Origin: a virus
Strand: one strand, 5' to 3'
Virus record (IMG/VR): IMGVR_UViG_3300020472_000106
Coordinates: 1-31,723 of that record
Length of the DNA: 31,723 bases
Shown: in pieces, positions 1 to 31,723 of the stretch
Layout of the letters: every line of letters starts with the position of its first letter
Position numbering within the stretch: the first letter of the stretch is position 1
Translations under genes and position numbers: made by a program
The notes under the pieces: model-generated
What the model saw: the letters and a program-made list of their open reading frames with translations, nothing else
Told to the model about the DNA's origin: nothing
Databases searched by the model: none

Positions 1-48
1 TTAAACGAGAATTGGGTTGATCCAAGAATAGAACAAGAACCACAATAG
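1..48 (+). CDS. C-terminal fragment of an upstream gene (partial)
   Basis: The first frame is open from the window edge and reads 15 residues (ending WVDPRIEQEPQ) to a TAG at 46-48. An AGGAG ribosome binding site for the next gene overlaps this stop. It is probably the end of a phage structural gene whose body lies outside the window. It is not directly continuous with the gene running off the right edge: joining the window ends puts a TAA immediately after the junction. Confidence 0.5.
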   Translation, partial: LNENWVDPRIEQEPQ

Positions 49-57
49 GAGTAAATC

Positions 58-1134
58 ATGTCTTATGGGTTTACTACTTACTCGGAAACATCATATTCCG
101 AGAGTTCAACAGCTATACCTGTAAATGTTACCGCAGGAGTTGGAACACTTAGTTTAAGTGGCAAGTCAGTAAACTTTATAAGCACACTTAATGTTACAGC
201 AGGTGCAGGTAGCTTAACACTAACAGCTAAAACACCAACTGTAGCGACTGCTGTAGAAGTAACACCTGGAGTAGCGAGTTTAACGCTTACAGCACTTACT
301 CCAACAGAGGTGCATGGAACAGTTATAACAAGTGGTGCAGGATCACTTACATTATCACCTCAATCACCAAATATTGAGGATGGTGATAACATACCTGTAT
401 TTGCAGGTTCATTATCTCTAAGTGGTAAGAGTGTATCGGTAGTTGTTGGTGAAGATGCACAAACAGGAACAGGTAGTTTAACATTATCTGGTAAGCAAGC
501 TACATCTAATGCAGGTGCGGTTACCACAGCAGGTTTAGGAACGCTTACTTTATCAGGCCAATTACCAACATCAGTTATTGGTGCAAATGTAACACCAAAT
601 GTTGTTGGATTAACTTTAACAGGATTACAAGCTGAGTTTACTAACGATATGATCGTTACAGCAGGTTCAGCAACCTTAACCTTAACAGCTAACTCTGTAA
701 CGCTTGCAATAGGTATAGATGAAACAGCAGGTGTAGGATCATTAAACATTACAGGATTAGCTCCTAGTGATGTTAGAGGGCAAGATATAACAGTTGGAGC
801 AGGAAGTTTATCGCTTACTGCATTAATTCCAACATTTAACGAAAGTGAGAACGCAGAACCAGGTTCAGCTTCTCTTACTTTAACAGGACTTTCTGTAACA
901 GTTATCGATGGTGATAAGGTTGTTGCAGGAACAGGCACTTTAGTTCTAAGCGGACAGAGTGCTTCATTACTAATTGCGGTAGATGTATCTCCAGGTACGA
1001 GTGCATTATCGCTTACAGGTTTACAACCGACTATTACAGTTTCAGCAGGTGGATCAGGTGGCACTATTTACGCAAAAGATGACCGCATTGAATACGCTAA
1101 TGATGAAAGAGAGTTAATAGTCAAAATAGCATAG
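58..1134 (+). CDS. Repeat-built phage structural protein (14 x 22 residues)
   Basis: The protein has 358 residues. After a 21-residue leader, residues 22-329 are exactly 14 tandem repeats of 22 residues with no insertions. The core of each repeat is a turn (TAG or PG), then GSLTLTG-like alternating small and hydrophobic residues, then a variable stretch of about 8 residues. This is expected to fold as a regular beta structure, perhaps a beta-solenoid. A 29-residue tail with a glycine linker follows. No catalytic motif is seen. AGGAG lies 7 bases before the ATG. It heads a run of small structural genes before the portal, so a fibre, decoration or tail-spike role is likely but inferred. The exact function is unknown. 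Confidence 0.85.
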   Translation: MSYGFTTYSETSYSESSTAIPVNVTAGVGTLSLSGKSVNFISTLNVTAGAGSLTLTAKTPTVATAVEVTPGVASLTLTALTPTEVHGTVITSGAGSLTLSPQSPNIEDGDNIPVFAGSLSLSGKSVSVVVGEDAQTGTGSLTLSGKQATSNAGAVTTAGLGTLTLSGQLPTSVIGANVTPNVVGLTLTGLQAEFTNDMIVTAGSATLTLTANSVTLAIGIDETAGVGSLNITGLAPSDVRGQDITVGAGSLSLTALIPTFNESENAEPGSASLTLTGLSVTVIDGDKVVAGTGTLVLSGQSASLLIAVDVSPGTSALSLTGLQPTITVSAGGSGGTIYAKDDRIEYANDERELIVKIA

Positions 1135-1143
1135 GAGACCAAT

Positions 1144-1566
1144 ATGTCAGCAGGAAATTGGACATTTTATAATGACTTTAAAGAAAAGTTAGCTAAAGCA
1201 GAAATTGATTTAGATAATGACACTTTAAAATGCTTACTTACAACCTCGAGTTACACACCGAGTGCAACACATAGTGTTTTAACAGATATTACAAACGAGT
1301 GCGCAGACTCAGACTACGCAAGACAGACATTAGGATCAGTTACAGTTTCAGAAACAGGCGGAACAGTTACTTTTGACTGTGCCGATATTTCATTTGGTTC
1401 AGCAGTAACAATCACAGCTAAATATGCTGTATTGTTTGATGATACAGCAACAAATGATCCGCTTTTAGTCTATGTTGACCTCGATACAGGTGGTGGCTCA
1501 GTAAGTTCGACAAGCTCAACTTTCCAGATCACAATTAACGCATCAGGTGTATTCACACTAGCATAA
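1144..1566 (+). CDS. Phage structural protein, fibre/tail associated
   Basis: The protein has 140 residues. The N-terminus (residues 1-35: NWTFYNDFKEKL, then an IDLDNDTLKCLLTTSSYTP-like stretch) and the middle (DYARQTLGSVTVSETGG, then a KYAVLFDD-like strand) match a family of small structural proteins that I recall as common in marine and other tailed phages, near fibre genes. It is predicted to be all-beta after a short helix. GGAG lies 8 bases before the ATG. The next gene starts 10 bases after its stop. The family assignment is from memory and no enzymatic function is expected. Confidence 0.75.
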   Translation: MSAGNWTFYNDFKEKLAKAEIDLDNDTLKCLLTTSSYTPSATHSVLTDITNECADSDYARQTLGSVTVSETGGTVTFDCADISFGSAVTITAKYAVLFDDTATNDPLLVYVDLDTGGGSVSSTSSTFQITINASGVFTLA

Positions 1567-1576
1567 GGAACAGGAC

Positions 1577-1885
1577 ATGGTTAAAGAACCTTATAAGGTT
1601 GCTACTCAAGACCAAGTTCAAGTTACTAAATCTAGCGGTGGAATATTAGATTATTCTGTTAATTGGGGAAGTGTAATTGTAAGTGGTGAGAGTATAACCT
1701 CATCAACTTGGAGTGTTTCTTCATCAGATTTAACAGTTGTTAGCGATTCAACAAGCGGTGTAACAACAACTGCATTTATTAGCGGTGGTAAAAATAGTTA
1801 TTTTTATGTTTTAACAAATACCATTGTTACAAATCAAAGCAGAACATTTGTTCGCACTATTAATATGAAAGTGGAGAGCAAATAA
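1577..1885 (+). CDS. Small beta-sandwich structural protein (fibre-tail adaptor-like)
   Basis: The protein has 102 residues. The pattern is LDYSVNWG..., then SSTWSVSSSDLTVVSDS, then FISGG, then YFYVLTNTIVTNQSRTFVRTI. This is the sequence style of small Ig-like phage proteins often labelled fibre-tail adaptors. AAGGA precedes the ATG by 9 bases. The stop overlaps the next start (TAATG), so the two are translationally coupled. A role joining fibre proteins to the virion is inferred from family resemblance and neighbours. Confidence 0.7.
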   Translation: MVKEPYKVATQDQVQVTKSSGGILDYSVNWGSVIVSGESITSSTWSVSSSDLTVVSDSTSGVTTTAFISGGKNSYFYVLTNTIVTNQSRTFVRTINMKVESK

Positions 1886-2463
1886 TGACAGATTTATATA
1901 GTGAATATTTAAAAACTGAACCGCAACAGGTAAACGCAGGCACAACTTGGAAATGGGAAGTCTCTTATAGTGATTACAAAGCATCGACTTATACGCTTAC
2001 TTATTACTTTAGAGAAATCACAGGCAAATACAGCTTTGATATAACAGCAACTAACGCAAATAATAACTTTAGAGTAAATATTGCTAAAGCAGTTACCGCT
2101 ACCTATGCACCTGGAGTTTACTCAGGTCAGGGTTTTGTAGATGATGGTGCAAATAGATATTTAGTTTATGAAAATCAACTTGAAGTTGGAGCTGATTTTG
2201 CATTGCAAGGTATTGGCAAAGATACGCGATCCCATGCACAAAAAGTTCTTGAATCCATAAAAGCATTACTTGAGGGAAAAACAGAAGATGTAACCTCATA
2301 CAGCATTGCAGGCAGAAGCATTACTAAGATGACAATGCAAGAATTAATAGAAGCAAAAGACTATTACGAAAGAATAGTTGTAACAGAGCTTAGACAACAA
2401 CGAGCTAAACAAGGTCTCCATACAGGTCAAGTTGTCAGAGCTAAATTTTTTAATGGATTTTAG
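1885..2463 (+). CDS. Two-domain head-tail connector (beta domain plus gpW-like C-terminus)
   Basis: The protein has 192 residues. Residues 1-110 look like a beta domain (KWEVSYSDY, YTLTYYFRE, NNFRVNIAK). Residues about 115-175 are helical, with ALLEGKTEDVTSYSIAGRSI and MTMQELIEAKDYYERIVVTELR. That arrangement of helix, short beta hairpin and helix is how lambda gpW is built. It sits immediately before the portal, where gpW sits in lambda (terminase-W-B). Functional transfer to head completion is inference; the fusion to an N-terminal beta domain is visible in the sequence. Confidence 0.65.
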   Translation: MTDLYSEYLKTEPQQVNAGTTWKWEVSYSDYKASTYTLTYYFREITGKYSFDITATNANNNFRVNIAKAVTATYAPGVYSGQGFVDDGANRYLVYENQLEVGADFALQGIGKDTRSHAQKVLESIKALLEGKTEDVTSYSIAGRSITKMTMQELIEAKDYYERIVVTELRQQRAKQGLHTGQVVRAKFFNGF

Positions 2464-2471
2464 AGGTAATC

Positions 2472-3944
2472 ATGGCTTTTTGGGATAGATTTAGAAGAAA
2501 AAAGCGTAGCAATCAAAGAAACTTTACAGCTTCCCACACAGGTCGTTTATTTAATGATTGGAATACAATAAATAGTTCACCTGATGGCGAGTTGGAAAAC
2601 AACTTAAAGACAATGCGCGATAGAGCTAGAGATTTAGCTCGTAACAATGGCATAATTACTCGCTACTTACAGATAATGAAAGAGGGTGTAGTTGGTAATC
2701 AAGGATTTAGACTAAAAGTAAAAGGTCGAGATGCTGATGGTACATTAGATGATTTTGCTAACGATTTAATTGAATATAATTGGTATCAATGGTCAGAAAA
2801 TCCAGAAGTATCATATTGCTACACAATGCAAGACTTATATCAGTCAATAGTTGTTGGCTTGTTAAGAGATGGTGAAGTTTTAGTCCAAAAAATTAAAACT
2901 AGAGAGGGTTTAAGACTAAAGTTTATTGAACCTGATTTTTTAGATAGCAGATTAAATAAAGATATTTCTGATACTCGCCAAATACGCATGGGAGTAGAAA
3001 TAGACAGAAGAACACAATCACCATTAGGGTATTGGTTAAAAAACAATCCATATCAAGATAGTTTACCAGATCAGCAATTACAAAGGTCAATCAGAGTAAG
3101 TGCAGAAGATATGATGCACATATATCAACCAGAACGCTTTGGTCAGACTAGAGGTTATCCAAAAATAGCTTCTGTTATGACAAGTATTAAATGGTTAAAC
3201 GATTATAGACTTGCAGAGCTTGTAGCTAGTAAAGCAGGTGCAAGTAAAATGGGATTTATTACAAGTCCAAGTGGTGATGGTTATGCAGAAAGCTATGGTG
3301 GCGATGAGTATTTACCACAAATGAATTTTGAACCAGGTAGCTTTGACCAATTACCTGATGGCTATGATATTAAGTTTTTTGATCCACAACATCCGACTTC
3401 ACAGATGCCTGATTACGATAAGGCAATGCTAAGAACGATAGCAAGTGGATTAGGTGTATCTTACGCATCATTAAGTGGAGACTTAACACAAACAAGTTTC
3501 TCAAGCGCAAGAGTAGGCCTTTTAAGTGAAAGAGATAGTTTTAAGCAAATGCAATCTTTCATTATTAACCATTTTGCCAGACCGCTTTACAAAGAGTGGT
3601 TGTTACAAGCAATAACTGTTGGAACAATTAATTTACCAATGACTAAATACGATAAATTTGCCAATCCAACATTTACTTCAAGGGCATACGAAGCTGTTGA
3701 TCCTTTAAAACAAGCTCAAGCAAATGTCCTTAACATTAATCAAGGTCTTGCAACTATGCAGGATGTTTTATCGCAACAAGGTAAAGATGTTGCTGAACAC
3801 TTTAGCGAGATTGATTCAGAAAAGGCACTAAGCCAGAAATTTGATATTCAATTTGCACTAGAGCCATTTGGTAACAAACTTAATCAACAAACAGGGCAAC
3901 TTTTTGATGATGTTAATTTAAACGAGGATTCAGATGGAGAATAA
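2472..3944 (+). CDS. Portal protein, lambda gpB type
   Basis: The protein has 490 residues, close to the usual size for lambda-family portals. Recognisable segments are RDLARNNGIITRYLQIMKEG near residues 55-75, VVGLLRDGEVLVQ (about 127-139), IEPDFLDSR, LGYWLKNNPY, MMHIYQPERFGQTRGYP (about 214-230), and GLGVSYASLSGDLTQTSFSSAR (about 329-350), a strongly conserved portal signature. It forms the dodecameric DNA entry ring at the capsid vertex. GAGG precedes the ATG. The stop lies within the start region of the protease-capsid gene. Confidence 0.95.
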   Translation: MAFWDRFRRKKRSNQRNFTASHTGRLFNDWNTINSSPDGELENNLKTMRDRARDLARNNGIITRYLQIMKEGVVGNQGFRLKVKGRDADGTLDDFANDLIEYNWYQWSENPEVSYCYTMQDLYQSIVVGLLRDGEVLVQKIKTREGLRLKFIEPDFLDSRLNKDISDTRQIRMGVEIDRRTQSPLGYWLKNNPYQDSLPDQQLQRSIRVSAEDMMHIYQPERFGQTRGYPKIASVMTSIKWLNDYRLAELVASKAGASKMGFITSPSGDGYAESYGGDEYLPQMNFEPGSFDQLPDGYDIKFFDPQHPTSQMPDYDKAMLRTIASGLGVSYASLSGDLTQTSFSSARVGLLSERDSFKQMQSFIINHFARPLYKEWLLQAITVGTINLPMTKYDKFANPTFTSRAYEAVDPLKQAQANVLNINQGLATMQDVLSQQGKDVAEHFSEIDSEKALSQKFDIQFALEPFGNKLNQQTGQLFDDVNLNEDSDGE

Positions 3945-5847
3945 TATGACAAAAGAAACTCAGGAAGAAATCGTTGAAGAAAACAACGAAGAAATCAGGG
4001 AAGATATGGAGCTAGATATTCTCTTTACACCTGATGAAGAATTAAACGAAACCTTAGATGAAGTCGAGGTTAAGACAGAGGAAACAGAAACTCTTGAATC
4101 AAGAGAAGCTGTATTCCCATTAGAATTTAGACAAGATGAAACAAGTGAAAGAACAATGGAAATGTCCATTTCTTCTGAAAGTCCTGTAGCTCGTAGCTTT
4201 GGACTTGAAGTTTTATCGCATCGCGATGGTGATATTGACCTTACCAGGTTAATGAATAAAGCACCTATGTTAAAAGATCATGATGCAAGTCAACAAATTG
4301 GAGTCGTTGAAAACGCATATCTCGATACTCAGCGTGGTAAGCTGATGTCAAAAGTACGCTTTGGTAGAGGTGCTTTAGCATCGGAGATATTTAACGATGT
4401 CAAGGATGGTATCAGAACACAAGTGTCAATAGGGTATCAAATCAACCCAGATAGCATGGAAAAATCTGAAACTACAGATGAGGTTCGCATAACCGATTGG
4501 ATGCCAATGGAAGTTAGCATTGTATCTATGGGCGCAGACCAAAATGTAGGATTTGGAAGATCGCTATCTTTAAATCAACCAATAAAAACTGAAAATAAAA
4601 AGGAGGTCATTATGACTGAAGAAACAAAATCAGTAGATGTTGAAGAACAAGTAAGAGTGAAAACAGATGAAGTTCTTGCAAAAAGAGAAAAAGAAATCGC
4701 TGAAATTATCGAGCTTGGTGCTAGACATCAAAAACAAGACTTAGCTAAAGAAGCTATTAGAGATGGTAAAGACTTATCATCTTTCAGAGGTGAGTTATTA
4801 ACTCAAATCGAAAATCAACCAATCGAAAGCAATGAAATTGGTCTAACAGAAAAAGAAGCTAGAAGTTTTAGCATTGTTAGAATGGCTAAACATCAAGCAG
4901 GCATGAATGTTGATGCACAATTTGAAGTAGAAGCATCAAGAGCTTATGCTGAAAAAGTTGGTAAAGAGCCAAAAGGTTTCTATGTACCAGAAGATGTGAC
5001 TAATGATTGGGGTAAAAGAACCATGAATACTGCTAACTCAGCAGGATTCGTTTATGACGATAAGCAGTATGGAAATTTAATAGATGCTCTTACGCCATAT
5101 TCGACTGTTCTCCAAGCTAATCCTACTGTACTAGCAAATAATTCTGGAAATATTACGATTCCAAGAGTATCTGCTTTAAGTACGAGTGCATGGGTTACTG
5201 AGGGTGTTGCAGTTGGAGCTTCTGATCCTACAATCGACACAGTAACATTATCTGAAAAGACTAATGGTGCTTACACAGATTTAACAAGAACACTTCTACA
5301 AAATACAGATGGCTTTAGCGTAGAAAACATGGTTAGAAATAACCTGCTTAGAGCTATGGGTGTTACTTGGGATCAAGCATCAGTAAGTGGTACAGGTGCA
5401 GGTGGACAACCTACAGGCATTGAAAATACCGCAGGTGTAAACGCAACAGCTTTCGGTGTTGCAGGCGCACCAACTTACGCTGAATATATTGAAATGCAGA
5501 CTAAGATATTTGAAGATAATTCAACTTTAGATACTAACTCTGTTAGATATATCACAACTCCTGCTCTTTATGGTGCAGGTAAAGCATTAGCAACCAATGG
5601 CGCAGGTTCTCCTGTAGCAATTAGAGATGATTTCCTAGATGGAATACAAGTTCTAATTTCTAGCCAGGTTACAGCTAACACAGCAATACTTGGAGACTTC
5701 TCTGAGTTTATAGTAGCTACATGGGGTGGATTAGACATTCAATCCGATCCTTATGCACTATCTACATCAGGTGGCTTAAGACTAGTTGCATTATCATCAG
5801 TTGATTATGCAGTTAAGCATCCTGTTAGCTTCTGTGTATCAGCTTAG
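3934..5847 (+). CDS. Prohead protease fused to HK97-fold major capsid protein
   Basis: The protein has 637 residues. Residues 1-55 are a highly acidic leader. Residues about 58-215 are an HK97-type (U35) prohead protease: KDHD with His116 and DGIRTQVSIGYQ with Ser165 match the expected catalytic positions. From residue 227 there is a charged helical delta-like scaffold segment. From about 325 to the end is an HK97-fold major capsid protein, with YSTVLQANPTVLANNSGNIT, GTGAGGQPTGIENT and DGIQVLISSQV as typical stretches. Encoding protease, scaffold and shell in one polyprotein implies self-cleavage during assembly. An ATG at 3946 with GGAG 6 bases upstream is an equally good start. An internal start is listed separately. 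Confidence 0.93.
   Translation: MENNMTKETQEEIVEENNEEIREDMELDILFTPDEELNETLDEVEVKTEETETLESREAVFPLEFRQDETSERTMEMSISSESPVARSFGLEVLSHRDGDIDLTRLMNKAPMLKDHDASQQIGVVENAYLDTQRGKLMSKVRFGRGALASEIFNDVKDGIRTQVSIGYQINPDSMEKSETTDEVRITDWMPMEVSIVSMGADQNVGFGRSLSLNQPIKTENKKEVIMTEETKSVDVEEQVRVKTDEVLAKREKEIAEIIELGARHQKQDLAKEAIRDGKDLSSFRGELLTQIENQPIESNEIGLTEKEARSFSIVRMAKHQAGMNVDAQFEVEASRAYAEKVGKEPKGFYVPEDVTNDWGKRTMNTANSAGFVYDDKQYGNLIDALTPYSTVLQANPTVLANNSGNITIPRVSALSTSAWVTEGVAVGASDPTIDTVTLSEKTNGAYTDLTRTLLQNTDGFSVENMVRNNLLRAMGVTWDQASVSGTGAGGQPTGIENTAGVNATAFGVAGAPTYAEYIEMQTKIFEDNSTLDTNSVRYITTPALYGAGKALATNGAGSPVAIRDDFLDGIQVLISSQVTANTAILGDFSEFIVATWGGLDIQSDPYALSTSGGLRLVALSSVDYAVKHPVSFCVSA
4600..4607 (+). promoter_or_regulatory. 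Strong internal Shine-Dalgarno site
   Basis: AAGGAGGT lies inside the protease-capsid reading frame and is a near-perfect complement of the 16S rRNA 3' end. It lies a few bases before the in-frame ATG at 4612, at the exact border between the protease and capsid modules. Confidence 0.8.
4612..5847 (+). CDS. Major capsid protein from an internal in-frame start
   Basis: An ATG at 4612 is in frame (codon 227 of the fusion) and is preceded by AAGGAGGT at 4600-4607, the strongest Shine-Dalgarno sequence noticed in this window, with about 5 bases of spacing. Translation here would give a 411-residue protein with the delta domain and full capsid domain but no protease. That is the length expected for a stand-alone HK97-type capsid precursor. 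This resembles lambda, where the C gene contains the Nu3 scaffold start, but here the nested product would be the shell itself. Made independently, it would set a high capsid to protease ratio. Confidence 0.75.
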   Translation: MTEETKSVDVEEQVRVKTDEVLAKREKEIAEIIELGARHQKQDLAKEAIRDGKDLSSFRGELLTQIENQPIESNEIGLTEKEARSFSIVRMAKHQAGMNVDAQFEVEASRAYAEKVGKEPKGFYVPEDVTNDWGKRTMNTANSAGFVYDDKQYGNLIDALTPYSTVLQANPTVLANNSGNITIPRVSALSTSAWVTEGVAVGASDPTIDTVTLSEKTNGAYTDLTRTLLQNTDGFSVENMVRNNLLRAMGVTWDQASVSGTGAGGQPTGIENTAGVNATAFGVAGAPTYAEYIEMQTKIFEDNSTLDTNSVRYITTPALYGAGKALATNGAGSPVAIRDDFLDGIQVLISSQVTANTAILGDFSEFIVATWGGLDIQSDPYALSTSGGLRLVALSSVDYAVKHPVSFCVSA

Positions 5848-5873
5848 TGCTAACAACTAACTCATTTAATGGG

Positions 5874-5899
5874 AAAGGTGCGGAGCAATCCGCACCTTT
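5874..5899 (+). terminator. Perfect 11-bp hairpin with GCAA tetraloop after the capsid gene
   Basis: AAAGGTGCGGA, then loop GCAA, then TCCGCACCTTT. The 11 pairs are perfect and the loop is of the stable GNRA class. It begins 26 bases after the capsid stop. Only three T residues follow inside the stem, so it may be a weak or attenuating terminator, or an mRNA end-stabilising or processing element that sets capsid mRNA above downstream genes. Confidence 0.65.
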
Positions 5900-5906
5900 A
5901 AAACTT

Positions 5907-6116
5907 ATGAAAATAAAAACTAATAGAAATATGCGAATAGATGGCGCATTTGTATCAGCAGGTTCAACAGTTGAAGTTAATGATAAAGATGCTCGGTATT
6001 TAATCGCAAATAATTTAGCAAGTGAAACAACAGCTAAAAGCAAATCAAAAAAATCAAACAAATCTGAGGGCTTAGATGTTTCGGATGCCAAAGTAGGTAC
6101 TAGAGATGAAAGTTAA
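5907..6116 (+). CDS. Small head protein, paralogue of the next gene
   Basis: From the ATG at 5907 it is 69 residues (MKIKTNRNMRIDGAFVSAGS), with a beta-rich first half and a Lys/Ser-rich tail. An in-frame GTG at 5847 overlapping the capsid stop would give 89 residues, but neither start has a clear ribosome binding site and the hairpin 5874-5899 lies between them. The shorter start aligns with the start of the gene at 6106, with which it shares the plan MK.K...I...G....G......K....LI...A. Its place just after the capsid gene suggests a head completion or decoration role (inferred). Confidence 0.65.
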   Translation: MKIKTNRNMRIDGAFVSAGSTVEVNDKDARYLIANNLASETTAKSKSKKSNKSEGLDVSDAKVGTRDES

Positions 6117-6306
6117 ACTTATCAAATCTATTACTGTAAATGGCGGTAAAGCAAAAAAAGGCGATATATTGGATGAAAGTCCAAAAGTTGTCCAAAAACT
6201 CATTTTAAGAGGTTACGCTACAGAAGAATTAGCTGATGAACCAATATCTTATGCACCAGATCAACCTTACTCGGATGCAGAAGATGTCGATAAATCTAGC
6301 AAATAA
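6106..6306 (+). CDS. Small head protein, second copy
   Basis: The protein has 66 residues: MKVKLIKSITVNGGKAKKGD, then VVQKLILRGYATEEL. It shares pattern and length with the first 40 residues of the preceding gene, which suggests a tandem duplication followed by divergence; the tails differ (Lys/Ser-rich in one, acidic here). It overlaps the preceding gene by 11 bp and the next by 23 bp. The function is unknown beyond position in the head-tail joining region. Confidence 0.7.
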   Translation: MKVKLIKSITVNGGKAKKGDILDESPKVVQKLILRGYATEELADEPISYAPDQPYSDAEDVDKSSK

Positions 6307-6619
6307 CGCATTTTTTAGCACAGAAGATTTTGCTGTAATATGCAGGTGGACTGTTGCTTCTACAAGCGATACTTACCAAGTCAAAGCTGTATTTGATAAC
6401 CAATTCTTTGAAGCATTTGACGAATTTGGTAGTCCTGTAAGCACAAGTTCACCTGTTATTTACATGAAAACCGATGATTTACCAACAGGGCATGATGAAA
6501 ACGATACTCTAATTGTGCCTATTACAAGCAATGATGTTACTTCCGATACTACCTACAAAGTTAAGGTTATTGAAAGTGATGGTTTAGGAGTATCAACAAT
6601 TAGACTGCAAAAACAATGA
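6284..6619 (+). CDS. Head-tail joining protein (lambda FII-like position)
   Basis: Starting at ATG 6284 gives 111 residues (MSINLANNAFF...). An upstream in-frame ATG at 6236 lies deep inside the previous gene and is less likely. The protein has an N-terminal helix and strands such as YQVKAVFDNQFFEAFDEFG and a VIESDGLGVSTIRLQKQ-like ending. That resembles the small FII-type connectors that attach tails to heads. The assignment rests on size, pattern and location between capsid and tail terminator genes. The stop overlaps the next start (ATGA). Confidence 0.65.
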   Translation: MSINLANNAFFSTEDFAVICRWTVASTSDTYQVKAVFDNQFFEAFDEFGSPVSTSSPVIYMKTDDLPTGHDENDTLIVPITSNDVTSDTTYKVKVIESDGLGVSTIRLQKQ

Positions 6620-7059
6620 GCCATGTAAGACAACAGATACGCGAACAAGTTGTAACCTTATGCACAGGTTTAACGACTACAGGTTCAAGAGTTTATGACA
6701 CTAGGTTATACAATCTTGATCCTACTGATAACTTACCTGGACTTGTAATTTATACACAGAGTGAAAGCTCTACAAAAAGCACATTAAGTCCATCGACTTA
6801 TGAAAGAGAATTAGATGTACTGATCGAGGGTTATGCTCAGGCCAATAATGATATTGAAGATACACTAGATACAATATCACAAGAGGTTGAGGATGCCATT
6901 GGAGCTGATCCATTACTAAATGGAAAAGCTGTAGATTCAGAATTAACATCAACAGAGATTGAGTTTACCTCAATGGGAGAATCACCAATAGGGATTCTCC
7001 GACTAACCTATAGAGTCTTATATATGACTCTTGCAACAAATGCTTCAACACCACAGTAA
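6616..7059 (+). CDS. Tail terminator protein (gpU-like)
   Basis: The protein has 147 residues. It opens with an amphipathic helix (VRQQIREQVVTLCTGL), then TGSRVYDTRLYNLDPTDNLPGLVIYT, a mixed alpha/beta segment, and a last strand ILRLTYRVLYMT. This order and length match tail terminators that cap the tail tube (lambda gpU class). It lies directly upstream of the tail tube gene, as gpU precedes gpV in lambda. It is coupled to the previous gene by ATGA overlap. Confidence 0.75.
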   Translation: MSHVRQQIREQVVTLCTGLTTTGSRVYDTRLYNLDPTDNLPGLVIYTQSESSTKSTLSPSTYERELDVLIEGYAQANNDIEDTLDTISQEVEDAIGADPLLNGKAVDSELTSTEIEFTSMGESPIGILRLTYRVLYMTLATNASTPQ

Positions 7060-7074
7060 TTAGGAGAATAAAAA

Positions 7075-7494
7075 ATGGCATTTTACACAGGCACTATTGC
7101 CCAAATTAAACTTGGTTCTTCAGGTTCACCAACAGATGTATTAGGACAATGCACATCTTATAGCTTAGAAAAAACAGTCGAGAATGTTGATGTTTCTTCT
7201 ATAGGATCATCATTTAAACAATTTACATCCGCACAAGAAACTTGGTCAGCTACATTAGAGGTCAGTTATGACCATACAGATACAGCTCAAGCGTCAGCTT
7301 TATCAGCTTGCGCAGGAGATGGCTCAGTTGTTTATGTAGATTTTTATTATGAAGGTTCAGTTTCATCAGATAAATATTTAAGTGGAAATGGTTTTGTAAC
7401 AGGGATTTCATGGTCTCAGGATGCAAATTCACCAATAACCGCTAGTGTATCTGTACAAGGAAACTCAGCATTAACAGAGTCAACAGTACCATAG
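7075..7494 (+). CDS. Major tail (tube) protein
   Basis: The protein has 139 residues and is predicted to be all-beta. It includes TSYSLEKTVENVDVSSIGSS, then FTSAQETWSATLEVSYDHTD and a C-terminal strand YLSGNGFVTGISWSQDANSP. This is the usual pattern for siphovirus tail tube proteins: Ser/Thr-rich, one beta-sandwich, small. It has a strong AGGAG site 9 bases before the ATG, fitting high expression. It is followed by the chaperone and tape measure genes, the standard order. Confidence 0.88.
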   Translation: MAFYTGTIAQIKLGSSGSPTDVLGQCTSYSLEKTVENVDVSSIGSSFKQFTSAQETWSATLEVSYDHTDTAQASALSACAGDGSVVYVDFYYEGSVSSDKYLSGNGFVTGISWSQDANSPITASVSVQGNSALTESTVP

Positions 7495-7498
7495 GCAC

Positions 7499-7873
7499 AT
7501 GAGCATTAGTGAACGCTTAAAGCAAATGCAAAGCGATCAGGATAAATATCCTCTAACTTTGCCAGGTCTTGACGAGAACAATAATGATCTCGTTGTTTAC
7601 TTCACAAAACTAACTGTAAAAGAAGATGAAAAACTAAGAAAGAAACATCCTGCTTTTTACAAATCAATGACTGATGGAGATATTCCATCATTTAGTGCAA
7701 TGGTAGATTTGATAATCCTTAAATGTAAGGATGAAGATGGTAACGCTATCTTTGCACAAGCCGACTCTATGTATTTAGCTAATCAAGATGTTGGCTACAT
7801 AACAGCTATTGCGACAGGAATGTTGGAAAAGTTGTTTGATATACCAACTGTGGAAACTATTGAGGGAAACTAA
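7499..7873 (+). CDS. Tail assembly chaperone, short form (gpG-like)
   Basis: The protein has 124 residues, with LPGLDENNNDLVVYFTKLTVKEDEKLRKKHPAFYKSM, then SAMVDLIILKCKDEDGNAIF, and ends VETIEGN. It lies between tail tube and tape measure, where all lambda-like phages keep the chaperone pair that coats the tape measure during assembly. The last codons contain the heptamer G GGA AAC directly before the TAA, so a portion of ribosomes should shift into the -1 frame and make the longer form. The start has only a weak ribosome binding site. Confidence 0.85.
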   Translation: MSISERLKQMQSDQDKYPLTLPGLDENNNDLVVYFTKLTVKEDEKLRKKHPAFYKSMTDGDIPSFSAMVDLIILKCKDEDGNAIFAQADSMYLANQDVGYITAIATGMLEKLFDIPTVETIEGN

Positions 7874-8025
7874 AGAGCGATCAAGAATTGTATATGCAAT
7901 ACTTGGTCGCTGATCGGTTACACACAACAGTAGAAACAGTTAAATCAATGACAATGGAGGAGTTCCATACTTGGATAGCTTACCTCACCTTAGAACACAA
8001 GAGAATGAAAGAAAATGGTAAATAG
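7499..8025 (+). CDS. Tail assembly chaperone, -1 frameshift long form (gpG-T-like)
   Basis: Slippage on GGGAAAC (7864-7870) and re-reading base 7870 gives 175 residues: 124 from the short form plus 51 in the -1 frame (LKSDQELYMQYLVADRLHTT and on to HKRMKENGK). The -1 frame is open from the slip site to TAG at 8023-8025 and overlaps the tape measure start by 11 bp. The 51-residue extension is too short to be an independent gene and has no suitable start at its beginning, as expected for a T domain. Confidence 0.85.
7864..7911 (+). promoter_or_regulatory. Programmed -1 frameshift signal: GGGAAAC plus stem-loop
   Basis: The heptamer GGGAAAC is in the correct phase (G GGA AAC TAA). It is followed, after a 5-base spacer, by a 10-bp stem: AGCGATCAAG (7876-7885) pairs with CTTGGTCGCT (7902-7911), nine Watson-Crick pairs and one G-U, with a 16-base loop. 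Lambda uses GGGAAAG at the same place. The spacer and stem geometry are those expected of a stimulatory structure. Confidence 0.88.
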
Positions 8026-9565
8026 ATTAGAAACGCAGATTAGCGCAAGAGATAAATCCAAAAGAGCTTTTGCTTCTTTTAATAGTAATCTTGATAGATC
8101 AAGAAAAAGGATGCGTGGTTTAAGTATAGCTCTTGGTGGCTTTGTTTCTATTGCAGGTGCTATGCGATTAGGTCAATTAACTCAAGAAGCAGTTCAATTT
8201 GGCTCACAAATAGCTATAACAGCTAATAAAATAGGTTTATCAGCAGATAGCTTGCAAGCATTACGATTAGCAGGTGAACAATTTGCAGGAGTACAGGCAA
8301 CAACAGTTGATATGGCTCTGCAAAGGTTCTCCAGAAGATTAGGTGAAGCCGATAAAGGCACAGGTGAGCTAAAAGGAACATTAGATCAGCTTGGTATAAG
8401 CACAAGAAATGTTGATGGAACAGTAAAATCTGTAGAACAAGCATTTTTTGAATATTCTGATGCAATGGCTAACGCTGAAAATGCGCAAGAACAGTTAAGA
8501 CTTGCCTTTAAAGCATTTGACTCAGAGGGTGCTGTTTTAGTTGAGTTAGCTAAAAGAGGATCAAAAGAATTACAGGGCTTTATGAAAACTGCGAGAGAAA
8601 CAGGCGCAGTTATGTCAGGCACTATGACAGAAAAAGCCAAAGATTTTAATGCAGAAATGCGACTACAAACAATGATAGTTGGCACACAGCTAAAAGAAGC
8701 ATTTATGAATTTAGCTCCGATTGTTATTGGAGTGCTTAGTGCAGTAGGCAAAGTAGCTAAAGCAGTAAATAATTTGTTTAAAAGTGAGCTTGATAAATTT
8801 AAAGAAACTCTGGAGGGAAATGAGCTTGATAAATTGATAGAAAAACAGAAAGAGATCAATGAACAAATAAAAGAAAGAGAAGAATTAGAAAGTAAATACG
8901 GAGGAATGCATAAACAAGAGGGCTTTATTAGCGAAGAAATGCAACTCCTATTAGATAAAAATGAAGCGATAGAAAAAAATATTGAATCATTAAAAAAATT
9001 AGGTGATGAAGAAACAAAAACAGTATCGACAATAAAACATTTATCAAATGCTTTAAAAGAATTAGGCGCAACTCAAAATTTAGCAGAAAAACAAGGCAAA
9101 CAATTTGCACAAAAATTCCAGACAGGTCTTGTTGGTGCTTTTGATGCAATTATTGATGGCACTAAATCAGTTGGACAAAGTTTAAAAGACTTAGGCAAAA
9201 CATTATTAAGAGAAGCTGTAAGAATGTTAATATTTAGAGCTATTATAGCACCATTTACAGCAGGTTTTGGAGGGTTTTTAGATAAACTAGGGCTTCCAGG
9301 TAAGGCAATGGGTGGATCAGTTTCTAAAGGCAGACCTTATATGGTAGGTGAGCAAGGTGCTGAGTTATTTGTTCCAGGACAATCAGGTTCAATTATTCCT
9401 AATCATAAACTTGGTGGCGGTGGTGTTGTCATTAATCAACACATCAATTTTGCTACAGGTGTACAAGCTACAGTAAGAAATGAAGTGCTTGGAATGTTAC
9501 CTTTAATATCACAAGCATCAGTAGGAGCAGTTGCAGAAGCTAGACGCAGAGGAGCAACTTCCTAA
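8015..9565 (+). CDS. Tail tape measure protein
   Basis: The protein has 516 residues. The N-terminus is a helical domain (SARDKSKRAFASFNSNLDRS), with a hydrophobic segment near 33-48. Residues about 65-210 carry the region typical of tape measures (ITANKIGLSADSLQALRLAG, ...FDSEGAVLVELAKRG). A long charged coiled coil spans about 255-345. Near residues 430-460 is the conserved C-terminal motif GGSVSKGRPYMVGEQGAELF. At about 1.5 angstrom per residue the tail would be near 75-80 nm, which is short for a siphovirus. It acts as length ruler and is ejected with DNA. Confidence 0.93.
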   Translation: MVNRLETQISARDKSKRAFASFNSNLDRSRKRMRGLSIALGGFVSIAGAMRLGQLTQEAVQFGSQIAITANKIGLSADSLQALRLAGEQFAGVQATTVDMALQRFSRRLGEADKGTGELKGTLDQLGISTRNVDGTVKSVEQAFFEYSDAMANAENAQEQLRLAFKAFDSEGAVLVELAKRGSKELQGFMKTARETGAVMSGTMTEKAKDFNAEMRLQTMIVGTQLKEAFMNLAPIVIGVLSAVGKVAKAVNNLFKSELDKFKETLEGNELDKLIEKQKEINEQIKEREELESKYGGMHKQEGFISEEMQLLLDKNEAIEKNIESLKKLGDEETKTVSTIKHLSNALKELGATQNLAEKQGKQFAQKFQTGLVGAFDAIIDGTKSVGQSLKDLGKTLLREAVRMLIFRAIIAPFTAGFGGFLDKLGLPGKAMGGSVSKGRPYMVGEQGAELFVPGQSGSIIPNHKLGGGGVVINQHINFATGVQATVRNEVLGMLPLISQASVGAVAEARRRGATS

Positions 9566-10191
9566 TGGCTATTACCTATCCTTTAACAGTTCCCAATTAC
9601 ACATCATTTAGGTCAGTAAGTCTTATTGCGAGAAATACAGTTGGTGTCTCAACTTCACCTTACACAGCACAGCAAAAGATTTATCAATGGCGAGGTCAAT
9701 TTTGGGAAGTCGATATAGTTTTAAAACCAATGAAAAGAGCAGATGCAGAAGCATGGAACGCTTTTTTTCTTAAATTAAAAGGTCAAGTTGGCACTTTTTA
9801 TCTTTCACCTGATCCAAATGGTCGAACAGTTAGAGGTTCAGCTTCAAGTTCAGCAGGAACACCAATAGTTAATGGTGCTTTATCTGCTAATTCTGCATCA
9901 GTAGATATTACAGGTGCAACAGCATCAGCTACAGGGTATCTATTAGCAGGTGATTATATAGCAATTAACAATCAGCTCTTAAAAGTGCTTAACGATGTAA
10001 ACACAAATGGTTCTGGTGAAGCCACAATAGATATATTCCCAAGCATAAGAACCGCTTTATCAGGTTCAGACGCAGTTACAGTTTCAAATGCGCAAGGCAT
10101 ATTTCGATTAGCTACCAATGAGCAGAATATAAACATAACAGAATCAAACATATACCAACAAGGTTTTACAGCAGTCGAGTCTATTACATGA
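9565..10191 (+). CDS. Distal tail / minor tail protein
   Basis: The protein has 208 residues. The N-terminal half (residues 1-90) has FRSVSLIARNTVGVSTSPYT, then QQKIYQWRGQFWEVDIVLKP, then ADAEAWNAFFLKLKGQVGTF, a pattern seen in phage distal tail proteins that recognise tube and hub. The C-terminal half is a beta domain with ALSANSASVDITGATASATG and YLLAGDYIAINNQLLKV, a cradle often used for minor tail proteins. Start and stop overlap the neighbours by 1 and 4 bases, so it is part of one tightly coupled late operon. Confidence 0.7.
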   Translation: MAITYPLTVPNYTSFRSVSLIARNTVGVSTSPYTAQQKIYQWRGQFWEVDIVLKPMKRADAEAWNAFFLKLKGQVGTFYLSPDPNGRTVRGSASSSAGTPIVNGALSANSASVDITGATASATGYLLAGDYIAINNQLLKVLNDVNTNGSGEATIDIFPSIRTALSGSDAVTVSNAQGIFRLATNEQNINITESNIYQQGFTAVESIT

Positions 10192-10328
10192 AAGATAAAA
10201 ATTGGAAGGGTAAGCGATCTCATAACGCAGATAAAAGAGATTGGCTTAAAGTCCGCTATCCTGAGTTATTTTCTCTAGGTAAGCAAAGTCAAAGAAAAAA
10301 GAGAAAGTTAGATGGCAAGAACAGTTAA
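10188..10328 (+). CDS. Small basic protein, 46 residues
   Basis: ATG 10188 overlaps the previous stop (ATGA) and the frame runs to TAA at 10326-10328, overlapping the next gene by 17 bp. The protein is strongly basic (KDKNWKGKRSHNADKRDWLK near the start, QRKKRKLDGKN near the end), with two Trp. The filled gap and coupled start support a real gene. The function is unknown; a nucleic-acid or assembly-factor role is only a guess. Confidence 0.6.
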   Translation: MKDKNWKGKRSHNADKRDWLKVRYPELFSLGKQSQRKKRKLDGKNS

Positions 10329-11289
10329 TTTTAGCACTACAGATACAGTTACAGAGCCATTTTTTGCTTGTGAATTAGGATTTAGCGGTTCTATTACAAG
10401 AAATGTTACAACTAAGGTTGTTGCTACAGGTAATGGCAATGTTTACACCTTAGATGGACAGCAACCTGATAATTATGAATTGTTTGTTTCCAAAGGCAAT
10501 ACAATAAAGTTCTTACAAGCTGATAGCTCAAATGGTTCACATCCTCTAAAACTATCTACAACACCTGATGGAACGCATGGTGGCGGAAGTGAATATACTA
10601 CAGGAGTTACTTATGTAGGTACTCCAGGTAGTGCAGGAGCATATACACAATGGGTAGTAGATAGCGGATTAAGCTATGGTGATAAACTATATTATTACTG
10701 CGCTAATCATGCAGGTATGGGCGGTAGCATAACAGTATTGGAAAGCACTTATAGACTTTGGACAGGTTATGGAAACATAACTATTGGTTCAGATACATAT
10801 TATGGTGTTGGCGATTATGGTGGATTATCTGTTGTTAGGGAAACAGAAAAACTACAGGCAGAGGGTGTTACTCTTACTTTATCTGGAATACCAAATAATA
10901 TGGTTAGCGATGCTTTATTGCAAAACTATCAAGGGCAAAATGCTAATATTTATTTTGGCACACTTGCAAGCGGTCAGCTAACCCAACAACCTTATTTATT
11001 ATTTAGCGGTAAAATGGATGTAATGTCATTAATGCAGGAAGCTCAAAACTCAGCAATAATGATACAATGTGAAAATTATTTAGCAGAATTAAGACGCAGA
11101 AAAGTAGGTCGCTACACAGATCAAGACCAACAAAGCAGATTTACAGGCGATACATCTTTACGCTTTGTTGATGCAATACAAGCAGATAAAGAAATATTAT
11201 GGGGTGTACCATTTTCAGCAGTTGGACAAGTATTTAAAGTTGATCCTAAAGACATTGATCCAATGGATTATACAGATTTACCTTTCTAA
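10312..11289 (+). CDS. Minor tail protein with inserted cupredoxin domain
   Basis: The protein has 325 residues. Residues 1-30 (TEPFFACELGFSGSITR) and about 143-325 (YRLWTGYGNITIGSDTYYGV, and GVTLTLSGIPNNMVSDALLQ) form one distal tail protein of the DUF2163-like class. Between them, residues about 36-140 form a plastocyanin-like domain: FVSKGNTIKFLQADSSNGSH, TPGSAGAYTQWVV, then YYYCANHAGMGG. The candidate type-1 copper ligands are all present: His77, Cys130, His133, Met136. I recall similar YYYC..H.GMGG modules in marine phage structural proteins. Whether it binds copper or is only a fold used for adsorption is unknown. Confidence 0.85.
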   Translation: MARTVNFSTTDTVTEPFFACELGFSGSITRNVTTKVVATGNGNVYTLDGQQPDNYELFVSKGNTIKFLQADSSNGSHPLKLSTTPDGTHGGGSEYTTGVTYVGTPGSAGAYTQWVVDSGLSYGDKLYYYCANHAGMGGSITVLESTYRLWTGYGNITIGSDTYYGVGDYGGLSVVRETEKLQAEGVTLTLSGIPNNMVSDALLQNYQGQNANIYFGTLASGQLTQQPYLLFSGKMDVMSLMQEAQNSAIMIQCENYLAELRRRKVGRYTDQDQQSRFTGDTSLRFVDAIQADKEILWGVPFSAVGQVFKVDPKDIDPMDYTDLPF

Positions 11290-11708
11290 TGACTTTAGAA
11301 GATTACATAGATAGTCGGCTTTCTATGCCTTTTGAATGGGGTAAAAATGACTGCATTATATTTTGTTCAGAAGCGATAAAAGTCGTTACAGGCATAGACC
11401 ATTTACGATTAGAGAAAATAAAAAGATGGAATAGTCCTCTACAGGCCAAAAAAACATTAAAAAAATTAAAAATAAATACCATGTTTGATTTATGGGATGC
11501 TCGGTTTCGGCAAATTAAAAACCCTAACAAATTAAGAGATGGCGATGTAGGTGTTGCTAACATTGGATGTAGTGATGGATTTAGTCCAGACACATCAATG
11601 ATATTTTATAAAGACATATTTTTAGCACCAAGTGAAAGAGGGATAATAAGAGTTCCTATTGAACAAACAGAATACTTTTTTGATATACGCAATGTGAGGA
11701 TAAGATAA
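11289..11708 (+). CDS. NlpC/P60-like tail component (DUF6950-like)
   Basis: The protein has 139 residues. The motif PFEWGKNDCIIFCSEAIKVV with Cys22 is typical of small NlpC/P60-related proteins encoded just before the tail hub (lambda gpK position). A second landmark is LRDGDVGVANIG near residue 82-93. No clear catalytic His follows, so peptidoglycan hydrolysis is uncertain and a structural role in the tail tip is possible. It is coupled to both neighbours by overlapping stop and start codons. Confidence 0.7.
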   Translation: MTLEDYIDSRLSMPFEWGKNDCIIFCSEAIKVVTGIDHLRLEKIKRWNSPLQAKKTLKKLKINTMFDLWDARFRQIKNPNKLRDGDVGVANIGCSDGFSPDTSMIFYKDIFLAPSERGIIRVPIEQTEYFFDIRNVRIR

Positions 11709-13411
11709 TGCCACAAGCTATCGGTGCAGTTATTGGTTTTTTCCAAACAGTTTTTATTGCAACCGCTTCTATTGTTGGCTATGCAACAGGCACAATGGCA
11801 ATAGGTTATATTGCAGGCGCATTAGCTGTTGGAGCTGTTGTTGCAGGTGGAGTAGCTTTATTAAAAACACTTGCTCCAAAAATGCCTGATCTTAATGCTT
11901 TAACAAACAGAGGTCAGAATATTCGTTCACCAATATCAACAAGAAAATTAATATATGGTGAAGCAAAAGTAGGTGGCACAGTAGTCTTTGTATCAGAGGG
12001 CAATACAAATAGTGATAGAGAGTATCTTTATTTGCTTTTTGCATTAGCATCGCATGAGTGTCAAAGCATAGATAAAGTATATATTGCCGATGAAGAATGT
12101 ACTTTAGATGGAAGTGGTCAAGTTACAGTACCGACAAGATATGTAAAAGGTGGCACTTATCATGCTCGTTTTATTTTAGATATGCTAGGTGCATCAACAA
12201 GCCAAACATTAGATAGTATTATGACAACTGATACTGATTTAACTGCTACAGACCATTTTAAAGGCATGACTGTTGCTCAAGCAAGATTAAAATATGATCC
12301 AGATGGAATGTTCGCATCAGGAATACCACAGCTTAATTTTTTAGTAAAAGGTAAAAAAGTATATGATCCTAGAGATAGCGGACAAGCTGTAGATAGTTCT
12401 GCTACCTGGACATACTCAGATAACCCTGCGCTTGTTGTAGCAGATTATATAAGAAGTGAATTTGGTTTGGGAGTTCCTCATGCCAATATTGATTGGACTA
12501 CAGTTACAGCTAGTGCGAATACTTGTGATGAGCTTGTTACACTTGCAGATAGTTCAACACAAAAACGATTTACTTGTAATGGCATGATAGATACAGGAAC
12601 ACCTGTTCAAAATAACTTAGATGCTTTGTTAAGTTCTTGTGCAGGAACGATGATTTATGAGAATGGAAAGTATAAAATTTTAGCAGGCGAATATAGAACG
12701 CCAACATTAACAATAACTGAAAACGATTTAAGAGGTGGTATAAGCATACAAACGAAAACACCTGCATCAGAGCAAATAAATACTGTAACAGGTCTTTATG
12801 TTGGTTCAGATACGAATTATCAACCTGCTAATTACCCTATAGTTACTAACTCAACTTATGTAACTGAGGATGGTCAAGAGCAGAAAGCAGAAATTAATTT
12901 GAGTTTTACAGATTCAAGCACTATGGCTCAAAGAATAGCAAAGATATTCTTAGAACGCGCTAGAAAACAATACACAATGACATTAGGTCTTAACTTAGAA
13001 AAGTTTACCTTATCACCAGGTGATACAGTAAAGGTAACATTAGAAAGTTTAGGTTTTGATGAAAAAATCTTTGAAGTTGTTGAGTGGAGCTTTGGTGCAG
13101 AAAGTGAAATATTGGGTGTAGATGTATTATTAAAAGAAACAGCATCAACAGTTTATGGATGGTCAAGTTCTGAGGAGCAAAGTCAAGGAACAGTTCCTAC
13201 ATTAACACCAACTTACGATCAGGTGGTAGCAACGCCTACATTTAGTTTAACACAAGACCAGAGCAAAGCAGAAGATGGAACAATTATTGATGACATTGTT
13301 GTTGATATAAGTGATCCAACTACTGATCCTCATGTAAAGTTTTACCAAGTCTTTTGGAAAGAAAATTCTGAAAGCGATTACAAAGTTATAGAAGTCGAGA
13401 GAGAAATATAA
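11708..13411 (+). CDS. Tail hub / host-specificity protein, N-terminal part (gpJ-like, split)
   Basis: The protein has 567 residues. An N-terminal glycine/alanine-rich hydrophobic region (8-55) is followed by the gpJ-type hub: SPISTRKLIYGEAKVGGTVV, DEEYCTL-like strands, NPALVVADYIRSEFGLGVPH, FTCNGMIDTGTPVQNNLDAL, ERARKQYTMTLGLNLEKFTL and FEVVEWSFGAESEILGVDVL. Near residue 525 a fibronectin type III domain begins (HVKFYQVFWKENSESDYKVI), but the frame stops five codons later at EREI. The missing half of that domain is encoded at 14150 after a holin-bearing insertion. The tip-side and receptor-binding domains are therefore on a separate polypeptide. Confidence 0.88.
   Translation: MPQAIGAVIGFFQTVFIATASIVGYATGTMAIGYIAGALAVGAVVAGGVALLKTLAPKMPDLNALTNRGQNIRSPISTRKLIYGEAKVGGTVVFVSEGNTNSDREYLYLLFALASHECQSIDKVYIADEECTLDGSGQVTVPTRYVKGGTYHARFILDMLGASTSQTLDSIMTTDTDLTATDHFKGMTVAQARLKYDPDGMFASGIPQLNFLVKGKKVYDPRDSGQAVDSSATWTYSDNPALVVADYIRSEFGLGVPHANIDWTTVTASANTCDELVTLADSSTQKRFTCNGMIDTGTPVQNNLDALLSSCAGTMIYENGKYKILAGEYRTPTLTITENDLRGGISIQTKTPASEQINTVTGLYVGSDTNYQPANYPIVTNSTYVTEDGQEQKAEINLSFTDSSTMAQRIAKIFLERARKQYTMTLGLNLEKFTLSPGDTVKVTLESLGFDEKIFEVVEWSFGAESEILGVDVLLKETASTVYGWSSSEEQSQGTVPTLTPTYDQVVATPTFSLTQDQSKAEDGTIIDDIVVDISDPTTDPHVKFYQVFWKENSESDYKVIEVEREI
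13397..13408 (+). repeat. Left copy of a 12-bp repeat bounding the insertion in the gpJ-like gene
   Basis: GAGAGAGAAATA, read in the hub frame as Glu-Arg-Glu-Ile just before the TAA. The partner at 14141-14152 (GAGAGCGAAATG, Glu-Ser-Glu-Met) matches at 10 of 12 bases and is in the same reading phase, 744 bp away (248 codons). Confidence 0.55.
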
Positions 13412-13602
13412 TGCCTAAAAAAACAATTAGCGATATAGACAAAAAGGTGGCAGTTTTGGAAGCACATTTGAAAGATCATATTAAAGAATGTTCAAAAACA
13501 TCAGAGCAAACACTAATAAGAATCAAGAGAATTGAAGCAATTATGGTTGGTGGTACAGCATCAGTCTTAGCTTTACTTTTAAAGATAGTCTTTTTTACTT
13601 AA
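13411..13602 (+). CDS. Membrane-anchored coiled-coil protein, XhlA/holin-like
   Basis: The protein has 63 residues. A charged helix (residues 5-42, SDIDKKVAVLEAHLKDHIKE and following) is followed by one C-terminal membrane span (45-62, IMVGGTASVLALLLKIVFF). This is the plan of XhlA-type haemolysin/holin accessory proteins. The ATG overlaps the stop of the interrupted hub gene (TAATG). Together with the next gene it forms a lysis cassette inserted in the hub gene. Confidence 0.65.
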   Translation: MPKKTISDIDKKVAVLEAHLKDHIKECSKTSEQTLIRIKRIEAIMVGGTASVLALLLKIVFFT

Positions 13603-13640
13603 ACCGCTTCTAAGGCGATTTAAAGCTCATACAGTAAGTT

Positions 13641-13678
13641 TTGATGTTTTACATCAATTAGTATGTAAAAACTTTACA
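13641..13678. promoter_or_regulatory. Operator site A: palindromes before the holin gene
   Basis: TTGATGT TTT ACATCAA (13641-13657) is a perfect 17-bp palindrome and the best copy of the motif found at 16665, 22489 and 23993. A second, different palindrome TGTAAA AAC TTTACA is at 13664-13678, centre 22 bp away. The site lies in the 113-bp gap before the holin at 13716, so the phage repressor probably silences lysis independently of the late operon. No confident promoter could be assigned. Confidence 0.75.
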
Positions 13679-13715
13679 ACCATATTTACACTTAATTTAT
13701 AAGGATTTTTTTTCG

Positions 13716-14153
13716 ATGATTTCAATTATTGGAAGCGTGTTGGGCTTTTCAACTTCTTTTTTGCCAAAGATATTATCTTTCTTTGCTGAAAAACAAAAAT
13801 TTAAAAATGAGATGGCTTTATTGACTGCTCAAAGCAAAATGAAACAGTCAGAATTAGCTAGTCTTGCAAAAATTCAACAGAATAAATCTATCTATGAGCA
13901 TGACCAAAAAATAATTGAGAATACATCAAGTGGTTTTATTAACAATTTAAGGTCATCAGTTAGGCCAATACTTACATATTGTTTTTTTCTAACTTATGTA
14001 GGTTTTAAAATTGTCATAATTATTATAGCCATCCAAGAGGGCGATGACGCATTAATAGCGATCAGGGATAGCTATGGAGAGGAGGACATGGGACTCTTAT
14101 CGATTTGTGTAAGTTTCTGGTTCGGTTCTAAAATGAATGAGAGAGCGAAATGA
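13716..14153 (+). CDS. Holin, gene-transfer-agent 3TM type
   Basis: The protein has 145 residues. It has an N-terminal hydrophobic segment (2-24), a charged helix (27-70), then SGFINNLRSSVRPILTYCFF leading into a membrane span (about 84-110), and a final LLSICVSFWFGSKMNERAK. The RASVRP-like and FWFG..R features match the family known as holin of 3TMs for gene transfer release. It forms the membrane lesion for lysis. It is preceded by its own operator region. Its stop overlaps the next start (ATGA). Confidence 0.8.
   Translation: MISIIGSVLGFSTSFLPKILSFFAEKQKFKNEMALLTAQSKMKQSELASLAKIQQNKSIYEHDQKIIENTSSGFINNLRSSVRPILTYCFFLTYVGFKIVIIIIAIQEGDDALIAIRDSYGEEDMGLLSICVSFWFGSKMNERAK
14141..14152 (+). 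repeat. Right copy of the 12-bp repeat bounding the insertion in the gpJ-like gene
   Basis: GAGAGCGAAATG. The ATG is the start codon of the downstream hub fragment. Deletion between this copy and the one at 13397 would rejoin the two hub pieces in frame. Confidence 0.55.
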
Positions 14154-15118
14154 CAAAGTTAGTATTATCACCTGTAACAAGCGGAAAAACATATAATGTT
14201 AAAGTTTCTGCTATTAATGATGTTGGAGTGCATAGCGCAGTTTCTACAGTAAGCAATATAACTATCGCTTCTTATACTACAGCTCCAGGTGTTCCTACAT
14301 CCGCATCAGCAACCTCCGATCCGGTATCAATAACTATTAAATGGACTAACCCTGCTGATAGAGACCTTAAAGGTGTAGAGCTTTGGTATTCAACATCAAG
14401 TGGTGGCTCTTTTAGCTTAATTGGTTCTATAGATGGTTCTCCAGGTGTTGCTCAAGAATACAACCTCAACTACGATTCATCCTTTAGTTTAAATCAAACT
14501 TATTATTTCAAATTACGATCAATTAATACATCAAATGTAGCATCAGCTTACACAGCAGAAGTCTCTGCGCAATTTTCCACAATAGCAACCTCAGATATAA
14601 CACTACAAGCTGTATCAAATATGTATTCAGCAGTAACAAGTGGCAACCAATATTTCGCAACTGATGTAGATACTATAACTTATTCTGCAAATAGTGGCGC
14701 ATCAACCTCAACATTAAAAGGTATTATATGCGCAGAAATAACATTGGGAGCAATAGGTTCTAACATTACAGGTTTTGCTATTAGCGCAACTGCAATGGTT
14801 CAAAAGAAGTTTACATGGTCATCATCAAGATATGTAACAGGTGTAGTTTTGCAAAAAGTAACAGGAAACGCATATTATGAACAAGCTACAGGTTTTGGAA
14901 GTTCTGCTCAATTCTTAGGCGAAAATGAAGCTGATTCTCAAGACTATGGAGATGGCGTACAAGCTACCTACGCGACTAACTCTATTGATAGTTCTGGTGA
15001 TGTTATAGGCACAACAGGCAGTAAGTACGCTTTATTTTTATATACTGAAACAGAGCCAAGTTTCAGTTTAGGTGTATTTGCAGGAAGTGGTTTAACAATT
15101 ACAGAGTTAAAGAGGTAA
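14150..15118 (+). CDS. Tail hub C-terminal part: fibronectin III domains and receptor-binding tail
   Basis: The protein has 322 residues. It begins in the middle of a fibronectin type III domain (TKLVLSPVTSGKTYNVKVSA, INDVGVHSAVSTVSN), which completes the domain cut off at 13411. A second complete FN3 follows (about 40-140: GVPTSASATSDPVSITIKWT, DLKGVELWYSTSSGG, YYFKLRSINTSNVAS). The rest is a beta-rich C-terminal domain (ISATAMVQKKFTWSSSRYVT). In lambda-like phages these parts belong to gpJ. No ribosome binding site other than GAGAG is seen, so translation probably depends on coupling to the holin stop. Confidence 0.85.
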   Translation: MTKLVLSPVTSGKTYNVKVSAINDVGVHSAVSTVSNITIASYTTAPGVPTSASATSDPVSITIKWTNPADRDLKGVELWYSTSSGGSFSLIGSIDGSPGVAQEYNLNYDSSFSLNQTYYFKLRSINTSNVASAYTAEVSAQFSTIATSDITLQAVSNMYSAVTSGNQYFATDVDTITYSANSGASTSTLKGIICAEITLGAIGSNITGFAISATAMVQKKFTWSSSRYVTGVVLQKVTGNAYYEQATGFGSSAQFLGENEADSQDYGDGVQATYATNSIDSSGDVIGTTGSKYALFLYTETEPSFSLGVFAGSGLTITELKR

Positions 15119-15120
15119 TT

Positions 15121-15321
15121 ATGGCTTTAGAATTATTGCTAGGATATTTTTATGATGCTGATGGAAATTTAGTTCAATGGTATCAGGGATATGGGGATTT
15201 AGAAAATTTAGAGGAATTTTTAGAACATAGAGGAAATGCAACAGGGTTCGTTTCTTCAAAAAGTGTAGATACAAATGCACATAAATACGATTTTGAAACA
15301 CAAACAATAATAGAGATATAA
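15121..15321 (+). CDS. Small hypothetical protein
   Basis: The protein has 66 residues: LLGYFYDADGNLVQWYQGYG, then acidic residues and SKSVDTNAHKYDFETQTII. GAGG precedes the ATG, and it follows the hub fragment by 2 bases, so it is in the same operon. It is rich in aromatic residues. I do not recognise it; a tail-tip accessory is suggested only by position. Confidence 0.65.
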   Translation: MALELLLGYFYDADGNLVQWYQGYGDLENLEEFLEHRGNATGFVSSKSVDTNAHKYDFETQTIIEI

Positions 15322-15322
15322 A

Positions 15323-15886
15323 ATGGATAAAATAATTCAAATTATAAAAAGCATTATATCGCCAGAGCAGAATTGGTCAGCTTTTGCCATGAAAATAATA
15401 GGATTAGTTGTAGTTACTGTAATTGCTTATATTGCTTTTCAACAATACACCAATTTAACCGCAGATGAAGATAACCAAAATATTCCAATTATAGAGGTAT
15501 TTGAAGCGCAACCAGAAAAGAAAGATGAAGTTGAAGATTTAGTAAATAAACTATTAAGGTCAGATCGCGATATTCAATCTGTTTGGTTGTATGATTGGGT
15601 AGATGCAAGAAATGTAGTGCCTTTAATGATGCTACCAAGAAATAGTGAAGATTTATTGCCAACCGGATATTTTATGCAAGGCGATGAGTATGTGATTGGT
15701 CATTTTGTTTTAAGCCAATGCACTTCTTTAGATCGAGATATTACAAATACTGCTTGTCCAATAATGAGTTCAGAAGATGCGTGGGGAGTTCTTGTAGTAA
15801 CTTATGCAGATAATCTTTCAAACTTAAAAACAACAAAAGCTACAGCAATGAAAATATCTGAAATTTTATATTTGCAGAATAATTAA
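15323..15886 (+). CDS. Single-span membrane protein with periplasmic domain
   Basis: The protein has 187 residues. A short cytoplasmic N-terminus (1-20) is followed by one membrane span (about 23-42, MKIIGLVVVTVIAYIAFQQY). A long acidic periplasmic domain follows, with EKKDEVEDLVNKLLRSDRDI, VWLYDWVDARNVVPLMMLPR, and two Cys at about 133 and 145 that could pair. It is not a recognised family. Its position next to a lipoprotein after the holin genes suggests a lysis or envelope role, for example an unusual inner-membrane spanin, but it lacks a long coiled coil. It could also be a superinfection-exclusion protein. Confidence 0.65.
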   Translation: MDKIIQIIKSIISPEQNWSAFAMKIIGLVVVTVIAYIAFQQYTNLTADEDNQNIPIIEVFEAQPEKKDEVEDLVNKLLRSDRDIQSVWLYDWVDARNVVPLMMLPRNSEDLLPTGYFMQGDEYVIGHFVLSQCTSLDRDITNTACPIMSSEDAWGVLVVTYADNLSNLKTTKATAMKISEILYLQNN

Positions 15887-15914
15887 AAAATAATTCAACA
15901 AAAAGGAGTAACCT

Positions 15915-16049
15915 ATGAAAAATTTAACGATACTAATATTGCCATTATTTTTAATGGCTTGTGGATCATCCAGGATAATGCTTAATGCAGATATTCCTCA
16001 AGATACAGAAATAAATATCGAAATTTCAACCGATAAAACTAGCGACTAA
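15915..16049 (+). CDS. Small outer-membrane lipoprotein, 44 residues
   Basis: The protein has 44 residues and a clear lipoprotein signal: MKNLTILILPLFLMAC, with lipobox L-M-A-C16. The mature part is only 29 residues (CGSSRIMLNADIPQDTEINI...). A strong AAGGAG lies 7 bases before the ATG. The stop overlaps the next start (TAATG). In a Gram-negative host it would be anchored to a membrane. It may be the outer partner of a two-component spanin with the preceding membrane protein (inference). Confidence 0.75.
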   Translation: MKNLTILILPLFLMACGSSRIMLNADIPQDTEINIEISTDKTSD

Positions 16050-16348
16050 TGTATTTATATAAAGCGTACTTGGTTAGGGTTGTTAATGGTGGTCTAATCA
16101 AAGCAAGTATAGATTTAGGATTTGGTGTGTTGCTAACCGCTATGCCAATACACCTAATTAACATACAAGCACCAGATGGCATTGATGGTCAAAAAGCAAC
16201 CGATTATTTACGAACATTGTTGCCTGATACCTTTACTGTAAAAACTAAAATGGATGGATCAATGATACTTGGTGAAGTCCAAGTGCGTGGTGTTTCTATA
16301 AACGATAAGATGTTAGATAGCGGTCTAGTAAAGAAATATGGCGAGTAG
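16049..16348 (+). CDS. Staphylococcal-nuclease-fold protein, catalytically degenerate
   Basis: The protein has 99 residues. YKAYLVRVVNGGLIKASIDL and GFGVLLTAMPIHLINIQAPD align with the SNase pattern V.VVDGDT......LG.......RL.GI.APE. However, the DGDT aspartate is replaced (NGGL), the arginine before L.GI is His, and no acidic residue follows the AP. The later part (GEVQVRGVSINDKMLDSGLV) matches the SNase tail where new residues and the ending helix lie. The fold is likely; nuclease activity is unlikely. The stop overlaps the first arm-type site of attP. Confidence 0.7.
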   Translation: MYLYKAYLVRVVNGGLIKASIDLGFGVLLTAMPIHLINIQAPDGIDGQKATDYLRTLLPDTFTVKTKMDGSMILGEVQVRGVSINDKMLDSGLVKKYGE

Positions 16349-16368
16349 TATTCACAAAGTATTCACAA
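16347..16368 (+). repeat. Left arm-type sites of attP (two tandem 11-bp repeats)
   Basis: AGTATTCACAA occurs twice in perfect tandem (16347-16357 and 16358-16368). The same pair, in the same orientation, lies on the other side of the tRNA core at 16608-16629. This is the arrangement of arm-type integrase binding sites in lambda-like attachment sites. Confidence 0.75.
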
Positions 16369-16498
16369 AAATAGTTTTACTACATCATTTTTATTCTTTT
16401 CTACTCTTTCGTTTCTTTAATACTAAACATAGGGTTTACTTAGGTTTTAATGTAAATAACTGTATTTATTAAACATATAAAATATACTACACCAATGG

Positions 16499-16543
16499 CT
16501 TTTAAGGAGATTGTCACAGGTTCGATCCCTGTCGGGCTCACCA
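16499..16543 (+). other. attP core: 3' half of a tRNA-Lys(UUU) gene
   Basis: From the anticodon loop onward every position matches tRNA numbering. Loop CTTTTAA (16499-16505) has U33 and anticodon UUU. It is followed by the 3' anticodon strand (16506-16510), a 5-base variable loop (16511-16515), T stem ACAGG/CCTGT with loop TTCGATC (16516-16532), acceptor strand CGGGCTC (16533-16539), discriminator A and encoded CCA (16541-16543). There is no 5' half, so this is not a functional tRNA gene. It is the identity segment that would restore a host tRNA-Lys on integration, next to the integrase. Confidence 0.92.
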
Positions 16544-16607
16544 CACAAATAGCAGAATACCGCTATTATCAAGGGTATATCCAATAATTACTTACAAATA
16601 AGCTAAA
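16544..16607. other. attP spacer with a small inverted repeat
   Basis: Between the tRNA segment and the right arm sites is AATAGC (16548-16553) with GCTATT (16562-16567), a 6-bp inverted repeat with 8 bases between. It may be a bending or accessory-factor site, or nothing. No gene is seen. Confidence 0.35.
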
Positions 16608-16629
16608 AGTATTCACAAGGTATTCACAA
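16608..16629 (+). repeat. Right arm-type sites of attP (two tandem 11-bp repeats)
   Basis: AGTATTCACAA (16608-16618) is followed directly by GGTATTCACAA (16619-16629), one mismatch between them. They have the same period and orientation as the left pair at 16347-16368, about 90 bp after the tRNA core. Confidence 0.75.
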
Positions 16630-16664
16630 AAAAACTTGTAAAAACAATAAAATCTTGCTAATTT

Positions 16665-16701
16665 ATGATGTACGACATCAATTAATGATGTTTAACCATT
16701 A
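16665..16701. promoter_or_regulatory. Operator site B: tandem repressor sites before the integrase operon
   Basis: Primary site ATGATGT ACG ACATCAA (16665-16681). Secondary degenerate site ATGATGT TTA ACCATTA (16685-16701), centre exactly 20 bp away. Both precede the AGGAGG of the gene at 16719. The position implies that the repressor controls the integrase operon. A possible promoter TTGTAA (16636-16641) with TAATTT 17 bp later lies just upstream. Confidence 0.78.
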
Positions 16702-16718
16702 ATTTTTAGGAGGATGTA

Positions 16719-16898
16719 ATGGAAACTAAAGAGTTAAATTTTAAATTAAAATATTTTGTGAGATACCATAATCTTGAAGAAGATGATATTGGCACAAATT
16801 ATTTTGGTAATTTACAAAATGCAATAGTAAATTATCTATATTACAAAAAGAAAAATTATAATGTAACTTTTCACCAGATACCACTAAGGAGTGCGTAA
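16719..16898 (+). CDS. Small protein encoded ahead of integrase
   Basis: The protein has 59 residues: METKELNFKLKYFVRYHNLE, EDDIGTNYFGNLQNAIVNYL, YYKKKNYNVTFHQIPLRSA. AGGAGG lies 6 bases before the ATG. The stop overlaps the integrase ATG (TAATG), so the pair is co-translated. It is small, aromatic and basic at the C-terminus. A directionality factor would fit the position, but no helix-turn-helix is evident. Confidence 0.7.
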   Translation: METKELNFKLKYFVRYHNLEEDDIGTNYFGNLQNAIVNYLYYKKKNYNVTFHQIPLRSA

Positions 16899-18247
16899 TG
16901 GCTAAAGTTTTAAAAAGAAAATTAAAAATGAAAGGTAAGTTTCATACTTTTTGGCAGGTTGATGGTAGGTCTTTTGGCAAAGGTCAAATATCAAAAAACC
17001 CAAACACAAATGAACGCTTTGAAAGTAAAAAAGAAGCACAAGCATATTTAGATGAATTAAATGCTAAAATTAGCACAGGAGTTAATTTAGATAGTGATAA
17101 GCTAGAAGTCATCAAGTTATGCGCACCTGGAGAATATGAAACATTAGAAAATTCTAACTCAGGTGAAAAGCAGTTAATTGGTGGTGGTGAGTATATTGCT
17201 AAACGCTGTGAACATTTAGAGGATGAACAAATAGGTTTAAACCATTTTCAAAGCATGAGATGGTCTCTAGGTATTCTTATTGATTATTGTAATAAAAATA
17301 ACATTAAGTATTGGACTGCAATAAATGCTGAAAGTTTTTTAAGAAAAGTTTTAAAAGACTGCAAAGCTAATGCAACTGATAAAGAATCAGTTGACCTCAG
17401 AGACGCGTCAGCATGGACTACTTTTGAAAAGCACATCAAGAACCTTAAATGTATGTCATCTTGGATCGCGCTTGAAAAGAATTGTGATGACATTTTTGCA
17501 AGTATCATTACCTCAAAAAAGCATGGCAGAGATGTAACATTTAAAAAACCAAAAAGACTTGAGCATTTGCAAAGACAAGCAAAAGATAAAACTGTTAATG
17601 TTGATATGGTTGAGATGCTTAGACAAAAAATAGTCGATAAATACCAAGAAAAAAACAAAAACTATAAACCTGAGTGGGCGGAAAGTCGTAGGCGCACAAT
17701 GTTACTGCAATTTGACCTGATTAAAGCAATAGGGTTACGCATAGGTGAAGCTCTGGCTCTTACTTGGGATGATATTATTGGTAATGAAATACGCATTAAC
17801 AAGCAATATAACAGCAAGTCTAATAGTGTTACTGATACAAAAGGTGGAGTGTTTGAACATTTTGTATATGTAAGTGATACGATGGCTAACCGCTTGCAAG
17901 AGCATAAAGAGTTACAGCTTGATGAGGAAAGAGAAAACGACTTAGTGTTTCCTAATACTAGAGGTGAACATGATAGCAGACGAGTTTTAGGTCGTATTAT
18001 GAAGCAATACAGTAAAGATATTTGGGGTGCTAACTCATCAATGCACATATCACCGCACACTTTAAGGCATTTATTTGCTACTGAAATGATAAGAAAAGGT
18101 GGCAAGGATGCACTACCAATGGTCTCTGATATTTTAAGACATTCTACAGGTGTAAAGTTTACTGAAAAACAATATGTGCATGAAACTAAGAAATCAGACA
18201 AACAAATAGTAAAACAAATTGAAGCTGTAACAGGTCTCTATAACTAA
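16898..18247 (+). CDS. int: Tyrosine-family site-specific integrase
   Basis: The protein has 449 residues. The N-terminal part (1-60) resembles an arm-binding domain (VDGRSFGKGQISKNPNTNER, then KKEAQAYLDELN). A core-binding helical region follows (about 85-200). The catalytic domain has Arg281 (GLRIGEALALTW), His387 and Arg390 (SPHTLRHLFATE), His415 (ILRHSTG) and Tyr426 (EKQYVHET). It recombines attP with the host tRNA-Lys gene. It lies 355 bp downstream of the tRNA core, with operator B between. The 449-residue length is longer than many phage integrases, mainly in the middle region. Confidence 0.96.
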   Translation: MAKVLKRKLKMKGKFHTFWQVDGRSFGKGQISKNPNTNERFESKKEAQAYLDELNAKISTGVNLDSDKLEVIKLCAPGEYETLENSNSGEKQLIGGGEYIAKRCEHLEDEQIGLNHFQSMRWSLGILIDYCNKNNIKYWTAINAESFLRKVLKDCKANATDKESVDLRDASAWTTFEKHIKNLKCMSSWIALEKNCDDIFASIITSKKHGRDVTFKKPKRLEHLQRQAKDKTVNVDMVEMLRQKIVDKYQEKNKNYKPEWAESRRRTMLLQFDLIKAIGLRIGEALALTWDDIIGNEIRINKQYNSKSNSVTDTKGGVFEHFVYVSDTMANRLQEHKELQLDEERENDLVFPNTRGEHDSRRVLGRIMKQYSKDIWGANSSMHISPHTLRHLFATEMIRKGGKDALPMVSDILRHSTGVKFTEKQYVHETKKSDKQIVKQIEAVTGLYN

Positions 18248-18255
18248 GGAATTAA

Positions 18256-19353
18256 ATGCTACTAGATCAAGCTAACAAATACATCGCATTAGCGGAGCAA
18301 TGCGGTGAGGGTAAGAAATATCCAAAGCAAGAAGCGGTAGCAACAGAATTAGGTTTAACCCTATACCAATTCAAATCGCGCTTAAAACAAGCCAGATCGC
18401 TTGTAGCACTACACAAAGCAGGTAAACTTAATCAGGATGCTAAACCTGATGTGGTTGATGGAGTAAAGGCATTTGAAACTCCTATTTTACCAGATGAGGA
18501 TATGGATTTACCTGAGTTATTAGAACACATGGTAAAACGCTTTAAAAAGCGAGATAAAGCTAAGAAAGCGTCTAATTGGGTAAATATAAAGGTTAATTTT
18601 GACTCGCCTTTTATGTTGCTTATTGTGGGCGATCCTCATGTTGACGACAACTATTTCAATGCGCCTAAGTGGATGAGAGATATTGCTATTGTTCAGCAGA
18701 ATAAACCTTACATCAGATCACTACTTTTAGGAGATTATGCTAATAATTGGCCTGGAAGAATGTCAAGACTGTACCAAGACCAAACTCTAGGAGCTTCACA
18801 TCAATGGAAGCTCGTTGAACATATGCTTTCAAAAGAGGGTTTTGATCCATTAGTTATCGTTGCAGGAAATCATGATATGTTCATAGATAGAGGAAACGAT
18901 CCAATTAAATTTATGCAAAGAGCGCGTCATGCGGTGCAAGGAGATTGGACTGTAAAAATGAAGTTCCAATTACCAAATAAAAAAGAGCTTAAAGTCATAA
19001 CGAGCCACAATTTTAGCGGAAATTCACAATGGAACCCCTTACATTCGAATTTAAAAGCATCAATGATGGGAGTTCCTGCTGATATATACTGTTCTGGACA
19101 TTTACATAATTGGGCTATAATGCAGATGCCAATTACTGCTCAAAATAGAACAACATGGTTAATACGAGCAAGAGGGTACAAGCAGTACGATGACTATGCC
19201 ACAAAATTAGGATATGAACCTGATTTTAGTAATGTGGGTGAAAGTATTGCTGTTGTGGTTGATCCGAGTGCAAGTGAGCATACTTGGATTCAATGCTATC
19301 CTGATGTAGAGCAGGGAGCTGAGTTCCTGCATTTTTTAAGAAACAGAAAGTAA
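18256..19353 (+). CDS. Calcineurin-like metallophosphoesterase with N-terminal DNA-binding-like domain
   Basis: The protein has 365 residues. Residues 1-55 look like a helix-turn-helix (KQEAVATELGLTLYQFKSRL). The phosphoesterase domain has GDPH (Asp126, His128), LLLGDYANN (Asp160), AGNHD (Asn205, His206) and SGHLHN (His282, His284), the full set of metal-binding motifs. This is typical of phage proteins related to Mre11/SbcD-type or protein phosphatases; the substrate is unknown. It is read with integrase, 8 bp after it. Its 3' end overlaps the convergent nuclease gene by 18 bp. Confidence 0.88.
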   Translation: MLLDQANKYIALAEQCGEGKKYPKQEAVATELGLTLYQFKSRLKQARSLVALHKAGKLNQDAKPDVVDGVKAFETPILPDEDMDLPELLEHMVKRFKKRDKAKKASNWVNIKVNFDSPFMLLIVGDPHVDDNYFNAPKWMRDIAIVQQNKPYIRSLLLGDYANNWPGRMSRLYQDQTLGASHQWKLVEHMLSKEGFDPLVIVAGNHDMFIDRGNDPIKFMQRARHAVQGDWTVKMKFQLPNKKELKVITSHNFSGNSQWNPLHSNLKASMMGVPADIYCSGHLHNWAIMQMPITAQNRTTWLIRARGYKQYDDYATKLGYEPDFSNVGESIAVVVDPSASEHTWIQCYPDVEQGAEFLHFLRNRK

Positions 19354-19803
19354 ACTTTTCCCAATCTTTACGCAATATGGCTCAAATATCTCTATAGGTA
19401 TTAAATAAAAAGACTTAGGTGTTTTATCGCCTTTACCAACTACATTTTCTTTTTTTAATATTTTTTCCCTATTCTCCGCAATACACATCCAAATTTTATA
19501 AGGTGTTATTTTATATAGTTTCAGGCCAGAATCGATTAGCCAATAGGTTGCTCCTGTTTTTTTTAAAGCACTTGGATTACCTGGAGGCATTTCATATTCT
19601 ATAATAATGTTTCCTGTTGCTTGGCTTTTTAAATCTCTTTTTATTTCCCAAGAAATACCTGATTCAGCATCATAAAGATCAAATGATTTAAAAGTGCCTG
19701 TTGGTACAGTCTCTATATTTGGATAACCATTTTTTGCTAAAAACATTACAGCTAGTTTTTCGAGGTTCTTACCCTCATCTAAGTCTTGGTAAAATTTATC
19801 CAT
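19336..19803 (-). CDS. PD-(D/E)xK-like nuclease
   Basis: The protein has 155 residues. Glu15, then SFDLYDAESGISWEIKRDLK with Asp42, Glu53 and Lys55, gives the spacing of a restriction-endonuclease-like active site (E...D...ExK). NIIIEYEMPPG follows as the expected strand. It is the last gene of a leftward operon that holds a C5 cytosine methyltransferase. The pair could be a restriction-modification-like unit or the nuclease could serve recombination. Its start overlaps the stop of a 21-residue peptide gene (TAATG). Substrate specificity cannot be read from sequence. Confidence 0.7.
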   Translation of the reverse strand: MDKFYQDLDEGKNLEKLAVMFLAKNGYPNIETVPTGTFKSFDLYDAESGISWEIKRDLKSQATGNIIIEYEMPPGNPSALKKTGATYWLIDSGLKLYKITPYKIWMCIAENREKILKKENVVGKGDKTPKSFYLIPIEIFEPYCVKIGKSLLSVS

Positions 19804-19868
19804 TAATACATCCCAACAACTAGAGCTAAAAATAAAAAATACATTAATAACGCTTTAGTCTTTTCCAT
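19803..19868 (-). CDS. 21-residue membrane microprotein
   Basis: MEKTKALLMYFLFLALVVGMY: a short charged start and one hydrophobic span. GGAGA precedes the ATG by 6 bases. The start overlaps the methyltransferase end by 14 bp and the stop overlaps the nuclease start. The coding fit between two genes and a good ribosome binding site support it, though it may act only as a coupling peptide. Confidence 0.5.
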   Translation of the reverse strand: MEKTKALLMYFLFLALVVGMY

Positions 19869-20781
19869 TATGTGTCTCCTTTATTGCTAAACCAATTATA
19901 TGAGCCATTTGGGGTACTATTGCATTGCCTAGAGCTTTCAATCTTTTGGCTCGGTCTTTTTTGATTGTTGTGGTTCTTCCAATATCTCTAGGTTCGTGTA
20001 ACCAATAGGGAATCCCATAAGCCATTCTGTCCAATCTGGATTTAAAGTTCCCTTTCCCTGATTTCTTACTTCTGGATGATTTCCCAACATTTTCTGCATT
20101 TTCCCATTTGGAGTACCACAAGCATCCTCGTTGGCGGTTGGAGTCGGAAACATCCTTACTGTGTCCGCTAGATTTAGACTGTGCGATCCTCCTATTCCAT
20201 TTGATGCTTTTCTTCTTCCCAGATGATCTAGTTCCGCTTGTGGATGTTCTGTTTCTATTGTGGTTGGAGTCGGAAATATTCTCTGCGATCCACCAAACTC
20301 GTTGTCTCCTGTGCCATGCTCCGAGACACGATGCTTCCACACTAAAGCACCTGATTCTGTAGTTAAGATGCTCCAAGTCCTCGAATACCTCGTTGAGACC
20401 GAGTCCAATATGTCCGCTAACATTTTCTCCAATGGCGTAAATTGGACTGAGTTCTTTAATAAGTCGTAGATATTCTGGAAAGAGGTATCTTGTATCTTCT
20501 TTACCTTTTCTCTTACCTGCGGTTGACATCGGTTGACAAGGATAACCTCCTGTAAGGATGTGAATTGGGTTTCTTTCTGAAACAAGTCCATCTGATCTAA
20601 GTCGGTCATAACTCAACTCTTTGACATCGTTGTATATCGGAACATCTTGCCAATGCTTGTTTAAAACCTTTTTGCAGAATGTGTCTTGTTCGCAAAATGC
20701 TACTGTTTTGAAAAAATCTGTATTTTCTAAGCCAAATGAAAAGCCACCTATACCTGAGAATAAATCTAAATGTCTCAGCAC
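19855..20781 (-). CDS. C5 cytosine DNA methyltransferase
   Basis: The protein has 308 residues, from a GTG start that overlaps the previous stop (TAGTG). Motif I is DLFSGIGGF (6-14), motif IV GGYPCQP with catalytic Cys82, motif VI GENV (about 118-121), motif VIII WHRRQRVWWIA (about 156-166), and the closing RLKALGNAIVPQMAH (motif X). The target recognition region (about 168-250) is short and Ser/Lys/Arg-rich. It methylates cytosine at C5, probably to protect phage DNA from host restriction or as partner of the nuclease downstream. A second long same-strand frame is embedded in it. Confidence 0.93.
   Translation of the reverse strand: MLRHLDLFSGIGGFSFGLENTDFFKTVAFCEQDTFCKKVLNKHWQDVPIYNDVKELSYDRLRSDGLVSERNPIHILTGGYPCQPMSTAGKRKGKEDTRYLFPEYLRLIKELSPIYAIGENVSGHIGLGLNEVFEDLEHLNYRIRCFSVEASCLGAWHRRQRVWWIAENISDSNHNRNRTSTSGTRSSGKKKSIKWNRRIAQSKSSGHSKDVSDSNRQRGCLWYSKWENAENVGKSSRSKKSGKGNFKSRLDRMAYGIPYWLHEPRDIGRTTTIKKDRAKRLKALGNAIVPQMAHIIGLAIKETHNGKD
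19938..20609 (-). CDS. Overlapping +1-frame reading frame inside the methyltransferase
   Basis: This is a 223-codon frame in the same strand as the methyltransferase, shifted by +1. Its second half reads SRTWSILTTESGALVWKHRV, RMFPTPTANEDACGTPNGKM and GTLNPDWTEWLMGFPIGYTN. These strings look like the LPTPTA... and LNP.WVEWLMGFP.GWT motifs that I recall from C-terminal regions of other phage cytosine methyltransferases. It may be a real overprinted or frameshift-accessed product, or a by-product of codon constraints. No clear ribosome binding site was found for the ATG at 20609. Confidence 0.35.
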   Translation of the reverse strand: MTDLDQMDLFQKETQFTSLQEVILVNRCQPQVREKVKKIQDTSFQNIYDLLKNSVQFTPLEKMLADILDSVSTRYSRTWSILTTESGALVWKHRVSEHGTGDNEFGGSQRIFPTPTTIETEHPQAELDHLGRRKASNGIGGSHSLNLADTVRMFPTPTANEDACGTPNGKMQKMLGNHPEVRNQGKGTLNPDWTEWLMGFPIGYTNLEILEEPQQSKKTEPKD

Positions 20782-20894
20782 TAAGCACCTATTAAAACCT
20801 TAACGAAAATTGTTATAAAGAAGATGTAAGCCATGATGCAGGCAAAAATAATTCTGATAACTTCATCGGCTTTTTTGTAAGTTTTGTTATCCAT
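20781..20894 (-). CDS. 37-residue membrane protein ahead of the methyltransferase
   Basis: MDNKTYKKADEVIRIIFACI, then a hydrophobic span MAYIFFITIFVKVLIGA. GGAG lies 6 bases before the ATG. The stop overlaps the methyltransferase GTG (TAGTG), making translational coupling likely. I do not recognise a family. Confidence 0.6.
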   Translation of the reverse strand: MDNKTYKKADEVIRIIFACIMAYIFFITIFVKVLIGA

Positions 20895-20896
20895 AA

Positions 20897-21016
20897 TTAC
20901 TCCATATTCATCTCGGCTACGCAGTCGGTCTTTCTAGCCACTAAGCGATACGATTCCTCTGTAAACCCTCCCAAAATGTTGAAGTATGTAACAACAACAA
21001 ATATGATATTTACCAA
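20897..21016 (-). CDS. Possible 39-residue protein (TTG start)
   Basis: The frame from TTG 21016 to TAA 20897 reads MVNIIFVVVTYFNILGGFTE, then ESYRLVARKTDCVAEMNME. A hydrophobic start could insert in the membrane. It fills the gap between the AlpA-like gene and the next small gene with 2-bp spacing on both sides, but it needs a TTG start and lacks a clear ribosome binding site. Confidence 0.35.
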   Translation of the reverse strand: MVNIIFVVVTYFNILGGFTEESYRLVARKTDCVAEMNME

Positions 21017-21018
21017 AA

Positions 21019-21288
21019 CTAATCTGTGTGCAGGTTTGAACCTGTTACTGAATTATCTTGCTCATATATTTGCTCCATGTACCATTTCTCAACAAGCGGT
21101 GTTAGCCACATAGCGCGACCTGCACCATTGTTGGATGGAATAGTGGGTTTTGGAAAATTGCCTTTCTCGCTTAATCTTCTAATTCTTTGGCAATAACTTT
21201 CTTTCTCATCGCCAAATAATATTTTAGCGATAGTCTTTGCAGGTATCATTCCAGGTAAATCTTTAAAATACTCAGAATGGTATGTCAT
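21019..21288 (-). CDS. AlpA/MerR-like small DNA-binding protein
   Basis: The protein has 89 residues from ATG 21288, preceded by AGGAG at 8 bases. IPAKTIAKILFGDEKESYCQ, RIRRLSEKGNFPKPTIPSNN and AMWLTPLVEKWYMEQI match the plan of short winged helix-turn-helix proteins of the AlpA/excisionase type. A longer in-frame start at 21384 would lie wholly inside the SSB frame and is less likely. It could be an excisionase or an operon regulator. It overlaps the SSB gene end by 17 bp. Confidence 0.65.
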   Translation of the reverse strand: MTYHSEYFKDLPGMIPAKTIAKILFGDEKESYCQRIRRLSEKGNFPKPTIPSNNGAGRAMWLTPLVEKWYMEQIYEQDNSVTGSNLHTD

Positions 21289-21895
21289 CGTTGATCTCCT
21301 CATCTTTAAAGTCAGTAGTGGATGGCGGTGATGAAGTAGTTGATCCAGAACCGCCTTGATAATTCCCTGAGTAACTATCTCCACTACCTATGCTTTTGCT
21401 CGAATTGCTAACATTACCCTCCGTTCTCGAAGCATCAGCATATTCTTTTTTAGTCCATCCCATAGGGCTATTAGTCCAAATCCAATTTTTACCGACAGAG
21501 AGTTCATCTTTATCGCTAAATTCTTGCAAGCTGTATTCAAGTGTCATGCCCAATCTTTGCATTTCATATAGAGCAGTAGATAACTTGTTCAAAACATCTT
21601 GCTCTTGTTCTGGAGTAGCATGACCTTTTACTTTTTGAGTTTCATAATCTTTACTAATAAATAATTTGTGAACAATACGACCTGGTTTAAGGTTTTTTAG
21701 TTTTTCAACATTAAGTTCTGTAAAATAAATCATGTTATTAGTCGCAATGGGATCGCGATTAGTTCTTACTCTATCTTTAGGTGTAAAAGGCCTTAATGAT
21801 TTACGAAAATAAACACCTTTAAACTCTTGTTTGTTGGCAGGTGCTTCAAAAGCTGTTCTTGGAGCTTTATTTAATTGATTTTTATAATTACCCAT
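21272..21895 (-). CDS. ssb: Single-stranded DNA-binding protein
   Basis: The protein has 207 residues. The beta-rich N-terminal 150 residues (FKGVYFRKSLRPFTPKDRVR, MIYFTELNVEKLKNLKPGRI) are unlike E. coli SSB in detail. However, the Gly/Ser-rich linker (about 165-193) and the acidic end NDDIPF are diagnostic of SSB-type proteins that recruit partners through the C-terminal tip. It lies next to an annealing-like protein in the leftward early operon, as in phage recombination modules. It overlaps both neighbours by 8 and 17 bp. Confidence 0.8.
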   Translation of the reverse strand: MGNYKNQLNKAPRTAFEAPANKQEFKGVYFRKSLRPFTPKDRVRTNRDPIATNNMIYFTELNVEKLKNLKPGRIVHKLFISKDYETQKVKGHATPEQEQDVLNKLSTALYEMQRLGMTLEYSLQEFSDKDELSVGKNWIWTNSPMGWTKKEYADASRTEGNVSNSSKSIGSGDSYSGNYQGGSGSTTSSPPSTTDFKDEEINDDIPF

Positions 21896-22361
21896 TGGCT
21901 TCTAACATCTCATTTGCTTGATCTATTTGTTGTTTATATTCTTTAGCTTCTGCTCGTTTAATTTCTTGAGCTGATGCCATTTCATCACCTGCTAAACCAA
22001 AACTTGCCAATGCTCTACCTATTGCTGATGTTTCACAATTCTCAACCATTGATGTTTTGTTAATAAAATTGGTCTCTACATCCTCCTCTGCATGACCACA
22101 AGATAACAAACGATTTGCAGGTGAATAAACCTCTGCTTTCATAATAATATGCTCATCATTTTTTTCTATAATGCTTGTATGAATTGAAAATGCAGAAAAA
22201 AATTCTCTAAAAACTTTTACTCTTTCGGCTACAGTTTTATAGTTTTTACCATGTATATCTACACCAGGTTTTTCTATTAATGCTTGTTGAGCTTGTTCCA
22301 TTACCTTTTGTATTGAAATGCTCATTATTTCTAAATCTCTTTGGCTATCAATTTCGTTCAT
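21888..22361 (-). CDS. Single-strand annealing protein-like (ERF/Rad52-type)
   Basis: The protein has 157 residues. The segments YKTVAERVKVFREFFSAFSI, HTSIIEKNDEHIIMKAEVYS, and especially SMVENCETSAIGRALASFGL, AGDEMASAQEIKRAEAKEYK, resemble phage recombinases in which an ETSAxGRAL helix follows a beta sheet. The partner SSB gene immediately downstream supports a recombination role. The assignment is from motif memory; the alternative is an uncharacterised DNA-binding protein. Confidence 0.6.
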   Translation of the reverse strand: MNEIDSQRDLEIMSISIQKVMEQAQQALIEKPGVDIHGKNYKTVAERVKVFREFFSAFSIHTSIIEKNDEHIIMKAEVYSPANRLLSCGHAEEDVETNFINKTSMVENCETSAIGRALASFGLAGDEMASAQEIKRAEAKEYKQQIDQANEMLEANG

Positions 22362-22470
22362 CTTTATCCCTTTTCTTGTTTAGAATCGATCTAAACCATT
22401 TTACGCGTGCTTTTTGGAGTTTTTTTAAAGTCTGTTGATTAACAACATCTTTTTTCTTTACATCCTCCAT
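22348..22470 (-). CDS. Small basic protein at the head of the leftward operon
   Basis: The protein has 40 residues from ATG 22470 (MEDVKKKDVVNQQTLKKLQK, ARVKWFRSILNKKRDKDERN), or 44 from ATG 22482. The promoter predicted at 22478-22505 would start RNA at about 22472, so the shorter start would be nearly leaderless. It is highly basic and helical and overlaps the next gene by 14 bp. A regulator or antiterminator is possible by position; nothing in the sequence proves it. Confidence 0.5.
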   Translation of the reverse strand: MEDVKKKDVVNQQTLKKLQKARVKWFRSILNKKRDKDERN

Positions 22471-22477
22471 ATTGCTC

Positions 22478-22505
22478 ATCATAAAAGCATGATGTTTAAC
22501 ATCAA
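22478..22505 (-). promoter_or_regulatory. Leftward early promoter (PL-like) overlapping operator C
   Basis: On the minus strand, TTGATG (22505-22500), 16 bp, then TATGAT (22483-22478). The -35 element lies inside the operator palindrome, so repressor binding would block it. The predicted start is 2-3 bases before ATG 22470. Confidence 0.6.
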
Positions 22506-22525
22506 GAGTTAATGTTGTTATTAAT
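22489..22525. promoter_or_regulatory. Operator site C: tandem repressor sites of the leftward operon
   Basis: Primary ATGATGT TTA ACATCAA (22489-22505). Secondary degenerate site TTAATGT TGT TATTAAT (22509-22525), centre exactly 20 bp away, the same spacing as at sites B and D. Confidence 0.8.
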
Positions 22526-22555
22526 TAATTATAAATTAACTAAATGTGGATAATT
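22519..22555 (+). repeat. 37-bp direct repeat with DnaA box, copy 1
   Basis: This 37-bp sequence beginning TATTAATTAATT and ending TGTGGATAATT is repeated at 23939-23975 with only two differences (35 of 37 identical), in the same orientation. It contains a perfect DnaA box (TGTGGATAA, 22545-22553). Both copies sit beside an operator region. Confidence 0.8.
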
Positions 22556-22562
22556 TGATTGA

Positions 22563-23201
22563 CTATTCAAAAATGTTTATTCTTTGAGCTATGCCTTTGC
22601 ATAAGTCATAAACTTTTTTCATATTTGTAGCATTTGCTAGATTTAATTCTTCTTGATTACCTTTTTTCCAAGAATCAATTAAAAACTCTGCAACTGCTGT
22701 ATTATAACAATATAAGTTTCTAATTTTTTTGTGATATTTTTTTTTATTAAAACAAGCTCGAGTTTTACTACCAAATTCAATTTTCTTAATGCTATCTGTT
22801 TGTATAAGACCTGCACCTGTTAAATTATTTAATCTTTGTGATAATGGAATTTGATCAAACAACAATCCTTCGGCTTCTAAGAAATCCTGTAATTCAGTCA
22901 TAGATACATATTTGGCACAATGACAGTCTCGATGTAAATATTTTTCTAATAAAAATAAAGTTATACCAAAATCTATTGTATCACAATGAAAGCCATTATC
23001 CCAATCACCATTTTTTCTTTGACCTTCTTGCATTAAACTTGCTGTAACTTTTTCCATTATTACCCACAGCTTAAATATATCTAATTGCGCCTTTAATGCT
23101 TCTGTAATGGGTATGCTTATCCAACTATTCTCTTGAGGAGAAATATCTTTAATTTCTTTTTTTACAGTTTCATAAAACTGTTTATTTTGACTCTTTGGCA
23201 T
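22563..23201 (-). CDS. Hypothetical protein of the immunity region
   Basis: The protein has 212 residues. It has a helical N-terminus (NKQFYETVKKEIKDISPQEN), a middle with CDTIDFGITLFLLEKYLHRD, CHCAKYVSMTELQDFLEAEG and LSQRLNNLTGAGLIQTDSIK, which reads like a winged helix (helix, helix, then a beta wing), and a basic KKKYHKKIRN stretch. Cys residues near 73, 94 and 96 are noted. It is in the same leftward unit as the repressor, 46 bp downstream. It may be a second regulator. I do not recognise the family. Confidence 0.7.
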   Translation of the reverse strand: MPKSQNKQFYETVKKEIKDISPQENSWISIPITEALKAQLDIFKLWVIMEKVTASLMQEGQRKNGDWDNGFHCDTIDFGITLFLLEKYLHRDCHCAKYVSMTELQDFLEAEGLLFDQIPLSQRLNNLTGAGLIQTDSIKKIEFGSKTRACFNKKKYHKKIRNLYCYNTAVAEFLIDSWKKGNQEELNLANATNMKKVYDLCKGIAQRINIFE

Positions 23202-23247
23202 TGCTCATGTCTTTCACATTTTCTTTTTCTTATTGTTAGGGCAATAA

Positions 23248-23874
23248 TTAATTAACTTTTATTTTTATATCTGTAATCGGATGATAACTTTTGATTTTGT
23301 TTATCTTTGTTTTGTAAACTTCTCGTAAATAATTTGTAAATCGGACTTCATCATCAAATCCAATTTCTACATTTCTTGCAAAAACATAATCACCTTTTTT
23401 CAAATGCAGTATTGCATCAATATTGTGAAAGTTTTTTGTGTTGGGATCATACTCAATAGAGTCAAAGATAAAATAATATACTTTATCAGGGTTAGCATAA
23501 TATTCTATCGCTGATCGGTCAGGTGGGTATTTTGAATCTACGCTTACTTTCTTATGTCTATGAAATATCTTAATGTCTTGATTTTCATTCATAGCACCTA
23601 CAACGCGCAGTTTATTTATGTAGTAATCTGGTTCTTCTAACAGGTCGCTAGGATCAACGCTAATATTGGCTTCTGTTTTAATCAGATGTACTAATTGGAG
23701 TAAATGTTCTTGTGATATATTTTGGCGAGGTTTACCATGTTCATCCAGGTTACACCATTTGCTAATAGTCTCCATAGCAACACCACCACAGGCCAAACTT
23801 ACTGATTGGCGAGATATGCCTAACTCATCAAGAGTTTTTCCTATTAACGATTTTTTGGTCACAACATTTAACAT
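23248..23874 (-). CDS. CI-like phage repressor
   Basis: The protein has 208 residues. The N-terminal helix-turn-helix is around residues 15-45 (TLDELGISRQSVSLACGGVA, METISKWCN). A linker is followed by a beta-rich C-terminal part (VYYFIFDSIEYDPNTKNFHN, IDAILHLKKGDYVFARNVEI) that recalls the S24/CI fold. The usual AGxSM serine motif is not evident, so RecA-stimulated self-cleavage is doubtful. GGGAGG lies 9 bases before the ATG. It lies beside operator D and is the best candidate to bind the four operator regions. It is read leftward, divergent from the early operon. Confidence 0.75.
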   Translation of the reverse strand: MLNVVTKKSLIGKTLDELGISRQSVSLACGGVAMETISKWCNLDEHGKPRQNISQEHLLQLVHLIKTEANISVDPSDLLEEPDYYINKLRVVGAMNENQDIKIFHRHKKVSVDSKYPPDRSAIEYYANPDKVYYFIFDSIEYDPNTKNFHNIDAILHLKKGDYVFARNVEIGFDDEVRFTNYLREVYKTKINKIKSYHPITDIKIKVN

Positions 23875-23938
23875 TTTATTTAAACCTCCCTACAAGGCAA
23901 GTATTATCTTTTTATAAAGTCTAAAAATAATCAATAAC

Positions 23939-23975
23939 TATTAATTAATTTAAAATTAACTAAATGTGGATAATT
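23939..23975 (+). repeat. 37-bp direct repeat with DnaA box, copy 2
   Basis: Partner of 22519-22555 (35 of 37 identical, same orientation). The perfect DnaA box TGTGGATAA is at 23965-23973. It lies between the repressor start and operator D, 18 bp before the operator. Confidence 0.8.
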
Positions 23976-23992
23976 ATGTCAATAGTTATAAC

Positions 23993-24029
23993 TTAATGTT
24001 TAACATCAAGTGCCTTAATTGTTATTATA
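23993..24029. promoter_or_regulatory. Operator site D: tandem repressor sites of the genetic switch
   Basis: Primary TTAATGT TTA ACATCAA (23993-24009). A secondary weak site shares TTGTTATTA (24019-24027) with the second site of region C in the same phase, centre again 20 bp away. It lies between the divergent repressor gene and the rightward early operon. Confidence 0.8.
24000..24028 (+). promoter_or_regulatory. Rightward early promoter (PR-like) giving leaderless mRNA
   Basis: TTAACA (24000-24005), 17 bp, then TATTAT (24023-24028): five of six consensus bases in each box with ideal spacing. The -35 box lies in the primary operator and the -10 in the secondary. RNA would start at about 24033-24035, at the ATG (24034), so the first gene would be read from a leaderless transcript, as lambda cI is from PRM. 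Confidence 0.7.
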
Positions 24030-24033
24030 AGCA

Positions 24034-24255
24034 ATGGAAACTCACTATGTACTTATAGATCAGGCATACGATATTTTTAAGACTTGCAAAGAAGATAGGT
24101 TGTGGACAAATTTACAAATATTAAACAATTTTAAAATACTTCATGCCTTTAATTCTCCCAATTTTCCAGAATTGCCTACAGATTATGAGACAACATATTT
24201 AATTTTTGAGTTTTTATATTTTAACCAGAAAGCTGAAAATGATCTCCCAAATTGA
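24034..24255 (+). CDS. First gene of the rightward early operon (unknown)
   Basis: The protein has 73 residues: METHYVLIDQAYDIFKTCKE, DRLWTNLQILNNFKILHAFN, SPNFPELPTDYETTYLIFEF. There is no ribosome binding site, consistent with the leaderless start predicted from the promoter. It is aromatic and helical. The family is not recognised. A DnaA-box-like TGTGGACAA lies inside it (24101-24109). Confidence 0.6.
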   Translation: METHYVLIDQAYDIFKTCKEDRLWTNLQILNNFKILHAFNSPNFPELPTDYETTYLIFEFLYFNQKAENDLPN

Positions 24256-24322
24256 TTATCTCCACATATTAACAATGGCATTAATAATTGCTGTAATAGT
24301 TCATATAGGTATGTGGAAATGA
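24239..24322 (+). CDS. 27-residue membrane microprotein
   Basis: MISQIDYLHILTMALIIAVI, then VHIGMWK: one clear membrane span. It overlaps the previous gene by 17 bp and its stop overlaps the next start (ATGA). No clear ribosome binding site is seen, so expression would rely on coupling. A membrane-acting early peptide, or a leader that couples translation, are both possible. Confidence 0.45.
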   Translation: MISQIDYLHILTMALIIAVIVHIGMWK

Positions 24323-24492
24323 AACACAGCGATTTTTTAAGACTTTTATTAAAAACAGGTACAGGTGATATGGATTTAATTAGAGAGGGTTTTACTACAA
24401 TGGAAATTAAAATGTGGAAAAAAGGTACATCACCAATACCTGCAAAAGTAGGTCAATATTTATTGAATAGAGTATCTGATGGACAAAAATAA
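24319..24492 (+). CDS. Cro-like helix-turn-helix protein
   Basis: The protein has 57 residues. KHSDFLRLLLKTGTGDMDLI, then REGFTTMEIKMWKKGTSPIP, then AKVGQYLLNRVSDGQK. The second segment reads as a helix-turn-helix (helix, GFTTMEIKMWKKG turn and recognition helix, IPAKVG helix), as in small Cro/CI-type proteins. Its place in the early rightward operon facing the repressor is the lambda cro position. It overlaps both neighbours (4 and 14 bp). Confidence 0.65.
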   Translation: MKHSDFLRLLLKTGTGDMDLIREGFTTMEIKMWKKGTSPIPAKVGQYLLNRVSDGQK

Positions 24493-24727
24493 ATTAGGTT
24501 ACAGGAATGGTCGGTATCATCCAGGTTGGTTTAATCAAGATTGGATTAAGTGGTCAAAAACAGAGCAGGGCAAAGCTGAATTAAAAGAAAGTTCAGATGA
24601 AAATCAACGCCTAATAAAGATTAGAAATGAACGCATAGATTATGAAAAAGAGTTAGCTAGAAGCGACTTAACAACATTGCAAAGACAACATTACAGCAAA
24701 AAATTAAAACAACAAAAAGGAGAATAA
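24479..24727 (+). CDS. Hypothetical early protein
   Basis: The protein has 82 residues: LGYRNGRYHPGWFNQDWIKW, then a charged helix (TEQGKAELKESSDENQRLIK, YEKELARSDLTTLQRQHYSK). The C-terminal half is probably a coiled coil. It starts inside the Cro-like gene. I do not recognise it. Confidence 0.6.
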   Translation: MDKNKLGYRNGRYHPGWFNQDWIKWSKTEQGKAELKESSDENQRLIKIRNERIDYEKELARSDLTTLQRQHYSKKLKQQKGE

Positions 24728-24728
24728 C

Positions 24729-24839
24729 ATGGGTGTATATGGAGAACCAAAAAACAGAGCTAATAAAAAAACACAAACTAGACCTGTTGATGAAAGATTA
24801 TATGGATCGCATAAGAAAAAGAAAAAGAAAAAGAAGTAA
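24729..24839 (+). CDS. 36-residue Lys-tailed protein
   Basis: MGVYGEPKNRANKKTQTRPV, DERLYGSH, then eight Lys. AAGGAG lies 7 bases before the ATG. The poly-Lys tail suggests nucleic acid binding. A longer frame shifted relative to it runs to 24975 but has no ribosome binding site and looks non-coding. Confidence 0.55.
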   Translation: MGVYGEPKNRANKKTQTRPVDERLYGSHKKKKKKKK

Positions 24840-25008
24840 CTTAAAAAGCTCTTTTAATATTCAAAAGCTATTGAACAAAAAGACAATATATTTTTTTTGT
24901 TTAATAAGCTCTTTAGGTTTTAAAAGCTCTTTAAGGAAAATTATACAGATGTTTGAAAAAAGCTGTCAAGCATAACTTCTGTGGATAGATGTGGATAAGG
25001 TTAATAAA
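24840..25008. other. Candidate replication origin: iterons and DnaA boxes
   Basis: This 169-bp gene-free, AT-rich stretch has three copies of AAGCTCTTT (24846-24854, 24906-24914, 24924-24932), a T8 run, and two tandem DnaA boxes (TGTGGATAG 24980-24988 and perfect TGTGGATAA 24990-24998) offset by 10 bp, one helical turn. No replication initiator was recognised among the phage genes, so the host DnaA may be used. The function is inferred. Confidence 0.5.
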
Positions 25009-25260
25009 ATGGAAAAAAAACAAATTTTAAAGTGGCTTAGTGATAATTGGGATGAGTTAGAAAAACACACAAAGATTACACCTATGCCAACTGATGACGA
25101 TAGTGTTGCCGAGATAATTATCGAAATCGGTACGCTAACAACAATGTTGGAGATACATATCCCAAGATCAAGGATGCAAATGTTTGATGAGGGCATTGCC
25201 AGGTTAGCTGTTGCGCAACACATGGGCGATATGCCTATTAAATTAAATGGTAAGTCATAA
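25009..25260 (+). CDS. Hypothetical early protein
   Basis: The protein has 83 residues from ATG 25009 (a GTG at 24991 would add six, but lies in a DnaA box). EKKQILKWLSDNWDELEKHT, then AEIIIEIGTLTTMLEIHIPR. It is a compact mix of helix and strand. The stop overlaps the next start (TAATG). The family is unknown. Confidence 0.65.
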   Translation: MEKKQILKWLSDNWDELEKHTKITPMPTDDDSVAEIIIEIGTLTTMLEIHIPRSRMQMFDEGIARLAVAQHMGDMPIKLNGKS

Positions 25261-25487
25261 TGCCTAGAAAATCTTGGTACTCATATTGCATAGTATGGAA
25301 AGATAAAAATGGAGAACAAATTTTTGATGTTGTAGATCATTATTCCTATGATGAAGCATTAAAAGTAATTTATCTTGATGATAATTGGACAGATGGAGTT
25401 TCAGAAATTGTTTGGATAAATATATATCCATTAACTAAATCTCAAATGCGAGAAAGAAAAAAACTAACAGGCATTGAGGTTACATGA
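25260..25487 (+). CDS. Hypothetical early protein
   Basis: The protein has 75 residues: MPRKSWYSYCIVWKDKNGEQ, then DVVDHYSYDEALKVIYLDDN, then a basic MRERKKLTGIEVT end. It is a strand-helix-strand fold of the sort seen in small phage adaptor proteins. It is coupled to both neighbours (TAATG, ATGA). The function is unknown. Confidence 0.65.
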   Translation: MPRKSWYSYCIVWKDKNGEQIFDVVDHYSYDEALKVIYLDDNWTDGVSEIVWINIYPLTKSQMRERKKLTGIEVT

Positions 25488-25873
25488 AGAAGTACAATAT
25501 CACAGAGTTAGATGATTTATTTATTGAAGCAGGTCGCACCGAGTTGATGTTAGCTCCTGTTAAGATGAAGCGCATTACTAACTCTTGGTTAGATATACCG
25601 GAAGATTGGATGCACTATAATCCTAAACACCAAAGAAAATTAAGAATTAGGCCAACAATGGAGCAGATGACAAGATATGGTGAAGCATTTGATCTAGGTC
25701 TAAAGCTACCATTAGAAGATAGACAGGTTATCTGGGCTACAGCTATTTCAGCTTCAAGGAGACATAGACCAAATTGGTCAGAGCTTGGTAGAAAGTTTAA
25801 GAAAGATAGACGCACAGTAAAGAACGATTATCGCGGTGCATTAATGAAAGCATGGATGTATCAAGATGCTTAA
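25484..25873 (+). CDS. DUF6362-like helix-turn-helix protein
   Basis: The protein has 129 residues. A C-terminal helix-turn-helix is clear (PNWSELGRKFKKDRRTVKND, YRGALMKAW), preceded by helices with PTMEQMTRYGEAFDLGLKLP and LEDRQVIWATAISASRRHRP. This resembles a family seen in proteobacterial phages and named DUF6362. It would act as a DNA-binding regulator. It overlaps the methyltransferase gene by 8 bp. Confidence 0.65.
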   Translation: MKKYNITELDDLFIEAGRTELMLAPVKMKRITNSWLDIPEDWMHYNPKHQRKLRIRPTMEQMTRYGEAFDLGLKLPLEDRQVIWATAISASRRHRPNWSELGRKFKKDRRTVKNDYRGALMKAWMYQDA

Positions 25874-26375
25874 TTTACCAGATAAAAAATATAAAACAAT
25901 ATTAGCTGATCCTGCTTGGAATGAAAGTGGCGGTGGAAAAATAAAAAGAGGAGCAGACAAGCATTATCCATTAATGAAAACAAAAGACATAATAAAATTA
26001 GATGTTGCAAATATAGCTGATGATAATTGTTGGTTATATTTATGGGTAACTAATAATTTTTTAAAAGATGGATTAGAGGTTATGGAACAATGGGGATTTA
26101 GATATGTAACAAATTTTTGTTGGGCTAAAGATAGATTTGGTATTGGATATTATTTTCGAGGGCAACATGAGATTTGCTTGTTTGGAGTAAAGGGTAATTT
26201 AAAACCAAAACACAGAGATATTCCAAGTATGGTATTTGCTAAAAGAACAAAACACAGCAAAAAACCAGAAGAAAGTTTTGCAATTTTTGATAAAATGTCT
26301 TATTTGCCAAGAATAGAATTATTTGCTAGAAATACAAGGCAAGGATGGGATAGTTGGGGTAATGAAATTAAATAG
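25866..26375 (+). CDS. MT-A70 family adenine-N6 DNA methyltransferase
   Basis: The protein has 169 residues. The catalytic motif is ADPAW (Asp15-Trp18) in place of the usual DPPW. LYLWVTNNFLKDGLEVMEQW, GFRYVTNFCWAKDRFGIGYY and FRGQHEICLFGVKGN follow as typical MT-A70 segments. The end PRIELFARNTRQGWDSWGNE is the conserved closing motif. It methylates adenine in DNA, probably against host restriction. It is the second modification enzyme of this phage. The Pro to Ala change in the motif is compatible with activity in some members but unverified. Confidence 0.9.
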   Translation: MLNLPDKKYKTILADPAWNESGGGKIKRGADKHYPLMKTKDIIKLDVANIADDNCWLYLWVTNNFLKDGLEVMEQWGFRYVTNFCWAKDRFGIGYYFRGQHEICLFGVKGNLKPKHRDIPSMVFAKRTKHSKKPEESFAIFDKMSYLPRIELFARNTRQGWDSWGNEIK

Positions 26376-26520
26376 TTATCAAATAACATTAACAGATAAT
26401 ACAGATGGCATAATTATTACAGCTAATGATTTAACAAATTTATTTAAAAAATTAGATCATTTTATGAGCAGAAATTGTTATTACATTGATGATATAATTT
26501 CTATTCAGAAGTTAGCTTGA
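26362..26520 (+). CDS. Small hypothetical protein after the methyltransferase
   Basis: The protein has 52 residues from ATG 26362: MKLNSYQITLTDNTDGIIIT, ANDLTNLFKKLDHFMSRNCY. It shows strand-strand-helix. It overlaps the methyltransferase by 14 bp. An upstream in-frame ATG at 26323 is inside that gene and less likely. The function is unknown. Confidence 0.6.
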   Translation: MKLNSYQITLTDNTDGIIITANDLTNLFKKLDHFMSRNCYYIDDIISIQKLA

Positions 26521-26523
26521 CAG

Positions 26524-26650
26524 TTTGTACAAAATCACTTTAAAAATTATTTAACGATGGACATTTATGTCCATTAGCATTGATGCTGAGTAGCTCAAGA
26601 CACAACCCTTTCAACTAACAACAGAATAAGAGACGCAATGATTAGATCAT
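26524..26650. repeat. Cluster of five small palindromes in the gap before the packaging genes
   Basis: TTTGTACAAA (26524-26533), ATGGACAT TT ATGTCCAT (26557-26574), AGCAT TG ATGCT (26576-26587), TGAG TAG CTCA (26587-26597) and ATGAT TAG ATCAT (26638-26650). The second forms a hairpin with 7-8 pairs. This gap of 176 bp (26521-26696) has no convincing gene. It could terminate early transcription, bind a regulator, or be part of a packaging site. Confidence 0.5.
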
Positions 26651-26696
26651 TCATCCTCCCTTCACAACCTCTTATCACTTTGGGCTACTCTAAATC

Positions 26697-27482
26697 ATGG
26701 CAACATTAGGATCAGCAAAGAGTGTTGACATTGTTGTTAAGTCAAATCTAAAAGCATACAAGAAAGAATGGAAGCACCTAGAAAAGAAAATGACACCTAA
26801 TCATGTTGGCTTTGCATTAGGTGGAACAGTCTTTGAGTTATCTAAGATATTAAACAACAATACTAAATATGTATTTGATAGGCCAACTCCATTAACTAAA
26901 AGAGCATTTGGTTATATCGCGCCAACTAAACAACAAAGAACAATAGCTGAAAAGACTGCATGGGTTGGATTGAAGTCAGAAAGGAACATACCAATCTCTA
27001 AAGCTAAACCGCGATCTGCTAACTACTCAACAGGAGCAGGTCTAAGGTATAGACAGCTAATGCGGTTGCAGGTCAATGGCGGAACAAGGACAGCTCGCAA
27101 TGGTAATTACTTTTGGTCTCCATCAAAGCACAGTCAAAACTATGGACTGTTAAATACTTATGGTGGTCTTAATTACAAACGCATAAAGCAATGGGAAAAG
27201 AATAAAGATAAATACTTTACAGGAGTACCTAAAGGAAAGAGACGAGCAGGAAACTCAAGAGGTTTATGGAAGCGATTAGGTAAGGATGGAAAAGAAAATA
27301 TCCAGATGGTTGCTTCATTAGAAACCCAAACACATTACAAAAAGAGATACCCCTACTCAAGATTTATACGAGCAAACTACAGTAGATTACTCAAGCGTAA
27401 CTTTGATAAGCAGATGAAGAACCTGGTTACATATATGAGAAAGAAAAAGATAAGAAAGATGCGTAAGATCAACGCATTGTAA
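26697..27482 (+). CDS. Basic phage protein, possible gpZ-like tail component
   Basis: The protein has 261 residues. The N-terminal helical part (VDIVVKSNLKAYKKEWKHLE, GFALGGTVFELSKILNNN) and a segment FDRPTPLTKRAFGYIAPTKQ recall lambda gpZ-type minor tail proteins, which share a VFDRPTPLTK...-like motif. The C-terminal 120 residues are very rich in Lys, Arg, Tyr and Asn. It lies upstream of terminase instead of in the tail operon, which is unusual for that family. No strong ribosome binding site precedes the ATG. Confidence 0.55.
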   Translation: MATLGSAKSVDIVVKSNLKAYKKEWKHLEKKMTPNHVGFALGGTVFELSKILNNNTKYVFDRPTPLTKRAFGYIAPTKQQRTIAEKTAWVGLKSERNIPISKAKPRSANYSTGAGLRYRQLMRLQVNGGTRTARNGNYFWSPSKHSQNYGLLNTYGGLNYKRIKQWEKNKDKYFTGVPKGKRRAGNSRGLWKRLGKDGKENIQMVASLETQTHYKKRYPYSRFIRANYSRLLKRNFDKQMKNLVTYMRKKKIRKMRKINAL

Positions 27483-27493
27483 TTTAATTACAT
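27477..27493. repeat. Palindrome TTGTAAT-n3-ATTACA, copy 1
   Basis: TTGTAAT TTA ATTACAT overlaps the stop of the preceding gene. It has the same 7-3-7 design as the repressor operators but a different sequence. The partner is at 27732-27748; the pair flanks the 240 bp before the small terminase gene. Confidence 0.6.
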
Positions 27494-27545
27494 TAAAAGG
27501 GTATTTTTTAGGTTCTTCTGGAGCTTTTACCTTTGTGGGTTTTTC

Positions 27546-27737
27546 GTGGCGCAGGTCTCTCCTAGCGACAGACCTTTAAAACAAGGTTCGGTAGCGATAC
27601 CAAACCGATACAAAGCAAAAAAAGATTTTTGCAATGCAAACTATTGGATATGGTTTTTTAAAAAAAAGCATAGCTTAGAAACGCTTAAAATAGATTGTAG
27701 ATATACTGCAAAGGCAGAATTAATAAGTATTTTGTAA
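27546..27737 (+). CDS. Doubtful 63-codon frame upstream of terminase
   Basis: It starts at GTG 27546 with no ribosome binding site and reads SPSDRPLKQGSVAIPNRYKA, KKDFCNANYWIWFFKKKHSL. The DNA under it includes an inverted repeat AGGTCT/AGACCT at about 27554-27576. The stretch 27483-27774 is where a cos or pac site would be expected in a lambda-type phage, so the frame may be only incidental. No other gene is visible here. Confidence 0.3.
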   Translation: MAQVSPSDRPLKQGSVAIPNRYKAKKDFCNANYWIWFFKKKHSLETLKIDCRYTAKAELISIL

Positions 27738-27748
27738 TTATATTACAA
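27732..27748. repeat. Palindrome TTGTAAT-n3-ATTACAA, copy 2
   Basis: TTGTAAT TAT ATTACAA is a perfect 17-bp palindrome 27 bp before the small terminase ATG. It may be a terminase or regulator binding site. Confidence 0.6.
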
Positions 27749-27774
27749 GGATTTAAGAAAAAACTGATTTAGAT

Positions 27775-28353
27775 ATGATAAAACCAGATTTAACTGTAAC
27801 AAGTAACCAACTAAGTGAAATACTTGAGCTATCTGTGAGAAGAATACAACAACTAGCTAAGTCAGGCACATTGCCGAAACAAGAAAAGAGAAACAGGTAT
27901 AAATTAGTTGAATCTATACAAGGTTACATTAAATACCTTAGAGGTCAGGTTGTACATGGAGACGCACCTCAAGATTTGAAAGAAGCAAAGCTAAGACAAG
28001 AAAAAGCAAGAGCTGAAATATTAGAATTAGAAGCATTGCAAAAGAATGGCGAGTTACAACACCAAGACGATATTGAGAAAGTTTGGAATAGCATTGCAGT
28101 CTTAATTAAGACAAAGCTGTTAGCTTTAAGCTCAAGAGTAAGTGCTGATGTTTATGGCGCAACAAGTCTTGTCCAGGTTAGATCAAGAATAGACGAAGAA
28201 ATAGATTTGATACTAAGCGAATTAGTAAATACGCAAGTGGAGATAGATGTTACAAGTACCAACAGAGTCGCTACAGATAACAGCACAGAAAACATTAAAG
28301 AATTTGAAACCACCGCCAAAGATGACAGTCAGCGAGTGGGCAAATCAAAATAG
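27775..28353 (+). CDS. terS: Terminase small subunit
   Basis: The protein has 192 residues. The N-terminal helix-turn-helix (TSNQLSEILELSVRRIQQLA, KSGTLPKQEKRNRYKLVESI) is of the Nu1/MerR-like type. A charged helix follows (LKEAKLRQEKARAEILELEA), then a helical oligomerisation region (VWNSIAVLIKTKLLALSSRV). It recognises the packaging site and loads the large subunit. It overlaps the large subunit gene by 107 bp, an unusually long overlap caused by the upstream ATG of terL. Confidence 0.85.
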   Translation: MIKPDLTVTSNQLSEILELSVRRIQQLAKSGTLPKQEKRNRYKLVESIQGYIKYLRGQVVHGDAPQDLKEAKLRQEKARAEILELEALQKNGELQHQDDIEKVWNSIAVLIKTKLLALSSRVSADVYGATSLVQVRSRIDEEIDLILSELVNTQVEIDVTSTNRVATDNSTENIKEFETTAKDDSQRVGKSK

Positions 28354-30079
28354 GGTTCTATCATCGGAAACAAGTGCATCACCTGGTAAGTGGGTAACTT
28401 ATTCTTTTCAAAAAGAAATGATGGATGCGTTCTCTGATCCTTTGGTAGAACAAGTTGTTATTATGAGTGGTAGTCAGTTAGGTAAAACTGAAATACTGCT
28501 CAATGTATTAGGTTATCATATTGACCTTGATCCAAGTCCAATAATGATAATTCAACCAACATTATCAATGGCAGGCACATTTTCTAAAAACCGGATAACT
28601 CCGATGATAAGAGATAGTGTAAAGCTGAATAGTAAGGTGCGTGATCCTCGTTCAAGGGATAGCGGTAACACAGTTTACAGCAAGTCTTTTGATGGAGGTA
28701 GTTTAGACCTAATTGGTTCAAACTCAGCTTCTAGTGCAAGCTCAAGACCTGTGAGAATACTTCTATGCGATGAGGTCGATAGGTATTCTACAGCGACAAC
28801 TGAGGGTGATATAATTGGTCTTGGTAAAAGACGAACCTCAAACTTTTTCAATCGAAAGATTGGAATGGTCTCAACACCAACGATTAAAGGTAATTCTCGT
28901 ATTCAACAGTTCTACGAGCAAGGCGATCAAAGACGCTTTTATGTAAGGTGTCCAGACTGTAATGATGAATTGTTATTGGAGTGGAAAGATGTACATTTTC
29001 AAAAAGATAATGGAATACTCAAAGACGCTCACATTGTTTGTAATGGATGTGGCTCGGCTTGGGATGACAGTAAAAGGATTAACGCGATTAGCAATGGGTA
29101 TTGGAAAGCTCATGCTGAGTTTACTCAAACGCGTAGTTTCTGGATTAGTGGCTTGTACTCGATGTGGAATAGCACTTATGAGCAAGCTGTTTACTTTCAT
29201 CAAGCAAAAGATTTACCAGAAACGCTAAGAGTATTTGTTAATACTGTTCTTGCTGAAACATGGGATGAGGATGCAGGTGAATCAGTTGATAGTCATAAGC
29301 TAAAAGATAGAGCCGAAGATTTAGGCGATGATTTACCAAGAGATGTAGTGATCCTGGTAGCAGGAATAGATACGCAAGATGATAGGTTAGAAATAACTGT
29401 TGCAGGTTTTACAAGAGACGAGTCAGTTTATATTATTGCACATGATGTGCTTTATGGTGATCCATCAGGTCATCAATTATGGCAAGATTTAGACGAATAT
29501 TTAGAACGCAAATATCAACATCCTTTAGGCATTGAGCTAACTGTTAGAGGAAGTTGCATTGATTCAGGTGGTCATCATACATCGCAGGTTTATTCTTATG
29601 TAAGAAAAAACCAACATAAAAGAGTTTTTGCTATTAAAGGTGTTGGTGGCGATGGTCGCGCATTAGTCGGTAGGCCAAGTAAAAACAATATCGGTAAAGT
29701 TAGTCTCTTTCCAATAGGTTCAGATACAGTCAAAAGTCTAATCTATGGAAGATTAAAGATAGAAGATGGATCAGGTATGATTCATTTTAATTCTACACTT
29801 GATGATGAATACTTCGACCAACTAACATCAGAAAGACGCGTAGAAAGAATAAGTAAAGGTGTAAAACGCACCGAATGGAAAAAGATAAGAGCCAGAAATG
29901 AAGCATGGGATTGCTTACAGTATTTGTTTGGTGCTTATCATATCTTGAATGTTAATTTGAGAATACTCCATGAAAAAATGAATAGAAAAAAAGAACCTCA
30001 AGCTAAAGAGCAAGGTGAAGAAAGAAATCCTTTAGTGCGCAAGCGCAGAAACACAAGAAAAAATTGGATGGACATATAA
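28247..30079 (+). CDS. terL: Terminase large subunit, GpA family
   Basis: The protein has 610 residues. An N-terminal LKPPPKMTVSEWANQNRVLS, the Walker A-like SGSQLGKTE (Lys80), and Walker B ILLCDE (Asp175-Glu176) mark the packaging ATPase. A CxxC pair (CPDC ... CNGC, about 235-270) forms a zinc-binding insert. The nuclease domain starts at VAGIDTQDDRLEI (about 370) and ends near WKKIRARNEAWDCLQYLFGA. Lambda-type GpA proteins cut cos sites, so cohesive ends are likely but not proven. The ATG at 28247 has GGAG 6 bases upstream. Confidence 0.95.
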   Translation: MLQVPTESLQITAQKTLKNLKPPPKMTVSEWANQNRVLSSETSASPGKWVTYSFQKEMMDAFSDPLVEQVVIMSGSQLGKTEILLNVLGYHIDLDPSPIMIIQPTLSMAGTFSKNRITPMIRDSVKLNSKVRDPRSRDSGNTVYSKSFDGGSLDLIGSNSASSASSRPVRILLCDEVDRYSTATTEGDIIGLGKRRTSNFFNRKIGMVSTPTIKGNSRIQQFYEQGDQRRFYVRCPDCNDELLLEWKDVHFQKDNGILKDAHIVCNGCGSAWDDSKRINAISNGYWKAHAEFTQTRSFWISGLYSMWNSTYEQAVYFHQAKDLPETLRVFVNTVLAETWDEDAGESVDSHKLKDRAEDLGDDLPRDVVILVAGIDTQDDRLEITVAGFTRDESVYIIAHDVLYGDPSGHQLWQDLDEYLERKYQHPLGIELTVRGSCIDSGGHHTSQVYSYVRKNQHKRVFAIKGVGGDGRALVGRPSKNNIGKVSLFPIGSDTVKSLIYGRLKIEDGSGMIHFNSTLDDEYFDQLTSERRVERISKGVKRTEWKKIRARNEAWDCLQYLFGAYHILNVNLRILHEKMNRKKEPQAKEQGEERNPLVRKRRNTRKNWMDI

Positions 30080-30080
30080 T

Positions 30081-31723
30081 ATGGCAATAGTCGTAAAAGA
30101 TAGAGTCAAAGTAAGTACAGCTACTACAGGCACAGGAACGCTAACTTTAGGTTCAGCAGAAACAGACTTCCAGGCATTTTCCGTTATTGGTGATGGCAAC
30201 CAAACTTATTACGCAATTAAATCCGATGCAGGATTCGAGGTTGGCATTGGCACTTATACGCATAGTGGAACGACACTAAGCAGAGATACTATACTTGAAA
30301 GTTCTAACTCAGGATCAGCAGTATCATTAACAGGCACATCAACAGTCTTTACGACTTACCCTGCTGAACGAGCTAGCTTTAGCGATCAAGGTTTATCTAA
30401 AACCTTTACCGCAGATGGAGCAATAACAGCAGGCAAGCCAACAATATTAACAAGTGCAGGCAAAGCTCAACAATTTACCTTAACAGGAAATAGTGTAACG
30501 CAAGGACTTGGAACAGATGTTCAACCAAATGGTAGTGATTATTTAAATTATTCAAGTATTACAAAAGTATCAGATACTCAATTCGTTGCTTATTTTACTG
30601 ATAGCGGTAATAGCAATAGACCAACTGCAATAGTTGGAACGATAGGAGCTAACAAAACCATTACTTATGGCTCTAAACAAACAATAACAAATGATACAAA
30701 TGTTACAAAATGTGAAGTAATATGGGATAGCACTGCTTCAAAATTACAATATTACAATTATGTTTCTACAGACGCATATTTATATGGAGCAACTTCAGAT
30801 GTTAATTTAGCCACTAATGCTATTAGTGGGATTGGCACATGGGGTGTTGTAATGTCAAACCAAATATATGACATGATTGGTTTATATGATCCTGATAATA
30901 ACCAAGTTGTTTTAACTGCTAATAGACCAAGTGATAATTTTGAAATTATGTCTATGAGTGCTTCAACTTCTCCACCTTCAATTAGTTTTAGTTCAACAGT
31001 TTCAAGCTATACACATGGTGGCGGAGAACGAGCTATTGGATATGATACTAATGTAAATGTTTTTGTTGCCACTGGTAATGATGAAGATAAATTTGTAGCT
31101 TTCACTAATAGTGGATCAGCATTTACTGTAAGTTCAGTTCAAGATTTAGGTCTTGGCAGTCAAGATTATATGGGTTTTAGTTTTGATCCCGATGCAAATA
31201 AATTTGTTTATCATTATCATCCATCAGGTAACACAACACAAAAAATTGTAGCCTTAACTGTTGATAGTTCAAGAAACATTACCATTGGAACACCTGTTGA
31301 CTTAGGAACAGCAGATGGTGGTGGTTCAGCTACATCAAGCTATGATCCAATAGCAAAAAAACATATAATTTTTGTTGGAGATGGAGCAGATATAGCTAAT
31401 TATTATCCTGTAACAATGGATAGTAGTGGCGCAATGACTGTTGGAACATCATCTACATTTGCTAACACAAATTATTCAGTTCAAAGAATAGTTAGCACAC
31501 CATGTTTTACAGCTATGGATGAAAACCCTATTGTTATCTTTTATGGAGATAACAATACAAGTCAAGGAGAGTCATCTGTATTTACCTTTGAACAAACTGC
31601 TGTTTCTAACCTTGATAACAACTATCTCGGAGTAGCTTCAACAACTGCAAGTGATACAGAAGAAGTTAAAATCAACTTACCAGAGGGAAGCATTAATAAC
31701 TCACAGAGTGGATTAACAATAGG
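30081..31723 (+). CDS. Tail/fibre-associated structural protein, cut by the window edge
   Basis: At least 547 residues are read with no stop before the edge. The N-terminus (VKDRVKVSTATTGTGTLTLG, DGNQTYYAIKSDAGFEVGIG, SGTTLSRDTILESSNSGSAV, then FTTYPAERAS) is a recurrent opening of phage tail fibre and structural proteins. The middle is a long beta region with repeated seven-bladed-propeller-like units (for example YDPDNNQVVLTANRPSDNFE, YDTNVNVFVATGNDEDKFVA, FDPDANKFVYHYHPSGN, YDPIAKKHIIFVGDGADIAN). The D.....VV.... spacing of about 55 residues suggests a beta-propeller. The function is probably host recognition or adsorption (inferred). Confidence 0.85.
   Translation, partial: MAIVVKDRVKVSTATTGTGTLTLGSAETDFQAFSVIGDGNQTYYAIKSDAGFEVGIGTYTHSGTTLSRDTILESSNSGSAVSLTGTSTVFTTYPAERASFSDQGLSKTFTADGAITAGKPTILTSAGKAQQFTLTGNSVTQGLGTDVQPNGSDYLNYSSITKVSDTQFVAYFTDSGNSNRPTAIVGTIGANKTITYGSKQTITNDTNVTKCEVIWDSTASKLQYYNYVSTDAYLYGATSDVNLATNAISGIGTWGVVMSNQIYDMIGLYDPDNNQVVLTANRPSDNFEIMSMSASTSPPSISFSSTVSSYTHGGGERAIGYDTNVNVFVATGNDEDKFVAFTNSGSAFTVSSVQDLGLGSQDYMGFSFDPDANKFVYHYHPSGNTTQKIVALTVDSSRNITIGTPVDLGTADGGGSATSSYDPIAKKHIIFVGDGADIANYYPVTMDSSGAMTVGTSSTFANTNYSVQRIVSTPCFTAMDENPIVIFYGDNNTSQGESSVFTFEQTAVSNLDNNYLGVASTTASDTEEVKINLPEGSINNSQSGLTI

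Follow-up and report, generated by a model that had tools for sequence, protein, structure and literature searches.

The window analysed here is the whole stretch of 31,723 nucleotides of a viral record (IMG/VR record IMGVR_UViG_3300020472_000106), and the gene discussed in this work is placed in an ordinary head module, with genes for a terminase, a portal and a head-tail attachment protein (Table 1). The full-length gene has two candidate starts, 3934 and 3946, and its 5' end overlaps the end of the portal gene. The frame runs through all 637 codons without interruption in the ORF translation. It had been proposed in the initial annotation that protease and HK97-type capsid share one frame of 637 residues, and on this point ORF analysis, Pfam, AlphaFold2 and Foldseek all agree. 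The profile of PHROG 617 is matched over nearly its full length (positions 19-621 of 626, E 5.3e-113); a match to PHROG 4523 is confined to residues 49-335 of the protein.

The domain borders in Table 1 come largely from an AlphaFold2 model that was built from an alignment of 34 sequences and has a mean pLDDT of 74. When the capsid part of the model is compared with known structures by Foldseek, the best match is the capsid of phage R4C (8gta_A, E 9.8e-20), followed by capsids of GTA and HK97. At the end of the window there is a frame of 547 codons (30081-31721) that reaches the window end without a stop codon, thus the record is either incomplete or circularly permuted.

Table 1. Features of the fused head gene and of its neighbours in the window
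Feature	Position	Strand	Basis or remark
Lambda-type portal	2472-3944		directly before the fused gene
Fused prohead protease-scaffold-major capsid gene, 637 aa	3934..5847	+	Pfam S78 and Phage_capsid; PHROG 617 over residues 66-636
Protease domain, S78 type, residues 71-210	4144..4563	+	Pfam PF04586 (Peptidase_S78) at 108-203; AlphaFold2 block
Disordered linker, residues 211-239, contains Met227	4564..4650	+	AlphaFold2 pLDDT < 50
Internal Shine-Dalgarno AAGGAGGT	4600..4607	+	strongest among 738 plus-strand ATG sites
Predicted nested precursor of scaffold and capsid (411 aa), read from ATG 4612 to the same stop as the fusion	4612..5847	+	site conservation
Helical scaffold/delta region, residues 236-357	4639..5004	+	AlphaFold2 helices 236-264, 268-276, 281-293, 306-311, 314-321, 329-342, 353-357
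Disordered stretch, residues 362-380, putative maturation cleavage site at ~370	5017..5073	+	pLDDT < 50; alignment of R4C chain 8gta
HK97-fold major capsid domain, residues 381-637	5074..5844	+	Pfam PF05065 (Phage_capsid) at 381-635; Foldseek
Head-tail attachment protein	6236-6619		after the fused gene
GpA-type terminase	28247-30079		head module

The probable internal start site and its conservation

The AAGGAGGT element is followed by a spacer of four nucleotides, CATT, and then by the in-frame ATG at 4612-4614, which encodes Met227; in the AlphaFold2 model this residue falls in the flexible stretch that joins the protease to the scaffold. We expressed the strength of a site as its computed pairing energy with the anti-Shine-Dalgarno sequence. 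By this measure the site reaches -12.2 kcal/mol, and either candidate start of the fusion pairs more weakly (-5.9 kcal/mol at 3934 and -6.4 kcal/mol at 3946). A strong Shine-Dalgarno with an in-frame ATG at the module border is exactly what the initial annotation had pointed out, and indeed its pairing is the best among the plus-strand ATGs of the window. A point against the start is that in the predicted RNA fold a small hairpin at the ATG pairs part of the internal site, although the complete fold is only weakly better than that of shuffled sequences (z -1.4).

The window by itself, nevertheless, leaves chance possible: when the codons for ENKKEVI are recoded synonymously, an equally good site arises in 5.6% of the trials. 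Hence, the claim of an internal start rests on comparative evidence. We gathered 193 loci by protein search among viral contigs, bacterial genomes and phage records, of which 188 cover both modules, and we defined the border as the interval between the VG-GR motif at the end of the protease and the start of the scaffold. An in-frame ATG is present at the border in all 188 fused homologues, down to 22% identity. Since codon frequency alone would give such an ATG in 71% of clusters, the ATG is weak evidence when taken on its own; the combination of ATG and site is strong evidence. A Shine-Dalgarno of -5 kcal/mol or better precedes 79.8% of the 188 border ATGs, compared to 8.8% of 2,691 other in-frame ATGs, the former figure being slightly inflated as the best border ATG of each sequence was scored (1.4 were available on average). 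After clustering at 65% identity (n = 58), the fraction of good sites is 0.81 at the border and 0.13 elsewhere (Wilcoxon p 3e-10), a sixfold difference for which the choice of the best among 1.4 candidates cannot account. Chance as the origin of the site is therefore ruled out by the family comparison.

It could be argued that what is conserved around this methionine is protein sequence. This is ruled out, given that the preceding residues do not align: the pentapeptide before the border Met is a different one in each of the 58 clusters, and across them the Shine-Dalgarno core is found in each of the three codon frames. Among relatives at 57-77% identity the residues vary (KEVI, KEVN, TEVK, KGGN, KDDI), while the purine-rich site and the ATG are kept. 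Variable residues together with a core found in three frames indicate selection on nucleotides, as expected of a ribosome-binding site. In 49 of the 58 clusters, further, the native site is better than the mean of its synonymous recodings (p 8e-9). In 66% of clusters the border Met is followed by S, T, A, P or G, as opposed to 33% elsewhere, an enrichment as at genuine protein N-termini.

Whether the internal site is kept in close relatives had been suggested as a check of the idea; it is kept across the family, including phages at 22-43% identity. This conservation has exceptions. In about 20% of relatives, for example S-LBS1, S-CBS1 and several Acinetobacter prophages, the Shine-Dalgarno at the border ATG is weak or absent, and in S-CBS1, Mano and Persinger the annotated upstream start outscores the internal one. 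A scarce fusion is thus not guaranteed everywhere.

Several relatives have additional features that deserve mention. In L005 (3008-4000), L006 (2729-3514), L014 (CRP-811), L016 and L022 (S-CBS1) the fused ORF extends ~130-330 codons further upstream, and these extensions carry a conserved 'PTEGMxEEARRGLxWRxEFGRGGT' segment and a 'GKHDTDLLPKGHPMSS' segment; that of L005 also has a plastocyanin-like stretch with YYYCVNHPGMGN at its end. Such modules are absent from the window gene and occur in both close and distant relatives. The annotation of Roseobacter phage CRP-823 (L027, 357-1073 and 1033-3285) divides this fused region between two 'major capsid proteins' that overlap; there may be a frameshift or a sequencing error in the N-terminal extension. 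Haematospirillum sp. H1815 (L170, 2501-5348) has, after the fused gene, another copy of scaffold and capsid that lacks the protease and matches query residues 295-636 at 33% identity; the capsid part has apparently been duplicated in tandem. In L143 a short match to the capsid C-terminus (1777-1962, residues 574-635) lies immediately 5' of the fused gene.

Two predicted products and the competing readings

In our opinion, one mRNA very probably gives two co-terminal products, a protease-scaffold-capsid fusion and a scaffold-capsid precursor that is started internally. Ribosomes initiating at 3934 or 3946 would make the 637-residue protein, and those initiating at the strong ATG 4612 would make a protein of 411 residues, the equivalent of HK97 gp5. 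The short form would then be the bulk precursor of the shell and the long form a minority, which would join the shell by its own capsid domain and so bring a limited number of proteases into the procapsid. There the protease would cut itself free and strip the scaffold, and both forms would end as an identical mature capsid protein of ~267 residues. From the sequence we infer the use of the internal start, the ratio of the products, their co-assembly and the self-excision of the protease. The words 'scarce' for the fusion and 'abundant' for the short form, likewise, are what we infer from the strength of the ribosome sites. As the two forms should mature alike, proteomics of finished particles cannot discriminate between them.

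The nested product was initially described as the capsid protein. An internal start at the border fits this description, the identity of the product does not. The capsid chain of R4C (8gta) starts at residue 362 of a 629-residue product, with the reservation that residues left unmodelled may be missing from a deposited chain; this start aligns to about residue 370 of the window protein. The internal Met of R4C is residue 189, which is 173 residues before the chain start. Because the chain begins well past the internal Met, the nested product would consist of scaffold (delta) and capsid, and thus be a precursor rather than the mature subunit.

It is conceivable that only the full-length fusion is made, that the capsid is freed by self-cleavage and that the internal site is a relic of separate genes. 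Relatives in which the genes are still split lend some plausibility to a relic, since their capsid gene starts at the same point, which is thus a plausible ancestral capsid start. In Faecalibacterium phage FP_Epona and Campylobacter prophage CJIE4-3 the capsid gene begins ~14-17 bases past the end of the protease gene, with Shine-Dalgarno energies of -11.5 and -8.5 kcal/mol, respectively. A relic, however, should decay, yet this one persists at 22-43% identity and in all three frames while the residues around it are replaced. There is also the question of space. The R4C shell has 415 capsid copies (PMC10276861), and if each subunit were fused, a T=7 shell would have to hold ~415 proteases, which would probably crowd its interior. 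This is an argument, though no proof, that the long forms are in the minority. We therefore regard a fusion-only gene as improbable.

The idea that the Shine-Dalgarno-like run merely pauses ribosomes at the domain border, so that the protease folds first, would suit a site located precisely in the disordered linker between the domains. It leaves unexplained the in-frame ATG at the border, the start-like spacing and the second residue typical of N-termini, and we consider it very unlikely. To an internal promoter that makes a separate transcript for the nested product, in the manner of UL26.5, with the ratio set by transcription, we give hardly any credence: late phage structural genes normally form one operon, nothing specific speaks for it apart from a sigma-70-like match (9/12, at 4128-4157), and promoter-like matches in the region are rarer than in shuffles (3 versus 6.9).

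Returning to two products from one mRNA, the simplest history for such a gene would be the loss of the stop codon between the protease and capsid genes with retention of the downstream start. Fused relatives that match the protease part only also have a border ATG with a site, namely Shewanella phage 1/44 (-5.7 kcal/mol), Bordetella PY223 (-7.8), Paenibacillus Pd_22F (-8.8) and DCP80 (-6.2). No stop codon occurs within the fused frame of any of the 188 fused homologues, despite a poorly conserved linker, which suggests that the fusion itself is probably useful, with the caveat that loci were ranked by match score and that this favours fused genes. Split genes and a fused gene that has kept the start form a natural series for testing the value of a protease-substrate fusion.

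A nested start would explain how a normal shell is built from a fused gene without one protease per subunit. On this reading, what is annotated as the 'major capsid protein' of fused-gene phages would in fact be two proteins, and annotation, cloning and structural work on R4C, RcCronus, ep3, S-CBS1 and others should be based on the internal start.

Comparison with known systems

The protease-scaffold-capsid layout of the window gene is the same as in the fused head proteins of PHROG 617 and PHROG 4523, to which Enterobacter phage Arya, vB_EcoM-ep3, PPpW-3, VP882, phiHAP-1, S-CBS1, RcCronus and R4C belong, and the internal start is also present in the phages of these groups that we sampled. None of the phage records examined annotates a nested start; they list either the long product alone or a split pair. 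Nor did we find, in the annotations or in the literature searched, which consisted mostly of papers outside subscription, a report of an S78-family gene with a nested start for the capsid. Already known are fused protease-capsid genes, from PHROG annotations and Gifsy-2, and nested in-frame starts in head protease genes, from lambda C/Nu3.

In Salmonella phage Gifsy-2 a single gene reportedly encodes a protease, a central scaffold-like region and the capsid protein, and this protease is said to be ClpP-like. The protease of the window, by comparison, is of S78 type by Pfam: Peptidase_S78 is the sole protease family found, and there is no Clp protease match in the window protein at E 0.01. The Gifsy-2 gene is referred to as a 'tripartite capsid gene' (Effantin et al. 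2010, Virology 402:355, as cited in PMC8538268).

Lambda C/Nu3 resembles the window gene in that an in-frame, co-terminal start is annotated as nested in a protease gene. It differs in that the nested product is scaffold only, the capsid protein E has a gene of its own and the protease is S49. Lambda C served as a positive control for our scan, which detects a strong site within this gene, CAGGAGGGCGAATG, at record position 5342 (-9.7). The ATG at this position (L217:943; NC_001416 position 5342; CAGGAGGGCGAATGACCAAAGAG) is the strongest internal one in gene C and lies 131 codons before the stop. The annotated nu3 start is at 5132, not 5342, and the site at 5132 is weak and badly spaced.

With HK97 gp5 the predicted nested product shares a scaffold that is fused to the N-terminus of the capsid protein. 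In HK97 this scaffold is removed at maturation, and by homology to the R4C chain the same may hold for the window protein. The HK97 scaffold is helical and coiled-coil (PMC10275583), and an N-terminal helical scaffold combined with the HK97 fold is also what the AlphaFold2 model and the Foldseek match to HK97 heads suggest for the window protein. In HK97, however, protease gp4 and capsid gp5 are encoded by separate genes.

The window gene also bears a likeness, for which we claim no homology, to retroviral Gag/Gag-Pol and herpesvirus UL26/UL26.5. In those systems a scarce long product carries the protease and has its assembly domain in common with an abundant short product, and it is frameshifting or nested transcripts that determine the ratio; in the window an internal bacterial start would take this role. 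On balance, we lean towards the view that the fused genes represent a family-wide, so far unannotated Gag/Gag-Pol-like arrangement of tailed phages, in which the internal start would set the ratio of precursor to protease-capsid fusion and the capsid domain would replace a signal for encapsidation of the protease.

Follow-up and report, generated by a model that had tools for sequence, protein, structure and literature searches.

The same 17-bp palindrome stands in the gaps before the holin gene, the integrase operon and both early operons of one viral genome, and the question that it raises is which protein reads these sites and what it would control. The window, that is the whole stretch of DNA analysed here (virus record IMGVR_UViG_3300020472_000106:1-31723, 31,723 bases), was scanned over its full length. 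The original prediction had located the motif at 13641, 16665, 22489 and 23993, always in gene-free gaps, in front of the holin, the integrase operon, the leftward recombination operon and the rightward early operon; coordinates, gaps and neighbours were all verified, and the two last operons flank a putative repressor gene. The consensus TTGATGTNNNACATCAA (17 bp) is matched without mismatch at 13641 and with one mismatch at each of the three other places. These four sites are real, and the observation as a whole is confirmed in part. We consider it probable that a lysogeny switch protein encoded by the phage itself, most likely a protein of 208 aa, uses them as its operators, and that the phage is temperate, with the tRNA-Lys gene of the PS1/OCS116 clade as its integration site.

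Table. Features of the window that bear on the four palindromes
Feature	Coordinates	Strand	Remarks
Lysis-cassette operator (putative), TTGATGTTTTACATCAA	13641..13657	+	between 63-aa gene and holin
Holin, 3TM	13716..14153	+	downstream of first operator; phrog_6637
Putative integrase arm sites, GTATTCACA pairs at 16348, 16359 and 16609, 16620	16347..16640	+	both sides of attP core
attP core, 3' part of tRNA-Lys(TTT), anticodon loop to CCA	16499..16543	+	exact 45-nt match
Integrase promoter (predicted), TTGTAA-N17-TAATTT	16636..16664	+	abuts operator
Integrase-operon operator (putative), ATGATGTACGACATCAA	16665..16681	+	directly after -10 hexamer
Second half-site, ATGATGT	16685..16691	+	20 bp from left arm of integrase operator; in record, L006 and L007
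Tyrosine integrase	16898..18247	+	PF00589, E=2e-18
Unlisted 44-aa ORF, first gene of leftward operon	22348..22482	-	starts 7 bp beyond operator
Leftward early operon operator (putative), ATGATGTTTAACATCAA	22489..22505	+	
Second half-site, TTAATGT	22509..22515	+	+20 of leftward operator; in record and L006, absent from L007
37-nt element	22519..22555		DnaA box TTATCCACA at 22545-22553 (-), ~40 bp from leftward operator
212-aa gene, no family	22563..23201	-	after repressor gene, same strand; conserved in L006 (L005) and L007
Putative immunity repressor, 208 aa	23248..23874	-	between two early operators; orphan
37-nt element, second copy	23939..23975		DnaA box at 23965-23973 (-), ~20 bp from rightward operator
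Possible repressor promoter, TTGACA-N18-TAATTT	23953..23982	-	reads left into repressor gene; TTGACA conserved in L006
Rightward early operon operator (putative), TTAATGTTTAACATCAA	23993..24009	+	abuts -10-like TATAAC

With a symmetric position weight matrix, the four sites occupy ranks 1 to 4 of the whole record (24.4, 24.1, 22.2 and 20.0 bits). No equally good copy exists inside genes, the best in-gene score being 15.8 bits (at 25324) versus at least 20.0 bits for the sites, and the places that come next (14.9 and 13.7 bits) also lie inside genes. With leave-one-out matrices, every site still ranks in the top four, the margin being slight for the integrase site (14.9 versus 14.2 bits for the best other place). 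Chance palindromes could be suspected, since the gaps are AT-rich and, when three mismatches are allowed, the 8 matches found versus 3.85 expected are a mild excess, near chance. However, with at most one mismatch, a first-order Markov model of the whole record predicts 0.02 sites where four are seen. Furthermore, gaps make up 6.1% of the record and all four sites lie wholly inside them (p ~1.4e-5). The Markov expectation, together with the conservation of the sites in relatives, refutes a chance origin of the four main sites, which retains a negligible probability.

Relatives were sought among viral contigs with the repressor, the integrase, the 212-aa and 129-aa proteins and two DNA patterns, and only two contigs were informative. 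The first, IMGVR 3300030098_004226 (L006, the same contig as L005), is about 90% identical to the record. The second, IMGVR 3300006916_001701 (L007), is more divergent (67% identity for the integrase and 54% for the C-terminal part of the repressor) and stops inside the repressor gene, before the fourth site, leaving three sites testable. The expected conservation at equivalent positions is borne out by both: L006 carries all four sites (integrase site at 9429; rightward site at 17030, identical), and L007 carries the three testable ones, at the holin, the integrase (5237) and the leftward operon. The leftward operator is identical at all 17 positions in both relatives, with L007 flanks that are 62% identical and contain gaps. 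The holin operator is identical throughout in L006 and at 15 of 17 positions in L007, versus 70% in the flanks there. The integrase operator of L007 also keeps 15 of 17 positions versus 87% in its flanks, so that this site alone shows no extra constraint. Two of the L007 sites are weakened, and the collections searched yielded only two relatives, both of which are points against the operator reading.

Among the 11 sites of the three phages, every change falls in the left arm while the right arm, ACATCAA, is invariant. In the record, one and the same strand carries this invariant arm at each of the four sites, although one of the operons runs leftward. Changes confined to one arm are odd for a site bound by a symmetric dimer and also speak against operators.

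The integration functions point to the likely host. The exact 45-nt attP core was found inside the tRNA-Lys(TTT) gene of four genomes of the PS1/OCS116 clade (Alphaproteobacteria), which are therefore probable hosts or close relatives of the host. The pairs of putative arm sites are identical in L007, and all four copies read GTTTCTGCA in L006, whose integrase differs from that of the record mostly at the N-terminus. A search of 18 genomes from the host order gave no integrase relative. The Roseobacter phages CRP-811, -821 and -406, which have related terminase and tail-tip proteins, have no integrase or repressor gene listed and no site.

The palindrome itself has one match in the four likely host genomes (4.8 Mb), which is about chance; it is thus phage-specific and its binder is probably phage-encoded. 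The TTGAT/ATCAA half resembles an FNR-type half-site, and a host transcription factor binding there would make the prophage responsive to host physiology. However, the halves are spaced by 7 here versus 4 in FNR boxes; this spacing and the single match in 4.8 Mb make a host regulon highly unlikely. The strong statistics, the positional conservation in two relatives and the near-absence of the motif from likely hosts give good support to a phage-encoded regulator, which would act at four transcription units.

The position of the sites relative to promoters suggests how such a regulator may act. At three of the four units, the integrase operon and the two early operons, the palindrome lies just downstream of a -10-like hexamer, which fits repression at the start site. 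The hexamer is clear only at the integrase, where the predicted promoter has equivalents in L006 (TTGCCA-N17-TAATTT) and L007 (TTGTGA-N16-TATAAT) when hexamers and spacing are aligned. The rightward operon has TATAAC at 23987-23992, and at the leftward operon the hexamer at the equivalent place is poor in the record (TTAACT) and reads TATACT in L007. The 44-aa ORF, which would open the leftward operon, is matched by a similar small ORF in L007. The -35 elements are weak except at the integrase, and a promoter consensus scan of the record gave fewer promoter-like sites than shuffles, hence no overall excess. This weakness by consensus of the promoters other than that of the integrase is a further point against the operator reading.

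The holin site is different: it does not follow a -10 but coincides in part with a promoter-like pair that is weak, TTGATG-N17-TGTAAA (13641-13669). The corresponding pair in L007 is TTAACG-N17-TATAAA. The L007 counterpart of the holin matches PF11351 just below the curated cut-off (E=7e-5), and an Rfam search gave no RNA element or intron at the gathering threshold, the one snoRNA match near the holin being due to chance. It is possible, on a tentative view, that this site is a roadblock within a late transcription unit, similar to a stoperator, and that only the other three are true operators. The site indeed lies between two co-directional late genes, lacks the layout abutting a -10, the corresponding position in L006 reading CAAGTT, and repressors of the L5 type halt elongation at such gaps (PMC9283540, PMC6550527). 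However, weak promoter-like pairs overlap it in both the record and L007, and the L5 sites are many and asymmetric.

The original prediction further included a weaker second site centred exactly 20 bp away at three loci. This holds at the integrase, as a half-site, and partly at the leftward operon, and fails at 24021. At the integrase, the opposite arm CCATTAA fits the half-site better with a 4-bp spacer, giving a centre distance of ~20.5, and the second site of L007 reads ATGATGT-TAAA-ACATTAA. In the leftward region of L007, a second site that is almost complete, ATAATGTTAAGCATTAT, lies instead at -21 and departs from the relaxed consensus by a single mismatch. At the rightward operon, the sequence at 24013-24029, CCTTAATTGTTATTATA, departs from the relaxed consensus in 11 of its 14 positions and no credible second site is present; none was found at the holin locus either. 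Two loci therefore tend towards a two-turn spacing, which would suit cooperative dimers but is no rule.

Two copies of a 37-nt element, 95% identical, each bring a DnaA box that fits the consensus perfectly close to an early operator. The box 9-mer occurs three times in the record versus 0.4 expected, the third copy lying at a gene start (24990), and paired boxes of the same sequence are found in an intergenic region of two likely host genomes. The distance from box to operator is fixed, at ~40 bp on the leftward side in the three phages and ~20 bp on the rightward side in the record and L006, these two values differing by about two helical turns. The boxes lie where a good -35 is lacking, and at the rightward promoter the box covers the -35 region. 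That DnaA and the repressor jointly switch the two early promoters seems rather unlikely, the action of DnaA being conjecture; host DnaA would help to fire the early promoters or block repressor binding, and the choice between lysis and lysogeny would then read the replication state of the host.

The 208-aa product of 23248-23874 is the most likely binder of the four sites, to judge from the place of its gene. It is 86% identical in L006 (L005). No family match was found in Pfam, PHROG, NCBIfam or PDB, and tblastn found no relative in phage records, in a genome scan or in the 18 genomes of the host order; this absence of a family also counts against the operator reading. The full-length model is poor (pLDDT 43), with an HTH-like helical N-terminal domain and a beta-rich C-terminal domain. 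The N-terminal 80 residues give a model of medium confidence (pLDDT 72), with helices in an HTH-like order, whose PDB matches are non-significant (E>1) and include several HTH proteins of the lambda-repressor type, among them P22 C2, lambda repressor, C.Esp1396I and DdrO. By eye, the C-terminus is similar to a LexA/CI domain in which the catalytic Lys is missing, a likeness that no tool supports and that is not counted as evidence.

Another phage regulator could instead be the main binder, either a Cro-like protein (for example the product of 24313-24492) or an excision factor and switch regulator similar to Apl of phage 186. The rightward operon contains small genes without assigned function, and, by analogy with Cro of lambda, their products could bind the same sites. 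Furthermore, the sites are found at early promoters as well as next to attP and to the promoter of the integrase. Apl, with binding sites at att and in the early promoter region, serves both roles, and in P4 and KplE1 the sites of the excision factor overlap the integrase promoter (PMC7498355). However, excision factors bind direct repeats spaced by roughly one helix turn (PMC7498355) and not 17-bp palindromes. The sites described here are inverted repeats whose neighbours, where present, lie 20-21 bp away. Such a binder would also leave unexplained the holin site, which is far from att. In addition, the first gene of the integrase operon (59 aa in the record) is replaced by one of 172 aa in L006 (L005) and absent from L007, and the operator stays. 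Control mainly by another phage protein is therefore unlikely.

If the 208-aa protein is the switch protein, one dimer per palindrome would lie over the place where transcription starts at the integrase promoter and at the leftward (recombination/methylase) and rightward early promoters, and at the holin the dimer would sit on a promoter-like region or in the path of RNA polymerase. Half-sites about two helical turns away may add cooperative binding at the integrase and leftward promoters. In the prophage state, all four units would be off together, repression being suggested by the position of the sites, and upon induction the excision, replication and lysis genes would be freed together.

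Several known systems share part of this layout. The Streptomyces phage phiC31 has palindromic repressor sites (conserved inverted repeats) of similar length at several promoters, more numerous than here. The sites at 22489 and 23993 flank the putative repressor gene and overlap the predicted early promoters, as OL and OR do in lambda. However, each region here has one strong site versus three in lambda and thus lacks its tandem operators, DnaA boxes accompany both early operators, and no S24-type C-terminal domain was detected by Pfam in the candidate, whose C-terminal model is beta-rich and of low confidence. The original prediction that control goes beyond lambda stands for the integrase and lysis sites, which come in addition to the early promoters; dispersed repressor operators, however, have long been known from P1 and L5. 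C1 of P1 recognizes 22 asymmetric 17-bp operators dispersed over the genome (PMC8546580), and in L5-type phages the sites, more than 20 in number, are asymmetric, 13 bp long and placed both at promoters and in gaps between genes (PMC9283540, PMC6550527). As in the C1 and gp71 regulons, the same site recurs here at several transcription units of one phage. The likeness to C1 lies in one immunity repressor with 17-bp operators beyond the early promoters, whereas C1 operators are asymmetric and numerous; here there are four palindromes, another consensus and an orphan candidate protein. The likeness to L5 gp71 lies in sites at promoters and short intergenic gaps, whereas the 13-mers of L5 are bound by a monomer and oriented with transcription, unlike the few palindromes found here.

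Multi-operator immunity regulons are thus known, and, as far as the searches show, what is new is the arrangement of four palindromic sites, together with its orphan protein, its additional DnaA boxes and its host. Literature searches found no described phages for the PS1/OCS116 clade, a little-studied marine lineage, for whose temperate phages the present sites would provide a concrete immunity regulon. Should the DnaA boxes prove functional, they would tie the switch to the replication of the host. More largely, the layout suggests a compact form of prophage silencing, with one site per dangerous transcription unit, integrase and lysis included.

The ACATCAA arm is invariant in all 11 operators compared (window, 13641-16681 and 22489-24009; L006, a relative about 90% identical to the window; L007, a more divergent relative), every change among them being confined to the opposite arm, and it lies on the same strand at the four loci. 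A near match inside a gene is identical in L006 (18361), which is too similar to the window there for this identity to be informative. Each early operator is also adjoined by a copy of a 37-nt DnaA-box element, with conserved operator-box distances.

Features of the window and of L016, a PS1-clade genome
Feature	Position	Remark
Operator near match TTGATGTTGTAGATCAT	25324-25340	inside gene
Tail-tip ORFs and intervening stretch	11708-13411, 13411-14153, 14150-15118	based on alignment to CRP-821 tail protein
37-nt element, two copies	22519-22555 and 23939-23975	perfect DnaA box
Putative integrase arm-type repeats GTATTCACA	16347-16640	on both sides of attP core
Second tRNA-Lys attachment core and enclosed ORFs	L016:4805-7222	PS1-clade genome

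The tail-tip gene appears to be split into two ORFs, which align jointly, across the junction, with the single tail protein (~970 aa) of the Roseobacter phage CRP-821 (30% identity over 636 aa); CRP-811 and CRP-406 likewise have one long tail gene. The break falls in an FnIII-like region, and the halves enclose a 63-aa transmembrane gene and the holin gene, with operator 13641. L006 and L007 show this split too, and in the window and L006 the two junctions carry GAGAGAGAAAT and GAGAGAGCGAAAT.

In L016, an additional copy of the tRNA-Lys attachment core is located ~2.3 kb past the tRNA gene, and the stretch thus bounded holds GIY-YIG-like and HNH-like ORFs; a different element apparently shares this attachment site with the phage of the window. 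As all four arm-type repeats of L006 read GTTTCTGCA instead of GTATTCACA and its integrase (95% identical to that of the window) differs mostly in the N-terminal part, these comparisons suggest that arm sites and arm-binding domain co-changed between the window and L006.
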